Assembly (NCBI GenBank): GCA_001899085.1
Contig: MKVB01000003.1
Span: 93,178-157,177, forward strand
DNA from: Devosia sp. 66-14
GTDB taxonomy: Bacteria; Pseudomonadota; Alphaproteobacteria; Rhizobiales; Devosiaceae
Reading direction: 5' to 3'
DNA: 64,000 nt
In this document: positions 1 to 64,000 of the stretch, one piece after another
Layout: the number at the start of each line of letters is the position of its first letter
Numbering within the stretch: position 1 is the stretch's first letter
Translations under genes and position numbers: made by a program
Notes under the pieces: generated by a model
Database searches by the model: none
Seen by the model: only the letters and a program-made list of their open reading frames with translations
Told to the model about the DNA's origin: nothing

Positions 1-164
1 GGCAGAACATGCAGGCCCGTGCAGTCGACCACATTGCCCGCCGCCGCGGCGCCCAGATCGCCCAGCGCCACGATGCGCCCGTCGTTCACCGCGATGTCGG
101 TCTGGTGCACCCCGTCATGGTTCACCACCGTGCCGTTCTTGAAGATCGTCTCGTACTGCGCCAT
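1..164 (-). CDS. dihydroorotase-like amidohydrolase, N-terminal part
   Basis: Only the first 54 or so codons are in the window; the gene runs off the left edge. The translation begins MAQYETIFKNGTVVNHDGV and continues with DIAVNDGRIVALGDL and a CTGLHVLPG-type stretch. This is the small N-terminal beta-sandwich that opens dihydroorotase/hydantoinase amidohydrolases; the metal-binding barrel lies outside. The family hydrolyses cyclic amides, for example dihydroorotate in pyrimidine synthesis. Because the catalytic part is missing, pyrC cannot be separated from a paralogue. It is divergent from ygfZ, with about 45 bp between the two starts. Confidence 0.75.
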   Translation of the reverse strand, partial: MAQYETIFKNGTVVNHDGVHQTDIAVNDGRIVALGDLGAAAAGNVVDCTGLHVL

Positions 165-209
165 GTCTCTAGTCCGCCTGCCTTTCGGCGGGTGTAGCGG
201 AACCATCCC

Positions 210-1028
210 ATGCCCACAATCCTCCGTCCGTCCCGTGCCGCCTTCCGGTTTTCCGGTCCCGAGGCGCAGAAGCTGCTGTTCGACGTGGTGACCGGGCGAT
301 TGCTGGCCGAGCCCGGCCCCGCCGTGTGGTGGGCTTTGCTGTCGCCGCAGGGCAAGGTGCAGGCCGAGGGGCTGAGCGGCTGGGCCGAGGAGGCCTTCTG
401 GCTGGATGTCGACGTCTCCGTCGCCGATGCGTTCCTCAAGAAAATGAAGCTCTATCGGCTGCGGGCCCAGGTGCAGATCGACGACCTGAGGCAAACCCAT
501 GCGGTAGGCTGGAGCTTTGACGGCTGGGCCGAGGGGATCGCGCATGCCGATCCACGCGGGCTGGGTGAGCGGGTCATCGCCGAAAAGACCGCCACTACCG
601 GCTGGCTGGCGCCCGATGACAGGTTTGCCGCGCATCGGATCAGCGCCGGCATCCCCGAACAGGGACCGGATTTCGGCATCGACCAGAATTTCGCCCACGA
701 TATCGGGCTCGACCTGCTCGACGGCATCGACTTCATCAAGGGCTGCTATATCGGCCAGGAAGTGGTGAGCCGGATGAAGCACCGCGGCACCGCCCGCCGC
801 CGTCCGGTGATCGTCTCGGGCATCGACGCACCCGCCGGCACTCCGGTGGTCGCCGGTGGCCGCGATGCGGGACCGATCGGCGAGGTGGTCGATGGCCGCG
901 CCGTGGCGATTGTCCGGCTCGACCGCATCACCGATCCTGCCGCGGTCAGCGTCGGCGGCAAGCCGGTAACGGTGACGCTGCCGCCCTATGCCGGCTACCA
1001 GTTCGGTGAGGCGACGAACGAGGACTGA
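210..1028 (+). CDS. ygfZ: folate-binding YgfZ/GcvT-domain protein
   Basis: The 272-residue protein belongs to the GcvT-like YgfZ/IBA57 family, which uses tetrahydrofolate to support maturation and repair of Fe-S clusters. The family signature K-G-C-Y-x-G-Q-E is present at about residues 177-184 (KGCYIGQEVVSRM); its cysteine is the conserved functional residue. The N-terminus (PTILRPSRAAFRFSGPEAQ) matches the usual first strand of the fold, and the length is typical. It stands alone, divergent from the dihydroorotase-like gene. The ATG is close to the start of the homologous region, so the start is well supported. Confidence 0.9.
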   Translation: MPTILRPSRAAFRFSGPEAQKLLFDVVTGRLLAEPGPAVWWALLSPQGKVQAEGLSGWAEEAFWLDVDVSVADAFLKKMKLYRLRAQVQIDDLRQTHAVGWSFDGWAEGIAHADPRGLGERVIAEKTATTGWLAPDDRFAAHRISAGIPEQGPDFGIDQNFAHDIGLDLLDGIDFIKGCYIGQEVVSRMKHRGTARRRPVIVSGIDAPAGTPVVAGGRDAGPIGEVVDGRAVAIVRLDRITDPAAVSVGGKPVTVTLPPYAGYQFGEATNED

Positions 1029-1058
1029 TGGCTCGCCCGAGTCGGCGGCCCCTCGCAC

Positions 1059-1098
1059 TTGACACCTTCACGTCCGCTCTATAACTATTTGGTTATAG
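1059..1098 (+). promoter_or_regulatory. promoter with overlapping palindromic operator before the DoxX gene
   Basis: TTGACA at 1059-1064 is followed 15 bp later by TATAAC at 1080-1085. The -10 lies inside a perfect 7-bp inverted repeat, CTATAAC (1079-1085) and GTTATAG (1092-1098), with a 6-bp centre. This layout suggests repression by a small dimeric repressor of ArsR or MarR type. No such gene is adjacent, so the regulator would act from elsewhere. The spacer is shorter than the ideal 17 bp. Confidence 0.55.
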
Positions 1099-1182
1099 AA
1101 CGACTGCGTTATGAATAGTCCCGGATCGGGACGCATAGCCGGTCGCTGCTACGGACCATGTCATTTGCGAGGAGGAGTTCCG

Positions 1183-1590
1183 ATGTTTGATCGATTTTCC
1201 GGCTACGCGCCGTATGGGCTGGCGATCCTGCGGATCGTCACCGGCCTGCTGTTCGTCCATGCGGGGCTGGCCGTGCTGTTCAACTTCCCACCACCCCCGC
1301 CGGGCTCCCCACCCGAGCTGGCGACGCTGATGACGGTGGCTGGATGGCTGGAGCTGGTGGGCGGACTCTTCATCCTTGTCGGCTGGATGACCCGGCCGGT
1401 GGCCTTCGTGCTCTGCGGCTTCATGGCCGTTGCCTATTGGGGGTTCCACTTCCCGATGAGCCCGTTCCCGAACAATAATTTCGGCGTGGCGGCGATCCTC
1501 TACTGCTTCATCTTCCTTTACCTGTTCCTTGCCGGGCCCGGCCCCTGGAGCATCGATGCGAGGCGCGCCAACGCGACGTCCGCCACCTAG
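1183..1590 (+). CDS. DoxX family membrane protein
   Basis: A 135-residue integral membrane protein with four predicted hydrophobic segments: AILRIVTGLLFVHAG, a segment around LELVGGLFILVGW, VAFVLCGFMAVAYWG, and AAILYCFIFLYLFLAG. The order and the R-I-x-x-G-L-x-F-x-x-x-G motif in the first segment are typical of DoxX/TQO-small-subunit proteins. The start at 1183 is chosen because GGAGGAG lies just upstream; an earlier in-frame ATG at 1111 falls too close to the promoter and lacks a ribosome site. It is a single-gene unit behind a palindromic promoter, and the biochemical role of such proteins is poorly defined. Confidence 0.85.
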   Translation: MFDRFSGYAPYGLAILRIVTGLLFVHAGLAVLFNFPPPPPGSPPELATLMTVAGWLELVGGLFILVGWMTRPVAFVLCGFMAVAYWGFHFPMSPFPNNNFGVAAILYCFIFLYLFLAGPGPWSIDARRANATSAT

Positions 1591-1673
1591 CAGGCGTGCC
1601 TCTGCACCAAACCGGGTTTGGCGAATCAACCCCTGAGGACTAGCTTCCTCGGCCTCAAACACCGGGGGATTGC

Positions 1674-2285
1674 ATGGCGCGTGGCAAGGAGCGGGCGTGG
1701 CAGCGTATGCTGTCGGGCAGGCGGCTCGATATCCTCGACCCCTCGCCGCTCGATGTCGAACTGAGCGATATCGCGCATGGTCTGGCCCGCGTGGCCCGCT
1801 GGAACGGCCAGACCACCGGCGACTATCCGTTCTCGGTGGCGCAGCACTCGGTGCTGGTGCTCGAACTCTATCGTGCGCTGAACCGCGATGCCGACCCGCG
1901 CGCCCTGCTCTACGCGGTGCTGCACGACGCGCCCGAATATGTGATGGGCGACATCATCTCGCCGTTCAAGGCGGCGATGGGCGGCAACTACAAGGAAGTC
2001 GAGAACCGGCTGCTCGGCGCGGTGTATCTGCGCTTCTCGCTGCCGGCGACGCCACCGGCCGCGCTGCAGAAGCAGATCAAGCGCGCCGATCGCGAAGCGG
2101 CCTTCCTCGAAGCCACCCACCTGGCCGGGTTCGACGCTGAGGAGGCACGCCGTTATTTCGGCGAGCCGAGCTTCCCGGTGTTCGAGTTCGAACCGTTCGA
2201 GAAGCTGATCCGGCCGTGGCCGACACGCGAGGCCTATGACCGCTTCGTCGAGGTGGTGGAAAAGCTCGCCGCAGCGCTTCCGTGA
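1674..2285 (+). CDS. HD-domain hydrolase, YfbR-like 5'-nucleotidase
   Basis: The 203-residue protein carries the YfbR-type HD fold. The visible metal ligands are the histidine in SVAQHSVLVLEL, the HD pair in AVLHDAPEYVMGD (about residue 84) and a downstream aspartate in IKRADREAAFLEA. Members dephosphorylate nucleoside 5'-monophosphates, chiefly deoxy forms. The motif HDAPEYVMGDIISPFK is very characteristic of this branch in rhizobial relatives. It stands alone downstream of the DoxX gene. Substrate cannot be read from the sequence. Confidence 0.85.
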   Translation: MARGKERAWQRMLSGRRLDILDPSPLDVELSDIAHGLARVARWNGQTTGDYPFSVAQHSVLVLELYRALNRDADPRALLYAVLHDAPEYVMGDIISPFKAAMGGNYKEVENRLLGAVYLRFSLPATPPAALQKQIKRADREAAFLEATHLAGFDAEEARRYFGEPSFPVFEFEPFEKLIRPWPTREAYDRFVEVVEKLAAALP

Positions 2286-2396
2286 TCGTCCCGCGCCGAA
2301 TGCACTGGTTAAATTTACCTTAATCGCTGTTCCATTTTGACACGCCTTTGGGCGTCATGGTTGATGGTTGGTTAACAAACCGACCGGAGAACGGCC

Positions 2397-2918
2397 ATGG
2401 ACGCGACGAAGGCGATCATGCTTGGGGGAGCACTCGGGCTTGGCGCGGCAGTTCTGCTGTCGTTGCCGAACGTGCTGCCGCGTGCAGTGGCCGAGGAGGA
2501 GCCGATGCGGACCCTGCTCAGCACGCCCAACGAGATCTGGCCGCCGGCCTTCGACCCGGATCGGCTGATGCGCTGGAGCTATTATGTGCAGCCGGGTGTG
2601 TCGGTGGAGCCGGTCAAGGAAACCGTGGTCCGCAAGATCGGCTATGGCCGCACCACCTTCGTCAACGTGATGGAGACCGCCAGCGGGGTGTATTCGACCG
2701 ACGGCCTCGCCAGTCCGCACATCCAGTATCCCGGCATCATCAAGGAGCCCAAGCCGTCTCCCGACGCGGGCCTGTGGTACTGGAGCGGCCGCAAGTGGGT
2801 GGCGAGTGCGCCCGTCTCGGCCGGCTCGTTCGTGACGATCATTCCGTTCGACGGCGGAAGCCTGCTGACCACCGAGGACGGCAGCTGCGTGGCGCTGGGC
2901 AAGAGCGTCTACTGCTGA
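2397..2918 (+). CDS. hypothetical exported protein
   Basis: I do not recognise a family. The 173-residue product begins with a short N-region and a hydrophobic stretch (IMLGGALGLGAAVLLSL), consistent with a signal peptide or membrane anchor. The rest is a soluble domain rich in Tyr/Trp/Ser with two cysteines close to the C-terminus (GSCVALGKSVYC), which could form a disulfide in the periplasm. CGGAGAACGGCC directly precedes the ATG. It is monocistronic and converges on the LpoA-like gene. GC content and codon use look like the neighbours. Confidence 0.65.
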   Translation: MDATKAIMLGGALGLGAAVLLSLPNVLPRAVAEEEPMRTLLSTPNEIWPPAFDPDRLMRWSYYVQPGVSVEPVKETVVRKIGYGRTTFVNVMETASGVYSTDGLASPHIQYPGIIKEPKPSPDAGLWYWSGRKWVASAPVSAGSFVTIIPFDGGSLLTTEDGSCVALGKSVYC

Positions 2919-2958
2919 GGGCTTTCGGCGCCGACTGCAGGCACCGAGCCAGATGCAA

Positions 2959-4194
2959 CTAAAGCTTCGGCCCCTCGGCGACGCTGGCGGCGCCTATCGA
3001 GACCTGCTTGATCACCAGCGCATATTCGCTCCGCCCGTCGGGCAGGAAGCGGAACACGCCATCGCGGCCGTTGAAGCCGGCCGGCAGGGTCAGCTGAGCA
3101 CGGTCATATTTCGGCGTGCCGTTGGCGAGCGATCCGGCATTGGCGAGGATGGTCGCTGTATAGGCGATGGTAGCGAACTTGTGCGGCGCCGAACCGTACT
3201 TGGCCTGGTACTCCTGCAATAACGCGTTATATCCGGTATCGTCGATGGCAGGGAAGATCGCTCCAGCCAGCGTCGTGGTGTTGAGGATCGAGGGGTCGCC
3301 GTCCCAGTCGGCCGAGCCGATCAGTTGCACCTTGCCCGGCGGGATACCGGCCTCGTTGAGGAGGTTGGCAAAGCTGGGCGCCGTCGCCCGGTCGGGGATG
3401 AACAGTGCGTCGACCTGCCCGGCCTGCAGCATCGGCACCAGTTGGGTGACGACGTTGCGCGCCTCGGCTTCCGAGGAGAAATTGTAGACAGCGCGGGCGT
3501 TGAGCCCCAGATCCGCAGACGCCTGGCGGAAGGCGCCTTCCTGGATGCGGCCGAAATCGGTGGTCGGGAAAACCCCGGCAAAGGCCTTCTTGCCGAGCTT
3601 CTTGGCATAGCCCATGGAGCGCTTCACTTCGCTCTCGGGCAGGATGTTGAGCAGATAGACGCCCGGCGAGGCGGCGCCCGAGTTGTTCGAGAAGCCGATC
3701 ACCGGCACGCCAGCGGCCTTGGCCACCTGCCCCACGGCCGTGACCTGGTCGGCGCGCAATGGCCCGAGAATGAGGCTGGCGCCCTCACCCAGCGCCTGCT
3801 GCGCCGCCTGCGTCGCGCCACCGGTGGTTGCCCCGGTGTCCTTGAGCAGCACGGTGATGTTCTCGCCGATATTCGGGTTGGTCTCGACGAACTTGATTGC
3901 CAGTTCCGAAGCATTGGCCATCGAGGTGCCGACGCCGGCCAGATTGGGATCGCCCGACAACGGCAGCAGCAAGGCGACGCGCACCGGCCCCTTGCCGAAG
4001 CTCTTGCCGCTGGTGAGGGGCTGTGACGCGCCATTGCTGGTGCCGCCGCCACCCGGGCCGAAGGAGAAATTGCCGGCCGAGCAGGCCGACAGCAGCGCCG
4101 CCGCGGCAAGCCCGAGCCCCGCAAACCTGAGCCCAGTCAGCACGCCCGCGCCACCCGCAATTCTCACTTGCCCAACCTTCACTGAGTCTCGCAC
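2959..4194 (-). CDS. penicillin-binding protein activator (LpoA-like) lipoprotein
   Basis: A 411-residue protein with a lipoprotein signal: a hydrophobic stretch followed by the lipobox LLSAC, with the lipidated cysteine near residue 38. The mature part has the type-1 periplasmic-binding fold (RVALLLPLSGDPNLAGVG, then ILGPLRADQVTAVGQVA and VPVIGFSNNSGAA) seen in the C-terminal domain of LpoA and in branched-chain amino acid binding proteins. The alphaproteobacterial version is usually annotated as penicillin-binding protein activator, acting at the outer membrane on peptidoglycan synthesis. It is divergent from rsmI, which is the usual arrangement in this order and supports the assignment over a transporter component. 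Confidence 0.85.
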   Translation of the reverse strand: MRDSVKVGQVRIAGGAGVLTGLRFAGLGLAAAALLSACSAGNFSFGPGGGGTSNGASQPLTSGKSFGKGPVRVALLLPLSGDPNLAGVGTSMANASELAIKFVETNPNIGENITVLLKDTGATTGGATQAAQQALGEGASLILGPLRADQVTAVGQVAKAAGVPVIGFSNNSGAASPGVYLLNILPESEVKRSMGYAKKLGKKAFAGVFPTTDFGRIQEGAFRQASADLGLNARAVYNFSSEAEARNVVTQLVPMLQAGQVDALFIPDRATAPSFANLLNEAGIPPGKVQLIGSADWDGDPSILNTTTLAGAIFPAIDDTGYNALLQEYQAKYGSAPHKFATIAYTATILANAGSLANGTPKYDRAQLTLPAGFNGRDGVFRFLPDGRSEYALVIKQVSIGAASVAEGPKL

Positions 4195-4293
4195 TGTGGC
4201 GCACGAGGCGCGCCACTCCAGCGCTGGTCTATACAGAATCGAGCCCGGCTCATAAAGACCGAGCTTAACTTCGGCTTAACATTTGGGGGTAGC

Positions 4294-5178
4294 GTGGACG
4301 AGCGGCCGAAGAGCTACTTCATTGCCGGGACCGAGTTTCCGGCGCCGCCGCTGGCGGCGGGGCTCTATGTGGTCGCCACCCCGATCGGCAACCTCAAGGA
4401 CATCACGCTCAGGGCGCTCGAGACGCTGGCGGCCGCCGAGCTGATCCTGTGCGAAGACACCCGTCACTCGGCCACGCTGCTCGATCACTACGGCATCCGC
4501 ACCCCGCGCAAATCGCTGCACGAGCACAACGAGCGGGCCCGCATCGGCGAGGTCATCGCCTCGATCGAAGCCGGCCGCGCCATCGCGCAGATTTCCGATG
4601 CCGGCACGCCGCTGCTGTCCGACCCCGGCTTTCCGCTGGTTCGCGCGGTGCGCGAGGCCAACCTGCCGGTATTCGCCAATCCCGGCGCCTCGGCACTGCT
4701 GGCGGCACTGGCCAGTGCGGGCCTCCCCACCGATGCGTTCGGCTTTGTCGGGTTCCTCCCCGCCAAGCCCGGTGCGCGGGCCAATGCGCTGGCGGCGCTC
4801 AAGGCGCGCGCCGACACGCTGGTGTTCTACGAATCGCCGCGCCGGCTCGGCGACACACTTGCGGCGATGGCGGAGGCCTTGGGCGATCGGCCCGCGGCGG
4901 TGGCGCTCGAACTCACCAAGCGTTTCGAGCGGGTCGAACGCGGCATGCTCAGCGCGCTCGCGGCGCAGTTCGGGGATCGTGAGACCAAGGGCGAAGCGGT
5001 GGTCCTGGTCGGCGGCGCCGAGGGAGTTGTGGTCGATGCCGCCGACTGGCAGGCGGCGCTCGACGAGGCGCTGGCGGCCGGGCCGCTGCGCGCTGCCGTC
5101 GACGAGATCACGACCCGCTTCGGCCTCAAGCGCAAGGAGGTCTACGATGCCGCCCTGGCCAGGAAAGCCAAAGAGTAG
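4294..5178 (+). CDS. rsmI: 16S rRNA (cytidine1402-2'-O)-methyltransferase RsmI
   Basis: RsmI methylates the 2'-OH of C1402 in 16S rRNA and helps shape the decoding centre. The 294-residue sequence has the tetrapyrrole-methylase fold: GLYVVATPIGNLKDITLRAL near residue 28, CEDTRHSATLL, SDAGTPLLSDPG and YESPRRL, all strong family signatures. Translation starts at a GTG preceded by GGGGG. It heads a unit with yraN (32-bp overlap) and gshB, a gene order common in Rhizobiales, and is divergent from the LpoA-like gene. Confidence 0.96.
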   Translation: MDERPKSYFIAGTEFPAPPLAAGLYVVATPIGNLKDITLRALETLAAAELILCEDTRHSATLLDHYGIRTPRKSLHEHNERARIGEVIASIEAGRAIAQISDAGTPLLSDPGFPLVRAVREANLPVFANPGASALLAALASAGLPTDAFGFVGFLPAKPGARANALAALKARADTLVFYESPRRLGDTLAAMAEALGDRPAAVALELTKRFERVERGMLSALAAQFGDRETKGEAVVLVGGAEGVVVDAADWQAALDEALAAGPLRAAVDEITTRFGLKRKEVYDAALARKAKE

Positions 5179-5557
5179 GCCGGGGAATAACCAGACCCGC
5201 AAGAGTCGGCTCGGCGCCGAGCTCTACGGCCGGCGCGGCGAGACGCTGGCGGCCTGGTACCTGCGGCTCAAGGGCTACCGCATCGTTGCGACGCGGGTGA
5301 AGACGCCGGTGGGCGAGATCGACCTCGTCGCCCGACGCCTGGGCACCACGGCCTTCGTCGAAGTGAAGGCGCGCCAGCACCGCAGCGAAGAGGCCGTGGC
5401 GCTCGAGGCGGTCAATACCAGCCGCATTGCGCGCGCCGCGCAGTACTATGTTGCGCGCCACCCCACCCTCGCCGAAACGCCGCTCCGCTTCGACGTGATT
5501 TTCCTTGCGCCCGGCACCTGGCCGCGCCATGTCAAAGGCGCTTTCGACGCCAGCTAG
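5147..5557 (+). CDS. yraN: YraN family (UPF0102) nuclease-like protein
   Basis: The 136-residue product has the restriction-endonuclease-like core of UPF0102: GRRGETLAAWYLRLKGY, then TPVGEIDLVARR (catalytic-type G-E-I-D) and TTAFVEVKARQ (the E-x-K motif). Its cellular role is still unclear; a link to DNA processing is only suggested by the fold. The start was placed at the ATG at 5147 because AAGGAGG lies 6 bp upstream; the frame is open much further upstream but overlaps rsmI. Translation is probably coupled to rsmI. Confidence 0.9.
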   Translation: MPPWPGKPKSRPGNNQTRKSRLGAELYGRRGETLAAWYLRLKGYRIVATRVKTPVGEIDLVARRLGTTAFVEVKARQHRSEEAVALEAVNTSRIARAAQYYVARHPTLAETPLRFDVIFLAPGTWPRHVKGAFDAS

Positions 5558-5566
5558 GACCGCTTC

Positions 5567-6511
5567 ATGTCCCTCAAAATTGCCGTGCAGATGGACCCCA
5601 TCGCTTCGATCAATCCCAAGGGGGATTCGACCTTCGCGCTGATGCTCGAGGCACAGGCGCGCAAGCACAAGGTCGACTATTACGTGCCGCAGACGCTGGC
5701 GCTGCGCGACAACCACGTCTCGGCCGAGGTCGCGCCGATCACCCTGTTCGACAAGCCGAAGGGCGAGCATTACGCGCTGGGCGCGTTCGCCCGCGTCGAC
5801 CTCGCCAGTTACGACGTGGTGCTGATGCGGCAGGACCCGCCGTTCGACATGAACTACATCACGCTCAGCCACCTCCTTGAGCGCATCCACCCGAAAACTT
5901 TCGTGGTGAACCCGCCGGCGGCGGTGCGCAACGCGCCGGAAAAGATCCTCGTCACCGAGTTCCCCGAGCTGATGCCGCCGACGCTGGTGACGCGCGATCG
6001 CGGGCTGATCCACGCCTTCCGCAAGGAGCATGGCAACATCATCGTCAAGCCGCTCTACGGCAATGGCGGTGCCGGGGTGTTCCTGATCCAGGAGACCGAC
6101 CAGAACCTCAACTCGCTGATCGAACTGTTCGAGCAGAGCTTTCGCGAGCCGTTCATGGTGCAGAAATATCTGCCCGACGTCAGGAAGGGCGACAAGCGCA
6201 TCATCCTCGTCGACGGCGAACCGGTGGCCGGGCTCAACCGCATTCCGGCCGAGGGCGAGGCGCGCTCCAACATGCATGTGGGCGGCCGCCCGGAACTGTC
6301 GCCGCTCACCGAACGCGAGCGCGAGATCTGCGCCACCATCGGGCCGGCGCTGAAAGAGCGTGACATGATCTTCGTCGGCATCGATGTGATCGGCGACTAC
6401 CTCACCGAGATCAACGTCACCTCGCCGACGGGCATCCGCGAGATCAAGCGCTTTGGCGGGCCGGATATCGCGGTGCTGATCTGGGACGCGATCGAAAAAC
6501 GGCGGAAATGA
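5567..6511 (+). CDS. gshB: glutathione synthase
   Basis: GshB ligates glycine to gamma-glutamylcysteine using ATP, the last step in glutathione synthesis. The 314-residue protein opens with [21 protein letters not shown], includes [15 protein letters not shown] and the ATP-grasp elements [15 protein letters not shown] and [19 protein letters not shown], and ends with the metal-binding stretch [21 protein letters not shown]. Length and motifs are normal. It follows yraN by 9 bp and overlaps the next gene by 4 bp (ATGA), so the four genes from rsmI probably form an operon. Confidence 0.97.
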
Positions 6512-7407
6512 TCCGCCAAGCCGACGTCGCAGCGGCCGGACTCGAAAGTCAGACCGTTGCTGTGTCCGTGCGCAGTCCGGGCGGCGGGATCGACTGGCTG
6601 CAGGACTGCGCCGTGGGCGACCGCCTGTATGCGGCCAGCCTGAGTAAGCAAGTGACGGCGGCGGCGATTGCCGTGCTGGTGCGGCGCGGCATGCTGGATG
6701 TGGACGCCCCGATCGGAAGCTTCCTCCTCGATCTGCCGTCGTGGCGGAACCAGGTGACCAGCCGGCACCTGTTGCACCACCTCGGTGGCATGCTCGAACC
6801 GGATTGCATGGCCGGGCCGGGGCACTGGACCAGTCTGCTGGCGTTGCAGCGCCTGCAGGAGAGCCCTGACCTCGTTACGGCTCCGGGCACCGTCTATCGC
6901 TATTCCAACGCGGGCTACATCTGCCTCGAAGCCATCATGGAACGGGTTTCCGGGCAGTCGTTCGGCAGCTTCGTGCGGACCGAACTGTTCGATCCGCTAG
7001 GCCTGGCCGACCTCGACTTCACCACCACGCCGGACTTCCCCCAACTTGCCGGCATGGGCGATATCCTGCCGCTGTCACTGGGTGATGGCGGCATCTGGAC
7101 CACCTCGGCCGCCTTCGCCGATTGGCTCGACCATCAGAACCGCGACACGCTCGGCCTCGAGGCGCTGGTCCTGCAACCCGGCCGGCTGCCCGATGGAATA
7201 CTGACCGACTATGGCTGGGGAGTTGGGTTGCGCGAGTTACGCGGCCACCCGCTGCTCATCCACGGCGGGCGCTGGCCCGGCGCCACCGCCAAGGCGGTGC
7301 GCTGCCCGGCTCTGGGCCTCAGCGTGGCGGCGTTCTCGACCTCCAGCGACCCAAACAGCATCAATGTCCTCGTCGACAAAGTGCTGGAGAGCCTGGTCGA
7401 GCGGTAG
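6508..7407 (+). CDS. serine hydrolase, class C beta-lactamase/esterase fold
   Basis: The 299-residue protein has the S-x-x-K nucleophile motif ([12 protein letters not shown], about residue 47) and the Y-x-N motif ([13 protein letters not shown], about residue 131) of penicillin-recognising serine hydrolases. The third motif is likely HGGRWPG near residue 252. There is no signal peptide, so the enzyme should be cytoplasmic, which argues against a resistance beta-lactamase and for an esterase or peptidase role. The ATG overlaps the gshB stop (ATGA), implying translational coupling. Substrate unknown. Confidence 0.82.
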
Positions 7408-7464
7408 CCGCGCTGTTCGAGCAGGTCATCAAGTGGTCGCGACAATCCTGGGCAGCGTCCCTGA

Positions 7465-8166
7465 TCACTCGTCGCTCTCGGCGGCAGTGAGGTAGTGCTC
7501 CTCCCACTGCTCATGCGGGATGAAGCTGCCGACCGAAAACTCGAAACGCTCGACGGCCGAATAATCCGCGGCAGCGCGGCAGGTGAACTTCACTTCGTAC
7601 CATTCGCGCCGGCTGCGGAAAGCGCCGCCATCGGCGATCAGTGCACCGTCGCGTGTCGCCATGTCGGCCATGGCATAGGCAACGACGGTATCGGGATCGA
7701 ACTCCGGCCGGGCGCGACGGATCTGCTCGATCGCCTCGATGCTGCAGAGTTGCACCAGCCGCTCGCTGCCATCGAGCGTCGTCATCGCGGCCCGGAGTTT
7801 GGCGCTCTCGGGCTCAGCCAGCAGGCTGCCCGCGAAGAACTCGGTGGCTCTGACGGTGGCGCCGGGCGCGGCCTTCGCCGCAGGCTTGGCAGGGCTCGTA
7901 TCGGGCGACGCCTCGGCTGCCGGCGTGGCGGCAGGCGGCGCTGCCGGTGGCGCCTGTTGCGGTGCGGTGAGAGCGGCAAACTGCGCCGCCGTCATCAGCT
8001 CGACGGCGATCGAAGGTGGCGGCAACGGTCTTGCAGCGTCCTTGTCCGGCCCAAGCAACAGCAGGCCGAGCAGCGCTGTGTGAAATACGATCGACGCTGC
8101 CGTACCCCACGCCGATCGCGGTGAAGGCGACTCTTCGATCGGGCTGTCGTCGAGGGTGATGGTCAT
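7465..8166 (-). CDS. DUF930 domain protein with N-terminal membrane anchor
   Basis: The 233-residue product has one transmembrane helix near the N-terminus (AASIVFHTALLGLLLLG), a long Pro/Ala-rich linker (about residues 45-115) resembling the periplasmic spacer of TonB, and a C-terminal domain matching DUF930 (QLCSIEAIEQIRRARPEF, EWYEVKFTCRAAADYSAVE). Function is unknown; the layout suggests a domain held away from the inner membrane. The start at 8166 puts the helix near the N-terminus; a GTG at 8238 would add 24 residues. It is divergent from the MarC gene. Confidence 0.78.
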   Translation of the reverse strand: MTITLDDSPIEESPSPRSAWGTAASIVFHTALLGLLLLGPDKDAARPLPPPSIAVELMTAAQFAALTAPQQAPPAAPPAATPAAEASPDTSPAKPAAKAAPGATVRATEFFAGSLLAEPESAKLRAAMTTLDGSERLVQLCSIEAIEQIRRARPEFDPDTVVAYAMADMATRDGALIADGGAFRSRREWYEVKFTCRAAADYSAVERFEFSVGSFIPHEQWEEHYLTAAESDE

Positions 8167-8282
8167 GGCGGCAAGCGAGTCAGTCCGGCGGCTTTGCGGC
8201 TGATTTGCGGAGGCCGGCGTCGCCTCAGCGAAATCCACTGCGGGCTCTCGCCTTTCGGCGCGGGCTCAGCCATTGTCCGGCC

Positions 8283-8927
8283 ATGCCGATCGACACGTTC
8301 CTGCTTGCGCTGACCACGTTCTTCGCCACCCTCGGGCCGGCGGACCTGCTGGTCGTCTATGCGGCGCTGACGCAGAAGAATACCCAGGCCGAGCGGCGCG
8401 CCATGGCGCTGCGCGGCACGGTGATCGCGGCGGTGATCCTCCTCTTTTTCGCAGTATTCGGCGAGGTGCTGCTCAAGCTGTTCGGCATCACGCTGCCGGC
8501 CTTGCGCATCGCCGGCGGCATCCTCCTGCTGTTGATCTCGATCGACATGGTGTTCGCCCGCCATTCGGGCGGCACCGGCACCACCCCCGAGGAAGAAAAC
8601 GAAGCACAGAGCCGCGCCGACATCTCGGTGTTTCCGCTGGCGACACCGCTGCTGGCCGGCCCCGGTGCGATCAGCGCGGTGATCCTGCTCACCACCGGCT
8701 CAGGCGGCTTCAACCTCGAATGGGTCGTGGTGGTGCTGGCGCTCTTGGCGATCCTGCTGCTCTGCTACGTGGTGATGCTGGTCGCCATCCCGATCCAGCG
8801 ACTGCTCGGCATTACCGGCCTCGCCGTGGTGAGCCGCGTCGTCGGCGTGCTGCTCGCGGCGCTCGCGGTGCAATTCCTGCTCGATGGGCTGAAATCCAGC
8901 GGCCTGATCACCGGGCTCGCAGGCTGA
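8283..8927 (+). CDS. MarC family integral membrane protein
   Basis: A 214-residue polytopic protein with six hydrophobic segments, beginning LLALTTFFATLGPADLLVVY and including TVIAAVILLFFAVFGEVLL, ALRIAGGILLLLISIDMVF and PLATPLLAGPGAISAVILL. The motif LATPLLAGPGAI is a hallmark of MarC/UPF0056 proteins. Despite the name, a role in multiple antibiotic resistance is not established for the family. The central hydrophilic loop holds a short Glu-rich stretch. It stands alone and is followed by a hairpin. Confidence 0.9.
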   Translation: MPIDTFLLALTTFFATLGPADLLVVYAALTQKNTQAERRAMALRGTVIAAVILLFFAVFGEVLLKLFGITLPALRIAGGILLLLISIDMVFARHSGGTGTTPEEENEAQSRADISVFPLATPLLAGPGAISAVILLTTGSGGFNLEWVVVVLALLAILLLCYVVMLVAIPIQRLLGITGLAVVSRVVGVLLAALAVQFLLDGLKSSGLITGLAG

Positions 8928-8932
8928 AGACA

Positions 8933-8958
8933 AAGGCCGCGGCGCATGCCACGGCCTT
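8933..8958. terminator. hairpin between convergent genes
   Basis: AAGGCCG-C-GGC pairs with GCC-A-CGGCCTT around a GCAT loop, one mismatch in an 11-bp stem. It lies just after the MarC stop and before the stop of the small gene on the other strand, so it could end transcription from both sides. There is no clear U-tract, hence the moderate confidence. Confidence 0.4.
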
Positions 8959-8986
8959 CACCAGAATTCACGTGCAAGTCGCCCGG

Positions 8987-9106
8987 TTACTTCTTCTTGG
9001 CCGGTGCGGCGGTGGTCGGGGTCATCCCGGCGGTGGCCAGCACTTTCGGCTTTTCCTTCTTGGGCTTCTTGGCTTCCTTGTTGGATCTGATCTGACCTTT
9101 GGCCAT
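8987..9106 (-). CDS. small lysine-rich conserved protein, 39 residues
   Basis: Reading the minus strand from 9106 gives MAKGQIRSNKEAKKPKKEKP and then VLATAGMTPTTAAPAKKK before TAA. The N-terminal half is dominated by Lys with paired Lys/Pro motifs and the C-terminus is Ala/Thr/Lys. From memory, short proteins opening MAKGQ-RSN-EAKKPKKEKPK occur in many Rhizobiales, which suggests a real gene. GGAAGGGG lies 6 bp upstream of this ATG; an in-frame ATG two codons earlier is too close to it. Basic, probably unstructured, perhaps nucleic-acid or ribosome associated, but no function is known. Confidence 0.7.
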   Translation of the reverse strand: MAKGQIRSNKEAKKPKKEKPKVLATAGMTPTTAAPAKKK

Positions 9107-9215
9107 CGGCATCCCCTTCCATTGTTGGCCGGCAGCAACTCCGGCAATCACTACATCAGGCTAGAACCAAGGCAGAATCCTGACAAGATCACCGCCCGGC
9201 TCGAGTCCTTGATTT

Positions 9216-9286
9216 GTCGCGCTTTCGAACCGGAAAAAGCCGGTAATCGCCGCCTTTGCGAGGACGGGCCGTTCCTGAAAGCGCTC
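9216..9286. repeat. rhizobial GCGCTTTC palindromic repeat, copy 1
   Basis: GTCGCGCTTTCGAAC at the left and GTTCCTGAAAGCGCTC at the right form the arms of an inverted repeat. Nearly the same arms recur at 62247-62292. Related palindromes, with arms reading GCGCTTTC-AGGAA and TTCCG-TTCGAAAGCGC, are abundant between genes in rhizobia. This copy lies just beyond the stop of the GH25 gene and may serve as its terminator. Confidence 0.6.
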
Positions 9287-9292
9287 CTTCCG

Positions 9293-10129
9293 CTACTTGT
9301 GGCTCTGGCAGCGGCCCTGCGGGCCCAGCCGATCGACGGTCCGCGGATCGCACCCGGTGAGCAGGAACGTCACCCAGTCGCCCTCGGTGCCGTAGAAAGC
9401 ATTGCGATCGACCTCGGTACGAATGCCCGACATGGTGCCGGTCTGCGTCCATTGCCAGAACATCCAAGGACGATCGCCATACCTGGTGTGCGGCTCGGCG
9501 GCGGTCGAGCGCAGCCAGAACGAGGAGTCGAAGTGCTCGCCGGCGAGGATGTCGCGATAGAAGTTCATGTCGGTATAGATGATCGGCACCTTGCCGGTGT
9601 GCCGCTCCATTTCGGCCAGCATGACGCGGACCTTTTCCAGCACGTCGGTGCGGTTGAACTTGTTCTTGCAGCTCGAATGATTGTTCCACTCGAGATCGAG
9701 CACCGGCGGCAGCGCATCGGGATCGTTGGGCACCATCTTCTTGAACCAGGCCGCCTGCTGCGAGGCGAGGCTGCACCAGGTCATGAAATGGTAGGCGCCG
9801 CGCGCGATGCCGGCAGCCTGCGCACCGCGCCAGTTGTCGTAGAAATTGGGGTCGATGTAGTCCTTGCCTTCGGTCGACTTGATGAAGACGAAATGCACGC
9901 CGCCGCCACGGGCGGCGTTGAAGTCGATCCGCCCCTGGTAGCGCGCCACGTCGATGCCCTGGATCGGCAGGCCCCAGGCCCGACGCACGCCATCATGCGG
10001 ATCGTTGTCGCCGGGAATGCCACGATAGTCCTGGGTGGGCGACCGCCCGCAGGCGGCGAGCAGCAGGACGAGCCCGACCAGCAGCAGGGATTTGGCGAAC
10101 GGAAAGGCGGGACGGGCGGCGGCAAGCAT
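9293..10129 (-). CDS. glycoside hydrolase family 25 lysozyme-like lipoprotein
   Basis: The 278-residue protein starts with a lipoprotein signal (LLLVGLVLLLAACGRS, lipobox cysteine near residue 27). The mature domain is a GH25 muramidase barrel: IQGIDVARYQGRIDF, HFVFIKSTEGKDYIDPNF, ARGAYHFMTW, and the catalytic-type PPVLDLEWN with acidic D and E, then PIIYTDMNFY and FWQWTQTG. GH25 enzymes cleave the MurNAc-GlcNAc bond. The lipid anchor points to a role in the cell's own envelope rather than phage lysis; there are no holin or phage genes nearby. It is divergent from the GT2 gene. Confidence 0.88.
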   Translation of the reverse strand: MLAAARPAFPFAKSLLLVGLVLLLAACGRSPTQDYRGIPGDNDPHDGVRRAWGLPIQGIDVARYQGRIDFNAARGGGVHFVFIKSTEGKDYIDPNFYDNWRGAQAAGIARGAYHFMTWCSLASQQAAWFKKMVPNDPDALPPVLDLEWNNHSSCKNKFNRTDVLEKVRVMLAEMERHTGKVPIIYTDMNFYRDILAGEHFDSSFWLRSTAAEPHTRYGDRPWMFWQWTQTGTMSGIRTEVDRNAFYGTEGDWVTFLLTGCDPRTVDRLGPQGRCQSHK

Positions 10130-10294
10130 GCTGGACGTCTGGCTTTCGAGCGGAGATCGGAAGCCTTTGAATCAACATGGGCCGCTTAACGAAACCTTGC
10201 GCTAACCCTTTGTTATTCCAGCATGGTTAACGCGGGTACTGGATTTTGATCCAACCTGTGGATAGCCTCCGGCCGCAATCGGTCGGGGGGCCCA

Positions 10295-11263
10295 ATGCCG
10301 TCAACTGTTTCCATCGTGATCGAGTGGGAAAACGCGCTGCTGTCGGATGTGGGGCGCGCACGCCAGATGCTGTCGACGCTCGGCGAGCAGGCAAGAGCCT
10401 ATGCGCGCACGCACAATACGCGCTTCGAACTGCTGGTTGCCTACGATCCGGGCGAGATCGACATTGCGGTGCCGCGCTTGACCGTCGAGGACGAGCTCGA
10501 CCCGGCCAACTGGCCGGGTGAGGTCCGCTATGTGGCGGCGCCGGGGCTGCACTATTTCGAACAGAAGGACCTGGGTGCCGCATCGACAGGTGCCGAAGTG
10601 GTCGTCTTCCTCGACAGCGATGTCGTCCCCGATGCCGGCTGGCTTGGCTACATGCTCGACGCGATCGACCGGCCCGACGTGCAGGTGGTCGGCGGTCACA
10701 CCTATCTGGCGCAGGACAAGCTGCTCGACCGTCTGTTCTCGGGTTTCTGGTTCTTCGAGCCCAACCCCGGACAGGCCGGCGTCACCCGGGCCGGGCATTT
10801 CTATGCCAACAACGTCGCCTTCAGGCGCGAGGTGCTGGAGCGCCACCGTTTCGGCCACGCGGACAGCTATCGGGGGCAGTGTATCGAACTGGCGCGCCGG
10901 CTCGAGGCCGACGGCATCACGATCTGGCGGGCCGCCGACGCCGCGGTCAGCCATCCGGCACCCGACGGGCTGCGGCACGCACTTATCCGCGCCGTCTGTC
11001 AGGGCCACGACAATGTCTACTGGCGCCGCCGGCGGCCGCTGGGGTGGCTCCATGCCAGCCCGCTGGGTGGCGCAATCCGGCTGCTGCGCAGCATCGGCAA
11101 GAACGGCGCGACGGTGCTGTCCCGCACCCGGCCATGGGGTCTCGACCCGCTGACGGCGGTTGGTTCGTTCGCTTTCGGTGCGGGGTTCGCGCTGGTGATC
11201 TACGGCTCGGAGATCGTCGCCTACTTTGCGCCGGGGCTGATCCGAAAGCACGTCCAGATGTGA
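10295..11263 (+). CDS. glycosyltransferase family 2 protein
   Basis: The 322-residue protein has a GT-A fold: STVSIVIEWENALLSD at the N-terminus, the D-x-D nucleotide-sugar/metal motif in VVFLDSDVVPDAGW (about residues 103-116), and NNVAFRREVLERHRF in the acceptor region. A C-terminal hydrophobic segment (AVGSFAFGAGFALVIYGSE) probably anchors it to the inner membrane. GGGGGG sits upstream of the ATG. The donor sugar and product cannot be deduced, and no polysaccharide genes are near. Confidence 0.83.
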   Translation: MPSTVSIVIEWENALLSDVGRARQMLSTLGEQARAYARTHNTRFELLVAYDPGEIDIAVPRLTVEDELDPANWPGEVRYVAAPGLHYFEQKDLGAASTGAEVVVFLDSDVVPDAGWLGYMLDAIDRPDVQVVGGHTYLAQDKLLDRLFSGFWFFEPNPGQAGVTRAGHFYANNVAFRREVLERHRFGHADSYRGQCIELARRLEADGITIWRAADAAVSHPAPDGLRHALIRAVCQGHDNVYWRRRRPLGWLHASPLGGAIRLLRSIGKNGATVLSRTRPWGLDPLTAVGSFAFGAGFALVIYGSEIVAYFAPGLIRKHVQM

Positions 11264-11637
11264 GCGACGGCGGCTTTGCTCGGCCAGACATAGTTTCGGC
11301 CACCGGGCATCTGGGCTCAACAGGCGCGCGCGTACGGACGACAAGCGGATGTCCAACACGCTATGGGGGCCCCTGACGGGCTGGCTCACCGGGCCCGGAG
11401 AAGCGCTGCAGTCCAATGCCGGGCGGGCGTTTCGGCAGCGACAACGGCGCACAGCAGGCCAGTGACGCGTGAGCAGCTTGTATCGCATGCGCACCGCCGG
11501 GGACATCGGCCCACGATCATCAAATAACCCAGTCCCCATCTTCGGTATTTCGCGTCACTTGCGGCAGACTCCACCGCATGCTTGCTGTATCTTGTCGTTC
11601 TGGCGCACTCGATATTTGGTTGTTTGGGAGGATCGCG
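11264..11637. other. 374-bp gap with no supported gene
   Basis: Short open frames here lack ribosome sites and family similarity. The stretch becomes more A/T-rich after about 11520, in front of the small exported protein, where its promoter must lie, but I could not assign clean -35 and -10 boxes. No repeat or RNA structure stood out. Confidence 0.4.
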
Positions 11638-12156
11638 ATGCGTTTTATTGCGAAGGCGATACTGGTGGCGGTCGTGTCGTCCGGGCTGTCTGCGGCGCCA
11701 GGCCATGCCGGCGAAGCGGAAACTGCTTTGCTGCGCACCTATATCGGGGGCTGGAGCGGTAGCGGTGTGCTGCGTGGTGGAGACCAGCCGGAGGCGTTCA
11801 ACTGCCGGCTGATGGTGACGCAGGGCAGACTGATCAAGATCAACTATGCCGGGCGCTGCAGCCTGGTGAATATGAACCTGTCCGTCTCGGGCACCATCTC
11901 GTTCAACGACGAGGCGAACCGTTATGAAGCGACCATGCGTTCCAATGTCGGCCTCTCCGCTGCCGCGGTGGGATCAAAGCAGGGCAGCAGCATTACCTTC
12001 AAACTGAGCGAGAAGCAGAGCGACCGGGTCGGTACGCCGGTCAAGATCGACTCGGTTCTCCAACTCAGCGGGAAGCAGATTGTTGTCGACTTCACCGTTG
12101 AACTCAATCGCTCGGGACAAACGCTGACGACGACGGTGCCTTTCAGTCGGCAATGA
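11638..12156 (+). CDS. hypothetical secreted protein
   Basis: No family recognised with confidence. The 172-residue product has a clear signal peptide (MRFIAKAILVAVVSSGLSAA, cleavage likely after GHA). The mature part begins ETALLRTYIGGWSGSGVLRGGD and reads as a small beta-barrel with alternating hydrophobic residues; two cysteines (NCRL, GRCS) could pair. Such G-x-W-x-G-x-G starts are seen in small lipocalin-like secreted proteins of Rhizobiales. The start at 11638 is supported by GGGAGG 7 bp upstream. It converges on the LysR gene and stands alone. Confidence 0.68.
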   Translation: MRFIAKAILVAVVSSGLSAAPGHAGEAETALLRTYIGGWSGSGVLRGGDQPEAFNCRLMVTQGRLIKINYAGRCSLVNMNLSVSGTISFNDEANRYEATMRSNVGLSAAAVGSKQGSSITFKLSEKQSDRVGTPVKIDSVLQLSGKQIVVDFTVELNRSGQTLTTTVPFSRQ

Positions 12157-12177
12157 GGTCGGGCCGGTCGATGCCTC

Positions 12178-13107
12178 TCAGCGCGTCTCGAGTTCGGACA
12201 GCCAACGGGCGACCTCATCGAGCAGCCAGGCGCGCAGCTTGCCGATTGCATCGAGACGATCGCTGGAGGCCGGCCAGACCAGGTAGTGCGCGTGCACGTC
12301 GATGACCTCGTCGGCCCACAAGCGGAGCAACCTGCCGGACCGCAGTTCGTCCTGAATGAAGGAACGGCGGGCCAGGAGGATACCCTGCCCGGCAATGGCG
12401 GCCTGCATCGCCAGCAAGGTGTCGGAGAACAGCACGCCGGACTGTGGCTCGACGAACGCCAGTCTGGCGGCCTGGAACCAGGGGGTCCACGGCTGCGCCG
12501 ACTGGCGCAGCAGCACTGAGGTAGCGAGGTCCGACGGCAGCAGCGGCAGCCTGCCGTCGCGATAGTCCGGACTGACGACGGGAAACACCACCTCGTCCAT
12601 CAGATACTCGGCTTTCAGGCCCGGCCAGGCGCCGCCGCCATAGCGGATGGCGGCATCGACGCCATCGCTGGCATCCAGCCGGGCGAGCGCGCCGGATGTC
12701 TGAACCTCGAGCTCGATCTCGGGATAGCGGCGGGCGAATTCATCGAACCGCGGCATGAGCCATTTTGCGGCGAAGGCCGGAAGGGTGCTGATGACCAGCC
12801 GCTCGCGTGCGGCCGTCGCGCCGCGGCGCGCGGGCCGTGCCGCCACCTGATCGAAGGCCCGGTCGAGAACGGTCAGGCCCTGGCGAACCTGCAAGGCGAG
12901 CGCCTGAGACATCGCGCTGGGTTCAACGCCTTTAGGCGTGCGGACGAAAAGCGGGTGTCCGATGCGCTGTTCAAGCGCCCTGATATGCTGGCTCACCGCC
13001 CCCTGGGACAGAGCAAGCTCGTCCGCCGCCTTGGTAAAGCAACGCAGCCGCACCGCCGCTTCGAGCGCGCGCATCGTCTGGATGCTGGGGAGCCGTCTTC
13101 CAACCAT
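12178..13107 (-). CDS. LysR family transcriptional regulator, GcvA-like
   Basis: The 309-residue protein has an N-terminal winged helix (PSIQTMRALEAAVRLRCFTKAADELALSQGAVSQHIRALEQ is the full helix region, about residues 7-48, with AVSQHIRALE as the recognition helix) and an effector-binding domain from about residue 95. The opening matches the GcvA subgroup. It is divergently transcribed from the GST gene with 122 bp between starts, the usual arrangement in which LysR controls itself and its neighbour. Effector unknown. Confidence 0.9.
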   Translation of the reverse strand: MVGRRLPSIQTMRALEAAVRLRCFTKAADELALSQGAVSQHIRALEQRIGHPLFVRTPKGVEPSAMSQALALQVRQGLTVLDRAFDQVAARPARRGATAARERLVISTLPAFAAKWLMPRFDEFARRYPEIELEVQTSGALARLDASDGVDAAIRYGGGAWPGLKAEYLMDEVVFPVVSPDYRDGRLPLLPSDLATSVLLRQSAQPWTPWFQAARLAFVEPQSGVLFSDTLLAMQAAIAGQGILLARRSFIQDELRSGRLLRLWADEVIDVHAHYLVWPASSDRLDAIGKLRAWLLDEVARWLSELETR

Positions 13108-13229
13108 CTGACATTAGTATCACTAATGGCTGCGCTGGAAAAACTATCGTTTGAGCTCGCATGCGGGTTCATCGAGCTTGCGGGCGATCGCAACGCAAGC
13201 AGCGCCATGGCGCCCAGGACATTCACCCG

Positions 13230-13877
13230 ATGTACCAGCTATTCCACTCACCGGGCGCCTGCTCGATGGCTGTTCATATCATTCTCGAAGAGGTTGGCGC
13301 CGAGTTCGAGCTCTTCGCGGTGTCGGTCGCCAATCGCGACACGCAGCGCGAGCCCTACCTCTCGATAAATCCGAAGGGCCGGGTACCGGCGCTGCGCATC
13401 CCGGGCGAAGCCAAAGTGCTCACCGAACTGCCGGCCATCCTTCGTTACCTGGCCAGCCGCTACCCGGAACATGGGCTGGCCCAGACGGGGAACCCCCTGC
13501 TTGAGGCGCGAATCGCCGAATGGCTCGCCTGGCTCAGCGGCTGGGTGCACAGCGTCGGCTATGGGCTGATCTGGCGGCCTGAGCGGTTCGATCCGGCCCC
13601 CTCGCACGCAACGGCCCTGGCGGTGCAAGGAACCAAGGTCATCGAAGCGGCGCATGCCGAGATCGAGCGGGCTCTGGCCGACACCCGCAGCTGGAGCGTC
13701 GGAGAGCGTTTCTCGATCGTCGACCCGTTCCTGCTGGTGCTCTACCGCTGGGGGGCGTCGATCGGGTTCCCGATGAGAGAGCGTTATCCCGGCTGGACCA
13801 GGCTGGCGCAGCTGACACTGGAGCGGCCCGCCGTGCAGCGGGCTATGGCGCGAGAAGGTATCGCGTTTCGGGCGTGA
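13230..13877 (+). CDS. glutathione S-transferase, beta-like
   Basis: The 215-residue enzyme has an N-terminal thioredoxin-like domain starting MYQLFHSPGACSMAVHIILE; S-P-G-A-C-S is the beta-class active-site motif, with Cys/Ser near residue 11. NPKGRVPAL supplies the conserved cis-proline and LTELPAILRYLA the glutathione-binding Ser/Thr position. A helical C-terminal domain follows. An in-frame ATG 69 bp upstream is less likely because the fold begins exactly here. Probable role: glutathione conjugation or reduction in detoxification, under the divergent LysR gene. Confidence 0.88.
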   Translation: MYQLFHSPGACSMAVHIILEEVGAEFELFAVSVANRDTQREPYLSINPKGRVPALRIPGEAKVLTELPAILRYLASRYPEHGLAQTGNPLLEARIAEWLAWLSGWVHSVGYGLIWRPERFDPAPSHATALAVQGTKVIEAAHAEIERALADTRSWSVGERFSIVDPFLLVLYRWGASIGFPMRERYPGWTRLAQLTLERPAVQRAMAREGIAFRA

Positions 13878-13941
13878 CGCGCTGCAGCATCGGTTTCACG
13901 GCCTGTGCGAACGGGACCATGCCAGTCGCCTTCCAGATGTA

Positions 13942-13962
13942 GAGGGCGCCACGGGCGCCCTC
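13942..13962. terminator. hairpin between convergent GST and solute-binding genes
   Basis: A perfect 9-bp stem, GAGGGCGCC and GGCGCCCTC, with an ACG loop lies between two converging stops. It probably works for both directions, though the U-tract is weak. Confidence 0.5.
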
Positions 13963-13990
13963 CACGATGGACGTTGCTGTCGTCGCCAGC

Positions 13991-15526
13991 TTACGAGGCG
14001 CGCGCCTTGAGATAGGCGTCGCCCTGCTTGGCCAGCTCGGTCATGATCACATCGAGCCCGGCCGCGTCGGCGGCCTTCTTCAGCTTGTCGAGACCGGCAT
14101 CGACGTCGCCGACGCCGTAGAACAACGGGTTGGCGTATTGCGTCATCACGTTGTTCATCTGCGCCGCGGCTTCCTTGACCGGGGTCACGTCGGCGATGAA
14201 CGAGGCGAAGGTGTCGAGGGTGAAGTTGTCGTAGTCCTGGGCCCAGCCGAACGCCTTCTTTTCGGATTCGGTCATCGACGAGGTGAGGCGCTCGAGCCCG
14301 GCCCGCCACAGAATGGCGTAGCTGGGGAAGCTGTAGGTGCTGAGCTGCTCGAAGCCGCGGTCGCCCACCGCCTTCCAGTCCGTGCCCTCGATGCCAAGGC
14401 CGACCAGATCGTGGTTCTCCTGCACCGAGAACCAGTCCTGCAGCGCCATGGCGCGGTCGACATCGCCGCCATTGGCATTGACCACGATCATGTTGTCGGC
14501 CTGGAAGGTCTGCACCGGTTTGACGCTGCCCAGCGGCCCGCCGAACGGCAGGACCTGCCCAAGCGCCGCCGTCGGAACCGCCTTCTTCAGACCGGCGAGC
14601 CGGTTGGACTGCAGGCCATCGGTGATCGACCAGAGGCCGGCGAAGCGACCGGCACCGAACTGGCTTTCGATCGTCGCCTGGTCGACGTTGAGCCCGTCGG
14701 CGTTGATGATGCCGTCCTGGTAATACTTGCGGATCTTGCGCAGCGCCTCGACGGTGCCGGCATCGTCCCACCAGGGGATCGGCCGCGACGAACCGGTGGT
14801 GGCGGCATCCTTGTCGAAGTAGAAGCGCAGCCCGGACCCGGCCAGCGAGTACTGCATAGTGTAGGGATTTTCCCACGAGTACTCGTTGAACATGCCGGTG
14901 GGGGTCGCCACCGCCGTCTGCCAGCCGGTCTGCGACGCGAGGGCGAACGGCGTCACCCCCGATTCCTTTTCCTTCACGGCATAGAAGAAGCGCTCGAGCG
15001 TCTGGAAGTCATTGATCTCGGGGAAGCCGAGCTTTTCGGCCAGATCCTGCCGGATGCCGAAATGCTGGATGCGTCCGGCGCTGTTGACCTGCGGAATGCC
15101 CCACAGCTTGCCGCCCCAGGAGTTGGCCTCGATCAGCTTGGGCGCGATCTGCTTTTTGAGGTTCGGCCATTTGTCGATCTGTCCGGTCAGGTCGGCAAGC
15201 GCGCCGCTCTGCTGCAGCTGGGCCATGTTGAGCCACAGCGCCTGCAGCGCCGTATCGAACTGGGCGCCCGCGGTGAACTTCAGCAGCGACTGCTGCTGGG
15301 AGTTACTCCAGGTGATGAACTGCGCATCGAAGGTGAAGCCATGCTCCTCCATGAGCTTGGCATTGGCCTTGTCGAGCACGGTCTTCCAGCCGGTCGGCGC
15401 CTGCGACGGCAAGAGCGCCACCGAGGTGCCGGAACTGGCACCGAAGGCCGGCGAGAGGCCCGAGAAAGCGGTGGCCATGCCTGCCGCCCCGCTGAGGGCC
15501 ATGAAGTGTCTGCGCGAGAGTCTCAT
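13991..15526 (-). CDS. extracellular solute-binding protein of a sugar ABC transporter
   Basis: A 511-residue periplasmic binding protein. It begins MRLSRRHFMALSGAAGMATA, a twin-arginine (Tat) signal with R-R-x-F-M, which implies export after folding. The mature sequence (WDDAGTVEALRKIRKYYQDG, GLWSITDGLQSNRL) resembles large binding proteins of the LplA type that accompany LplB/YtcP permeases and take up oligosaccharides. The start at 15526 follows GAGGAGGAG. It is the third gene of the operon, 46 bp after the YtcP-type permease. No ATPase gene is present, so a shared sugar-transport ATPase is presumably used. Confidence 0.87.
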   Translation of the reverse strand: MRLSRRHFMALSGAAGMATAFSGLSPAFGASSGTSVALLPSQAPTGWKTVLDKANAKLMEEHGFTFDAQFITWSNSQQQSLLKFTAGAQFDTALQALWLNMAQLQQSGALADLTGQIDKWPNLKKQIAPKLIEANSWGGKLWGIPQVNSAGRIQHFGIRQDLAEKLGFPEINDFQTLERFFYAVKEKESGVTPFALASQTGWQTAVATPTGMFNEYSWENPYTMQYSLAGSGLRFYFDKDAATTGSSRPIPWWDDAGTVEALRKIRKYYQDGIINADGLNVDQATIESQFGAGRFAGLWSITDGLQSNRLAGLKKAVPTAALGQVLPFGGPLGSVKPVQTFQADNMIVVNANGGDVDRAMALQDWFSVQENHDLVGLGIEGTDWKAVGDRGFEQLSTYSFPSYAILWRAGLERLTSSMTESEKKAFGWAQDYDNFTLDTFASFIADVTPVKEAAAQMNNVMTQYANPLFYGVGDVDAGLDKLKKAADAAGLDVIMTELAKQGDAYLKARAS

Positions 15527-15572
15527 GTTGGTAGTCTCCTCCTCATTTGGGCGACGTGCGGGCCTGCCGTCG

Positions 15573-16520
15573 TCACCCCTTTGTGGCGCCAAGGGTGATG
15601 CCCTTGACGAAGAAGCGTTGCGCGAACGGGTAAGCGAGCAGAATGGGGCCGACGGTGAGTACCGTCATGGCGAAGCGCAACTGGTAGACGGGCGCCATCG
15701 CGGCCCCGGCCGAGCTCGGCAGGCTCGCCGCATTGGTGACGTTGGAGATGAGGTTCTGCAGGATCAGCTGCAGCGGGAACTTGTCGGGGTCCGACAGGAA
15801 CAACAGGCCGGTGAACCACTCGTTCCAGTAGGTGACCGCGTAGAACAGCCCGAGCACCGCCAGAATCGGCTTGGACAGCGGCAGCACGATCTGGAAGAAG
15901 ATGCGCAACTCCCCGGCGCCATCGATGCGGGCTGCGTCGAGAATCTCCTCGGGCATCTGCCGGAAGAAGCTCACCGTCACGAAGATCAGGAACGGCGCCA
16001 GCATCAACGGCAGGATCATCGCGAACCAGCTGTTGGTGAGACTCAGCACCTGCGTCACCAGCAGGTAGAAGGGCACCAGGCCGCCGTTGAACAGCATCGG
16101 CACATAGGCAAAAATGGTCAGTGGGCGGCTGATGAACGGCAGCCGCCGAGCGATCACCCAGGCGATCGCGGCCGTGCACGAGATCGACAGGATCGTGCCG
16201 ACGATAGTGATGAACAGCGAGGCGACATAGCCGTTGAGCAGCGATTGCCCGGTGAACAGCAACTCGTAGGCCCGAAGCGAGAACGGCTCGGGGAACAGGC
16301 TGTAACCGTTGAGGCCCAGCACCGACTCATCGGTCAGGGAGCCGGCGACGATCATCCAGAGCGGCACGAGGCAGAACAGCCCGAACAGCGTGACGGTGAC
16401 GTAACTGACCGCCGCGAACGGCTCGACGCGGCGTCGGGTCGCCTTGCGGACGGGCTGGCGCTGCGTGCCCGCGTTCGGCGCATCACCAGTGACCGCGCTG
16501 TGCTGGTCGAGGGCACTCAC
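15573..16520 (-). CDS. carbohydrate ABC transporter permease, YtcP/LplC type
   Basis: The 315-residue inner-membrane protein has six hydrophobic segments and a MalG-type architecture. The EAA loop that docks on the ATPase is visible as MPEEILDAARIDGAGELRIFF followed by IVLPLSKPILAVLGLF near residues 188-223. The N-terminal 35 residues are a basic cytoplasmic tail. It overlaps the preceding permease gene by 4 bp (ATGA) and precedes the binding protein. Together they form a CUT1-type importer; the substrate is not evident. Confidence 0.9.
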   Translation of the reverse strand: MSALDQHSAVTGDAPNAGTQRQPVRKATRRRVEPFAAVSYVTVTLFGLFCLVPLWMIVAGSLTDESVLGLNGYSLFPEPFSLRAYELLFTGQSLLNGYVASLFITIVGTILSISCTAAIAWVIARRLPFISRPLTIFAYVPMLFNGGLVPFYLLVTQVLSLTNSWFAMILPLMLAPFLIFVTVSFFRQMPEEILDAARIDGAGELRIFFQIVLPLSKPILAVLGLFYAVTYWNEWFTGLLFLSDPDKFPLQLILQNLISNVTNAASLPSSAGAAMAPVYQLRFAMTVLTVGPILLAYPFAQRFFVKGITLGATKG

Positions 16521-17476
16521 AGGATGCTGCTCTCTTTCTGAAAGCGGCGCTGCACCAGCACCGCCGCAGCCACGAAGACGAAGCCGACGACCGACTGGAA
16601 CAGCCCGATCGCCGCCGTGGTGCCGAAGTCGCCGATCATCCGCAGCGAGCGGAAGACGTAGGTGTCGATGACGTCGGTGGTCGGGAACAGCACGCCATTG
16701 TCCTGGACGATGGCGTAGATGGTGGCGAAATCACCGAAGAACATGCGGCCGACGCCGAGCACCACCAGCACCGCGAAGGTCGGCAGCAGCAGCGGCACGG
16801 TGATCGACAGCGCCATGCGCCAGCGGCTCGCCCCATCGAGCGCCGCCGCCTCGTAGACCTCCTCGGAGATCGAGGTGATGGCGGCGAGAAAGATCACCGA
16901 GGTGTAGCCGCCCAGCTGCCAGACCTTGACGATGGTGAGGATCCACGGCCAGGCGCCGGGCTCGGTGTACCAGCTGACCTGCGGCAGATCGACGACGCTC
17001 AGCAGGTTGTTGACGAGGCCACCGCGCCCGCCGACCCCCGAGAGGATCACCTGCAGCATGATCGAAATGACGATGGGCGAAACGAAATAGGGAAAGAAGA
17101 TCACCGACTGCATGAAGCGGCGATACGGGCCGCCGCGGATCTCGTTGAGCATCAGCGCCAGGACGAGGCCGGCGAACAGCGAGGCGCCGAGAAACAGCGC
17201 ATTGAGGAACACCGTGTTGAAGACGATCGTCGCCGCGTCGCCGCTCGTCAGGAAATAGCGGAAATTGGCGAGGCCGTTCCACGGGCTGCCGAAAATGCCG
17301 TCGCGGATGTTGAAGGCCTTGAAGGCCACCACCAGGCCGACCATCGGGCCGTAGGCGAACACCAAGAACCAGGCAATGCCGGGCAGCGCCAGCAGCAGCA
17401 ACAGCAGGTTGTCGCGCGACGACAATCCACGCCGGCGCGTGCCCGCGCCGGCAGGTCCTGGTTTGGTGACGGTCAT
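16517..17476 (-). CDS. carbohydrate ABC transporter permease, LplB type
   Basis: The 319-residue MalF-like permease starts the operon. Visible elements are LLLLLALPGIAWFLVFAYGP (first helix), the periplasmic-adjacent NFRYFLTSGDAATIVFNT, the LMLNEIRGGPYRRFMQS turn typical of LplB proteins, and the ATPase-docking loop ISEEVYEAAALDGASRWRMA. It is read divergently from the IclR gene across a 178-bp gap that contains a likely operator. Its partner permease overlaps it by 4 bp. Confidence 0.9.
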   Translation of the reverse strand: MTVTKPGPAGAGTRRRGLSSRDNLLLLLLALPGIAWFLVFAYGPMVGLVVAFKAFNIRDGIFGSPWNGLANFRYFLTSGDAATIVFNTVFLNALFLGASLFAGLVLALMLNEIRGGPYRRFMQSVIFFPYFVSPIVISIMLQVILSGVGGRGGLVNNLLSVVDLPQVSWYTEPGAWPWILTIVKVWQLGGYTSVIFLAAITSISEEVYEAAALDGASRWRMALSITVPLLLPTFAVLVVLGVGRMFFGDFATIYAIVQDNGVLFPTTDVIDTYVFRSLRMIGDFGTTAAIGLFQSVVGFVFVAAAVLVQRRFQKESSIL

Positions 17477-17587
17477 CGGTCGTTCTGCCGTGGCGCCAAG
17501 AGTACGCCCACGTCGCCAACGGCGCGCGAGATTGGATGATCGGTCACTGGGCCCCTCCCCGAAGAACTGGAACCGTTCAACACCGTG

Positions 17588-17624
17588 GTTTCTTATTTGA
17601 AACTCGCGGTATCAGATGATAACC
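17588..17624. promoter_or_regulatory. inverted repeats in the IclR/transporter divergent promoter
   Basis: Two symmetrical elements sit side by side: GTTTC (17588-17592) with GAAAC (17599-17603), and GGTATCA (17608-17614) with TGATAACC (17617-17624). They lie between the start of the LplB gene and the IclR gene in the A/T-richest part of the gap. IclR proteins bind such short palindromes, so this is the best candidate for their shared operator. Confidence 0.45.
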
Positions 17625-17654
17625 GTGACGACCAAATGGACAGGATGTCAAGCC

Positions 17655-18425
17655 ATGCGTGGGTCTGAGATCGAGGCGCAGAACCGCAATCCGGCGATCG
17701 AGCGGATGATGGCCATTCTCCAGCAACTGGAGCGGGCGCCGAACGGGTTGGGCCTGAAGCGCCTGGTCGAGCAGTCGGGGGTGACGCGCTCGACGGTCTA
17801 CCGCATCCTCAACTCGCTGACAGCGCACGGCCTGGTGCGCCAGCTGGAGAATTCCGATTACGTGCTGGGCAGCCGCCTGCTGTCGCTGGCCGACGGTGTC
17901 GGGATGCCGTCCGGAGGGCGCGTCGCCAAGGTGGCGCAGCCGCATCTCGACTTCGTGGCGCGCTCCCTGGGGGAGACGGCGAAGATCTCGATCTACGATC
18001 GCGGTCATGTGCTGGTGGTCGCGGTTGCCGGTGGCACCAAGCAGCACGCGCTGCATGCCCGGGTCGGCGAGCAGTTGCCGATCCATGCCGGCGGCAGCAG
18101 CAAGGCGCTGTTCGCCTTCCTGCCTGAGGCCGAACGCCAGCGCATCTATTCCCGGCCGCTGACCCAGTACAACGAACGCACCATCTTCGAGCCGGAAGCG
18201 CTCGAGGAGGAACTGTCGCGCGTGCGGCAACAGGGCTGGGCGTGCGACCCGGGGGAGTTCACGGCTGCGGTCAATTCCTACGCCGCACCGATCCGCGATC
18301 GTTCCGGCGACGTGGTCGCCGCCGTCAGCATCCCGTTCCTCGCCGGCCGCGATGCAGAATACGAGCAACTGGTGCGCGCCACCGCGCTGGCCACCGCCGA
18401 CCGCATCAGCATGGGGCTTGGCTAA
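17655..18425 (+). CDS. IclR family transcriptional regulator
   Basis: The 256-residue protein has an N-terminal winged helix-turn-helix (AIERMMAILQQLERAPNGL, then RLVEQSGVTRSTVYRILNSL) and a C-terminal effector domain (VAQPHLDFVARSLGETAKIS, GGSSKALFAFLPEAER, YAAPIRDRSGDVVAAVSIPF) typical of IclR. The start at 17655 is preferred because AGGA lies 9 bp upstream and an earlier ATG at 17616 would fall inside the operator repeats. It is divergent from the sugar transporter operon and most likely controls it. Confidence 0.9.
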   Translation: MRGSEIEAQNRNPAIERMMAILQQLERAPNGLGLKRLVEQSGVTRSTVYRILNSLTAHGLVRQLENSDYVLGSRLLSLADGVGMPSGGRVAKVAQPHLDFVARSLGETAKISIYDRGHVLVVAVAGGTKQHALHARVGEQLPIHAGGSSKALFAFLPEAERQRIYSRPLTQYNERTIFEPEALEEELSRVRQQGWACDPGEFTAAVNSYAAPIRDRSGDVVAAVSIPFLAGRDAEYEQLVRATALATADRISMGLG

Positions 18426-18535
18426 GGCGTTTCGTGGCGCGAACAAGACTGTCGTTTATAGTTTCGTTCCCTAATTGTTCTTGCCTGATCCGCGAACCTC
18501 CTGCTAGCGTGCCGCGCGGATATTGGGGGCGGGGA

Positions 18536-20056
18536 ATGGTCACTCAGGTCGCCACGGTGGCGTTTCAGGGGATCGAGGCGGTGCCGGTCGAAGTGCAGGT
18601 GCAGATTGCGCCCGGCATGCCGAAGTTCTTTCTCGTCGGCCTGCCCGACAAGGCGGTGAAGGAATCGAGCGAGCGGGTGCGCGCCGCGCTCTACGCCTCT
18701 GGCCTCAGCCTGCCGCCCAAGCGGATCACGGTGAACCTGGCGCCGGCGGACCTGCCAAAGGAAGGCAGCCATTACGACCTGCCGATCGCGCTTGGGCTGA
18801 TGGCGGCGATCGGCGCCATTCCGTCCGATGCGCTCGAAGGTTACCTGGCGCTGGGCGAACTCGGGCTCGACGGCCGGCTGGCGCCAACCGCCGGCGTGCT
18901 GCCGGCGGCCATTGCGGCGTTGTCGCGCGACATGGGCATTATCTGCGCCGAGGCGTCCGGGCCGGAGGCGGCATGGGCCGGCGACGACCTCGAGATCGTC
19001 GCGCCGCAGACGCTCCTGGCATTGGTCAACCACCTGGGTGGCTTCCAGATCTGCAGCCGGCCGGTGGCGCGGCGGCGGGCTGAGCCTGCGGGACTGCCCG
19101 ATCTCAGCGACGTGCGGGGACAGCACGTGGCGCGACGCGCGCTGGAGGTTGCGGCGGCTGGCGGCCATAACCTCCTGATGGTCGGGCCGCCGGGCGCCGG
19201 CAAATCGATGCTGGCGGCGCGGCTGCCGTCGATCCTGCCGCCGCTCAACCCGCGCGAGCTGCTCGACGTGTCGATGATCCAGTCGATTGCCGGCGAACTG
19301 GCCGGCGGGGCGCTCAGCGACCGCCGGCCGTTCCGCGCGCCGCATCATTCGGCCTCGATGGCGGCGCTGGTCGGCGGTGGCCTGAAGGTGAGGCCGGGCG
19401 AAGCCAGCCTCGCCCATAATGGCGTACTGTTTCTCGACGAACTGCCGGAGTTCTCGCCCTCGGTGCTCGACAGCCTGCGCCAGCCGCTCGAAGCAGGGGA
19501 GACGGTGATCGCCCGCGCCAATGCGCATGTCAGCTTTCCCGCCCGCTTCCAGCTGGTCGCGGCGATGAACCCCTGCAAATGCGGCCTCGCCGGAACGCCC
19601 GGGCATGTCTGCAAGCGCGGCGACCGCTGCGTGCTCGACTACCAGGGTCGGGTGTCCGGTCCGTTCCTCGATCGCATCGATCTGAGGATCGACGTGCCTG
19701 CCGTTTCGGCTGCCGACATGATCGGGCCAGCCACGGCCGAACCTTCGGCGGCGGTCGCAATACGGGTCGAGGCGGCCCGTGAGCGACAACGCCAGCGCTA
19801 TGCGGATGCCGGCCATCCCGACATCTTCACCAATGCCGCCGCCGGGCCATCGCTGATCGAAAAGCTGGTCGACCCCGACAAGGAGAGCCAGACCCTGCTG
19901 CTGCAGGCCTCCGAGCGCTTCAACCTCTCGGCCCGCGCCTATCACCGCGTGCTGAAGGTGGCGCGCACCCTCGCGGACCTCGCCGGCGCCGACAAGGTGG
20001 CCCGCCCGCACCTCGCCGAAGCGTTGAGCTACCGGCTGAATCTGGCGCTGGCCTAG
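18536..20056 (+). CDS. yifB: YifB family Mg chelatase-like AAA ATPase (ComM homologue)
   Basis: The 506-residue protein starts MVTQVATVAFQGIEAVPVEV, with the RecA/Lon-like substrate domain (MPKFFLVGLPDKAVKESSERV) up to about residue 170. The AAA+ core follows: Walker A GPPGAGKSMLAARLP, the Walker B region GVLFLDELPEFSP, and the YifB C-terminal cysteine motif MNPCKCG...C.R. ComM-type helicases promote branch migration when foreign DNA is integrated during transformation. The ATG after GGGGCGGGGA fits the family N-terminus exactly. It stands alone, just upstream of the TOMM cluster, with no functional link seen. Confidence 0.95.
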   Translation: MVTQVATVAFQGIEAVPVEVQVQIAPGMPKFFLVGLPDKAVKESSERVRAALYASGLSLPPKRITVNLAPADLPKEGSHYDLPIALGLMAAIGAIPSDALEGYLALGELGLDGRLAPTAGVLPAAIAALSRDMGIICAEASGPEAAWAGDDLEIVAPQTLLALVNHLGGFQICSRPVARRRAEPAGLPDLSDVRGQHVARRALEVAAAGGHNLLMVGPPGAGKSMLAARLPSILPPLNPRELLDVSMIQSIAGELAGGALSDRRPFRAPHHSASMAALVGGGLKVRPGEASLAHNGVLFLDELPEFSPSVLDSLRQPLEAGETVIARANAHVSFPARFQLVAAMNPCKCGLAGTPGHVCKRGDRCVLDYQGRVSGPFLDRIDLRIDVPAVSAADMIGPATAEPSAAVAIRVEAARERQRQRYADAGHPDIFTNAAAGPSLIEKLVDPDKESQTLLLQASERFNLSARAYHRVLKVARTLADLAGADKVARPHLAEALSYRLNLALA

Positions 20057-20462
20057 CCCGGGCCCGAGGCCCGGCGATCATTGCAGTCACCGCCGTCGCC
20101 AATCCCGCTCGGGCGGCGCGGCCCCACGTCGCCGTGGGATCCCCGGTGCACGCCCCACAGGGCCTGAGGTCGGCCAATCGCTGCGTTCAGGATGCAACGT
20201 CGCCTGGGTAACGGGCTCAGTCTGTTCGTTCAGCTCCGGTGGCTTGCAGCCAACGATCATGCACCGCGACCGCTACGATTCTGCTGCCTCTAACATGCAG
20301 TAAATACAATGATTATCACTATCAAATGCAACAAGCTGTCGTGCAGATCGATAAAAATGATCCGTTGCAATTGTCGCTCAGTAGAAGTGCGTGTAGTGTA
20401 CCTACGCTTTATCTCACTACCAGACCTCGCGCGGAATACTCCTGCTACTAGAGGACAGTGAC
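20057..20462. other. 406-bp gap before the TOMM precursor gene
   Basis: The first 230 bp are GC-rich and hold no convincing gene; a GC-rich hairpin follows the yifB stop. From about 20290 the sequence turns A/T-rich and contains a Fur-like box and the likely promoter of the cluster. TTGTCG (20371-20376) with TAGTGT 17 bp downstream (20394-20399) is a possible but weak -35/-10 pair. GAGGACAG just before 20463 supplies the ribosome site. Confidence 0.45.
20305..20323. promoter_or_regulatory. Fur-like box upstream of the TOMM cluster
   Basis: The 19 bases TACAATGATTATCACTATC match the classical Fur consensus (GATAATGATAATCATTATC) at 15 of 19 positions by my count. The box lies about 140 bp before the precursor start, in the only A/T-rich part of the gap. 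In Rhizobiales, Fur homologues often act as manganese regulators, so metal control is plausible without naming the metal. Confidence 0.4.
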
Positions 20463-22247
20463 ATGGCGTTGCTTGATACCCCCGAATTCAAGGTCGCATG
20501 GGCGCGGGTTGTTGCTCGCGCCGCAGTTGAAGCCGCTTACAAGGCCCGTGTCACCAAGGACCCGGCAGCGGTGTTCGCCGAGCAAGGCGTCAGCGACCTC
20601 GACGAGAAGGCGCTGGCCGCTTTCGTGAAGGACCATCTGCAATCGGCGGTGGCGGCGGTTGAGCTGCAATCGACCCAGCAGCAGGCGTCCGAGCCGAGCG
20701 ACGCCGGGCGGTCGATGTGCTTCTGCTCCGACCCCTGCACCGGTAACTGCGCCACGCAGGCCTGCCAGTTGCCCTGCTGGGCCCCGGCCGCCGCCCAGCC
20801 GTCCGCCTTCAGCACCATCGGCGGCTCCGGCGCCCAGGGCGCCTCCCCCGGAGGGATCGCCACCATGGTCTGCTCGACGGCACGCTGCGCCACCATGCCC
20901 TGCGGCCCGATCGCCACCCAGGCCAGCGGATCATCCGGGCAACGCACACAGAGCGGCGGGGCCGGCGCCGAACTCAATCAAGGCTTCAACTGTCGCGGCT
21001 CGATTGGAACGGCGGCGTCGTTCGGCTCGCTCTGCGGCACGGCCGGCAGTGCCGGAACGGTAGGGTGCTTCGGCAGCGCGGTCGCCGAAGACGCAATGAT
21101 GGCCGGAGGCGGCATGTCTGCCTGCGGCGGATCCATGGCCACAATGGGAGGTGGAGCGATGTCGACTCAACTTTCAGGCGCGACTGGCGGCACGGCCAGC
21201 GCGGGAACTGCAATGGGACGTTCATTCAACTGCTGGGGCACCGCGGCAACGCTGGGCAGCGCCGGCAGTTTCTGCGGCACAGCGGGCACCGCCGGCACGG
21301 GTGGCACGTTCGGCAGCGGCGGCGGGCTGACCAACCAGATGGCGGCCAATAGCGCCGGCCTCGGTGGAGGTGGCGGCGGGTTTGGCGCCACCAGCGCCGG
21401 CCGCAACTTCAACTGCCTCGGCAGCATCGGCACCGCCGCCTCGTTCGGATCGGTCTGCGGTACGGCCGGCAGCGCCGGCACGGTCGGCTGTTTCGGCAGC
21501 GCGGTCACCAATGAAATGGCGATGGGCGGCGCGTCCATGGGCACCATGGGTGGCGGCAGTTCCACCCAGCTCTCGGGCGCAACCGGCGGCAGCGCCAGTG
21601 CGGGAACCGCGATGGGCCGTTCGTTCAACTGCTGGGGCACTGCGGCGACGCTGGGCAGCGCCGGCAGCTTCTGCGGCACGGCGGGCACGGCCGGTACCGG
21701 CGGCACCTTCGGCAGCGGTGGTGGGCTGACCAACCAGATGGCAGCAGCCAACACTGGCGGTCTCGGTGGTGGCGGCTTCAGCGCAAGCAGCGCCGGTCGC
21801 AGCTTCAACTGCCTCGGCAGCATCGGCACCGCCGCCTCGTTCGGCTCGGTCTGCGGCACCGCCGGCAGTGCCGGCACGGTCGGCTGCTTCGGCAGTGCCC
21901 TCACCAACGAGATGGCCGCCATGGGCGGCGCCTCCGCCGGCACGGTGGGTGGCGGGGCCAGCTCCACCCAGCTTTCGGGCGCGAGCGCGGCGACTGCCAT
22001 GGGCCGTTCGTTCAACTGCTGGGGCACTGCGGCGACGCTGGGCAGCGCCGGCAGCTTCTGCGGTACCGCCGGTACCGCCGGCACGGGGGGCACATTCGGC
22101 TGCGGCGGCGGTGACGTGGCGCTGCAGCAGAACACCAATAGCGGCGCTACGCTCGGCTCGTTTGCGACCTTCTGCGGCTGCGTCGGCGGCGGTGGGGGCG
22201 GCGATACGACTTCAGCCAGCTGGGGCACCATGGCGAGCGGCAGCTGA
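20463..22247 (+). CDS. giant TOMM precursor-like protein with tandem Cys/Gly repeats
   Basis: The 594-residue protein is read as the substrate of the cyclodehydratase encoded next to it. Residues 1-85 hold no cysteine and form a helical leader; the part AAYKARVTKDPAAVFAEQGV resembles nitrile-hydratase-type (NHLP) leaders. Residue 86 starts a cysteine cluster (CFCSDPCTGNCATQACQLPC), and about 28 cysteines follow in a Gly/Ser/Thr/Ala-rich region almost free of charge. From residue 175 two related modules alternate three times: A (FNC-x-GSIGTAASFGS, CGTAGSAGTVGCFGS) at 175, 316 and 448, and B (FNCWGTAATLGSAGSFCG, TAGTAGTGGTFG) at 255, 388 and 517. Cys, Ser and Thr next to Gly/Ala are ideal azole sites. 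It could instead be a structural repeat protein, but the neighbours argue for modification. No signal peptide. Confidence 0.8.
   Translation: MALLDTPEFKVAWARVVARAAVEAAYKARVTKDPAAVFAEQGVSDLDEKALAAFVKDHLQSAVAAVELQSTQQQASEPSDAGRSMCFCSDPCTGNCATQACQLPCWAPAAAQPSAFSTIGGSGAQGASPGGIATMVCSTARCATMPCGPIATQASGSSGQRTQSGGAGAELNQGFNCRGSIGTAASFGSLCGTAGSAGTVGCFGSAVAEDAMMAGGGMSACGGSMATMGGGAMSTQLSGATGGTASAGTAMGRSFNCWGTAATLGSAGSFCGTAGTAGTGGTFGSGGGLTNQMAANSAGLGGGGGGFGATSAGRNFNCLGSIGTAASFGSVCGTAGSAGTVGCFGSAVTNEMAMGGASMGTMGGGSSTQLSGATGGSASAGTAMGRSFNCWGTAATLGSAGSFCGTAGTAGTGGTFGSGGGLTNQMAAANTGGLGGGGFSASSAGRSFNCLGSIGTAASFGSVCGTAGSAGTVGCFGSALTNEMAAMGGASAGTVGGGASSTQLSGASAATAMGRSFNCWGTAATLGSAGSFCGTAGTAGTGGTFGCGGGDVALQQNTNSGATLGSFATFCGCVGGGGGGDTTSASWGTMASGS
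20985..22130 (+). repeat. three tandem A-B module repeats inside the precursor gene
   Basis: The codons for FNC mark each module: A at 20985, 21408 and 21804; B at 21225, 21624 and 22011. The A-to-A steps are 423 and 396 bp and the B-to-B steps 399 and 387 bp, all multiples of three, so the frame is kept. B2 and B3 are identical at DNA level for about 50 bp from the FNC codons, and A2 and A3 differ by very few bases, which points to recent duplication; A1 is more diverged. The linkers between modules vary in length. Confidence 0.9.
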
Positions 22248-22342
22248 CGCTGAAGCCAACGACGCCGGCGCTGCTCGGCTAGGGGCGCGCTGCAGAGCCG
22301 GCGACGTGGCGACAAGCTGGTCACTTACCCAGGGGGTCCCAG

Positions 22343-24586
22343 GTGCACCGTCCGAAGTTCAAGGACAAATACCACATCGAGCCGGTGGACGACGCGGTCT
22401 TCCTGCTCGCCGAGCGGGACAGTTTCGTCCTCGAAGGGCCATCCATGGCCCGGGTCGTGCCGTTGATCGATGGCGTCCGCTCATCGGAGGAAATCGTCGC
22501 GGCAGCCTGGCCGACGCTTCAGCCCAACGACGTCTCGCAGGCGCTGAACCTGCTGAACCAGGCCGGCCATCTGGTGGAATCCGACCCGGGTATGCCGGCG
22601 GTGTTCGCCGCCTTCTGGTCGGAACTGAACGTCGACACCCGCATCGCAGCCTCGATCCTGTCGAGCCACAGCATCGCCGTGAGCACCATCGGCCCCGTCG
22701 ATGCGACGCCGCTGATCCACGCGCTGCGCGCCTTCGGCATTCGCGTCGAAGCGGCGGGAAGCGTGCAGATCGCCGTGGTCGACGACTACCTGCGGCCGGA
22801 GCTGGCGGAACTGAACCGCCAATGCCTCGCCCGGGGCGTGCCGCTGCTGCTGGTCAAGCCGGTCGGCCTGCAATTGTGGATCGGGCCGCTGGTGCTGCCC
22901 GGCCAGACGGCCTGCTGGCGTTGCCTCGAAAGCCGGCTGCGCGGCAACCGCGAAGTCGAAAGCTTCGTCGAGCGCAAGAGCGGCAAGTCTGGACCCTTCC
23001 CGATCGTCAGGGCCCGCGTCGGCATCGCCGAGCACCAGGCCTACTCTATGCTGGTCACCCAGTTGGTCCGCTGGCTGGTCACCGGGCGCAACGCGGAACT
23101 CGAGTCACGCGTGCTGGTCGCCGACCTGATCAACTTCTCGTTCAGCTTCCACCAGATCGTCAAACGCCCGCAATGCCCCGATTGCGGCGATCCGGCGCTT
23201 GGCTCGACGGCAGGCCAGCGCGTCGATATCCGCGACTTCCTCGCCCCGGTCGATACCCAGGGCGGACTGCGCTCGGAACCGCCCGAACAGACCTTTGCCC
23301 GCTTCGAGCACCATATTTCCTCGCTCAGCGGGGTGGTGAAAGCCGTCACCCCGTCGATCTGGCACGGCGCCGGTCCGATCCGGACCTATGTCGCGGGGCA
23401 CAATTTCGCGCTGAAGAGCGACCAGCTGTATTTCCTCAAGGATGGCCTGCGCACCCAGAGCTCGGGCAAAGGCCGCACCGATGCGCAGGCCCGCACCAGC
23501 GCCCTGTGCGAAGCACTCGAGCGCTATAGCGGGGTCTATCGCGGCGACGAGCCGCGGATCACCGGCTCGCTTGCCGGCCTGGGCGAGCTGGCGCTCGATC
23601 CGCGCGACGCCATGCTCTACAGCGCCAGCCAGTTCGAGAACCGCGAGGCCTGGCTGGCGCGGAACAGCCGCTTCCAGGTCGTGCCGCTGCCGTTCCGCGA
23701 GGATGACGTGCTGGAATGGACCCCGCTATGGTCGCTGACCAGGGGCCGCCAGCGCTATCTGCCGACCAGCTATCTCTACTACAACTACCCCTCGCGGCCG
23801 GAGCAGTTCTACTGCTGGGCCGATTCCAACGGCTGCGCGGCAGGAACCACGCTGGAAGACGCGATGCTGCAGGGGTTGCTGGAGCTGGTCGAGCGCGATG
23901 CCGTCGCCATCTGGTGGTACAACAGGCTGCGCTACCGGGCGATCGATCTCGACGCCTATGACGACGGCTACATTTCCGAGATGCGGGCGTTCTACTACTC
24001 GCAGTCGCGCGATTTCTGGGTGCTCAACATTACCTCGGACCTGGGCATTCCGGCCTTCGTCGCGATCAGCCGCCGCTTCCGCGGCCCGACCGAGGATATC
24101 ATGATGGGTTTTGGCGCCCATCTCGACACCCGGATCGCCATCAATCGCGCCATGACCGAGCTAAACCAGTTCATTCCGGCGCTGCTCGGCACCAATCCGG
24201 ATGGCACCACCCATTATGCGCTGGGCGATGTCGATGCGCTGAACTGGTGGCAGAATGCCACCATCGACAACCAGCCCTACCTGCTGCCGGCGGAAGGCAG
24301 CGCCCCATTCCGCCCCGACGAGGCGGTGCCGATGCCCGAAGGCGGGGTCGGCACCCTGCTGCGGGGGCTGGTCGACAAGCTCGAGGGGCGCGGCCACGAG
24401 GTGCTGATGCTCGATCAGACCCGCCCCGACGTCGGACTGCCGGTGGTCAAGATGGTGGTACCGGGGTTGCGTCACTTCTGGGCCCGCTTCGCGCCGGGTC
24501 GGCTCTATGACGTACCTGTCCAGATGGGCCTTCTGCAGCAACCCCTGGCGGAAGCGGAGCTCAATCCGATTCCGATGTTCCTGTGA
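22343..24586 (+). CDS. TOMM cyclodehydratase: leader-binding/E1-like domain fused to YcaO
   Basis: The 747-residue protein should bind the leader and convert Cys/Ser/Thr to azolines using ATP. Residues 1-75 look like a RiPP recognition element. An E1/ThiF-like domain follows, with the structural zinc site formed by CWRC (191-194) and CPDC (278-281). The YcaO domain starts near residue 350: SSGKGRTDAQARTSALCEAL (about 373) and GCAAGTTLEDAMLQGLLELV with ERDAVAIWW (about 497) are its nucleotide/Mg-binding motifs. The end NPIPMFL is a weak form of the proline-rich YcaO tail. GTG start after GGGGG. Such C/D fusions occur in cyanobactin and many other TOMM clusters. It overlaps the next gene by 4 bp. 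Confidence 0.93.
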   Translation: MHRPKFKDKYHIEPVDDAVFLLAERDSFVLEGPSMARVVPLIDGVRSSEEIVAAAWPTLQPNDVSQALNLLNQAGHLVESDPGMPAVFAAFWSELNVDTRIAASILSSHSIAVSTIGPVDATPLIHALRAFGIRVEAAGSVQIAVVDDYLRPELAELNRQCLARGVPLLLVKPVGLQLWIGPLVLPGQTACWRCLESRLRGNREVESFVERKSGKSGPFPIVRARVGIAEHQAYSMLVTQLVRWLVTGRNAELESRVLVADLINFSFSFHQIVKRPQCPDCGDPALGSTAGQRVDIRDFLAPVDTQGGLRSEPPEQTFARFEHHISSLSGVVKAVTPSIWHGAGPIRTYVAGHNFALKSDQLYFLKDGLRTQSSGKGRTDAQARTSALCEALERYSGVYRGDEPRITGSLAGLGELALDPRDAMLYSASQFENREAWLARNSRFQVVPLPFREDDVLEWTPLWSLTRGRQRYLPTSYLYYNYPSRPEQFYCWADSNGCAAGTTLEDAMLQGLLELVERDAVAIWWYNRLRYRAIDLDAYDDGYISEMRAFYYSQSRDFWVLNITSDLGIPAFVAISRRFRGPTEDIMMGFGAHLDTRIAINRAMTELNQFIPALLGTNPDGTTHYALGDVDALNWWQNATIDNQPYLLPAEGSAPFRPDEAVPMPEGGVGTLLRGLVDKLEGRGHEVLMLDQTRPDVGLPVVKMVVPGLRHFWARFAPGRLYDVPVQMGLLQQPLAEAELNPIPMFL

Positions 24587-25962
24587 ACGGCGGCGCGCCA
24601 AGCCGAGGGATTGCGCTTCGCCGGCTCGAGACCCGGGCCAGCGCGCGGCTCAGCATCGAGCAGGCGATCGGCCCGGCCGTTCAGCCGCTCTGGCAGCGGC
24701 TGGGCAACGGTCCGCTGCTGCTCGCCGAGCTCGAGGCGGAGTTCGAGGATACGCTGCCGCAGCTCTATGCCTTTGTGCAGCGCCTGTGGGCGAATTGCGG
24801 CCTGGCGCTCGGCTGGCCCGCCGGCGATCCCGAGCTCGAGATCGAACCGGCAGTCGCCGGCGAGGTGCTCAAGCTCGGCGTCGGCATGCCGACCGATCGC
24901 TGGAAGGTTTCGCGCTTCGCCCAGCTGCATGTCGACGACAGTGGCGGCACCCTGATCGAGACTCCGCGCATACCGGTCATCACCCGCATCCTGAAGCCGC
25001 GGGTCGCGGCGGTGCTCGTTGCGCTGGCCGTGCCACGAACGGCCGCCGAAATGCTGGCGGAGCTGCGCTGGCGCAGCACCTCGAAAGAGCTGCTCGAAAT
25101 GCTTGCCCTGCTGTGGTCGGCGGGCGTGATCACCCGCTGCGACGCCGAGGGGCTGAGCGAGGAAGATGCGCAACCCGAGCTGCTGCAGTGGGAGCCGCAT
25201 GATCTTGCTTTTCACATGCGCAGCCGCCAGGGCCGGCACAGCTATCCAATGGGCGCCAGCTTCCGTTTCCGCGGACGGCTCGACCCGCATCCGGCGGTGA
25301 AGCCCAACCCCTGGCGCGAGCGGGCGATCGCGCTGCCGAAATTCGATCTCGCCGCCGTCGCCGCCCGCGACCCGCCCTTCACCACGGTGCTGGAGTTTCG
25401 GCGCTCGATCAGGGCCATGGATTTCTCCCGCCCGATCAGCCTGGCGCAGATCGCCGAGTTCCTGTTCCGCACGGCGCGGGTCCGTCACCGCTTCAACACC
25501 GAGATCGGCGAGTTCACCTCGCGCCCCTACCCCAATGGCGGCGCCAGCTACGAGTTCGAGCTCTATCTCACCATCAATGCCTGCGCCGGGCTCGAGCGCG
25601 GTTTCTACTATTACGATCCGGAGGGCCATACGCTGAGCCTGGTGCGGCGCCCCAACGAGGATACCGAGGCCCTGCTCGATGACGCCTGGGTGTCGTCGGC
25701 ACGGCAATGCCGGCCCCAGGTGCTGATCACCATTGCCAGCCGCTTCCACCGCGTGTCGTGGAAGTATTCCGGCATGGCCTATGCGGCGCAACTGAAGAAC
25801 GCGGGCGTGCTCTACCAGACCTTCTACCTGGTCGCGACGGCGATGAACCTGGCCGGCTGCGGCCTCGGCCTCGGCGATGCGGCCCGCTTCGCGCGGCTGA
25901 CCGAGATCAGCAACTTCGAGGAGGGGTCGGTCGGCGAGTTCATGTTGGGCACGCCTGCCTGA
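24583..25962 (+). CDS. SagB-type FMN-dependent azoline dehydrogenase
   Basis: The 459-residue protein should oxidise azolines to aromatic azoles. Its second half (from about residue 265) is a nitroreductase-fold SagB/ThcOx domain: FTTVLEFRRSIRAMDFSRPI with the R-R-S phosphate-binding motif for FMN, RPYPNGGASYEFELYLTI, and the C-terminal GCGLGLGDAARFARLT. The first 240 residues are a helical/winged domain common in long SagB proteins, possibly for leader or partner contact. The GTG start lies in the GTGA overlap with the YcaO stop, so the two are coupled in translation. Confidence 0.92.
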   Translation: MNGGAPSRGIALRRLETRASARLSIEQAIGPAVQPLWQRLGNGPLLLAELEAEFEDTLPQLYAFVQRLWANCGLALGWPAGDPELEIEPAVAGEVLKLGVGMPTDRWKVSRFAQLHVDDSGGTLIETPRIPVITRILKPRVAAVLVALAVPRTAAEMLAELRWRSTSKELLEMLALLWSAGVITRCDAEGLSEEDAQPELLQWEPHDLAFHMRSRQGRHSYPMGASFRFRGRLDPHPAVKPNPWRERAIALPKFDLAAVAARDPPFTTVLEFRRSIRAMDFSRPISLAQIAEFLFRTARVRHRFNTEIGEFTSRPYPNGGASYEFELYLTINACAGLERGFYYYDPEGHTLSLVRRPNEDTEALLDDAWVSSARQCRPQVLITIASRFHRVSWKYSGMAYAAQLKNAGVLYQTFYLVATAMNLAGCGLGLGDAARFARLTEISNFEEGSVGEFMLGTPA

Positions 25963-25977
25963 AGGCGAGGAAGAACG

Positions 25978-27579
25978 ATGGCGATAGTCAACACGCAGTC
26001 CGAGGCGAACAGCTTTGTGCAGGTCTCGCCGCTGCTGGCCTCGGTTCGCGACATTTCGAGCGGCATGACGGCAGACCAGCGCCTGCTGGTGGTCCGGCAG
26101 CTGGCGACGCTGCTCGAGGACTACTACGTCCACCTGCCGCTCAAGCGCAGCTCGCTCGGCATCGACCCGGTGCAGGAAGCCAGCCTGCTGGTCGACGAAG
26201 TGCGCTTCATCCAGTCGGATGGCGATTTCTTCCGCCGTATTTTCGGCATCCTGAAGCGGTTGCGCGACCGGCACACGGCGCTGCGACTGCCCAGCCCCTG
26301 GCGCGACATGGTGGCCTACCTGCCGTTTGCTGCCGAGAGTTATTACGAAGCCGGCCGTCGCCGGCTCGTGGTCAGCAAGCTGATGGCCGATGTCGGTGAG
26401 CCGAGTTTCAGCGTCGGGGTCGAAATCACCCATTGGAACGGCATGTCGGTTGGCCGCTTCATCGAGGCCCTGAGCTGGGAAAGCGAAGGCGCCAATCCGT
26501 TCGCGCGCATTGCCACGACGATGCGATCGCTGACCGTCCGGCCGCTGGGCTACATGCTTCCGCCCACCGAAGACTGGGTAACCCTCACCTACCTGACGCC
26601 CGACGGCATCTACCACAGCGCCACCATCCCCTGGCGGGTCTACATGCCGCCGGGCAACAGCTCCGCCGCCAGCGCCAATGTCACTTCATCGGGCGGCATG
26701 GCGATGTTCCAGGGCGTCGACCGCAACACGCTGATCATCAACAACACCTGGTACGACCTGTTCTCGCGGCGCGGCGGCACCGGGCAGACCTCGACCATCA
26801 CCGACAGCGTCCGGTTCCAGACGGTCAAGAACGATGCCGGCGAGTTCGGCTATATCCGCATCTTCTCGTTCGATGTTCCCGACCCCGCCGCATTCGTCGC
26901 CGATTTCGCGAGGGTGCTGGGTCAGTTGCCGCAGCGGGGCCTGATCATCGACATCCGCTCCAACCCCGGCGGCACCATCCCGGCCGGCGAAGGCCTGTTC
27001 GCTCTGTTCACCAAGGGCAAGACCACGCCCCAGCCGGTGAGCTTCCGCAACACTCCGGCGGTGCGTCCACTCGGCGATCTGCCGATGTTTCTCAAATGGA
27101 AGCGCTCGCTCGATATGCAGCTGGAGACCGGCGAAATCTTCACCCAAGGCTTTCCGCTTACCGACCCTGGCGATCCGGCGCTGAACGGCATCTATCCCGG
27201 CAAGGTGGTGCTGATCATCGATGCCCTGTGCTACAGCACCACCGATTTCTTCGTCGCCGGCATGCAGGACAATGGCCTTGCCTATGTCATCGGCGTCGAT
27301 CCGGTGACCGGCGCAGGCGGCGCCAATGTCTGGAGCCAGCGTCTGCTGCGCCAGTTCGTCGCCGAGTCCGGTGGCACCGAGGTGACCGAACTGCCGTCCA
27401 ATATCGACATCGAGATCGCCATGCGCCGCTCGATGCGCGTCGGCCCCAATGACGGGCTGCCGCTGGAAGGCCTGGGGGTCTTCGCCGATCGCATCTACCA
27501 GCCGACGCGCCGCGACGTGCTCGGCGAGAATGAGGATTTGATTGACCTCGCCTGTCGGGTGCTTTCAGGTCAGGCATGA
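25978..27579 (+). CDS. S41 family peptidase in the TOMM cluster
   Basis: The 533-residue protein belongs to the C-terminal processing/tail-specific peptidases. Visible motifs are a PDZ-like stretch (VGVEITHWNGMSVGRFIEAL), LIIDIRSNPGGTIPAGEG (the family NPGG turn) and VVLIIDALCYSTTDFFVAGM with the likely nucleophilic serine in CYSTTD. There is no signal peptide, unlike periplasmic CtpA, so it should act in the cytoplasm together with the modifying enzymes. Inferred role: leader removal or cutting between modules of the precursor. It starts 15 bp after the SagB stop behind GAGGAAG, and its own stop overlaps the next start. Confidence 0.88.
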   Translation: MAIVNTQSEANSFVQVSPLLASVRDISSGMTADQRLLVVRQLATLLEDYYVHLPLKRSSLGIDPVQEASLLVDEVRFIQSDGDFFRRIFGILKRLRDRHTALRLPSPWRDMVAYLPFAAESYYEAGRRRLVVSKLMADVGEPSFSVGVEITHWNGMSVGRFIEALSWESEGANPFARIATTMRSLTVRPLGYMLPPTEDWVTLTYLTPDGIYHSATIPWRVYMPPGNSSAASANVTSSGGMAMFQGVDRNTLIINNTWYDLFSRRGGTGQTSTITDSVRFQTVKNDAGEFGYIRIFSFDVPDPAAFVADFARVLGQLPQRGLIIDIRSNPGGTIPAGEGLFALFTKGKTTPQPVSFRNTPAVRPLGDLPMFLKWKRSLDMQLETGEIFTQGFPLTDPGDPALNGIYPGKVVLIIDALCYSTTDFFVAGMQDNGLAYVIGVDPVTGAGGANVWSQRLLRQFVAESGGTEVTELPSNIDIEIAMRRSMRVGPNDGLPLEGLGVFADRIYQPTRRDVLGENEDLIDLACRVLSGQA

Positions 27580-28211
27580 TCGAACTTCACATCCTCGATG
27601 CGGCGCGACGGCTACGGCCGTATCGGCGCAGCCTGAAGCGCGGCTTCAGGGTGGCGCGGGCTCGCGTTCCGCGTTTGCTGCCTGTCGGAGATGTGGACGT
27701 GGTCATGCAGGAGCTTCCCGCTCTCACCATCGCCGAGACCGGGGTTGGCGGCTACTCGCCTGCCGCCGACATTCTCTACATCTACTGCAACCCCGCACAT
27801 CCCCAGTTTGGCAGCAGCCTCGACCGCGAGCTGGTGCCGATGATTGCCCATGAAATGCTGCACTGCGTGCGGTGGCGAGGCCCAGGTTATGGGGCGACGC
27901 TGGGTGAGGCGCTGGTTTCCGAGGGTCTTGCGATGCACGTCGAAGGCCTGTTTCGGGGCCATGCGCCGTTCTATGGCACGACGGTCGATGACGCCGGACT
28001 TGCCAAGATGCTCGAGCGGGCGCGGCCGCTGTTCGACAGCACCGACTATGGCCACGCTGCGTGGTTCATCGGATCGGAAGAGCGCGACATCCCCCGCTAT
28101 GGCGGCTACGCGCTCGGCTATCGCATCGTGGCGAACGGTCTGCGCCGACTTGGTCTGCATGTGGCTGCCGCCTGGGACCGACCGGCCAGGGACTTCCTGT
28201 CGGGCGTCTAG
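27576..28211 (+). CDS. putative zinc metallopeptidase, DUF2268-like
   Basis: The 211-residue protein carries the zincin motif H-E-x-x-H in MIAHEMLHCVRWRGPGYG (about residues 90-94) and a downstream EALVSEGLAMHVEG, whose glutamate is the probable third zinc ligand. This pattern fits the YjaZ/DUF2268 group of predicted zinc proteases. No signal peptide. The ATG overlaps the S41 stop (ATGA), so the gene belongs to the TOMM operon. A second protease in the same operon suggests that the precursor is cut more than once, or that this enzyme degrades leader fragments. Confidence 0.8.
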   Translation: MIELHILDAARRLRPYRRSLKRGFRVARARVPRLLPVGDVDVVMQELPALTIAETGVGGYSPAADILYIYCNPAHPQFGSSLDRELVPMIAHEMLHCVRWRGPGYGATLGEALVSEGLAMHVEGLFRGHAPFYGTTVDDAGLAKMLERARPLFDSTDYGHAAWFIGSEERDIPRYGGYALGYRIVANGLRRLGLHVAAAWDRPARDFLSGV

Positions 28212-28233
28212 GCAACCCCCCGGCCCACCCGGG

Positions 28234-28282
28234 TTGCCATACCTATTGCCGCCAGATATACGTTACCTAGCAACGCTAGGTA
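28234..28282 (+). promoter_or_regulatory. PadR promoter and palindromic operator
   Basis: TTGCCA (28234-28239), a 17-bp spacer and TATACG (28257-28262) form a promoter. Immediately downstream is a perfect 8-bp inverted repeat, TACCTAGC (28264-28271) and GCTAGGTA (28275-28282), with an AAC centre. It covers the expected transcription start, 7 bp before the PadR ATG, so it is probably the PadR autoregulatory operator. Confidence 0.65.
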
Positions 28283-28289
28283 TTGATCC

Positions 28290-28631
28290 ATGGTGAGTTC
28301 GAAGAACCCGGCTTTTCTCAACGGCGTGCCCGAGCTGCTGATCCTGCAGTGCCTCAAGGGCCGGCGGATGTATGGCTACGAGCTGGTGCAGGCGATCCGC
28401 GACGCAACCGGCGAGCATGTCGTGCTGGCCGAAGGCGTGGTCTATCCGGTGCTGCATATGCTGGAACGCGAGGGGGCGCTGTCGGCCGAACGCCGGACGG
28501 TGAACGGGCGCAGCCGCATCTATTACGCGCTGACCGACCGCGGCACGGCGCGTCTCGCCGATCTCGCCGATACCTGGCGGCGCCTGACAGCCGCCATTGG
28601 CGGCGTATTGGGGGAGCCCGGCCATGCGTGA
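28290..28631 (+). CDS. PadR family transcriptional regulator
   Basis: The 113-residue protein has the PadR winged helix: LNGVPELLILQCLKGRRMYG, YELVQAIRDATG, and VVYPVLHMLEREGALSAER, followed by RSRIYYALTDRGTARLADL. It is the first gene of a three-gene unit with a HAAS-domain membrane protein (8-bp overlap) and an alpha/beta hydrolase. PadR with HAAS-domain partners is a frequent pairing, in which the regulator senses a compound or envelope state. It begins 78 bp after the TOMM cluster; a functional link is possible but not shown. Confidence 0.92.
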   Translation: MVSSKNPAFLNGVPELLILQCLKGRRMYGYELVQAIRDATGEHVVLAEGVVYPVLHMLEREGALSAERRTVNGRSRIYYALTDRGTARLADLADTWRRLTAAIGGVLGEPGHA

Positions 28632-29244
28632 CCCGATCGCCGGCCTCAGCGAACGGCTGCTGCGTGGCGGTATTTCGCCAGCACGCGTCGCCCGGTATGC
28701 CGCCGAGCTCGACGAGCATCTCGAAGACCTGACGGCGGAACTGGCCGCCGCCGGGCTGCCGCCCGAACAGGCCCGCGCCGCGGCGCGCCAGCGCCTGGGC
28801 GATCCGGACCTGCTGGCCGCTTCGATGCTGGCGCAGCCGGGGCTGCGTTCGCTGCCCAGCCGGCTACCGGCTTTCGCCTGGCTGGCGCTGCCGCTGGTCG
28901 CCGAACTCGCTGTCGTCGCCGGGCTGGCCGCCCTGGTGGTTGCCGCAGCCCGGCACGGCTTCGGGACCCCCGCGACCGCCATCGTCGATCCGCTGCTGCT
29001 GGTGGCGCCGCTGGGTATTGCCTGGAGCATCGGGAGGAGTGCGCTGCGGCGTCGGGCGGGAGCCGGCTGGCCGTTGGCCGGCATGCTCGCCACGCTCATT
29101 GCCGCCGCAGCGCTCGAACTGAGCATTGGCGCCGATGCCGTTGCCGTCAGCCTCCGAAGTCCGACGCCCGATGTCCTGGCCGTTTATGCGCTTCTCACCA
29201 TCGCGCCGTTCCTGCTGCTACACCGCCACCTCAGAGCCCACTGA
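28624..29244 (+). CDS. HAAS-domain membrane protein
   Basis: The 206-residue product has an N-terminal helical domain (ISPARVARYAAELDEHLEDL, then PPEQARAAARQRLGDPDLLA) matching the HAAS signalling domain found next to PadR regulators, followed by four hydrophobic segments (FAWLALPLVAELAVVAGLAA, PLLLVAPLGIAWSIG, LAGMLATLIAAAALEL, LAVYALLTIAPFLLL). It probably relays a membrane signal or acts as an anti-regulator for PadR. It overlaps padR by 8 bp, and its stop overlaps the next start by one base (TGATG). Confidence 0.8.
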   Translation: MRDPIAGLSERLLRGGISPARVARYAAELDEHLEDLTAELAAAGLPPEQARAAARQRLGDPDLLAASMLAQPGLRSLPSRLPAFAWLALPLVAELAVVAGLAALVVAAARHGFGTPATAIVDPLLLVAPLGIAWSIGRSALRRRAGAGWPLAGMLATLIAAAALELSIGADAVAVSLRSPTPDVLAVYALLTIAPFLLLHRHLRAH

Positions 29245-30143
29245 TGCGCCTCCTCATCGCTGTCACCCTTGCGGCGCTTGCCGCCACCCCGGCGCTCGCC
29301 CGGACCGAGCATCGCCAGTTGCCCCGCACCGACGGCAGCACCATCGCCTACTCGGTCGATACTCCGTCGGGCCCGATCGATGGCGTGCTGGTCCTCGCCC
29401 AGGGCTCGGGCTGCCAGCCGACCGCTGGCAATGCCAACCTCAACGCCGTGCGGCAGGCGTTTCCGCACCACCTGGCGGTGATGGTCGAGAAGTACGGCAT
29501 TGCGTCCGATGCGGCGATCGCCGACGGCTTCACCGACTGCCCGCCCGCCTTCCACGCCGGCCACACGGTGAAGCAGCGGGTTGCCGATTATGTCGCGGTG
29601 CTGGCCGACCTGAGATCGGCGGGGGATATCCCGCTGGTGCTGTTCGGCGGCTCGGAGGGTGGACTTGCGGTCGCCATGCTGGCCGAGGAGACCCGGCCGG
29701 CCGCGACGATCCTGCTGTCCTCGGCCACCGGTATTCCATTCGCCGAGATGGTGCTGAGCACCGTGCCGGCCGAAGGCCACGCGACGGTCGAGGCAGGCTT
29801 TGCGGCAGCCCGCGCCGACCCGCAGGGCACCGCGCTGTTCGCCGGCTCGTCACATCGCTTCTGGGCCGATATCCTCGATCGGATCCCGGCCGACTACATG
29901 CTGAACAGCGGCTCGCCCTTCCTCATCATCCAGGGCGGCCTCGACACGTCCTCGCCGGTGGCGGCGGCCCGCGCCACGGCCGACCGTTTCGCGGCGGCCG
30001 GCAAATGCAACCTGACCTACTGGGAGTTTCCGGCCCTCGATCACGGCATGCGCAGCCCGGATGGAACCTCGCACCTCGACGACATCGCGACAGCAATCGC
30101 CGGGTGGGTTGCCGGCATCGGTACCGCCGCCGCCAAGTGCTGA
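29244..30143 (+). CDS. exported alpha/beta hydrolase
   Basis: The 299-residue protein has a signal peptide (MRLLIAVTLAALAATPALA) and an alpha/beta hydrolase core: the nucleophile elbow LFGGSEGGLAVA (G-x-S-x-G), an acid likely in LIIQGGLDTSSPV, and the catalytic histidine in FPALDHGMRSP. Two cysteine-containing stretches (GSGCQPT, FTDCPPAF) could be disulfide-bonded in the periplasm. It is translationally coupled to the HAAS protein. Substrate unknown: an esterase or peptidase, possibly acting on a compound sensed by PadR. Confidence 0.82.
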   Translation: MRLLIAVTLAALAATPALARTEHRQLPRTDGSTIAYSVDTPSGPIDGVLVLAQGSGCQPTAGNANLNAVRQAFPHHLAVMVEKYGIASDAAIADGFTDCPPAFHAGHTVKQRVADYVAVLADLRSAGDIPLVLFGGSEGGLAVAMLAEETRPAATILLSSATGIPFAEMVLSTVPAEGHATVEAGFAAARADPQGTALFAGSSHRFWADILDRIPADYMLNSGSPFLIIQGGLDTSSPVAAARATADRFAAAGKCNLTYWEFPALDHGMRSPDGTSHLDDIATAIAGWVAGIGTAAAKC

Positions 30144-30178
30144 GCTCTGGTCCGCGGAACGGCCAGCTATGCGGGGCG

Positions 30179-30712
30179 CTACTCCCTGCGGAATTCGTGG
30201 CTGAGCACGCCCATGATCAGGTCGTCGTGCCAGGTGCCGTCGAGGAACGCCGTCTCGCGCTCACGGCCTTCGCGCACGAAGCCGCACTTCTCGTAGCAGC
30301 GGATGGCCCTGACATTGTCGGCGAGGACGCGCGCCGAGACGCGGTGCAGACCAAGCTCGTCGAAGCCATAGGCGAGCACCCGGCGGACCGCCTCGGTGCC
30401 AAGACCGCGGCCCTGATCTTGCTGCCGCAGCAGGCCGATGGCGAGCGAGGCACGCTTCTCGGCCAGGTCGACCCGATCGAGCCGGATGGTGCCGAGCAGC
30501 GAGCCGCCCTCGATGATCCAGGCATGGGGATGCGCCAGCAGCCCGCGGGCCCAGCGCTCGGCATCCTCGCGGCCAAAGGCCGCCCCATCCGGCTGGACGC
30601 CATAGAGCCGAAGGTTCTCGTCGGGTTCGGCGCCGATGGCGAGGCGCCGCTCCACGTCGGCGGCAGTCGCCGGCCGCATGGTCAGGTTCCGAGACTGAAG
30701 GACAGGCGGCAT
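30179..30712 (-). CDS. GNAT family N-acetyltransferase, RimJ-like
   Basis: The 177-residue enzyme has the GNAT fold: NLTMRPATAADVERRLAIG at the start, the acetyl-CoA pyrophosphate loop LLRQQDQGRGLGTEAVRRVL (Q-G-x-G-x-G/A type), and the family end LADNVRAIRCYEKCGFVREG. The RimJ/RimL-like order suggests acetylation of a protein N-terminus or a small amine. It is a single gene converging on the PadR unit. A start 11 codons further in is possible. Confidence 0.88.
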   Translation of the reverse strand: MPPVLQSRNLTMRPATAADVERRLAIGAEPDENLRLYGVQPDGAAFGREDAERWARGLLAHPHAWIIEGGSLLGTIRLDRVDLAEKRASLAIGLLRQQDQGRGLGTEAVRRVLAYGFDELGLHRVSARVLADNVRAIRCYEKCGFVREGRERETAFLDGTWHDDLIMGVLSHEFRRE

Positions 30713-30755
30713 TGGGTTTCCCCCGGGGGGAGTTGGCCACCGCCTTCTAGCCGTT

Positions 30756-31871
30756 CTACGAGATGCGCCGATAGCCGCCGCGCACGCCGCCGGGGCTCAG
30801 CACCAACTGCCACAAGTGGATGTTGCGGGCGCGGAACATGGCGGCGAACACCTGCAGGTAGAACCGCCACATGCGCCAGAAGCGATCGCCATACTTGTCG
30901 CGCAGCGTGGGCCAGGCGGCGTCGAAATTGGCCCACCAGGCCATCAGCGTCCTGTCGTAGTCGGCGCCGAAATTGTGCCAGTCCTCCATCACGAACAGCC
31001 GCTCGCTGGCGGTGGCGATCTGCCTGATCGAGGGCAGCATGCCGTTGGGGAAGATGTATTTCTCGGTCCACGGGTCGCCGTGGGTGGAGGAGAAATTGTT
31101 GCCGATGGTGTGGAGCAGGAACAACCCGTCGGGCGTGAGCAGGGAGCGGACCTTCCTCAGATAGGCCTCGTAGTTCTTGTAGCCGACATGCTCGAACATG
31201 CCGATCGAGATCACCCGGTCGAACTGGCCGTCGAGCGCCATGTAGTCCATCAGCCGCGTCTCGATCGGCAGGTTGCCTTTGGTCGCCTCGGCGAAGGCCG
31301 CCTGTTCCCTCGAGATGGTGATGCCCACCCCCTCGACGCCATAGCGCTCGGCGGCGAATTTCAGGAACCCGCCCCAGCCCGAGCCGATATCGAGGATCTT
31401 CATCCCCGGCTGGAGCCCGACTTTCCTGCAGATCAGGTCGAGCTTGGCTTCCTGCGCGGCGTCGAGCGTCGTCGCCTCGGCCCAGTAGCCGCACGAGTAG
31501 ATCATCCGCTTGTCGAGCATGGCGGCATAGAGATCATTGCCGATGTCGTAGTGCCGCTCGCCCACCTCGGTGACGCGGGTGCGTTGCAGGTTGAGCAGCT
31601 TGCCGCGCACGAAACTCAGCGCCAGCCCGATATCTGGCTTCAGATGCGCGTAGATGTCGTATTCCAGCAGCCTGTAGATGAACTGGTCGAGCGCCTCGGT
31701 GTCGAACCAGCCGTCCATATAGGCTTCGCCGAAACCGAGCGTCCCGTGGCTGAGGGCACGGCCCCACAGGCGGTCGTCGTGCACGGTGACATCGAAGGGC
31801 CGGCTGCCGCCCAGTTCGATGCCTGCGTCTTTGAGGATGGATGTAAAATAGGACTTTGGCCCGGCGCTCAT
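30756..31871 (-). CDS. cyclopropane-fatty-acyl-phospholipid synthase family methyltransferase
   Basis: The 371-residue SAM-dependent enzyme transfers a methylene group to a membrane lipid double bond. Signatures are VTEVGERHYDIGNDLYAAML, MIYSCGYWAEA, the SAM site MKILDIGSGWGGFLKFAAER and FDRVISIGMFEHVGYKNYEA. The N-terminal domain (FDVTVHDDRLWGRALSHGTL, GEAYMDGWFD) is typical of this family. The modest length excludes the long E. coli-type tail. It is a single gene next to an unrelated phosphotriesterase. Confidence 0.92.
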   Translation of the reverse strand: MSAGPKSYFTSILKDAGIELGGSRPFDVTVHDDRLWGRALSHGTLGFGEAYMDGWFDTEALDQFIYRLLEYDIYAHLKPDIGLALSFVRGKLLNLQRTRVTEVGERHYDIGNDLYAAMLDKRMIYSCGYWAEATTLDAAQEAKLDLICRKVGLQPGMKILDIGSGWGGFLKFAAERYGVEGVGITISREQAAFAEATKGNLPIETRLMDYMALDGQFDRVISIGMFEHVGYKNYEAYLRKVRSLLTPDGLFLLHTIGNNFSSTHGDPWTEKYIFPNGMLPSIRQIATASERLFVMEDWHNFGADYDRTLMAWWANFDAAWPTLRDKYGDRFWRMWRFYLQVFAAMFRARNIHLWQLVLSPGGVRGGYRRIS

Positions 31872-31973
31872 CGCGGAACCTCGATAGGTATGATCCTAAC
31901 GAAATTCTAGCGCTGCCCGGCGCGCCGGACAAGACCCGGCAACGCTATGCTGGCATTCACAAAATCCCGCTTC

Positions 31974-32888
31974 TCAGCGGGCATACGCCTCGAATGGGTT
32001 GCTGACCGTGAGTTGCCGGATCACTGCCTCATCGACGCCCCTGGTGCGCAGCAGCGGCAGCATGACATCGCTCAGATGCGTATAGGGCGTCGGGACGCCG
32101 CCACCGGGGATGGCCGGATCGTACCAGCCGCGATCATGGCTCAGCAGCAGTTGCGAGCCGAGATCGGCGTCGAGCGCCCGGAGGATGAGTTCGCTCACCG
32201 CCGCGTCCGGGGCGCGACCGACATGGTCGTACTCGATCCAGGCGCCGCGCTGCGCCACGGCGATGTTGAGGCCGAAATCCTTCTCCTCCTGGGTATGGAT
32301 CGAAATGAAGCGGTCGGCGCGATAGCCCTCGGCCTCGATGATGTCGAGCTGGTCCATGACCACCCGGCCCTTGATGGTGTGGCTGCCGATCACCGCGCCG
32401 GTGCGCTGCGCCGCCCGCGCCGCGGCGCGGAGGATTTTGGCCTCGAGCGGCGTGATGCCGTCATCGCCGGCGGAGAGCTTGATCCAGGCCGCCTTCACGC
32501 CGGTATCGCCGACGCCCTCGGCGAGATCGCGGAACATCTGCGCCTCGAGGTCGGCCTCACTCGCCTCGCGGACCCAGTCAGGGATCCACGGCTCGCGGTA
32601 GTTGCCGGTGGGGACAACGATCGGCAGGCCGGTGGCCTGGCTGACGGCGAGGTCGATATCGACGCGGAGGCCGACGCCGCCGGTCGAGCATTCGACCAGC
32701 GCGGTGACGCCGCGCGCCTTGATCGCCTCGATCTGAGGGCGCATGACCCGCACCACCTCGGCCGGATCGGCCTCGGCATAGCCGGGCTGATCGGGGGTAC
32801 GCAGATCGACGAACACATGTTCATGCGGCAGGATCATGCCGAGCTCGTCGGCCCGCTTCGGCCCGAGCGTGGTGTGCAGCAGTTTCAT
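31974..32888 (-). CDS. phosphotriesterase family metal-dependent hydrolase
   Basis: The 304-residue TIM-barrel amidohydrolase has the expected ligands: H-x-H in MILPHEHVFVDLR, a lysine that may be carbamylated in KAAWIKLSAGDDG, histidines in VIGSHTIKGR and FISIHTQEEKD, and the aspartate in LLLSHDRGWYDP. Members act as lactonases, phosphodiesterases or phosphotriesterases, so the name gives the fold rather than the substrate. The ATG at 32888 is chosen because GAGGAG lies 6-7 bp upstream; a longer frame has no such site. Confidence 0.87.
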   Translation of the reverse strand: MKLLHTTLGPKRADELGMILPHEHVFVDLRTPDQPGYAEADPAEVVRVMRPQIEAIKARGVTALVECSTGGVGLRVDIDLAVSQATGLPIVVPTGNYREPWIPDWVREASEADLEAQMFRDLAEGVGDTGVKAAWIKLSAGDDGITPLEAKILRAAARAAQRTGAVIGSHTIKGRVVMDQLDIIEAEGYRADRFISIHTQEEKDFGLNIAVAQRGAWIEYDHVGRAPDAAVSELILRALDADLGSQLLLSHDRGWYDPAIPGGGVPTPYTHLSDVMLPLLRTRGVDEAVIRQLTVSNPFEAYAR

Positions 32889-32940
32889 GGATGTCTCCTC
32901 GGGGCGGAGCATTCCCGAGTTCGGCGCCGAAGGCAAACCG

Positions 32941-33162
32941 TTACGGCGCCTCGGCATCGCCGGGTACGAACTTCAGCAGGTCGCCCGGCTCGCATTTGAG
33001 ATAGATGCAGATCGCTTCCAGCGTATCGAAGCGCATGCCCTTCACCTTGCCCTGGCGCAGCAGCGACAGGTTGGCTTCGGTGATGCCGACGAATTCCGCC
33101 AGATCCTTGGATTTGACGCCGCGTTCGGCCAGCAGCACGGCGAGGTTGACCTTGATCGGCAT
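32941..33162 (-). CDS. small XRE-type regulator (YozG-like)
   Basis: The 73-residue protein is a bare helix-turn-helix of the Cro/C1 type: MPIKVNLAVLLAERGVKSKD, then LAEFVGITEANLSLLRQGKV and a C-terminal RFDTLEAICIYLKCEPGDLL. This is the usual partner of DUF2975 membrane proteins, and here its ATG overlaps the DUF2975 stop by one base (TGATG). It probably represses the pair through the inverted repeat at 33749-33766. The long open frame that extends upstream is only read-through of the DUF2975 region in another frame. Confidence 0.9.
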   Translation of the reverse strand: MPIKVNLAVLLAERGVKSKDLAEFVGITEANLSLLRQGKVKGMRFDTLEAICIYLKCEPGDLLKFVPGDAEAP

Positions 33163-33716
33163 CAGATGAACTGCGCATTTTCTTCGGCGATGGCGGCGGC
33201 TTCGGTCAGCGCCCAGCCGACCAGCGTCAGCACGGCACCGACGATCAGCATCAGCAGCATGTCCGAACTCACCGAGATGGCCAGCTGCTTCTGCCCGGCA
33301 GGGGCGTTCCAGCTCAGCACCACGCTCACCAGCGCGCCCGAGATCAGCTTGAGCAGCGTGCAGGCGAACACCCCGATGGCGAAATCGCGCATGCCGGTGG
33401 CGGCGACGAGCCCGAATGCCCGACCCTGCCGGAAGGCCTCGAGTGCCGAGGCCAGCCGCAGCAGCCCCCAGCTGAGCGGCAAGACCGGCAGCACGGCCAG
33501 CAAGGTGGCGAGCAGGCGCTGGCCCAGCCCGAACTCGGCCAGCCACGCCGCCGGCACCGGCGCGGCTGCGGCCAGCGTCGCCGCCGGCGCAAACCCCCAG
33601 TAGGTCAGACCGGCCAATGGCAGCGCCACGGCGATGACCAGGGCGGCCACTCGCGTCACCTGGCTCAGCGTCGCTATCCGCTGGCGGCGGGTGGCGTCGG
33701 AAACGGCTGTGGTCAT
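33162..33716 (-). CDS. DUF2975 membrane protein
   Basis: The 184-residue protein has four hydrophobic segments (VTRVAALVIAVALPLAGLTY, LLATLLAVLPVLPLSWGLLR, FAIGVFACTLLKLISGALV, MLLMLIVGAVLTLVGWALTE) and the internal motif LEAFRQGRAFG typical of DUF2975. It is translationally coupled to the small XRE regulator. Such pairs may be a membrane sensor and its DNA-binding partner; the signal is unknown. Confidence 0.88.
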   Translation of the reverse strand: MTTAVSDATRRQRIATLSQVTRVAALVIAVALPLAGLTYWGFAPAATLAAAAPVPAAWLAEFGLGQRLLATLLAVLPVLPLSWGLLRLASALEAFRQGRAFGLVAATGMRDFAIGVFACTLLKLISGALVSVVLSWNAPAGQKQLAISVSSDMLLMLIVGAVLTLVGWALTEAAAIAEENAQFI

Positions 33717-33748
33717 CTCGGGCTCCTTTGCATCAGTATGTCATTTAT

Positions 33749-33766
33749 ACGATAACAAATTATCGT
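33749..33766. promoter_or_regulatory. operator-like inverted repeat between DUF2975/XRE and the small exported protein
   Basis: ACGATAA (33749-33755) and TTATCGT (33760-33766) form a perfect 7-bp inverted repeat with a CAAA centre, inside a notably A/T-rich 110-bp gap. It lies 33 bp upstream of the DUF2975 start. A binding site for the XRE protein of that operon is the most likely use. Confidence 0.55.
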
Positions 33767-33826
33767 TGCACAATAAGAAATCGCTGTGTAACAAGCTCGC
33801 CGTTCGCTTTTCAACAGGAGCTTTCC

Positions 33827-34210
33827 ATGCCTCGTATCCGTTCCTCCCTCATCGCCCTGCTGCTGATCGCGGCAGCGGCACCAGCGATCGCCGCCACACC
33901 AAGCACCTCGAAAGGGCAGATCTCGGTCGCCCAGGTGATGGAGATGCTCGATCGCGCCGGCACCGACAAGCAGGCCGGACAGCTGCTTTACGCCTATCTC
34001 GGCGGAGTGGGCGAGTCGGCGGGAGTGCTGCTCAACGCCACCGACGCCAAGGGCAAGCCTTATGTCACCTGTTCCAAGCCGATGGGGCTCGATGCCGGGC
34101 TGGTGCGCGATGTGCTGACCAATGGCGCGCCCAACAACAAGAGCTGGGGTGAAACCGCCGCCACGCCGCTGCTCGTCAACGCCCTGGTCAGCCTGGCCGG
34201 CTGCCGTTGA
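33827..34210 (+). CDS. small exported protein, possibly Rap1a/Tai-like
   Basis: The 127-residue product has a signal peptide (SLIALLLIAAAAPAIA) and a helical mature part with ISVAQVMEMLDRA, QLLYAYLGGVGESAGVLL, a cysteine-proline pair in YVTCSKPMGL and a C-terminal LVNALVSLAGCR. The G-V-x-E pattern and the two cysteines recall the Rap1a/Tai immunity fold, but I am not certain. No type VI secretion genes are near. AGGAG precedes the chosen ATG; an in-frame ATG 33 codons upstream lies in the promoter region. Confidence 0.65.
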   Translation: MPRIRSSLIALLLIAAAAPAIAATPSTSKGQISVAQVMEMLDRAGTDKQAGQLLYAYLGGVGESAGVLLNATDAKGKPYVTCSKPMGLDAGLVRDVLTNGAPNNKSWGETAATPLLVNALVSLAGCR

Positions 34211-34224
34211 GGCGGTGACCCCGG

Positions 34225-34249
34225 GGCCGGCGGCACACAGCCGCCGGCC
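34225..34249. terminator. hairpin between convergent genes
   Basis: A perfect 9-bp stem, GGCCGGCGG and CCGCCGGCC, with a 7-base loop lies between the stop of the small exported protein and the stop of the TetR gene. It can serve both strands. No U-tract is visible. Confidence 0.5.
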
Positions 34250-34813
34250 TCACGTTTGGACCAGCTGCAGCAGCTCCGACGCCACCTGGTCGAGCGGAGC
34301 CACACCGCCTTCGGCACGACAGAGGATCAGCGCTCCCTCCATGCCGGCCAGCGTCATCAGCGCCACCGAGGCGGCACGGTCGGGGGGCAACCCGGTGGCT
34401 TGAAGTTGCGCGGTCAGCAGCGCCAGCCAGTCGCGGAAGGTGCTTCGGACCAGTTGCAGCAGCTCGACATCGTCGGCGACGCTGTCGATCGCCACGCCGG
34501 CGACGACGCAGCCCGAGGCGCCATGCGAGCGCAGCACCACGTTGCGCCACATGCCGATAAAGCGCTCGAGCACTCCCTGCGGCGTGCTCCCATCATAGGC
34601 GCGCTGAAAGGCCAGCACCCGCTCCGAGGTCCAGCGCACCGCCGCGGCGGCAAGCTGCGACTTGCCTTCCGGAAAGTGATGATAGATCGACCCGCGCGGC
34701 GCGCCGCTCGCTTCCAGCACTTCGGAGAACGAGGAGGCATTGACCCCGCGGGCCGCGATCAACGCCGCCGCGCTCTCGATCATTCGCGTCTTGCTGTCCT
34801 TCTGCATCGCCAT
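34250..34813 (-). CDS. TetR/AcrR family regulator
   Basis: The 187-residue protein has an N-terminal helix-turn-helix: KTRMIESAAALIAARGVNAS, then SFSEVLEASGAPRGSIYHHF with the recognition helix RGSIYHHFPEGKSQL typical of LmrA/YxaF-like TetR proteins. A helical ligand-binding domain follows. It is divergent from the tautomerase gene across a 76-bp gap carrying two copies of a palindrome. A second ATG two codons in is also possible as the start. Confidence 0.9.
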   Translation of the reverse strand: MAMQKDSKTRMIESAAALIAARGVNASSFSEVLEASGAPRGSIYHHFPEGKSQLAAAAVRWTSERVLAFQRAYDGSTPQGVLERFIGMWRNVVLRSHGASGCVVAGVAIDSVADDVELLQLVRSTFRDWLALLTAQLQATGLPPDRAASVALMTLAGMEGALILCRAEGGVAPLDQVASELLQLVQT

Positions 34814-34823
34814 TCCGTTTGAC

Positions 34824-34873
34824 TATGACGATCATCATATGGCATATCGACGATCGCTATGACGACCGTCATA
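34824..34873. promoter_or_regulatory. two TetR operator-like palindromes
   Basis: TATGACG-AC-CGTCATA at 34858-34873 is a perfect 7-bp inverted repeat. A near copy, TATGACG-AT-CATCATA, lies at 34824-34839, exactly 34 bp (about three helical turns) upstream. They fill the short gap between the divergent TetR and tautomerase starts, so one repressor could control both genes. Confidence 0.65.
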
Positions 34874-34889
34874 ATTGTGGAGACGAGCC

Positions 34890-35312
34890 ATGCCGATGAT
34901 CGATGTGACGGCCGGGGCCGGGACTTTTGCCGACAAGCCGGGACTGGTGAAGGCGCTGACCGCCGCGATGATGAAATGGGAGCAGGTGCCGCTGATCGAC
35001 ATGTTCACCGACAACACGGCGGCCTTCATCCACGAGCTGCCGGCGGATGCCTTCGGTGACGCCAATGGCGACAGCAACCATATCCGGGTGAATGTGCTGA
35101 CGCCGGTGGGCATCCTCGATCGCGAAAAGAAGCTGGGGGTGACGCGGGAGCTGACCGAGATCGTGGTGGCGGCCGCCGGCAATCCCGGGCTCGCCGCGCG
35201 CACCTGGGTGCTGATCGCCGAAACGCCTGATGGCGGCTGGGGGCTGGGCGGTCACGCCTACACCAATGCCGAGATTGCCGCCGAGGCCCGGCGCCGGCTC
35301 GGCAAGGCCTGA
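34890..35312 (+). CDS. tautomerase family protein
   Basis: The 140-residue protein begins MPMIDVTAGAGTF; the proline directly after the initiator methionine is the catalytic base of 4-oxalocrotonate tautomerase/MIF-fold enzymes. The second beta-alpha-beta half begins near ILDREKKLGVTRELTEIVVAA. This start is therefore strongly favoured over an upstream TTG in frame. Many such enzymes act on keto-enol or halogenated substrates. It is divergent from TetR and probably repressed by it. Confidence 0.85.
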   Translation: MPMIDVTAGAGTFADKPGLVKALTAAMMKWEQVPLIDMFTDNTAAFIHELPADAFGDANGDSNHIRVNVLTPVGILDREKKLGVTRELTEIVVAAAGNPGLAARTWVLIAETPDGGWGLGGHAYTNAEIAAEARRRLGKA

Positions 35313-35318
35313 GCGTCG

Positions 35319-35343
35319 CGAGGCGGCAGTCGCTGCCGCCTCG
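35319..35343. terminator. hairpin between convergent tautomerase and dioxygenase genes
   Basis: A perfect 11-bp stem, CGAGGCGGCAG and CTGCCGCCTCG, with a TCG loop lies just past the tautomerase stop and before the stop of the opposite gene. It can terminate transcription from both sides. Confidence 0.6.
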
Positions 35344-35363
35344 TCGTTCCTGTCGTCGCTGGC

Positions 35364-36347
35364 TCAGCCCCAGCTGCGCAGGCCGAGCAGTTTCTCGCCC
35401 AGCTCGGTGAGCTTTGCGGTGGTGGCGTGCTTTTTCTCCCACTCGCGCGGATCACCGGGGAAGGCGTCGCGCCTGGGGTGGTCGAGCTCGCGCCACAGCC
35501 GCACGCGCTCAGCCCGCTCGATCACATCGTCCTCGTTGGCGGGAAACATCGAGATGTACTGCGCCATGCGCACCCGGTTGCCCGAGTTGATCGAGTGGTT
35601 GGGCCGCACCCCATGCGCCAGGAGGGTGTTGAAGATCATCAGGTCGCCCGGCTCCATCTCGATATTGGTGATGGTCAGCCCGGTGGTGTCGGGATGCATC
35701 GGATCGCGATCGGCCGGCTGGGTCTTCACCCAGTTGTCGAAATCGTAGAACAGCTCGGGAATGCACTGGAAGCCGCCGATGTCGCCATCCTGCCTGACCA
35801 GGCTCAGCACGCCCTGCACGCCGATCGGCAAGGGGTCGAGCGAGGTATCGCTGTCCCAGTGGATGAAGCCGTTCTGGTTTGGGCCCGGGACCTTTTTGGG
35901 TGGGTTGAGGTTGGCGCGGTCGATCGACACCCACAGTTCCTCGATATCCCAGATATCGACAAAGGCGTCGTAGACCCGCTGCTGCTGGCGATTATCCCAC
36001 AGGTACTGGTGGTTGTAGATCTCCACCATACCGGTGCCGTTGAGCTCCTTCATGATGTGGTCGCGCCGCTGCGGCGTATACCAGGTGGCGGGATCGTTGG
36101 GGTCCTTCTCCTCAAACTCCCAGAGCAAGGCCTTGAGCCGCTCGACATGAGCCGCGTCGACTGCATTGCGAACAATCACGTAGCCGCGTTGCTGCCAGTG
36201 CTTGAAATCCGCCTCGCTCAGCACTCGCAGCGGCAGCCGCTTGCTGATGTCCTTGAGCTGCGTGGTGACTTTCTGGGTGGTGGGATGGGAGTCCCGCTTG
36301 ATCCCAGCCGACATGCCCTCTCGTGCCAGACCCTGTGCCATCGACAT
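35364..36347 (-). CDS. phytanoyl-CoA dioxygenase (PhyH) family protein
   Basis: The 327-residue Fe(II)/2-oxoglutarate oxygenase has the H-x-D iron motif in GFIHWDSDTSLDPL, a distal histidine and 2-oxoglutarate-binding arginine probably in LAHGVRPNHSINSGNRVR, and the opening RGYVIVRNAVDAAHVERL seen in PhyH enzymes. Substrate not evident. The ATG at 36347 follows GGAGG by 7 bp; the open frame extends 25 codons further without a ribosome site. It is divergent from an AraC regulator that is likely its activator. Confidence 0.87.
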   Translation of the reverse strand: MSMAQGLAREGMSAGIKRDSHPTTQKVTTQLKDISKRLPLRVLSEADFKHWQQRGYVIVRNAVDAAHVERLKALLWEFEEKDPNDPATWYTPQRRDHIMKELNGTGMVEIYNHQYLWDNRQQQRVYDAFVDIWDIEELWVSIDRANLNPPKKVPGPNQNGFIHWDSDTSLDPLPIGVQGVLSLVRQDGDIGGFQCIPELFYDFDNWVKTQPADRDPMHPDTTGLTITNIEMEPGDLMIFNTLLAHGVRPNHSINSGNRVRMAQYISMFPANEDDVIERAERVRLWRELDHPRRDAFPGDPREWEKKHATTAKLTELGEKLLGLRSWG

Positions 36348-36443
36348 AAACCGCCTCCACCTGTTCCTCCCCCTCGGGGATCGCTTCGATGGGTTGAGGC
36401 TAGGCCGGCGCGGTCGAGCCATGTTGCCGTGCTTCAGCCAATA

Positions 36444-36474
36444 CTGATACTATTCTGGCGTCTGTGAGTATCAG
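36444..36474. promoter_or_regulatory. AraC-type operator candidate
   Basis: CTGATACT (36444-36451) and AGTATCAG (36467-36474) form a perfect 8-bp inverted repeat separated by 15 bp. It ends 8 bp before the AraC ATG and about 100 bp from the PhyH start, in the shared promoter region. It may be bound by the AraC protein. Confidence 0.5.
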
Positions 36475-36482
36475 CCAGCGCG

Positions 36483-37349
36483 ATGAAGCCACTTCTGGAA
36501 AAGGTGACGCCGCCGGACGGCGCTTCATGGGCCTGGCTCGATCGCCGGCTCGATGACGCCATCCCCTTTCAGTGGCACCACCATCCCGAGTTCGAACTGA
36601 CGCTGACGCTCAACTCGGTCGGCCAGCGCTTCATCGGCGACCATATCGGGGAGTATGGCGATGGCGACCTGGTGCTGATCGGCCCCAACCTGCCGCATAC
36701 CTGGGCCAGCCGCGCCAAACGCGATGCCGCTCTCCCACATGTGGCGCGGGTGATGTGGATCCATCCCGACTGGGCGGCCGGGCTGACCACGTTGCTGGCC
36801 GAACTCCGTGACGTTGCCGACCTGCTGTCGCGGGCGCAGCGCGGCCTCAGCTTTTCCGATGCGGGCGCGGCGGCAGTCCGCCCGATGATCGACGAGCTGT
36901 TCGCTCGCCCGCCAGGCGACCGCCTGACGCTGCTGATCGACATCCTGCGCCGGCTCGCCGAGGACAGCGCCGCCACCGCGCTGGCCAGCCCCATCGCTGC
37001 GGTCCCGCAGCTTTCCGCCGATCGCGCCCGCCTCGATCGCGTGCTCGACCTCATCCATGCCCGCTACATGGAGCCACTGACGCTCGACGCATTGGCCGAC
37101 GTCGCGGCGCTCTCGCCCTCGGGCCTGCACCGCATGTTCGTGCGGCATGTGCGCAGCCCGGTCTCGGTCTACATCACCCGGCTCAGGCTGGGAGAGGCCT
37201 GTGCGCTGCTGTCGGGCACGACGCGACCTATCGCCCATATCGCAGCTGATGTGGGCTATGACTCGCTCGCCAATTTCAACCGCCAGTTCAAGGCGGCAAA
37301 GCAGATGACGCCACGCCAGTACCGCCGACAGTTCCAGAGGATCCGATGA
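36483..37349 (+). CDS. AraC family regulator with N-terminal cupin
   Basis: The 288-residue protein has a cupin sensing domain (FQWHHHPEFELTLTLNSVGQ with the His-rich strand, YGDGDLVLIGPNLPHTWAS) up to about residue 90, and two AraC helix-turn-helices near the C-terminus (LDALADVAALSPSGLHRMFV and RPIAHIAADVGYDSLANFNR, then TPRQYRRQF). This type senses small sugars or similar ligands. It is divergent from the PhyH dioxygenase and overlaps the DinB gene by 4 bp. Confidence 0.93.
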   Translation: MKPLLEKVTPPDGASWAWLDRRLDDAIPFQWHHHPEFELTLTLNSVGQRFIGDHIGEYGDGDLVLIGPNLPHTWASRAKRDAALPHVARVMWIHPDWAAGLTTLLAELRDVADLLSRAQRGLSFSDAGAAAVRPMIDELFARPPGDRLTLLIDILRRLAEDSAATALASPIAAVPQLSADRARLDRVLDLIHARYMEPLTLDALADVAALSPSGLHRMFVRHVRSPVSVYITRLRLGEACALLSGTTRPIAHIAADVGYDSLANFNRQFKAAKQMTPRQYRRQFQRIR

Positions 37350-37903
37350 CCGTCGCCGCCCGCATCATGCGCAAGCTCGCGCAGAACAACCGCCTCGCCA
37401 ACCACCGGCTGCTCACCGCCTGCCTGATGCTGCAGCCCGGCGAGTTCGAAGCGCGGCGCGTCAGCTTTTTTCCGTCTCTGAAGATGACGCTCAACCACAT
37501 CCTCACCGTCGACTGGTTCTATGTCGATGCGCTGGAGGGCGGCACGCTCGGGCCGAAGGCCTGGGACCCCGAGGAGCCGTTCGATGCGATCACGCCGCTG
37601 GCGGCGGCGCAGTTCGCAGTGGACGAGCGCCTCCTCGCCTTCTGCACGGACCTCACCGATGCGCGCCTCATGGCCGAAACCCGGGTGCACCGTACCGGCC
37701 GCATCCAGATCGAGCGCACCGACGACCTGCTGCTGCATCTGTTCATGCACCAGACGCACCATCGCGGGCAGGTGCATGCGATGCTGGCGGGCAGTTCGGT
37801 GCGGCCACCGCAGCTCGACGAGTTCCTCACGGCCAGCGATTTCCGCGACCGGGTGGCCGATATGGCGACGCTCGGTTGGAGCGAAGCCGAGCTCGGCGCG
37901 TAG
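37346..37903 (+). CDS. DinB family protein
   Basis: The 185-residue four-helix protein shows the three metal histidines of DinB/YfiT proteins: one in KMTLNHILTVDWFYVDAL and two in HLFMHQTHHRGQVHAML. Members may be thiol-dependent metalloenzymes (S-transferases), and a DNA-damage link is historical only. The ATGA overlap with the AraC gene shows co-transcription, and the next gene begins 2 bp after its stop. Confidence 0.9.
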   Translation: MTVAARIMRKLAQNNRLANHRLLTACLMLQPGEFEARRVSFFPSLKMTLNHILTVDWFYVDALEGGTLGPKAWDPEEPFDAITPLAAAQFAVDERLLAFCTDLTDARLMAETRVHRTGRIQIERTDDLLLHLFMHQTHHRGQVHAMLAGSSVRPPQLDEFLTASDFRDRVADMATLGWSEAELGA

Positions 37904-37905
37904 CG

Positions 37906-38523
37906 ATGTCAAGGCAGAACGGCGAGCTGGTGCAGTGGAACGATGCACGCGGCTTCGGCTTCATCGCCAGCGACGATGGTGAGCGGCGCTTCGTGCATAT
38001 CAGCGATATCGGACGCATCGCCACGCGACCGCGCGTCGGGGACCGGGTTTCCTTTGCGCCTGGCCGCGGCACCGACGGGCGGCCGGCGGCCAGGGAGGTC
38101 AGGATCGCCGGCGCCAACCCGCTGAACCGCGAGGCGAACAAGCGCGGTGCGCCGGTGGCGCGAAGCTCGCCGAGCGGGCTGCCGCTCGCCGTCGCCGCGA
38201 TCATCGTGCTGCTGGCAACGGCCGCCTGGGTGCTGGGCAGCGCCCCGTTCTGGCTGCCGGTCGCCTACCTGGCGCTGGGCGTGGTCAGCATCGTGACATA
38301 CTGGTTCGACAAGCGGGCGGCGGAGGCAGGACGCTGGCGGGTTCGTGAAACCTCATTGCACATTGTCGACGCCATCGGCGGCATTGCCGGCGGCCTCGTG
38401 GCGCAACAGTTGCTGCGCCACAAGACCAGCAAGCGAAGCTTCATCGGCGCAACCGCACTGATTGCCGTCGTGCATCTGGTGGCGCTGGCGACGCTCTGCC
38501 TCGGGCTTTGGGACCTTCGCTAG
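37906..38523 (+). CDS. cold-shock domain fused to DUF1294 membrane domain
   Basis: The 205-residue protein joins two domains. Residues 1-65 form a cold-shock domain with RNP1-like ARGFGFIASDDGE and RNP2-like RRFVHISDIGRI, expected to bind single-stranded nucleic acid. A linker follows, then DUF1294 with several hydrophobic segments, the motif YWFDKRAAEAGRWRVRE and a final helix pair. This fusion is known in proteobacteria; it would place an RNA/DNA-binding domain at the inner membrane. The ATG at 37906 follows the DinB stop by 2 bp. Confidence 0.87.
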   Translation: MSRQNGELVQWNDARGFGFIASDDGERRFVHISDIGRIATRPRVGDRVSFAPGRGTDGRPAAREVRIAGANPLNREANKRGAPVARSSPSGLPLAVAAIIVLLATAAWVLGSAPFWLPVAYLALGVVSIVTYWFDKRAAEAGRWRVRETSLHIVDAIGGIAGGLVAQQLLRHKTSKRSFIGATALIAVVHLVALATLCLGLWDLR

Positions 38524-38559
38524 CGACAGGCGTTGACGCCATGGCGCTCGCCATTTACT

Positions 38560-38584
38560 AAAGCCTTCACTTAAGTGAGGCTTT
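38560..38584. promoter_or_regulatory. near-perfect palindrome over the SRPBCC ribosome site
   Basis: A 12-bp perfect palindrome, TCACTTAAGTGA (38567-38578), is flanked by AAAGCC and GGCTTT with one unpaired base on the left. It overlaps the ribosome site (GTGAGG) and ends 3 bp before the ATG. It can be an ArsR-type operator, and as RNA it would fold the ribosome site into a hairpin. Confidence 0.55.
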
Positions 38585-38587
38585 GCC

Positions 38588-39034
38588 ATGGACGATCTTG
38601 CAGCAGCACACGACCACCGCTTCGACATCGTCACCAGTCGAGTGCTGAACGCTGCGCCTGCAGCGGTATTTGCAGCCTTTGCCGATCCGCAGGTGCTGGC
38701 GCGCTGGTGGGGACCCAAGGGGTTTGCCGACACCATTCACGAATTCCAGTTCCAGGTCGGCGGCGTGTGGCGTCACACGCTGCACGGCCCGGATGGCCGC
38801 GACCACGAGAACGAGGCCCGCTTCACGGTGATCGAACCCGATATGCGCGTCGAGTACGACCACAATTCCGGCAAGCGTTTCACCTTGAACTTCCGGCCGG
38901 CGCCGGGCGGCAAGACACTGTTCTCGCTCGGCATCAGCTTCGAAAGCGCCGAGGCGCAGCGTGCCGCCCGCGAACTGGTCAGCCGCTCCAATGACGAGAA
39001 CATCGACCGGCTGGCCGCCGTGCTGAGGCAATAG
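38588..39034 (+). CDS. SRPBCC (AHSA1-like) domain protein
   Basis: The 148-residue protein shows the START-like pattern of AHSA1 proteins: FDIVTSRVLNAAPAAVFAAF with FADPQVLARWWGPKGF, the beta strand FQVGGVWRHTLHGPDGRDHE, and a C-terminal helix RAARELVSRSNDENIDRLAA. Such proteins bind hydrophobic ligands and often sit next to ArsR regulators; here the nearest ArsR-like gene is 2.5 kb away. It is preceded by the palindrome described above. Confidence 0.88.
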   Translation: MDDLAAAHDHRFDIVTSRVLNAAPAAVFAAFADPQVLARWWGPKGFADTIHEFQFQVGGVWRHTLHGPDGRDHENEARFTVIEPDMRVEYDHNSGKRFTLNFRPAPGGKTLFSLGISFESAEAQRAARELVSRSNDENIDRLAAVLRQ

Positions 39035-39076
39035 GAGAGGGGCCGAGCCAGCCCCCCTCACGACGGGCGAGCGAAG

Positions 39077-40222
39077 TCACGGGCGAGGCGCGCCCGGGGT
39101 CAGCCCGCCAAAGAACGCCCTGATGTCGTCGATCAGCAGGTCCGGCGCGTCGGTTGCCGCAAAGTGACCGCCCCTCGGCATCTCGGTCCAGTGCACGATG
39201 TTGTTGGCCCGCTCGGCGAAACTGCGGACCGAACGGAAATCCCAGGGGAACACGGCGACGCCGGTCGGCGTCACGTTCCGCGCCTCGCGATAGCCCGAGC
39301 CGGAACGCACGTCCTCGAGGTAGATATTGCCGGCCGAGCCGCCCGATGCGGTGAACCAGTAGATCGACACATGCGCCAGGTAGCGGTCGCGGTCGACATA
39401 GGGCACGCCCTCACCCTCGAAGCCGAAGAACAGCTCGGTGTTCCAGGCCAGCTGGCCGACGGGCGAATCGACGAGGCCATAGCCGAGGGTGCCCGGACGC
39501 TTGGACTGGATGTCCTGGTAGCCATTGTAGCCCGAGAACTTGTCGAGGTTGGCGAAACCCTCCTTCTCGAACGGGGTGAGCTTTTCCATCTCGCCGGGAG
39601 CGCCGGTCGGGAAGGCGAATATCTGCTGCAGGTGGGTGCCGACGAGCCCCTCCGGCGCCAGGATGCCGAGTTCCTTGCCGACGAGCGAGCCGATATCGCC
39701 ACCCTGCGCGCCGTAGCGGGTGTAACCGAGCCGCCGCATCAGCGTATCCCAGGTCCGGGCCACCCTCGCGGTATCCCAGCCAGGGGACGCCAGCGGCGTC
39801 GACCAGCCGTAGCCGGGGAGCGAGGGGATGACGAGGTCGAAGGCCTGGGCCGGGTCGAGCCCATGCGCGCGCGGATCGCTCAGCGGCCCGATCACCTCGA
39901 AGAACTCGATGACGCTCGAGGGCCAGCCATGGGTGAGGATCAGCGGCAAGGCGCCGGGCTCCTTCGACCTGATGTGCAGGAAATGAATGGTCTGCCCATC
40001 GATCTCAGTGAGGAACTGCGGGTAGGCGTTGAGCCTCGTCTCCCAGGCGCGCCAGTCGAACCGGTTCAGCCACTGGTCCGCCAGTTCCCTGATGAAGCCG
40101 ACCGGCTGGCCGCGGCTCCAGTCGGTGGTCGTCGCATGCGGCCAGCGCGCCATGGTCAGGCGCTCCTTGAGGTCGGCGATCGCGTCGTCGGAAACCTCGA
40201 CCTTGAATGGGGTGATGCTCAT
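39077..40222 (-). CDS. epoxide hydrolase (EHN-type), copy 1
   Basis: The 381-residue enzyme has the N-terminal EHN extension (PFKVEVSDDAIADLKERLTM to WRAWETRLNAYPQFL) and an alpha/beta hydrolase core: oxyanion motif LILTHGWPSSVIEFFEV, nucleophile aspartate in YGAQGGDIGSLVGKEL, and catalytic histidine in MPRGGHFAATDAPDLL. It should open epoxides to diols. A second paralogue lies at 42033-43160, and both have the same 23-bp operator-like element upstream, suggesting joint control by the adjacent WYL regulator. Confidence 0.9.
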   Translation of the reverse strand: MSITPFKVEVSDDAIADLKERLTMARWPHATTTDWSRGQPVGFIRELADQWLNRFDWRAWETRLNAYPQFLTEIDGQTIHFLHIRSKEPGALPLILTHGWPSSVIEFFEVIGPLSDPRAHGLDPAQAFDLVIPSLPGYGWSTPLASPGWDTARVARTWDTLMRRLGYTRYGAQGGDIGSLVGKELGILAPEGLVGTHLQQIFAFPTGAPGEMEKLTPFEKEGFANLDKFSGYNGYQDIQSKRPGTLGYGLVDSPVGQLAWNTELFFGFEGEGVPYVDRDRYLAHVSIYWFTASGGSAGNIYLEDVRSGSGYREARNVTPTGVAVFPWDFRSVRSFAERANNIVHWTEMPRGGHFAATDAPDLLIDDIRAFFGGLTPGAPRP

Positions 40223-40298
40223 TGGTCTGCTCCGGTTCGTGGGAAACGAAGGCGCCGCATCATGATGACCGACGTCTGGAGGAGAGCATGCGCCCCGC

Positions 40299-40321
40299 CT
40301 GCTGACAGGGCGTGGCAGGAG
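40299..40321. promoter_or_regulatory. WYL-regulon operator candidate, site upstream of epoxide hydrolase 1
   Basis: Reads CTGCTGACAG, GGCG, TGGCAGGAG on the plus strand, 77 bp before the epoxide hydrolase start. It matches the two other copies at 41117 and 43205 except in the four central bases and one base near the end, and lies in the opposite orientation to them. Confidence 0.6.
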
Positions 40322-40348
40322 CAGTCTGCCTCGACCGGTAGAGCGACC

Positions 40349-41065
40349 TCAGTTGCCGCCCGCCTCGCTCGCCCAATTCGGGTGCTGGCGAGCCCATTCC
40401 TCACGCCATTCCCTGGCCAGTTGCAGACGGCGGCGGCCGTAGCGCTGCTCCGTCTCGGCGGCCGAGACGATGCGGTCGGTGCGGAAATTGCGGAAGGCCT
40501 CGCGCATGCAGCACCAGCCCGCGACGATCTGCTTGCCCTCGTAATAGGCGAGCTGCACCGGCCAGATATCGCGCTCGGACTGCCTGCCGCTCTCGTCGGC
40601 ATAGCCGATATGCAGGGCTTTCTCGTTGCGCATCGCGGCGCGCACCAACCCGAGCACCGGGGTCGGCTCCTGCGGCCCGCGCATCAGCACCGGCCAGAGC
40701 CCCGTATCCTTGATGCGGTCGCGCAGATCATCGGGCGAGGCGGTGGCGATCTTGGCCAGGGCGTTCTTGGCCGCACCGGCGAGGCCGGCATCAGGCTGCG
40801 CCTCGACCCAGCGGCCGCCCAGCACCAGCGCCTCCAGTTCCTCGGGCGTGAACATCAGCGGCGGCAAGAAGAACCCGGGTCTCAGCATGTAGCCCACCCC
40901 GGCCTCGCCATCGATCGGCGCGCCCAGCCCGATGAGCGTCTGCACATCGCGATAGAGCGTGCGCACGGAGACGCCCTGTTCCTCGGCCAGCGCCGCCGCG
41001 GTGACCGGGCGGCGGTGACGGCGCAGCGCGTCCATGACGGAAAACAGGCGTTCGGTCTTGTCCAA
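40349..41065 (-). CDS. YafY-type HTH/WYL-domain transcriptional regulator
   Basis: The 238-residue protein has an N-terminal DeoR-like helix-turn-helix (DKTERLFSVMDALRRHRRPV, ALAEEQGVSVRTLYRDVQTL) and a WYL ligand-binding domain (IWPVQLAYYEGKQIVAGWCC, FRNFRTDRIVSA). The TTG at 41065 is chosen: GGGAG lies 8 bp upstream and homologues begin with the DKTERL stretch. An ATG at 41149 would add 28 unrelated residues. A copy of the shared 23-bp element lies about 50 bp upstream, so the gene is probably autoregulated. Confidence 0.88.
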   Translation of the reverse strand: MDKTERLFSVMDALRRHRRPVTAAALAEEQGVSVRTLYRDVQTLIGLGAPIDGEAGVGYMLRPGFFLPPLMFTPEELEALVLGGRWVEAQPDAGLAGAAKNALAKIATASPDDLRDRIKDTGLWPVLMRGPQEPTPVLGLVRAAMRNEKALHIGYADESGRQSERDIWPVQLAYYEGKQIVAGWCCMREAFRNFRTDRIVSAAETEQRYGRRRLQLAREWREEWARQHPNWASEAGGN

Positions 41066-41116
41066 GCAATCATCTCCCAGAGCCCTCGTTCTAGCCCGTC
41101 GCACCATGCGGAGCCA

Positions 41117-41139
41117 CTGCTGCCAGAGGCTGTCAGCAG
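41117..41139. promoter_or_regulatory. WYL-regulon operator candidate, site upstream of the WYL gene
   Basis: On the minus strand it reads CTGCTGACAG, CCTC, TGGCAGCAG, an imperfect palindrome with 6-bp outer arms (CTGCTG/CAGCAG). It is one of three matching sites and lies in the promoter region of the regulator itself, also close to the VOC gene promoter on the other strand. Confidence 0.6.
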
Positions 41140-41142
41140 CGA

Positions 41143-41170
41143 TTGACATTTCGTGATTTCCCGAAATATT
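41143..41170 (+). promoter_or_regulatory. promoter and inverted repeat before the VOC/ArsR unit
   Basis: TTGACA (41143-41148) and AATATT (41165-41170) are 16 bp apart. Between and across them lies the inverted repeat ATTTCG (41148-41153) and CGAAAT (41162-41167). The downstream ArsR-like protein may bind it. Confidence 0.55.
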
Positions 41171-41195
41171 GTGACGGTGGAGACAGGAGATCGCG

Positions 41196-41546
41196 ATGAG
41201 CGGCAAGCCCCACAGCCTCAACGGCATCGGCCATTTCGACATTGCCGGCCCGGATTTCGGCGCGCTGCAGCGCTTCTATGCCGGCGTGCTCGGCTGGCAG
41301 GTGACGCCACGCGGGCCAGGTTACGGCATGGTCGCGACGCCCGAGGGCGGACCGGATGGGGCACTGGTCGAGGCGGAAACCGCCTCGCTCACCCTCGGCG
41401 TCGTGGTGCCCGACCTCGGCAAGGCGCTGGAAGCCGCCGAAGCCCAGGGCGGCGCCATCGCCATGCCGGTCCTCGACAATGGCTGGGTGAAGAAGGCACA
41501 GGTGCGCGACCCGGCGGGGAACCTGCTCACCCTGATCCAGGGCTGA
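41196..41546 (+). CDS. VOC (glyoxalase-like) family protein
   Basis: The 116-residue protein has two beta-alpha-beta-beta-beta units typical of the vicinal-oxygen-chelate fold: NGIGHFDIAGPDFGALQRFY with the metal histidine, the strand GYGMVATPEGG, and the end KKAQVRDPAGNLLTLIQG. Function ranges over glyoxalases, dioxygenases and resistance proteins. CAGGAGATCGCG precedes the ATG. It is followed immediately by an ArsR-like gene that may be coupled to it. Confidence 0.88.
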   Translation: MSGKPHSLNGIGHFDIAGPDFGALQRFYAGVLGWQVTPRGPGYGMVATPEGGPDGALVEAETASLTLGVVVPDLGKALEAAEAQGGAIAMPVLDNGWVKKAQVRDPAGNLLTLIQG

Positions 41547-41575
41547 CTGATATCGACAGGTTCGAACTCGACGAA

Positions 41576-41848
41576 GTGCTGCGGGCCCTGTCGCATCCCG
41601 ATCGGCGGGCTTTCGTGGCGGCCTGCAAGGACGAGGCGAAGGCGGCGGGCGACCTCGCCGCGCGCTCGGAACTGTCGCTGGCGACCGTCTCCGAGCATCT
41701 CAAGGTGCTGCGGAAATCCGGCCTGCTGGTGCTGGAGAAGCGCGGCCGCTTCTGGTTCTACCGGACCGACGTCGCCGTGGTGGAGCAGGCCGCAAAGGAA
41801 GTCGCTAAACTCACACAGACGGCCCCCTCCCCAGCCATTCGAGCATAG
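41576..41848 (+). CDS. ArsR-type HTH regulator, start uncertain
   Basis: The frame encodes DEVLRALSHPDRRAFVAACK, then GDLAARSELSLATVSEHLKV with the recognition helix and LEKRGRFWFYRTD, the beta-wing; this is a standard ArsR fold. No ATG is available. The GTG at 41576 is the first conventional start but trims helix 1; translation could begin further upstream, for instance at a CTG overlapping the VOC stop. The last nine residues (APSPAIRA end) are encoded by the palindromic element starting at 41821. It probably controls the VOC gene. Confidence 0.72.
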   Translation: MLRALSHPDRRAFVAACKDEAKAAGDLAARSELSLATVSEHLKVLRKSGLLVLEKRGRFWFYRTDVAVVEQAAKEVAKLTQTAPSPAIRA

Positions 41849-42014
41849 CTCTCATGGCCTTCTCGCCTCAAATCGCTCCACTGGAGCGATTTGCCCTTCG
41901 GGACGGTTCGAAGTCCCCCATGAAGGGGGAGGTGCCCTGCTGGTTCAGTTGGCACGATCGCAGACAGAGCCTCGACCTTCACCTTCCCATCATGGGGGAG
42001 GCCGGGAGGGGGCC
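41821..42014. repeat. palindromic intergenic element 1
   Basis: The ends GGCCCCCTCCC (41821-41831) and GGGAGGGGGCC (42004-42014) are inverted. Inside is a perfect 12-bp hairpin, CAAATCGCTCCA and TGGAGCGATTTG around one C (41869-41893), and CCCCCATGAAGGGGGAGG with a CATGGGGGAGG counterpart. It resembles the other four elements in this window. It overlaps the 3' end of the ArsR-like gene and ends near the epoxide hydrolase stop. Confidence 0.65.
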
Positions 42015-42032
42015 GTCTCTCTCAGTCAGCCT

Positions 42033-43160
42033 TTAGCCGCGTGCGGCAATCTCACGGTGGAACGCCCGTATGTCACCGGCCAGCAGGTCGGGGACTTCCA
42101 GCGCCGGGAAGTGCCCGCCCTGCCGCGCCTCGTTCCAATGGATGAGATTCTGTAGGTTCCGCTCGCCCCAGGCGCGCGGCGCGGGCAGGTCGCTTTCGGC
42201 AGGCACCAGCACGCCTTGCAACACGCCGTGCGCGGGCATGGGCGCGAGCAGTTCCTGGTCGGCGAAGGCCTCCTTGTACAGCCGGACCGAGGAACCGATC
42301 GTTTCGGTGAACCAGTAGACCGAGAGCAGCGTCGCCAGCGTCTCGAACGGGAAGACGCTCTCGACATCGCCACCGGTATCGCCCCAGTGATGGAACTTCT
42401 CGATGATCCACGCCGCAAGCCCGGCGGGCGAGTCGTTGAGCCCCACGGCCAGCGAGGTCGGCTTGGTGCCCTGGAGCAGCGCGTAGGCGCCTTCGACGAA
42501 ACCGGAGTAGTCGACCCGCTTGAAGTACTCGACTTCCTCCGCAGTGAGCTCAGGCGGCCGCGGATAGCCTGAAAACACGTTGCAGTAATGGGCGCCGAGC
42601 AGGCGCTCCGGGTGGTGACGCACCAGCCCCAGCACGGCGCCGCCGCCGAGGTCCGAGCCCGACACGAGGAAGCGGAAATAGCCCAGTTGCTGCATGAGTT
42701 CGGCCCAGAGATGCCCGATCTGCGTCAGATTCATGCCCTTCTTCCTCGGCCGGCTGGAAAAGCCGTAGCCGGGCAGCGACGGGATGATCACATCGAACGA
42801 CAAACCGTCGATCTGGGCGGTCAGCCGGTCGACCAGCGGCAGCAGCTCGACGAAATTGCTCGGCCAGCCATTGGCCAGCAGCACGGGCACCGGGTTGGCG
42901 CCCTTGCCGCGCACGTGGACGAAATGCACCGTCTCGCCACCGACCGTCGCGGTGAACTGCGGATAGGCGTTGAGTCGCGTTTCGGCCGCCCGCCAGTCGA
43001 ATTCATTGCCCCAGTAGGCAAGGAAGCGGCGCAGGAAGGACAGGCTGGTGCCGTAATCCCAGCCGGCATCCTCGAGCTCATCGGGAAAGCGGGCATGTTG
43101 CAGGCGGCTCTTGAGGTCTTCGACTTCGCGGTCGGCAATGGCGATGGTGAAAGAGGGCAT
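42033..43160 (-). CDS. epoxide hydrolase (EHN-type), copy 2
   Basis: The 375-residue paralogue of the enzyme at 39077-40222 begins MPSFTIAIADREVEDLKSRL (EHN domain) and has the nucleophile aspartate in FLVSGSDLGGGAVLGLV and the catalytic histidine in ARQGGHFPALEVPDLL. The oxyanion motif reads VLLANGWPSNFVELL, with Asn replacing the usual His of H-G-W-P. The start at 43160 follows GGAG and matches the paralogue; a longer frame from 43199 is possible. One of the three shared operator-like sites lies about 45 bp upstream. Confidence 0.9.
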   Translation of the reverse strand: MPSFTIAIADREVEDLKSRLQHARFPDELEDAGWDYGTSLSFLRRFLAYWGNEFDWRAAETRLNAYPQFTATVGGETVHFVHVRGKGANPVPVLLANGWPSNFVELLPLVDRLTAQIDGLSFDVIIPSLPGYGFSSRPRKKGMNLTQIGHLWAELMQQLGYFRFLVSGSDLGGGAVLGLVRHHPERLLGAHYCNVFSGYPRPPELTAEEVEYFKRVDYSGFVEGAYALLQGTKPTSLAVGLNDSPAGLAAWIIEKFHHWGDTGGDVESVFPFETLATLLSVYWFTETIGSSVRLYKEAFADQELLAPMPAHGVLQGVLVPAESDLPAPRAWGERNLQNLIHWNEARQGGHFPALEVPDLLAGDIRAFHREIAARG

Positions 43161-43204
43161 GCAGTGGTCTCCACATTGGGTACGCGGAGACTGGTGCATG
43201 ATGC

Positions 43205-43227
43205 CTGCTGCCAGATGCTGTCAGCAG
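43205..43227. promoter_or_regulatory. WYL-regulon operator candidate, site upstream of epoxide hydrolase 2
   Basis: On the minus strand it reads CTGCTGACAG, CATC, TGGCAGCAG, differing from the site at 41117 by one base. It lies 45-67 bp before the epoxide hydrolase start, where a repressor would block the promoter. Confidence 0.6.
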
Positions 43228-43234
43228 TCGGGGC

Positions 43235-43768
43235 TCAGGTTTTCGCCAGCGCCGCGCCCTTCGCGGCAAGGCCGGCGAATACCGTCCAGTTGCGCTGCGT
43301 CATGCGGGCGCCGAGGCGTTTCTCGATGTTGAGTTTGGTCGTGCTGATACCCTTGGGATAGGCGACGATCAGTTGCGCGCCGACCATCGCCACGAGCTCC
43401 GGCCCGTCCCAACCCGCAAGCGGCGTCCAGTCCGGCGCCTTGTGGAAGGAGCAGACACCGAGCTCGTGCGGCCGCTCGGCCGCCACCTCGGGAAACGGGT
43501 TGGCCTCGACCACCGCCGCCATGTCCTTCGGCCTGACAACGAACACCTCGTTGGCCGGCCCGAGCCCGAAACCATCGACCGCGCCCTGGACGAGTTTCCT
43601 GACCGCGGCCAGGGTCTGGCTCGAACGGAGGACGATGTTGCCGGTATTGCCGACCGTCGAAACGTCGTCCAGCCCGGCGGCGGCGCAGGCCTCGCGCAGC
43701 GCCGCCATCTTCATTTTGGCATGCGTCACCGGGCCGATCGCGCGGATCAGGGCGACGTAGGCTGCCAT
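43235..43768 (-). CDS. DUF1697 domain protein
   Basis: The 177-residue protein starts MAAYVALIRAIGPVTHAKMK, followed by MAALREACAAAGLDDVSTVG and NTGNIVLRSSQTLAAV, the characteristic DUF1697 pattern (YVALLRGINVG..K.M..L in most members, with the R-A-I-G form here). The end contains KLNIEKRLGARMTQRNWTV. Function unknown. Its ATG overlaps the stop of the mutarotase gene by one base (TGATG), so the two are co-translated. Confidence 0.87.
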   Translation of the reverse strand: MAAYVALIRAIGPVTHAKMKMAALREACAAAGLDDVSTVGNTGNIVLRSSQTLAAVRKLVQGAVDGFGLGPANEVFVVRPKDMAAVVEANPFPEVAAERPHELGVCSFHKAPDWTPLAGWDGPELVAMVGAQLIVAYPKGISTTKLNIEKRLGARMTQRNWTVFAGLAAKGAALAKT

Positions 43769-44769
43769 CAGGCGATCTCGATATCGACGCGGTGGCTGTA
43801 GTCGCGATCCGGCCCGTAGATGATCGAGGGGAAGTGCGGGTGGTTCACCGCATCGGGCAGGTCCTGGTCTTCGAGGCAGAAACCGCAATGGTTGCCGTAA
43901 TGCTTGCCCTCGGCGGAGACGTCGGTGGTCACCGAGTTGTAGACCTGCAGTCCCGGCCGGTCGGTGTAGAGCTTGAGCGTCAGGAGCTTGTCCGGGCCGG
44001 TTACCACCGCCACCGGATCCTCGAAGCGACGGTCGGTGTTGAGCACCACATTGCCGTCATAGTCGATCGGCTTGCCCTGGGCGTCGCGCATGGTGCGACC
44101 CTGGCGGAAATCCCAGATGGTGCCATCGACCGGCAGGATGGCGCCGGTCGGGATCAGCGGGCCACCGAGCTCGGTATAGGCCGCGGCATCGATCTTGTAG
44201 TTGTGGTCGAGCACGTCGGAGCCGGTGCCGAGGTTGAAATACTGGTGCTGCACCACGTTGATCGGGGTGCGGCGGTCGGCCTTGGCGCTCAGGTCGAGCC
44301 GCAACCGGTTGCCGGTGAGGGTGTAGGTGGCAGTGAACTTCACGTTGCCGGGAAAGCCCATCGCGCCATCGGGCGAATCAAGGGTGAAGCGCACCGCGTT
44401 GTTGGCGCTGTCCGCCTCGCCGTCCCACACCAGGCGGCCGATGCCTTCGGGCCCGCCATGCAGGGTATGGGTGACGAAGTTGCTCCTCAGCTGGTAGGTC
44501 TCGCCATCGAGGGTGAATCTCGCATCCCTGATGCGGTTGGCGACGCGACCGGCAAGCGAGCCGAAATACGGCGAATGGGCGGGATAGCTGTCGAACTGGT
44601 TGTAGCCCAGCACCACCGAGCGGAGGCCACCGGCGACCGGCACGCGCCAGTCGCGCACCAGCACGCCCCACGAGATGATGTCGACTTCGACGCCGGTGTC
44701 GCTCCGAAGCTTGAACTGCTCGACCCGCTTGCCATTGAAGCTGCCGAACTCTTCCACCGCGACGCTCAT
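43768..44769 (-). CDS. galM: galactose mutarotase / aldose 1-epimerase
   Basis: The 333-residue enzyme interconverts alpha and beta anomers of aldoses. It shows VVLGYNQFDSYPAHSPYFGS with GRVANRI, the catalytic-type THTLHGGPEGIGRLVWDGE, NVVQHQYFNLG (second histidine) and HCGFCLEDQDLPDAVNHPHF with the catalytic glutamate region. Length and order are normal. The start at 44769 follows AGAGGAGA; the frame stays open far upstream only because it runs antisense to the LacI gene. It fits the neighbouring xylose genes as a feeder of the correct anomer and is divergent from the LacI regulator. Confidence 0.93.
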   Translation of the reverse strand: MSVAVEEFGSFNGKRVEQFKLRSDTGVEVDIISWGVLVRDWRVPVAGGLRSVVLGYNQFDSYPAHSPYFGSLAGRVANRIRDARFTLDGETYQLRSNFVTHTLHGGPEGIGRLVWDGEADSANNAVRFTLDSPDGAMGFPGNVKFTATYTLTGNRLRLDLSAKADRRTPINVVQHQYFNLGTGSDVLDHNYKIDAAAYTELGGPLIPTGAILPVDGTIWDFRQGRTMRDAQGKPIDYDGNVVLNTDRRFEDPVAVVTGPDKLLTLKLYTDRPGLQVYNSVTTDVSAEGKHYGNHCGFCLEDQDLPDAVNHPHFPSIIYGPDRDYSHRVDIEIA

Positions 44770-44845
44770 TGCCGTTATCTCCTCTTTCGTGCGACGGGTT
44801 GATAGCCGCAATCGGCAAGAAGCGGAAGCCGGAGAGGGGGAGGAG

Positions 44846-45880
44846 ATGGACGAAGTGAAGCGCCGCGCCACCGTGCACGACGTGGCGCGCGAAGCAGGCG
44901 TGTCGCTGGCTACGGTCGATCGCGTCCTCAACGGCCGCCCCGGAGTGCGCACCGAAACCGCCGACAAGGTGGCCGAAGCGATCAAGGCGCTCGACTTCCG
45001 CCGCGACCTGTCGGCATCGCTCTTGGCCCGCGCTCGCGACCTGGGCGTCACCTTCCTCATTCCAGATGGCCGCAACGAGTTCATGCACGGGCTGGTCGAC
45101 GCCATCGCCCGGCGCGCCCGCACCACCAAAGGCGAGCGTATCTCGATCACCACCAAGCTGGTGCACGCCTTCGACGCTGCGGCATTGGCCGGCGCGCTGG
45201 CAGGGCTCGACCCCAAGAGCTGCGATTGCGCCGTGGTCGTCGCCACCGAGGACGACAAGGTGCGCCGCGCCATCGACCAGGCGTCGCGCCGCGGCATTGC
45301 CGTGGTGACACTGGTCTCCGATCTTCCCGCTTCCGCCCGCCGGCATTTCGTCGGCATCGACAATGTCGCGGCCGGACGCACCGCCGCCTCGCTGATCGGG
45401 CGCTTCTGCCCGGCAGGTGGGATCGGTCTCATCGCCGGCTCGCTGAGTCTTGCCGACCACCACCAGCGTCGCGAGGGCTTCGAGGCGGTGCTGCGCGCCG
45501 AGTTCCCCGGGCACGAAATCGTCGGCCCGCTCGAAGGGTTCGACGATGACATGAAGACCGAGGCCGCCGCGATCGAACTGCTCAAGCACCCGCTGACCGG
45601 CATCTACAACATGGGCGGCGGTTATGCCGGCCTGCTCAGGGCGCTCGAGCGCACCGGCAAGACCGGCAAGGTGCGCGTCGTGGCGCACGAATTGACCGAT
45701 GCCACCCGCGCCGGGCTCGCCAGCGGCGCCATCGACGTGGTGATCGACCAGAACCCGGATGGCGAGATCGCCGCGGCGCTCGCCGTGGCCCGTGCCGTGG
45801 CGCTGGGGCAGGATGCGGAGCGACGACCGGCCCCCATTGAAATCGGGCTGTATCTGCGCGACAATCTGCCCAGAGGGTGA
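44846..45880 (+). CDS. LacI family transcriptional regulator
   Basis: The 344-residue protein has the LacI headpiece (RATVHDVAREAGVSLATVDR with VLNGRPGVRTETADKVAEAI) and a periplasmic-binding-type sensor domain (DLGVTFLIPDGRNEFMHGLV, LIAGSLSLADHHQRREGFEA). GGGGGAGGAG lies directly before the ATG. Placed between galM (divergent) and xylB-xylA, it probably responds to a pentose and controls this module. Its sensor resembles the ribose/xylose type more than lactose repressor. Confidence 0.9.
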   Translation: MDEVKRRATVHDVAREAGVSLATVDRVLNGRPGVRTETADKVAEAIKALDFRRDLSASLLARARDLGVTFLIPDGRNEFMHGLVDAIARRARTTKGERISITTKLVHAFDAAALAGALAGLDPKSCDCAVVVATEDDKVRRAIDQASRRGIAVVTLVSDLPASARRHFVGIDNVAAGRTAASLIGRFCPAGGIGLIAGSLSLADHHQRREGFEAVLRAEFPGHEIVGPLEGFDDDMKTEAAAIELLKHPLTGIYNMGGGYAGLLRALERTGKTGKVRVVAHELTDATRAGLASGAIDVVIDQNPDGEIAAALAVARAVALGQDAERRPAPIEIGLYLRDNLPRG

Positions 45881-45913
45881 TCCATCACAGTAACGCCCCG
45901 GGAGGACTACGGC

Positions 45914-45948
45914 ATGATCTGTCTGCGCGGCCTTGAGGTACGTGCCTC

Positions 45949-45952
<4 letters not shown>
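45914..45952 (+). CDS. possible 12-residue leader peptide before xylB
   Basis: A short frame, MICLRGLEVRAS, starts at 45914 behind a strong ribosome site (GGGAGG at 45899-45904). Its TGA stop overlaps the xylB ATG (ATGA). xylB itself lacks a well-spaced ribosome site, so its translation may depend on the leader. The peptide shows no runs of one amino acid, so classical attenuation is not indicated. This is inference from spacing alone. Confidence 0.4.
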
Positions 45953-47408
<1,456 letters not shown>

Positions 47409-47412
<4 letters not shown>

Positions 47413-48716
47413 CCGATTTCTTCAAGGGACTGAAGCCCGTCAAGTTCGAGGGACCCACGTCCAGCAACCCGCTCGCCTACCGGTTCTACAACAAGGACGA
47501 ACTGGTGATGGGCAAGCGGATGGAAGATCACATCCGGCCGGCCGTTGCCTACTGGCACACCTTCGCCTGGGAAGGCGGCGACCCGTTCGGCGGCCGTACT
47601 TTCGACCGGCCCTGGTACGACAAGGGTCTGGAGGGCGCCAAGATCAAGGCGGATGTCGCCTTCGAACTGTTCGACCTGCTCGACGCGCCGTTCTTCTGCT
47701 TCCACGACGCGGATGTCGCTCCCGAGGGCGCGACGCTCAAGGAGAGCAACAAGAACCTCAGGACCATCACCGATATCTTCGCCAAGAAGATGCAGAGCTC
47801 GCGCACCAGGCTGCTGTGGGGCACGGCAAACCTCTTCTCCAACCGCCGTTACATGGCGGGTGCCGCCACCAATCCCGACCCTTATGTGTTTGCCTATGCC
47901 GCCGGGCAGGTGAAGGAAATGCTGGAGATCACCCATGAGCTGGGTGGCGCCAACTATGTGCTGTGGGGTGGCCGCGAGGGTTACGAGACGCTGCTCAACA
48001 CCCGTATCAAGCAGGAACAGGATCAGGCGGCGCGCTTCCTGTCGCTGGTGATCGAACACGCCAGGAAGATCGGCTTCAAGGGGCAGCTCTTGATCGAGCC
48101 CAAGCCGCAGGAGCCGACCAAGCACCAGTACGATTACGACGTCGCGACGGTCTACGGGTTCCTCAAGACCTACGGCCTCGAGAAGGAGGTCAAGGTCAAC
48201 ATCGAAGTCGGCCATGCCTTCCTCGCCGGCCACAGCTTCGAACATGAGCTGGCGGTTGCCGGCGGGCTCGGCATCCTCGGCTCGGTCGATGCCAACCGCA
48301 ACGACCTGCAATCGGGCTGGGACACCGACCAGTTCCCCAACAATCCGGGCGAAATGGCGCTGGCCTTCTACCAGATCCTCAAGGCCGGCGGGCTGGGCAA
48401 GGGCGGCTTCAACTTCGACGCCAAGGTGCGGCGCCAGTCGATCGAACCGGCCGACCTGCTCTATGGCCATATCGGTGGCCTCGACGTGCTGGCGCGCGGC
48501 CTCAAGGCGGCCGCGGCGATGATCGAGGACGGGACTTTCGACAAGGCGCAGGACGTCCGCTACGCCGGTTGGAACGAGAAAGGTGCCGCCGCGATGCTGA
48601 AAGGCGAACGCACGCTCGAGCAAATCGCCCAATGGGTGGAAGCCGACAACATCAACCCCGAGCCGCGCTCCGGCCAGCAGGAATATCTCGAGAACCTGGT
48701 CAACCGGTTCGTGTGA
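47409..48716 (+). CDS. xylA: xylose isomerase
   Basis: The 435-residue enzyme converts D-xylose to D-xylulose, feeding xylB. Signatures: [33 protein letters not shown] with the catalytic His-Asp, [32 protein letters not shown] (metal-binding Glu/Lys motif) and [20 protein letters not shown]. The size matches the longer class II type. The GTG start overlaps the xylB stop. A palindromic element separates it from the xylosidase gene downstream. Confidence 0.97.
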
Positions 48717-48726
48717 GGCACCTCTT

Positions 48727-48888
48727 CACCCTCCCCCTCGCGGGGAGGGTGGCGCCGCCGGGAGCGCCAGCGACCTGGCAAAGCCAGGGTGGGGGGAGCC
48801 CCGCGCTCCGTGCCCACCGCACACCCCCACCCAGCTGCGCCAGGCCTCTGGCCAAGCTTCGCTACCTCCCCCCTCAAAGGGGGAGGTG
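48727..48888. repeat. palindromic intergenic element 2
   Basis: Two strong hairpins flank the region: CACCCTCCCC/GGGGAGGGTG (48727-48751) and ACCTCCCCC/GGGGGAGGT (48864-48887). GGGTGGGGGG and CCCCCACCC occur between them as a further inverted pair. It fills most of the gap between xylA and the GH43 gene and belongs with the other elements of this type. Confidence 0.55.
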
Positions 48889-48915
48889 ATCCCGACTGAG
48901 ACATCGAGTGTAAGC

Positions 48916-50544
48916 ATGCCCACCATCCGCAACCCCATCCTCCCCGGCTTCAACCCCGACCCGTCGATCCTGCGCGTCGGGGACGACTATTACATCGCCA
49001 CCTCCACCTTCGAGTGGTACCCGGGGGTGCAGATCCATCACTCCAGGGATCTCGCCAACTGGGAGCTGGTGACCCGGCCGCTGAGCCGCAAATCGCAGCT
49101 CGACATGCGCGGCGATCCGGATTCGTGCGGGGTGTGGGCGCCCTGCCTCAGCCATGACGGCGAGCAGTTCTTCCTCATCTACACCGACGTGAAGCGCAAG
49201 GACGGCTCGTTCAAGGACGCGCATAACTACCTCGTCACCGCGCCCTCGATCGAAGGGCCCTGGTCCGACCCGGTCTACATGAATTCCTCGGGGTTCGACC
49301 CGTCGCTGTTCCATGACGACGACGGCAGGAAGTGGTTCGTCAACATGCTGTGGGACCATAGGACCCGGCCGCTGCTGTTCGCCGGCATCGCGCTCCAGGA
49401 ATACGACCACGCACAGCGAAAGCTCGTCGGGCCGATCAGGAACATCTACCAGGGAACCGACCTGAAGCTGGTCGAAGGCCCGCATCTCTACAAGCGCCCT
49501 GGCAAGGACGGGCGGCCCTGGTATTACCTGCTGACCGCCGAGGGCGGCACCGGCTACGATCATGCCGTCACCTTCGCCCGCTCGCGCCAGATCGACGGGC
49601 CGTACGAGACCCATCCGCAAAAGCACATCCTCACCGCCAAGGATGCGCCGCTCAACCCGGTGCAGCGGGCCGGGCATGGCGACATCGTCGAGACGGCGGA
49701 CGGCAAGACCTTCCTGGTGCACCTGATGGGTCGCCCGACGACGCAGAAGCGTCGCTGCGTGCTCGGCCGCGAGACCGGCATCCAGGAAGCCTACTGGGGC
49801 GCCGACGACTGGCTATGGGTGAAGAACGGTCCCGTTCCGTCGCTCGAAGTGGAAATCCCGGGAGCTCGCGACGATAGCGGCTACTGGGCCGAGCAGCGCT
49901 ACCAGTTCGATAGGCTGCACCCGGACTTTCAGTGGCTTCGCACCCCCGAGACGGAGCGTATCTTCAACGTCGCCGACAACCGGCTGACGCTGTTCGGCCG
50001 CGAGTCGATCGGCAGCTGGTTCGAGCAGGCGCTGGTGGCGCGCCGGCAGACGCATTTCTCCTACGATGCCGAGGTGACGCTCGACTTCGCGCCGGTGGAT
50101 GAGCGGCAGTTTGCGGGGATAACGGGTTATTATGGTCGCTATAACTTCCACTACCTCACCGTCACGGCGCATTCGGACGGCAAGCGCGAGCTGTTGATCA
50201 TGAGTTCGCTCGCCAGCCACCCGGATGGCAAACTCAGCTACCCGGCGGCGCCGGTGCCGCTGCCGCAGGACGGTCCGGTGCGGTTGAAGATCGAGATCCG
50301 CGGGCCGAAACTGCAATTCTTCTACGCGGCCGGCGATGCGAGGGCCGCCGGCAACTGGCAGCCGGTGGGCGGTACGCTCGACGCCTCGATCCTCTCGGAC
50401 GAATGCGGCGGCCATGCCGAGCATGGCAGCTTTACCGGGGCGTTCGTCGGCATGGCGGCATCGGATCTGAACGGCACGGCAAAGCCGGCGGTGTTTTCGG
50501 ATTTTGTCTATCGGCCGGTGCGGGATCCGAGCGATCGCTACTAG
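48916..50544 (+). CDS. glycoside hydrolase family 43 beta-xylosidase
   Basis: The 542-residue enzyme trims xylose from xylo-oligosaccharides. The five-bladed propeller begins IRNPILPGFNPDPSILRVGD with the catalytic-base aspartate in NPDPS; GFDPSLFHDDDGRKWFVNM holds the second conserved Asp and LKLVEGPHLYKRPGKDGRPW the general-acid glutamate. The C-terminal beta-sandwich (from about residue 320) is typical of long GH43 xylosidases. There is no signal peptide, so it acts on imported oligosaccharides in the cytoplasm. The start at 48916 matches the family N-terminus. Confidence 0.94.
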   Translation: MPTIRNPILPGFNPDPSILRVGDDYYIATSTFEWYPGVQIHHSRDLANWELVTRPLSRKSQLDMRGDPDSCGVWAPCLSHDGEQFFLIYTDVKRKDGSFKDAHNYLVTAPSIEGPWSDPVYMNSSGFDPSLFHDDDGRKWFVNMLWDHRTRPLLFAGIALQEYDHAQRKLVGPIRNIYQGTDLKLVEGPHLYKRPGKDGRPWYYLLTAEGGTGYDHAVTFARSRQIDGPYETHPQKHILTAKDAPLNPVQRAGHGDIVETADGKTFLVHLMGRPTTQKRRCVLGRETGIQEAYWGADDWLWVKNGPVPSLEVEIPGARDDSGYWAEQRYQFDRLHPDFQWLRTPETERIFNVADNRLTLFGRESIGSWFEQALVARRQTHFSYDAEVTLDFAPVDERQFAGITGYYGRYNFHYLTVTAHSDGKRELLIMSSLASHPDGKLSYPAAPVPLPQDGPVRLKIEIRGPKLQFFYAAGDARAAGNWQPVGGTLDASILSDECGGHAEHGSFTGAFVGMAASDLNGTAKPAVFSDFVYRPVRDPSDRY

Positions 50545-50550
50545 CAGCTG

Positions 50551-50682
50551 AAGGCCCCCTCACCCGGCCCTTTGGGCCGACCTCTCCCCCAAGGGAGAGG
50601 TGGTGCGCTGGCACGATCTCGCCCATACTTCACCTCTCCCTGGGGGGAGAGGTCGCCGCGTAGCGGCGGGTGAGGGGGCCTT
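50551..50682. repeat. palindromic intergenic element 3
   Basis: The ends are a perfect 16-bp inverted repeat, AAGGCCCCCTCACCCG (50551-50566) and CGGGTGAGGGGGCCTT (50667-50682). Inside, ACCTCTCCC/GGGAGAGGT pairs occur twice. The 132-bp element separates the GH43 gene from mutS. Confidence 0.75.
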
Positions 50683-50764
50683 GGGGGAAACCCGGCGCGA
50701 CTCAGTTGCCCGCTCTCCGCAAACCCCCTAACGTCCCGGCCTCCCTGTCTTTGCTGCCGAGCCG

Positions 50765-53440
50765 ATGGACCAAGCGCCCTATTCCGCCCCCAATGCCCCA
50801 GAGAGCGCGCCCATCACGCCGATGATGTCGCAGTTCCTCGAGATCAAGGCGGTCAATCCGGGGTACCTGCTGTTCTACCGGATGGGCGATTTCTACGAGA
50901 TGTTCTTCGAGGACGCCGAGATCGCCAGCCAGGCGCTCGGCATCGTCCTCACCAAGCGCGGCAAGCACCAGGGGGCCGACATCCCGATGTGCGGGGTGCC
51001 GATCCACGCGGCGCAGGACTACCTCAAGAAGCTGATCGGGCTGGGTCACCGCGTCGCCATCTGCGAGCAGGTGGAAGATCCGGCGGAAGCCAAGAAGCGC
51101 GGCTCGAAATCCCCGGTGAAGCGCGACGTGGTGCGCCTCGTCACGCGCGGCACCATCACCGAGGACGACCTGCTGCCGACCCGCGGCTCGGCTTACCTCG
51201 CAGCGCTTTCGATGGTACGACACGGCGAGACCGACTTCGCCCTCGCCTGGGCGGATGTTTCGACCGGCGAGACCGCGGTGCTCGATGTGTCGGCGCTGGC
51301 GCTGGGCGATGAGCTGGCCCGCATCGCGCCGGCCGAGCTGCTGCTCACCGAAGCTACACTCGCCACGATCTCCAGCGCCAAAATCCCGTTGCCCGATGCG
51401 GCACTGGTGTCGCTCGACAGCGGCGCTTTCGACAGCGAACTGGCGAGCAAGCGGATCGGCGCCGCTTTCCCCGATGGCGAGGTCGACCCCACCGCCTATT
51501 CGCGCGCCGGCCGCGCGGCGCTCGGGGCGCTGCTCGACTATGTGAGGGACAGCCAGAAGGGCGTACCGGTGGCGCTGCGTCCGCCGGCCGCCGAACGGCT
51601 CAGCGCCCATATGGCGATCGACGCCGCAACGCGAGTGTCGCTCGAACTGCTGGAAACCCAGCGTGGCCAGGAAAAGGGCTCGCTCCGCCACGAGATCGAC
51701 CTGGCGGTCACGCCGCCCGGTTCGCGCCTCCTCGCCCGGCGGCTGGCGGCGCCGCTCTGCGATGCCAACCAGATCAACGCGCGGCTCGATGCGGTCGAAT
51801 GCCTCGTCAGCGATGGCCTCCTGACCCAGCGGCTGCGCAGCGACCTCAAATCGGTGCCCGATCTCACCCGGGCGCTGACCCGGCTGGCGCTGGGTCGCGG
51901 CGGCCCGCGCGACCTCCGCGCCACCGGCGGCGCCATCGCCGCCGCGATCGCGCTCGCCGACCGTCTCGCCACGCTCGACCGTCCGCCGGCCGAACTCAAA
52001 ACGATCGCCGCCCGGCTCGCCGATGCGCCGGCGGCACTGGCCGCAGAACTGGTGGCCGCCATCGATGACGAGCCGCCGCTGCTCGCCCGCGACGGCGGCT
52101 TCGTCAAGCGCGGCTATGACGCGCCGCTCGACGCCGAGCGGGCGCTGGCATCGGAAACCCGCGCCGTGGTGGCGGCGCTGCAGGCGCGGCTGATCGAGGA
52201 AACGGACGTCCGGTCGCTGAAGATCCGCCATAACGGCGTGCTCGGCTATTTCGTCGAGGTGCCGGCCGGCCATGGCGGCAAGCTGCTGGAAGCGCCGCAC
52301 CGCGACACCTTCATTCACCGCCAGACCATGGCCAATGCCATGCGCTTCACCACGGCGGAGTTGGCCGAGCTCGAGGGCCGCATCGCCAAGGCGCATGACG
52401 CCGCACTCGCCATCGAAGCCGTGATCTTCACCCGGCTCACCGATGCCGTCGCCGCCGAGAATAGCCGGCTGCGCGCCATTGCCGATGCACTGGCCGAACT
52501 CGATGTCGCCGCGGCGCTGGCGCAACTGGCGATGACCCGCAATTTCTGCCGCCCGACCATCGATGACAGCCTCGCCCTCTATATCGAAGGCGGCCGGCAT
52601 CCGGTGGTCGAATCCAATGTGCGGGCGCAGCACGAGGTGTTCGTCGAGAATGGCTGCGACCTCACCGGCGGGGCGCTGTGGCTGGTCACCGGCCCCAACA
52701 TGGGCGGTAAATCCACCTTCCTGCGCCAGAACGCGCTGATCGCCATCCTGGCGCAAATGGGCAGCTATGTGCCGGCGTCGGCTGCGCATATCGGGGTGGT
52801 CGACCGGGTGTTCTCGCGCGTCGGCGCCTCGGACGATATCGGCGGTGGCCGTTCCACCTTCATGGTCGAGATGGTCGAGACCGCCGCCATCCTCAACCGG
52901 GCGACGCAGCGTTCGCTGGTGATCCTCGACGAGATCGGCCGCGGCACCGCCACCTTCGATGGGCTGTCGATCGCCTGGGCGGCGGTCGAGGCGCTGCACG
53001 ACCAGACCGGCTGCCGCGCCCTGTTCGCGACGCACTTCCATGAGATGACGGCGCTTTCGAAGACCCTGACGCGCGTTTCCAACCACACCATGAAGGTGCG
53101 CGAGTGGGAGGGGGAAGTGGTGTTCCTGCACGAAGTGGCCGACGGCGCCGCCGATCGCAGCTACGGCATCCAGGTGGCCAAGCTCGCCGGCCTGCCCGAA
53201 TCCGTGCTGGCGCGCGCCCGCCAGGTGCTGGGCGTGCTCGAACAGCGCTCTTCCGGCGGAAAAGCCGTCGTGCTAGACGATCTGCCGCTCTTTGCGCATC
53301 AACCGCCCACCCCGAAGGCGGCCGTTAATCCCATCCATGACATGCTCGATCAGGTGCGCCCCGACGACCTTACGCCCCGCGCGGCCATCGACCTGATCTA
53401 CGAGCTTAAGAAAATCCGCGATGCAGCTCGCCGAAACTGA
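50765..53440 (+). CDS. mutS: DNA mismatch repair protein MutS
   Basis: The 891-residue protein recognises mismatches and recruits MutL. The mismatch-reading F-x-E motif lies in [20 protein letters not shown] near residue 43. The ATPase domain contains Walker [21 protein letters not shown] (about residue 640), [14 protein letters not shown] and Walker B/signature [20 protein letters not shown], then [13 protein letters not shown]. It overlaps glnD by 20 bp, a linkage common in Rhizobiales. Confidence 0.98.
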
Positions 53441-56222
53441 CGCCCGACCGCGAAAACCGGCCTTCCAGCTTACTTCGGCCGAGACCATCCTCGGCGACAT
53501 AAGGCGCCTCGTCGCCGGGCAGGACCCCAAGTCCGCCGCCACCCGCAGCATCGTCCTCCAGCATGTCCGCTCCGTTCTCGCCGATGCCCGCACCGGCGCC
53601 GAGGCGGAGCTCATGGCCACCGGCAAGGGCACGCGCTGCGCCATGAATCTCAGCGCCGCCGAAGACGAGATCATCCGTGCGGTACATCATTTCGCGGTGC
53701 GCGATGTCTACCCGGTCGACAACCCCTCGGGCGCCGAGATGATCTCGATCGCCGCGGTCGGCGGCTATGGCCGGGGCACGCTGGCGCCGGGCTCCGACAT
53801 CGATCTGCTCTTCATCCTGCCCTACAAACAGACGCCGTGGGGCGAGCAGATCACCGAGTATATCCTCTACATGCTATGGGACCTCGGCCAGAAGGTCGGC
53901 CATGCCGTCCGCTCCGTCGACGACTGCATCCGCATGGCGCGCTCCGACATGACGGTGCGCACGGCGACGCTGGAAGCGCGCTACCTGACCGGCGACCGCA
54001 AACTGTTCGACGAGCTGGTGCATCGGTTCGAAACCGAGATCATGCCCAAGACCGGCCCGGAGTTCATCGCCGCCAAGATGGCCGAGCGCGACGAACGGCA
54101 CCGGCAGATGGGCAATACCCGCTACGTGGTCGAGCCCAACATCAAGGACGGCAAGGGGGGTCTCAGGGACCTGCACGCGCTGTTCTGGATCGGCAAGTAT
54201 TTCTACCGGGTCAAATCCAGCGCCGAACTGGTGGGCAAGGGCGTATTGAGCGCCGAGGAATACCGGTTGTTCCAGCGCGCCGAGGATTTCCTCTGGGCGA
54301 TCCGCTGCAACCTCCACTTCCTCACCGGGCGGGCCGACGAGAAGCTGACCTTCGACGTACAACCCGACCTCGCCGCGCGGCTCGGCTATAATGACCGCGC
54401 CGGCATGCTGGGGGTCGAGCGCTTCATGAAGCGCTACTTCCTCGTGGCCAAGGATGTGGGCGACCTGACCCGCATCTTCTGCACGTCGCTGGAATTCGAC
54501 CACGCCAAGCCGCTCGACATGGTCGGGCGGGTGCTGGCGCCGTTCAAACGCGGCAAGGTGGCGATCAAGGGCGAGACCGATTTTGTCCTCGAGGGCGGCC
54601 GCCTGAACGTCGCCGGGCCGGACGTGTTCCAGAAGGACCCGCGCAACCTGATCAAGGGGTTCATGCTCGCCGGCCGGCACGACGCGCACCTCCACCCCGA
54701 CGCGATCAAGCTGATCCGTCGCTCGTTCAAGCTGATCGGCCACGATCTGCGCAACGACCGGCAGGCCAATGCCTGGTTCCTCGAGATCCTGACCGCGCCG
54801 ACCTATGTCGAGCGCATCCTCAGGCAGATGAACGAAGCCGGCGTGCTCGGCCGCTTCGTGCCGGAATTCGGCAAGATCGTCGCGCTGATGCAGTTCAACA
54901 TGTACCATCACTACACGGTGGACGAGCACCTGATCCGCGCCGTCGGGGTGATGGCCGACATCGCCAATGGCGGCTTACGCGAACAGCTGCCGCTGACGCA
55001 TGAGCTGCTGCCGCATCTCAACGACACGCGGCTGCTCTACGTGGCGCTGTTCCTGCACGACATCGCCAAGGGCCGGCCGGAGGATCACTCGATCGCCGGG
55101 GCCCGGATCGCGCGGAAATTCTGCCCGCGCCTCGGGCTCGATCCGGCCGAGACCGACACCGTCTCCTGGCTGGTCGAACATCACCTGTTGATGAGCGAGA
55201 TCGCCCAGAGCCGCGATATCCAGGATCCGGAAACGGCCCGCTCGTTCGCCGATGTGGTGCAGTCACCGCAGCGGCTGGCGCTGTTGATGATCCTCACCGC
55301 CTGCGACATCCGCGCGGTGGGCCCCGGGGTGTGGACCGGCTGGAAGGGCTCGCTGCTGCGCGCGCTCTACTATGCCACCGAACCGCTGCTGTCGGGCGGC
55401 CACAGCCAGGTCACCCAGCGCGACCGCATCGAGGCGGCAAAGACCGTGCTGCGCGGCGCGCTCGCCGCCTGGCCGGCGGCGGAAGTCGATACCTATGTCG
55501 GCCGCCACTACGACCATTACTGGCTGCGCGCCGAGCCCGAGCTGCAGGTCGAGCACGCCCGGATGATCCGCGCCGCCGATCAGGCCGGGCAGATGTTCGC
55601 CGGCTCGATCCGGGTGAAATCGTTCGAGGGGATCACCGAAGTCAGCTTCTACACCCCGGACCATCCGCGGCTCTTGTCGCTGATCGCCGGTGCCTGCACC
55701 ATGGCCGACGCCTCGATCATCGGGGCGCAGATCTTCGGCACGCGTGACGGCCGGGCGGTCGATACCTTCCGGCTGCGCCGCTCATTCACTTCGGACGAGG
55801 ACGAAAAGGTCCGCGCCACCCGCATCATCGATACGGTGAAGCAGCTGCTGCAGGGCAAGCGCCAGGTGCTGATCGACCTGGGCAAGGAAAGCCGCCACAA
55901 CAGGCGCCTGAAGCCATTCACACTGCCGGCGCAAGTGGCGGTTTCGAACACCATCTCGGAGAAATTCACCGTCATCGAGGTGATGGGCCTCGACCGCACC
56001 GGCCTGTTGCACCAGCTCACCCGGCAGATCTCCGACCTCAACCTCACCATCGGCTCGGCCCATATCGGCACCTACGGCGAAAAGGCCGTCGACGTGTTCT
56101 ACGTCACCGACCTCACCGGCCATAAGATCGAATCCAAGTCGCGCCAGAAGAAGATCCACGACGCGCTGCTCGCGGTGTTCCAGGGCGTCGACGAGAAGGC
56201 GGCCAAGGTGGCCAATGGGTGA
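53421..56222 (+). CDS. glnD: bifunctional uridylyltransferase/uridylyl-removing enzyme
   Basis: The 933-residue nitrogen sensor adds UMP to PII proteins when nitrogen is scarce and removes it when glutamine is plentiful. The nucleotidyltransferase site is [20 protein letters not shown] (about residue 118) with the catalytic Asp pair; the HD domain for removal shows [14 protein letters not shown] and [20 protein letters not shown] (about residue 540). Two C-terminal ACT domains bind glutamine: [20 protein letters not shown] and [20 protein letters not shown]. Translation starts inside the mutS end. Confidence 0.97.
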
Positions 56223-56245
56223 TCGCGAAGGTTCGCGGCTCCATG

Positions 56246-56399
56246 GCCTTCTCCCCTTGTGGGAGAAGGTGCCCGAAGGGCGGATGAGGGGTTTCTCTCA
56301 GCGCACTCGTCGCTCGTCGCTTCGCTCCAATCGCGCAGCCCCTGGCTGCGTACCCCTCATCCGGCCTGTCGGCCACCTTCTCCCACAAGGGGAGAAGGC
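56246..56399. repeat. palindromic intergenic element 4
   Basis: The ends are a perfect 26-bp inverted repeat: 56246-56271, containing CTTCTCCCCTTGTGGGAGAA, and its complement at 56374-56399. An inner pair GATGAGGGG/CCCCTCATC lies just inside. The 154-bp element fills most of the glnD-murJ gap and ends 30 bp before the murJ start. Confidence 0.8.
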
Positions 56400-56429
56400 G
56401 AAGGAGCCGCCGCTTCGGCGCGCCTATCG

Positions 56430-57992
56430 TTGAGCCTCTACCGCAATTTCCTTTCGGTCGGCGGGTTGACCCTCGTCTCGCGTGTCTTCGGCTTTGCCCG
56501 CGACGCGCTGATGGCGGCGGTGCTTGGCATCTCGCCGGTGTCCGATGCGTTCAACGCGGCCTTCCGCTTTCCAAACCTGTTCCGACGGCTGTTCGCCGAG
56601 GGGGCGTTCAACACAGCGTTCGTGCCGATGTTCTCGGGCGCGCTCGAGACCGAGGGCAATGAGGGGGCCAAGGAACTGGCCGGCCGGATCATGAGCTGGC
56701 TGGTGGCGGCGATCCTCATCGTCACCATCCTGGTCGAGATCTTCACGCCGCAGATCATGGTGCTGTTCGTGCCGGGCTTTGTCGGCGACCCCGAGAAGTT
56801 CGATCTCACGGTGTTCCTCACCCGGATCATGTTCCCCTATCTGGCCTGCATGTCGCTGATGGCGGCCTATGCGGCGATCCTCAACAGCCTGGGGCGGTTC
56901 TTTGCCGCCGCCTTCGCGCCGATCGTGCTCAACATCGTCAATATCGGGGCGCTGATCCCGCTGGCGATTCTGACCCTCGAGGCGCCGGACACCGCCTTTT
57001 GGGTGGCGATCGCGACCATGCTGGGCGGCATCGCGCAACTGGTGCTGGTCTACTGGGCGATCCGGCGCGCCGGCTTCGTGCCGAAGCTCAGGCTGCCGCG
57101 CTTCGATGCGGAAGTGCGGCGCTTCTGGATCCTCGCGGTGCCGGCGATCATCGCGGGCGGCATCACCCAGATCAACATCTTCGTGGGCACCATCATCGCC
57201 TCGGGCGCCGACGAGGTGATGTCGATCATCTACAATGCCGACCGGCTGTACCAGCTGCCGCTCGGCATTATCGGCATCGCCATCGGCACGGTGCTGCTGC
57301 CCGAGCTCAGCCGGCATCTCAGCGCCGGACGCGACCTCGAGGCCCGGCAGAGCCAGAGCCAGTCGCTGTTCCTGTCCATGCTGCTGTCGATGCCGGCGGC
57401 CGGGGCGCTGATCGCGCTGGCTCTGCCGGTGGTGCGGGTGCTGTTCGAACGCGGCGCCTTCGGGCCGACCGACAGCGTCAACGTCTCGCAGGCCCTCATC
57501 GCCTTCGCAGCAGGCCTGCCGGCCTTCGTGTTGATCCGCGTGCTGCAGCCGGGGTTCTTCTCGCGCAAGGACACCAAGACCCCGACCTGGTTCGCCTTCG
57601 TCTCGCTGGTGATCAATATCGTCCTGTCGCTGGTGCTGTTTCCGACGCTGAAGCATGTCGGCATCGCGCTCGCCACCTCGATCGCCGCCTGGGCGAACGT
57701 CGTGCTGCTCGCCATCTTCCTCGCCCGGCGCGGCCATTTCGCCATCAGCGGGGCCGAATGGCGGCAGGAGGGTATGATCGCCTTGCTGACACTGGTGATG
57801 TCGGGGGCGCTCTATGGCCTCGTGCTGCTGCTCGGGCCGGTGTTCGATCCCGGGTACTTCTTCCCGGCGCAGGCGCTGGCGCTATTGGCGCTCTGCGTCT
57901 TCGGCGCGGGGCTGTATTTCGCGCTGGCGCACCTCACCGGGGTGCAGCGGCTGGGCGGGCTGTTGCGTCGGTTGCGGCGGCGGAAGGGCTGA
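56430..57992 (+). CDS. murJ: lipid II flippase MurJ
   Basis: MurJ moves lipid II across the inner membrane for peptidoglycan synthesis. The 520-residue protein begins LSLYRNFLSVGGLTLVSRVF with GFARDALMAAVLG, exactly the family N-terminus, which fixes a TTG start at 56430; the frame upstream is only the palindromic element. FRRLFAEGAFNTAFVPMFS contains the conserved arginine/acid pattern, and about 14 hydrophobic segments follow (for instance RFWILAVPAIIAGGITQINI, LYQLPLGIIGIAIGTVLLPE). No clear ribosome site precedes it; the nearest AAGGAG is 23 bp away at the element border. Confidence 0.93.
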   Translation: MSLYRNFLSVGGLTLVSRVFGFARDALMAAVLGISPVSDAFNAAFRFPNLFRRLFAEGAFNTAFVPMFSGALETEGNEGAKELAGRIMSWLVAAILIVTILVEIFTPQIMVLFVPGFVGDPEKFDLTVFLTRIMFPYLACMSLMAAYAAILNSLGRFFAAAFAPIVLNIVNIGALIPLAILTLEAPDTAFWVAIATMLGGIAQLVLVYWAIRRAGFVPKLRLPRFDAEVRRFWILAVPAIIAGGITQINIFVGTIIASGADEVMSIIYNADRLYQLPLGIIGIAIGTVLLPELSRHLSAGRDLEARQSQSQSLFLSMLLSMPAAGALIALALPVVRVLFERGAFGPTDSVNVSQALIAFAAGLPAFVLIRVLQPGFFSRKDTKTPTWFAFVSLVINIVLSLVLFPTLKHVGIALATSIAAWANVVLLAIFLARRGHFAISGAEWRQEGMIALLTLVMSGALYGLVLLLGPVFDPGYFFPAQALALLALCVFGAGLYFALAHLTGVQRLGGLLRRLRRRKG

Positions 57993-58006
57993 GCGGCCGG
58001 CGCATC

Positions 58007-58149
58007 TGGCCACCCCCACCCAGCGCCGCTAGCTCGCTTCGCTCACAAGCTCTGCAGCCCTCCCCACAAGGGGGAGGGAGGAGCTGCACGGTCTCGGTTC
58101 AAGCGTCTCCCTCCCCCTTGTGGGGAGGGAGCAAGGGTGGGGGTGGCCA
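58007..58149. repeat. palindromic intergenic element 5
   Basis: The ends are a perfect 15-bp inverted repeat, TGGCCACCCCCACCC (58007-58021) and GGGTGGGGGTGGCCA (58135-58149). A perfect 23-bp inner inverted repeat follows, one arm containing CCCTCCCCACAAGGGGGAGG. The 143-bp element lies between the convergent murJ and XRE genes. Confidence 0.8.
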
Positions 58150-58168
58150 CACGCTCGAGATGTGCGGC

Positions 58169-58738
58169 CTACTCGTACACCACCACCATCAGCGCCCGTG
58201 CCGGCGCCTGGCCGTCATTGGCGATCTCGTGCTCGACATCGGCCCGGTAGCGGGCCGTTTCGCCGGCGCCCAGCAGCTGCTCGCCCAAAGCCGTTTTCAC
58301 CCGCAACCCGTCAGTCTGCGCCGTCAGGTGCTCGTAAGTGCCGGCGGCGTGCGGGGCGCTGTGCAGCCGGCTGCCCGGGGCGATCTCGACCTCGTACCAC
58401 TCGACCCGGCCGGCCATGCTGGTCGGGCTGAGAATACGCAAGCGCCAGTGCCCCTCGGGACTATTGATCTCCGGCGTCAACGGCACCGTTACCACATCGA
58501 CGGGCGCGGCACGCCGATGCGCCACGCCGCCGGCGATCAGGTCGGCGAGGTCGATCTTCAGCGCCTGGGTCAGCCCCCACAGCACCGCGAAGGTGGGGTT
58601 GGATTCGCCACGCTCGATCTGGCTCAGCATCGAGCGCGACACACCCGAAAGCGCCGCCAGCCGCTCCAGCGTCAGGTGCCGGGCCTTGCGTTCGCGCTGG
58701 ATGATCGGGCCGATATCGGGGGCTTCGGTGCTTGCCAT
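58169..58738 (-). CDS. XRE family regulator with C-terminal cupin
   Basis: The 189-residue protein has a helix-turn-helix (IIQRERKARHLTLERLAALS, GVSRSMLSQIERGESNPTFA) and a C-terminal cupin sensor (WYEVEIAPGSRLHSAPHAAG, then DGLRVKTALGEQLLGAGETARY and a final VEHEIAN strand), the SutR-like architecture. It is divergent from kbl-tdh across a 105-bp gap with two palindromes and probably controls threonine catabolism. The ATG at 58738 fits the domain start; a longer frame to 58792 would cross the operator. Confidence 0.9.
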   Translation of the reverse strand: MASTEAPDIGPIIQRERKARHLTLERLAALSGVSRSMLSQIERGESNPTFAVLWGLTQALKIDLADLIAGGVAHRRAAPVDVVTVPLTPEINSPEGHWRLRILSPTSMAGRVEWYEVEIAPGSRLHSAPHAAGTYEHLTAQTDGLRVKTALGEQLLGAGETARYRADVEHEIANDGQAPARALMVVVYE

Positions 58739-58773
58739 GCTGCCTTTATCGCCAACTACCCTATGGCTGCCAA

Positions 58774-58825
58774 GCGGAAATTCCGCGCTCACTTGACTAT
58801 TCGTCCGTTATAGCGGAATTTCCTC
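58774..58825. promoter_or_regulatory. paired palindromes in the XRE/kbl divergent promoter
   Basis: GCGGAAATTCCGC (58774-58786) is a perfect palindrome around a central A. A second copy, GCGGAATTTCCTC (58813-58825), matches at all but two positions, and 11-bp parts of the two are mutually inverted. TTGACT (58793-58798) lies between them. The XRE protein is the likely ligand. Confidence 0.6.
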
Positions 58826-58843
58826 CATATCGGAGGAATGACC

Positions 58844-60040
58844 ATGCAGACCGGATATCTCGATCATCTCAGGACCGTGCTGGCCGACATCGAGGCGCAG
58901 GGCCTGATGAAGCGCGAGCGCCAGATCACCTCGCCGCAGGGCGGCCAGGTGACCGTCGCGGGAGCCGGCGGGCCGAGGCAGATGGTCAACCTCTGCGCCA
59001 ATAACTATCTCGGCCTCGCCGACCACCCAGCGATCGCCGACGCCGCCACCGCGGCGCTCGAGCAGTATGGCTTCGGCATGGCCTCGGTCCGCTTCATCTG
59101 CGGCACGCTCGACCTGCACCGTGAGCTGGAGGCCGCCATAGCGCGTTATCTCAAAAAGGATGACGCGATCCTGTTTGCCGCCTGTTTCGATGCCAATGGC
59201 GCGCTGTTCGAGACGCTCTTGACCGAAGACGACGCGATCATCTCCGACAGCCTCAACCACGCCTCGATCATCGACGGAGTGCGGCTGAGCAAAGCCAAGC
59301 GCTACCGCTTCCAGACCTCGGACATGGACGATCTCGAGACCCAGCTGCAGCAGGCGGTCGCCGACAAGGCCCGCTTCCGGCTGATCGTCACCGACGGGGT
59401 GTTCTCGATGGATGGCTATATCGCCAAACTCCCGGAGATCCGTGCGCTGGCGGACAAGTATGGCGCCATAATTGCGGTCGACGATTGCCACGCCACCGGC
59501 CATCTCGGCCCCGAGGGGCGCGGCACCGGGGCGCTGACCGGCGCCGAGCCCGACATCATCACCGGCACCTTCGGCAAGACGCTGGGCGGCGCCATGGGCG
59601 GCTTCATCACCGGCCCGCAGGCGGTGATCGACCTGCTGCGCCAGCGGGCGCGGCCCTACCTGTTTTCCAACGCCCTCGCCCCGGCGGTCACCGCCGGGTC
59701 GCTCAAGGCGATCGAGATCGCCCGAGCTGCGGACGACCTCCGGCAGAAGCTCGCGGACAATACGCGGACGTTCCGCCAGCGCATGGGTGAGTTCGGTTTC
59801 GATCTCCTCCCCGGCGAGACCCCGATCATCCCGGTAATGCTGGGCGAGGCGACGCTGGCGCAGAAGCTTGCTGCTGCCCTCGACAGGCGCGGCGTCTATG
59901 TCGCCGGGTTTTTCTTTCCCGTGGTGCCCAAGGGCAAAGCCCGCATCCGCACGCAGATGTCGGCCGCCCTGTCGGCGGCCGATATCGACTTCGCCATCGG
60001 CGCCTTTGCCGAGGCGGGTAAAGAAGTGGGAGTGATCTGA
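58844..60040 (+). CDS. kbl: glycine C-acetyltransferase (2-amino-3-ketobutyrate CoA ligase)
   Basis: The 398-residue PLP enzyme cleaves 2-amino-3-ketobutyrate with CoA to glycine and acetyl-CoA. Signatures are [59 protein letters not shown] and the PLP lysine in [18 protein letters not shown]. Of two ATGs the one at 58844 has GGAGG at the right distance (8 bp). It overlaps tdh by one base (TGATG), and together they form the threonine-to-glycine pathway. Confidence 0.96.
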
Positions 60041-61062
60041 TGCGCGCCCTGGTCAAAGCCAAATCCGAGCCGGGCATCTGGATGGAAGAGCGGCCGATCC
60101 CCGAAATCGGCCCCGAGGATGTGCTGGTCAAGGTGCACAAGACCGGTATCTGCGGCACCGACATCCATATCTACAACTGGGACGACTGGGCCAAGAAGAC
60201 CGTACCGGTGCCGCTGGTCACCGGCCACGAGTATTCGGGCGAGATCGCCGCCATCGGCGCCGAGGTGAGGAACCTCAAGGTGGGCCAGCGGGTCTCCGGC
60301 GAAGGCCATGTCGTGGGGATGAAGAGCCGGGCCTCGCGGGCCGGCAAGTTCCACCTCGACCCCGATACCAAGGGGATCGGCGTGAACCTCCCCGGCGCCT
60401 TCGCCGAGTTCGTCAGGATTCCGGCCTTCAACATCATCCCGCTGCCCGACGCGATCGACGACGAGCTGGGGGCCATCCTCGATCCGCTGGGGAATGCCGT
60501 GCACACGGCGCTGGCCTTCGACATTGTCGGCGAGGACGTGCTGGTGACCGGCGCGGGGCCGATCGGCATCATGGGTGCGGCGGTCGCCCGGCATGTCGGG
60601 GCGCGCCATGTGGTGATCACCGACGTCAACCCCGAGCGGCTCCGGCTCGCCACCGAAGTCACCGACGTGGTGCCGGTCAATGTCGCAACCGAGGACCTCC
60701 GCGCCGTGATGAACAAGCTGGGCATGAAGGAAGGCTTTGATGTCGGGCTCGAGATGAGTGGCGCGCCGGCGGCGCTCGACCAGATGATCGACCACATGGT
60801 GATGGGCGGGCGCATTGCGCTGCTCGGCGTGCCGGCCCGGCCGTTCATTTTCGACCTCGGCAAGATCGTGTTCCGCATGATCACGCTGCGCGGCATCTAC
60901 GGGCGCGAGATGTTCGAGACCTGGCACAAGATGCTGGCGATGCTCGAGTCGGGGCTCGACGTCAGGAAGGTCATTACGCGACGGATGAGCGCCGACGACT
61001 ATGCCGAGGCGTTCAAGCTGGCGGCAGGCGGCGAGAAGGGCAAGATCGTATTGGCGTGGTAG
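60040..61062 (+). CDS. tdh: L-threonine 3-dehydrogenase
   Basis: The 340-residue zinc-dependent medium-chain dehydrogenase oxidises threonine to 2-amino-3-ketobutyrate, the substrate of Kbl. Visible: the catalytic zinc site CGTDIHIYNWDDW and VTGHEYSGEIAAIG, and the NAD-binding VLVTGAGPIGIMGAAVARHV with acidic VITDVNPERL. The Cys cluster for structural zinc is absent from GMKSRASRAGKFHLD, where other Tdh proteins have C-x2-C; I see no cysteines there, so the structural zinc may be missing. Coupled to kbl by TGATG. Confidence 0.94.
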   Translation: MRALVKAKSEPGIWMEERPIPEIGPEDVLVKVHKTGICGTDIHIYNWDDWAKKTVPVPLVTGHEYSGEIAAIGAEVRNLKVGQRVSGEGHVVGMKSRASRAGKFHLDPDTKGIGVNLPGAFAEFVRIPAFNIIPLPDAIDDELGAILDPLGNAVHTALAFDIVGEDVLVTGAGPIGIMGAAVARHVGARHVVITDVNPERLRLATEVTDVVPVNVATEDLRAVMNKLGMKEGFDVGLEMSGAPAALDQMIDHMVMGGRIALLGVPARPFIFDLGKIVFRMITLRGIYGREMFETWHKMLAMLESGLDVRKVITRRMSADDYAEAFKLAAGGEKGKIVLAW

Positions 61063-61123
61063 ACGGCTTGCGCGCGGGGGCGCTGATCGGCGATAAGCCC
61101 AGCCTCACACTGGAATATCTGTC

Positions 61124-62167
61124 ATGGCTTTCACCCCGCGCGTCTTTTCCGGCATCAAGCCGTCCGGCGACCTGCATCTCGGCAACTATTTGGGCGCCAT
61201 CCGGCGCTTCGTGCCGCTGCAGGAAACGCACGAGACGATCTACTGCGTCGTCGACATGCACGCGATCACGGTGTGGCAGGACCCCGAGGACTTGCGGCGC
61301 TGGACCTATGAGATCGCCGCGGCCTACATCGCCGCCGGCCTCGACCCGAACAAGTCGATCATCTTCAACCAGAGCCAGGTCGTCGAGCACGCCGAACTCG
61401 CCTGGATCTTCAACTGCGTGGCGCGCGTCGGCTGGATGACGCGCATGACCCAGTTCAAGGACAAGGCCGGAGCCGAAGGCGGCGAGAACTCCGAGGCGGT
61501 GTCGCTGGGGCTGTTCGCCTATCCCTCGCTGATGGCGGCCGACATCCTGCTCTACAAGGCGACGGCCGTACCGGTGGGCGACGACCAGCGCCAGCATCTC
61601 GAGCTGACGCGCGATATCGCCAAGAAATTCAACTACGATTTCAAGAAGCAGATCAAAGGGTTGGGGGTGAAGGACGACTTCTTCCCGTTGACCGAGACGC
61701 TGTCCACCGGCCCGGCGATGCGGGTCATGTCGCTGAAGGACGGCAAGAAGAAGATGTCGAAATCCGACGCTTCGGACATGTCGACCATCTACATGATGGA
61801 TGACGCCGACACGATCAGTAAGAAGATCAAGCGCGCCACCACCGACGCCGATGCGCTGCCGAGCGAAGCGGCAGGACTGGCCGGCCGGGCCGAGGCCGAA
61901 AACCTCGTCGCCGTCTATGCGTCGCTGTCCGACCAATCGGTCGACGCGGTGCTGGGCGAGTTCGGCGGCCAGGGCTGGGGCAAGTTCAAGCCGGCACTGG
62001 CCGATCTTGCCGTTGCGGTGCTGGCGCCGATCGCCACCGAAATGAAGCGGCTCGTCGCCGACAAGGGCGAGATGGACCAGATCCTCCGGCGCAACGCCGA
62101 CCGGGCCCGCGCCATTGCGGTGCCGATCATGGACGATGTGCGCAGGATCGTCGGCTTCGTGCGTTGA
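61124..62167 (+). CDS. trpS: tryptophanyl-tRNA synthetase
   Basis: The 347-residue class I synthetase charges tRNA-Trp. The HIGH-type motif is [13 protein letters not shown] near residue 13 and the KMSKS loop is [13 protein letters not shown] near residue 206; CVVDMHAIT and [16 protein letters not shown] are typical substrate-site stretches. Length is normal. In many Rhizobiales trpS directly follows murJ; here kbl-tdh and their regulator lie between. Confidence 0.97.
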
Positions 62168-62246
62168 TTGCCTGCGGCTTTCTTGGCCCCGCTTGCGGCG
62201 CTGCCGCGCATTTGGAACAATGCCGCATCTTTGATGCTTTGACTTG

Positions 62247-62292
62247 GTCGCGCTTTCGAACGGAAGTCTCACAACTTTCCTGAAAGCGCTCT
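62247..62292. repeat. rhizobial GCGCTTTC palindromic repeat, copy 2
   Basis: GTCGCGCTTTCGAACGGAAG and CTTTCCTGAAAGCGCTC are the two arms; CGCTTTC and GAAAGCG pair perfectly. The arms are almost the same as at 9216-9286. It lies between trpS and the universal stress gene and may act as a terminator. Confidence 0.6.
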
Positions 62293-62322
62293 GGCTGAAG
62301 GTGCGGCGCTTTGGCTGACAGC

Positions 62323-62799
62323 ATGAGCGAATATAAACGCAAGTTTCTCGTGGTTATCGACGAGAGCAAGGAAGCCGATCGCGCCATCACCTTCGCGGCC
62401 AACCGGGTGAAGCGCACCGGCGGTACGGTGGTGCTGCTCTGGGTGATCGACAGCCAGGATTTCACCCAGTTCCTCGGCGTAGAGGAAGTGATGCGCGCCG
62501 AAGCCCGCGAGGAGGCCGAGCGGCTGCTCGACAGCAAACGCGCCCGCATCGGCCAGATCGGCGAGGGCATCCGCACCGAGACGGTGATCCGCGAGGGCGA
62601 TGTGGTCAGCGAGATCGAACGGCTGGTGGCCGAGGACCCCGGCATCGCCATCCTGGTGCTCGCTGCCGCCACCGGCAAGGAGGGCCCCGGTCCCCTGGTC
62701 AGCGCCTTCTCGACGCGTGCCGGCCAGGCGGCGCTGCCGGTGATCGTCACCATCATCCCCGGCACCATGACCGATGAGCAGATCGTCGCGGTGACGTGA
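62323..62799 (+). CDS. universal stress protein family
   Basis: The 158-residue UspA-fold protein begins MSEYKRKFLVVIDESKEADR, the typical first strand with a nucleotide-contacting aspartate, then AITFAANRVKRTGGTVVLLW and the internal EIERLVAEDPGIAILVLAAA. The usual ATP-binding G-x2-G-x9-G-S/T motif near the end is not clear (ATGKEGPGPLVSAF), so ATP binding is uncertain. A TTG four codons upstream is an alternative start. Its place between trpS and the nfu gene is conserved in Rhizobiales. Confidence 0.88.
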   Translation: MSEYKRKFLVVIDESKEADRAITFAANRVKRTGGTVVLLWVIDSQDFTQFLGVEEVMRAEAREEAERLLDSKRARIGQIGEGIRTETVIREGDVVSEIERLVAEDPGIAILVLAAATGKEGPGPLVSAFSTRAGQAALPVIVTIIPGTMTDEQIVAVT

Positions 62800-62843
62800 T
62801 GGATGCCGGCCAGACCCTTGCATTTCGGGCTTCAAAACACTAG

Positions 62844-62860
62844 TTTGGAATTGTTCTAAC
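62844..62860 (+). promoter_or_regulatory. Irr-type iron control element before the Nfu gene
   Basis: TTTGGAA-TTG-TTCTAAC matches the rhizobial Irr box (TTTAGAA-N3-TTCTAAA) at 12 of 14 defined positions. It lies 18 bp before the ATG of the Fe-S scaffold gene, where binding would block transcription or translation start. Irr controls haem and Fe-S genes in this order. Confidence 0.6.
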
Positions 62861-62878
62861 ACGAGTCCGAACCTTCAG

Positions 62879-63436
62879 ATGTTCATCCAGACCGAAGCGA
62901 CGCCGAATCCGGCGACCCTGAAATTCCTGCCCGGCCGCGATGTGCTGGTGGGTGAGCCGCGCGACTTCCGGCAGGCCGAATCGGCCGTCATCTCGCCGCT
63001 GGCCGCAGCGCTGTTCGAGGTGCCCGGTGTCGAGGGCGTGTTCCTCGGCTCGGATTTCATCTCGGTGACCAAGGACAGCGCGGAGTGGAGCCACATCAAG
63101 CCGGCGATCCTCGGCGTGATCATGGAGCACTTCCTCTCCGGCAAGCCGGTGCTTGCTGACGGCACGGCCGAAGTCGTGACCGGCGAAGAGTTCTTCGAAG
63201 AAGGCGACGCCGAGACGGTCGAAGTGATTAAGGAACTGCTCGCCACCCGCGTCAGGCCCGCCGTCGCCATGGATGGCGGCGACATCACCTTCAAGGGCTT
63301 CAAAGAGGGCACCGTGTTCCTCCATATGCAGGGCGCCTGCTCGGGCTGCCCGTCCTCGACCGCGACGCTGAAAAGCGGCATCGAGAACCTGCTCCGGCAT
63401 TTCGTGCCGGGCGTCGAGGCCGTGCAGCAGGTCTGA
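62879..63436 (+). CDS. Nfu/NifU-type Fe-S scaffold protein
   Basis: The 185-residue protein has the Nfu N-terminal domain (MFIQTEATPNPATLKFLPGR, FFEEGDAETVEVI at its end) and the NifU C-terminal domain with the cluster-binding C-x-x-C in MQGACSGCPSSTATLKSGIE near residue 155. It should carry and deliver Fe-S clusters, like mitochondrial Nfu1. An Irr-type box directly upstream supports iron-responsive expression. A strong terminator follows. Confidence 0.94.
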   Translation: MFIQTEATPNPATLKFLPGRDVLVGEPRDFRQAESAVISPLAAALFEVPGVEGVFLGSDFISVTKDSAEWSHIKPAILGVIMEHFLSGKPVLADGTAEVVTGEEFFEEGDAETVEVIKELLATRVRPAVAMDGGDITFKGFKEGTVFLHMQGACSGCPSSTATLKSGIENLLRHFVPGVEAVQQV

Positions 63437-63459
63437 CCGCTGCAGAACTGGAATTCGGA

Positions 63460-63491
63460 ATCGCCCGGCCCTGTGCCGGGCGATTTGTTTT
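63460..63491 (+). terminator. Rho-independent terminator after the Nfu gene
   Basis: A perfect 10-bp stem, ATCGCCCGGC and GCCGGGCGAT, with a CCTGT loop is followed by TTGTTTT. This is the cleanest intrinsic terminator in the window. Confidence 0.85.
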
Positions 63492-63551
63492 GGGGTCGCC
63501 GATAGAGACGGCCCCCGTGACAACCCACCGTCGAACCCCTATCTCTCGCAC

Positions 63552-64000
63552 ATGTCCAGCGTCCTCCTCGCCATCGATACCGCCGCGCCACGCCTGCAAC
63601 TGGCGCTGCTCGTGGGCGATCACGCCGACACGCTGGTCGAAGACATGGCGCAGGGGCAGGCCGAGCGGATCTTCCCGGCGATCGACGCGCTGCTGGCGCG
63701 CAACGGCACCGCCTACAAGGACCTGACCCGCATTGCCGTCACCACCGGCCCCGGCTCGTTCACGGGGCTCCGCATCGGGCTCAGCGCGGCGCGCGGGCTG
63801 GCCCTGGCGCTCGGCATTCCGGTGATCGGCGTGCCGTCGCTGCTGGCTTTGTCGCTCGGCAGCCGCTGCGATGCCACCGCGGTGCTGCTCGATGCGCGGC
63901 GCGACGAAGCCTATTTCCAGTTGTTCAGCGGCCCGGCTATTCCGGTCGGCGAGCCGCAGGTGCTGCCGATGGACGAGGCGCGTCGCCGGGTGCCGCCGGG
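63552..64000 (+). CDS. tsaB: tRNA threonylcarbamoyladenosine biosynthesis protein TsaB, partial
   Basis: The first 149 codons are present; the 3' end is beyond the window. MSSVLLAIDTAAPRLQLALL opens the ASKHA fold and VTTGPGSFTGLRIGLSAARG is the strongest family motif, followed by VIGVPSLLALS and LDARRDEAYFQLF. TsaB supports TsaD in making t6A37 in ANN-decoding tRNAs. The spot downstream of the Nfu gene is the usual one in Rhizobiales. Confidence 0.94.
   Translation, partial: MSSVLLAIDTAAPRLQLALLVGDHADTLVEDMAQGQAERIFPAIDALLARNGTAYKDLTRIAVTTGPGSFTGLRIGLSAARGLALALGIPVIGVPSLLALSLGSRCDATAVLLDARRDEAYFQLFSGPAIPVGEPQVLPMDEARRRVPP

Follow-up and report, generated by a model that had tools for sequence, protein, structure and literature searches.

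The locus considered here lies within the window, a 64,000-nucleotide stretch of Devosia sp. 66-14 DNA, and raises the question of how a 594-residue protein encoded next to azole-forming enzymes is used—that is, whether it is kept as one long modified chain or serves as a store of several peptides. The locus is probably a TOMM/LAP operon that makes linear azole peptides from a precursor with several cores, which would be modified and then excised. The parts are familiar, and the arrangement looks new.

Gene content and boundaries of the inserted stretch

Five ORFs were found at positions 20463-28211, all on the + strand, and they match the ordered five-gene unit described in a first-pass annotation in their coordinates, overlaps, and 15-bp gap. 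The unit and the stretch containing it are as follows.

20058..28233, no strand assigned: inserted stretch between a yifB/ComM-like gene and a PadR gene (blastn)
20463..22247, + strand: precursor gene, 594 aa (ORF, composition, and codon evidence)
22343..24586, + strand: leader-binding/E1-like/YcaO cyclodehydratase fusion, 747 aa, GTG start (family profiles)
24583..25962, + strand: SagB-type dehydrogenase, 459 aa (4-bp overlap with the YcaO fusion; TIGR03605)
25978..27579, + strand: S41 protease with a CPAF-like predicted fold, candidate core-excising enzyme (15-bp gap after SagB)
27576..28211, + strand: DUF2268 zinc metalloprotease, 211 aa (4-bp overlap with the S41 gene; Pfam-type profile)

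The inserted stretch, of ~8.2 kb, lies behind the yifB-like gene and starts at about 20058, upstream of the point at which the first-pass annotation had begun the unit. Comparison by blastn showed window positions 20057 and 28234 to be only 7 bp apart in one genome (G015, locus L140), and positions 20052 and 28230 to be only 27 bp apart in another (G013, L141). By Pfam, the yifB/ComM-like flank is a Mg_chelatase gene with its stop at 20056, and the PadR gene lies on the other side. Within 20057-28300, no sigma-70-like promoter was detected (1.1 expected by chance), and five terminator-like sites were counted versus 4.1 expected by chance. In a megablast search of positions 30700-48000 against plasmids, 16 records were matched, 10 of them from Azospirillum; among the ten matches listed, 4-5% of the query is covered at 73-79% identity.

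The identification of YcaO plus SagB as azole machinery was confirmed, with all three functions exceeding NCBIfam cut-offs: the fusion scores 281 bits as a TOMM cyclodehydratase (TIGR03604, SagD; cut-off 219) and 133 bits for its E1-like/leader-binding part (TIGR03882; cut-off 36.9), and SagB scores 165 bits as a dehydrogenase (TIGR03605; cut-off 78.4). Furthermore, Cys191, Cys194, Cys278, and Cys281 of the fusion are invariant in the five sequences aligned, as is Lys394-Tyr395 of SagB in 8/8. The two proteases were assigned by Peptidase_S41 (52.9 bits, cut-off 24) and DUF2268 (80 bits, cut-off 23.6). The absence of an exporter and of an immunity gene noted earlier was borne out in the five genes, and a Pfam scan detected no exporter in the seven flanking genes at 17616-31871 either.

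Modules of the precursor and their boundaries

The precursor looks truly coding, because its GC content by codon position is 0.59/0.72/0.82, the third-position value resembling that of the neighboring genes, and the differences between its repeat copies are mainly synonymous. The earlier interpretation as a TOMM operon with an unusually long precursor also stands: the 594 aa compare with the <150 aa that a survey of TOMM clusters assumed for precursors in its accessible text (PMC4603692), a limit that places long precursors outside its criteria. The protein has a leader, followed by six modules of ~33 residues that consist of Gly-[Ser/Thr/Cys]-Xaa triplets and stand in the order A-B-A-B-A-B.

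20463..20717, + strand: leader, aa 1-85, without Cys and ending in AGRS (boundary set by eye)
20718..20984, + strand: segment rich in Cys and containing PCGPIAT (comparable motifs occur in both Salipiger precursors)
20985..21089, + strand: module A1, aa 175-209 (module profile, as for all modules)
21225..21329, + strand: module B1, aa 255-289
21408..21512, + strand: module A2, aa 316-350
21624..21728, + strand: module B2, aa 388-422
21804..21905, + strand: module A3, aa 448-481
22011..22112, + strand: module B3, aa 517-550

The 509-aa core contains 151 Ser/Thr/Cys residues (30%) and 26% Gly and adjoins TOMM enzymes, as a TOMM substrate does; 62/151 of these Ser/Thr/Cys residues follow Gly, a count reached in 0/1000 shuffles. 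Gly recurs at lag 3 in the precursor 53 times, versus 34.4 expected and a maximum of 48 in 1000 shuffles. Six near-identical core-like modules behind one leader constitute the organization of a multi-core RiPP precursor. The spacers, too, contain cyclizable residues, and triplets also occur outside the modules.

Judged by sequence similarity, the leader appears weakly NHLP-like: it is 37% identical over 46 aa (E 2e-8) to the leader at locus L107, which matches TIGR03793 at E 1.2e-9, under the cut-off. The window leader gave no match with TIGR03793 (NHLP leader) itself, and its matches in the profile libraries to TIGR04351 (E 0.017) and NHase_alpha (E 0.031) are below the cut-offs and not significant. 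No match with TIGR03601 (heterocycloanthracin precursor) was obtained at E up to 1, and the leader end (...DAGRSMC), at the boundary set here, lacks a Gly-Gly cleavage motif.

The module copies are held by selection. The three B copies are pairwise equal at 35/35, 34/35, and 34/35 residues with dS values of 0.62, 0.55, and 0.48, the dN being only 0 to 0.013. In the sole full super-repeat pair, 1/66 module residues differ, versus 11/66 spacer residues plus three gaps (Fisher p 0.004). Moreover, a common boundary motif, as in multi-core precursors, was found: [AM]GR[SN] occurs six times in the window, at the leader end and before 5/6 modules, a count inflated by the repeat copies not being independent. 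Module A1 has LNQG instead of a GR motif. Sites of the [AM]GR[SN] type were seen in the window only; in two Salipiger strains, [AS]TQ[AS] precedes 4/4 modules, the first one at the leader end, and at L043 [MVL]GG spans the start of 4/4 modules, with the two modules at L042 sharing no boundary motif (preceded by QNVA and QVS).

These features suggest a pathway in which the leader would be bound by the N-terminal region of the YcaO fusion, Ser/Thr/Cys residues, mainly those following Gly, would be cyclized by YcaO, and SagB would oxidize the rings to give Gly-azole-Xaa tripeptide blocks. Cleavage behind the leader and at the module junctions would then release the related peptides A and B, of ~33 residues, in three copies each and with up to ~10 azoles per peptide. 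Unmodified, A (32 residues) would have a mass of 2856.25 Da and B (33 residues) one of 2928.24 Da; with ten azoles the masses would be 2655.99 and 2727.98 Da, and all of these values would move with the actual peptide ends. The S41 protease is the best candidate for making these cuts, and the DUF2268 protease may assist at [AM]GR[SN] sites. Because the boundary motifs vary by species, the two L042 modules share none, and A1 lacks GR, one S41 specificity does not account for all of them. We infer the ring formation, the order of steps, the cutting, and the protease roles from gene families and sequence features, and likewise the activity of the peptides, which is perhaps antibacterial.

The first-pass annotation had instead suggested, as an inference, a heavily azole-modified structural or intracellular protein. 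A single structural protein is not favored, because the modules are selected, share a boundary motif with the leader end at 5/6 starts, recur in four other precursors, and are associated with an S41 protease; the precursor reads as a leader followed by six cores of ordinary size. One ~500-residue polyazole chain that loses at most its leader and acts as a polymer with a structural, surface, or metal-binding role, with S41 trimming the leader or turning the polymer over, seems unlikely. It would agree with the lack of a linked exporter, the triplets outside the modules, and the variation of boundary motifs among species, but would leave unexplained why spacers change far faster than modules (the 11/66 and 1/66 above), why the leader-end motif returns at module starts, and why a short single-module gene exists in another genome (G367); the module size also fits the 30-aa core of nostatin A in the accessible part of its report (PMC11583998).

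A more specific form of the intact polymer would add iron control through the following site.

20305..20323, - strand: Fur-box-like site within AT-rich sequence, matching the Fur-box consensus at 16/19 positions

The site is the sole one with <=3 mismatches in the whole 5.72-Mb genome, and 0/3000 dinucleotide shuffles of 20058-20462 attain 16 matches. A leader-less azole polymer of ~500 residues with dozens of triplet-spaced rings, metal-binding or structural and controlled by iron via this Fur-like site, is as a joint proposal distinctly doubtful. To our knowledge, there is no protein-sized polyazole polymer of such a kind.

The S41 protease and related loci

The S41 protease has His99, Ser420, and Glu497 invariant in 8/8 sequences, and in a comparison of predicted structure CPAF was among the best matches, the fold being shared at 17-19% identity (PDB 3dor). 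Against the CPAF equivalog model NF033424, S41 scored 60.4 bits, far below the cut-off of 250, and the gene neighbors of CPAF are unlike those of the window's S41. An S41 gene stands behind SagB in 7/80 kept YcaO relatives, giving 8 loci with the window. Among the seven outside loci, the long Gly-[STC] repeat precursor is complete at five and cut at one (L078), and the remaining locus has a different repetitive precursor; the total including the window is therefore six complete precursors plus L078. At L107 the S41 gene is kept and Gly-[STC] triplets are absent, with 0/15 core Ser/Thr/Cys after Gly, the repeats being partly masked. None of the other seven S41 loci showed a DUF2268 homologue in the sequence available, L042 stopping 314 bp past S41.

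Outside such loci, S41 homologues at 33-37% identity occur without nearby YcaO/SagB in 4/4 plasmid records and two sampled genomes; no SagB or YcaO ORFs were found in the stretches read around the outside S41 matches of G067 and G991. Beyond its own genome, the S41 marker was found in 1/385 sampled genomes of the class, 0/398 of the phylum, and 1/397 of the order (totals include the own genome). In a congener (G003, L036), YcaO is 38% identical and SagB is present; its available stretch, with ~1.7 kb of contig upstream, gave no S41 match and no flagged repeat precursor. The tree was built without L001, L036, L112, and rows of <300 bits.

Modules were found at four other loci, namely L042 (two) and L043, L044, and L056 (four each), and these 14 together with the six of the window align gap-free on the anchor CG[TC]A, from which S/T/C recurs with a period of three residues in both directions. 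These 20 rows derive from 23 printed module matches (E up to 0.1), and the invariant central Cys is by construction, as L042_125, L045_334, and L078_72, without the [VFIL]CG[TC]A anchor, were excluded. The module profile (A5) was built from 11/20 modules; L107, with no modules and with masked bases, is outside the counts, and L056 contains a masked stretch.

In sampled class genomes, this profile matched 2/385, the window's own and G367. The latter carries, where a contig ends, two short genes of triplet modules, the second matched by the profile; module-type sequence is present there as a short single-copy gene. The sole YcaO match in the G367 assembly (92% estimated completeness) is a 441-aa protein that does not resemble a TOMM enzyme. 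G367, a TOMM-like YcaO not being evident in its assembly, is thus one possible exception to the linkage with YcaO/SagB that the first-pass annotation had proposed to check. By tblastn, no precursor homologues were found in plasmids or phages (E up to 0.01) and no Salipiger precursor homologues in plasmids; the precursor-type patterns used on viral contigs gave no match. A composition screen for long repeat precursors flagged the S41 loci, L001 (the window's own), and L032, with a 157-aa His-Gly-Cys-rich ORF; at the several loci cut by contig ends, a precursor or S41 gene may have been missed. Other flagged ORFs, mostly at GC-rich loci, were by eye shadow frames or unrelated large proteins.

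That the protein is an unmodified Gly-Xaa-Xaa protein (polyproline-II/collagen-like, an adhesin), with the true substrate of the TOMM operon elsewhere, is very improbable: Gly does frequently occupy every third residue, and L045, which has long repeats and no Cys, weakly matches a collagen-like adhesin model (E 0.014, far under the cut-off), but the precursor-YcaO-SagB-S41 order is identical in hosts of several families, Ser/Thr/Cys is fixed at the second triplet place across the 20 aligned modules, and the leader is related to an NHLP-type leader. A decayed or simply expanding low-complexity repeat with no function is hardly credible, given the dN and dS of the B copies and five open reading frames, even though repeat genes expand easily and the leader alone matched only 1/19 genus genomes, its own.

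Relation to known pathways

Nothing matching this arrangement was found in the literature searched. The closest relatives are the NHLP/proteusin azole peptides (nostatin A and the TOMM locus of Thalassospira marina, L031), which have in common with the window a SagB partner, along with an NHLP-type leader that the window's leader weakly resembles and tripeptide azole blocks of the kind predicted for the window; the YcaO fusion is 43% identical to that of Thalassospira and 42% to that of Nostoc sp. C057. As far as the accessible text goes, tripeptide azole blocks are described for nostatin A, with phazolicin, spongiicolazolicins, and goadsporin added (PMC11583998), and the Gly-[STC]-Xaa triplet of the window fits blocks of this type. 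Unlike these systems, the window has only a marginal NHLP leader match, six modules rather than the one 30-aa core of nostatin A (PMC11583998) or the one core that we read in the 105-aa T. marina precursor, and, among its five genes and the seven flanking genes scanned, no peptidase-containing ABC exporter to compare with the NHLP exporters of Nostoc C057. A search for S41 at L031 and L034 gave no match.

The closest published case of more than one core within this branch is that of the NHLP-Burk TOMM precursors, some of which are fused, with two products suggested in the accessible text, versus six modules in the window (PMC4603692). The same text describes NHLP families as being without PatA/G-like proteases, and S41 is not mentioned in it ("s41", 0 occurrences; PMC4603692). 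If the multi-core reading is true, azole peptides can be made as a polyprotein invisible to surveys limiting precursors to 150 aa, and S41 proteases become candidates for core excision during azole biosynthesis in bacteria. The selection-held repeats with boundary motifs would offer a system for studying how a single leader guides the modification of cores that lie hundreds of residues from it, and the repeat precursor a route to several azole peptides per gene.

Other partial parallels are known from the accessible texts. Heterocycloanthracin (TIGR03601) likewise has a heterocyclizable residue at about every third position, but its precursor has 88 aa with one Cys-Xaa-Xaa region and lies 1.27 Mb from the enzymes in the described strain (PMC2674419). 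Thiovarsolins (TfuA-YcaO) also come from a YcaO pathway, in which a precursor containing none to five repeats gives several peptides, yet these are thioamides and tripeptides, from a cluster described as having no specific protease (PMC6511847). The dikaritins ustiloxin and phomopsin share tandem cores, boundary motifs, and S41 among the conserved cluster proteins; they are fungal and of unrelated chemistry, with KR motifs tied to Kex2 (PMC6514808).

Gene set, modules and boundary motifs

The five-gene unit claimed in the first-pass annotation at 20463-28211 was borne out, with five co-directional ORFs identified at these coordinates. The precursor itself gave no significant match in the profile libraries searched, its third-position GC (0.82) is in line with that of adjoining genes, and a LanM-type gene is absent among the five.

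Features of the window
20305-20323: putative Fur-box-like palindrome, 19 bp, agreeing at 16/19 positions with a Fur consensus
20463-22247, + strand: precursor
22343-24586, + strand: YcaO fusion, above the cut-offs of TIGR03882 and TIGR03604
24583-25962, + strand: SagB, above the cut-off of TIGR03605
25978-27579, + strand: S41, above the Pfam cut-off
27576-28211, + strand: DUF2268, above the Pfam cut-off

The precursor leader (residues 1-85) lacks Cys and matches the NHLP-type leader of L107, a Sinorhizobium medicae locus (37% over 46 aa; E 2e-8, the value for one single comparison), its match to a Thalassospira leader being not significant (E 0.31). It is followed by a Cys-rich stretch and six modules in the order A-B-A-B-A-B, both types having the form xOh-xOh-xOh-xOh-xOh-C-GOh-GOh-... 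(O, Ser/Thr/Cys; h, mostly hydrophobic). The register is gap-free across 20 modules of five precursors from four lineages (the window, L042, L043, and the Salipiger strains L044 and L056); these modules were picked by an anchor motif out of 23 matches, and their fixed Cys is thus due to that selection. Bradyrhizobium sp. Tv2a-2 (L045) has seven repeats of the same triplet type (counted by eye) without any Cys, and locus L078 a cut precursor of the Gly-[STC] triplet type.

The B copies differ at 0 or 1 of 35 residues at a dS of 0.48-0.62, and A2 and A3 are identical at 39/41 residues at a dS of 0.48; A1 is further diverged, sharing 30-31 of 41 residues with the other A copies. Between the two full super-repeats, 1/66 module residues differ, compared with 11/66 spacer residues plus three gaps (Fisher p 0.004 for residue differences). 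Synonymous change is also higher in the spacers (pS 0.57 versus 0.34 in modules), so older divergence or module conversion may lie behind part of this contrast, but pN is about fifteen-fold apart (0.109 versus 0.007).

The window precursor has six copies of the motif [AM]GR[SN], at the leader end (residues 81-84) and immediately before five of the six modules, A1 being without it; they take in six of the nine Arg beyond residue 80. Six copies were reached in 0/5000 shuffles, but the copies are duplicates with only about three independent contexts (leader end, A, and B). Boundary motifs vary from species to species: [AS]TQ[AS] precedes 4/4 modules in both Salipiger strains, with its first copy at the leader end, Gly-Gly lies across the start of 4/4 modules in L043, and the two L042 modules have no boundary motif in common. 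A signal common to leader end and module starts is the pattern expected of a polyprotein cut into cores.

Proposed route and known parallels

The route would probably begin with binding of the leader, followed by cyclodehydration at residues after Gly, then ring oxidation, and finally cutting of the chain into A and B peptides. The Gly-azole-Xaa unit expected in the product would share the tripeptide geometry of nostatin A, extended in the same paper to phazolicin, spongiicolazolicins, and goadsporin (PMC11583998); the window precursor has Gly at the place of a dehydro residue in nostatin A. NHLP-Burk TOMMs, which appear to have more than one cleavage site (PMC4603692), thiovarsolins (PMC6511847), and the fungal dikaritins, whose clusters retain S41 peptidases (PMC6514808), are parallels for a precursor with more than one product. 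The earlier TOMM reading stands as to an azole-type operon with a long precursor, but its single giant protein is less favoured than the multi-core, S41-linked reading. Counting against the latter are boundary motifs that change with the species, the missing GR motif at A1, the triplet exception in L107, and the G367 genes below. This putative arrangement is what is new within a known azole-peptide class; searches of the open-access literature listed no paper that, judged by title or start of abstract, treats the system.

Genome G367 has two tandem short triplet-module genes (L153, 3253-3432 and 3512-3718; 59 and 68 aa) at one end of a contig of 3745 bp. Their products carry Gly-[STC]-Xaa triplets, and the leader is short and acidic; the module profile matched the second only. 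The sole YcaO match in this assembly, a 441-aa protein, adjoins a sirtuin-like gene (named by eye), and no evident TOMM YcaO enzyme was found there. These candidates lend support to single-core genes as an idea.

S41 peptidase and related loci

For the predicted S41 structure (mean pLDDT 75.7), the best Foldseek match was CPAF, VIA-align gave a tie of CPAF and 4ghn, and one solved entry among the matches bears the title S499A mutant. The His and Ser regions align with CPAF, and His99, Ser420, and Glu497, which we take to be the CPAF triad, are unchanged in 8/8 proteins.

Five aligned YcaO fusions were used to scan genome contigs, and an S41 gene was found behind SagB in seven of the best 80 loci kept from a longer set, making eight loci with the window. 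Complete long Gly-[STC] repeat precursors lie 5' of YcaO in six of the eight (the window, L042, L043, L044, L045, and L056); the others are L078, with its cut precursor, and L107, whose different repetitive precursor, with masked bases, is an exception to the triplet rule. No such long precursor was seen in the other 73 of the best 80 (composition screen, judged by eye). In a YcaO tree built by a quick method, with L078 and L107 on long branches, seven of the eight formed one clade (SH-aLRT 99) with L107 outside, support for all eight together being 70. The host records belong to Rhizobiaceae, Nitrobacteraceae, Roseobacteraceae, Paracoccaceae, Alteromonadaceae, and Flavobacteriaceae (a MAG named Tenacibaculum), which suggests horizontal spread. 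S41 homologues (33-37% identity) in four plasmid records had no YcaO or SagB match in the stretches examined.

Behind S41, L107 (15657-20220) encodes a protein with weak similarity to SLATT and another, of 1179 aa, whose matches to mycosin/subtilisin-like protease models fall below cut-off. On a Methylovirgula sp. HY1 plasmid (L032, 7254-7727), a 157-aa ORF with a Gly-Cys-Gly-His-rich C-terminus, missing from the plasmid gene table, is preceded by a multicopper oxidase gene and lies directly 5' of a YcaO-SagB pair; it is possibly a metal-related TOMM precursor. On a Thalassospira marina plasmid (L031, 10279-13038), SagB dehydrogenase and a cytochrome P450 form one fusion protein; LanM, an S53 peptidase, and an NHLP-type precursor of 105 aa are encoded nearby.

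Insertion site and putative regulation

The flanking genes match IclR regulator, Mg_chelatase (yifB/ComM-like), PadR regulator, GNAT, and CMAS families in Pfam, and two more match HAAS and hydrolase weakly. Among 19 genomes of the genus, the precursor is present in one (searched with the leader), the yifB-like gene in all 19, and the downstream hydrolase gene in four. The only full-length YcaO fusion relative found in the genus (38%) is in G003, where the repeat precursor's place is taken by a protein of 449 aa that matches TPR weakly (L004, 111-1460).

Stretches from five congeners were compared. Window positions 20057 and 28234 are only 7 bp from each other in G015, and 20052 and 28230 only 27 bp in G013; with both flanks adjacent in these two of the five, an insertion of ~8.18 kb follows, which includes the 400 bp 5' of the precursor. 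G014 keeps both flanks, separated by a partial yifB copy and by further genes that look LacI-, sugar-ABC-, and levanase-like on inspection (L142, 2081-17851), and the match is limited to the yifB side in the stretches from G011 (L143) and G003. What lies behind the yifB-like gene varies within the genus.

Apart from the Fur-box-like site, the 5.72-Mb genome has no site within 3 mismatches of the consensus (control pattern, 0 matches), and 16 matching positions were reached in 0/3000 shuffles. In the 500 bp 5' of six other precursors, the best Fur-like site scored 13/19 (L042 and L045), none being higher. The putative site may have been brought in by the insertion, which hints at iron control of the cluster arriving with it.
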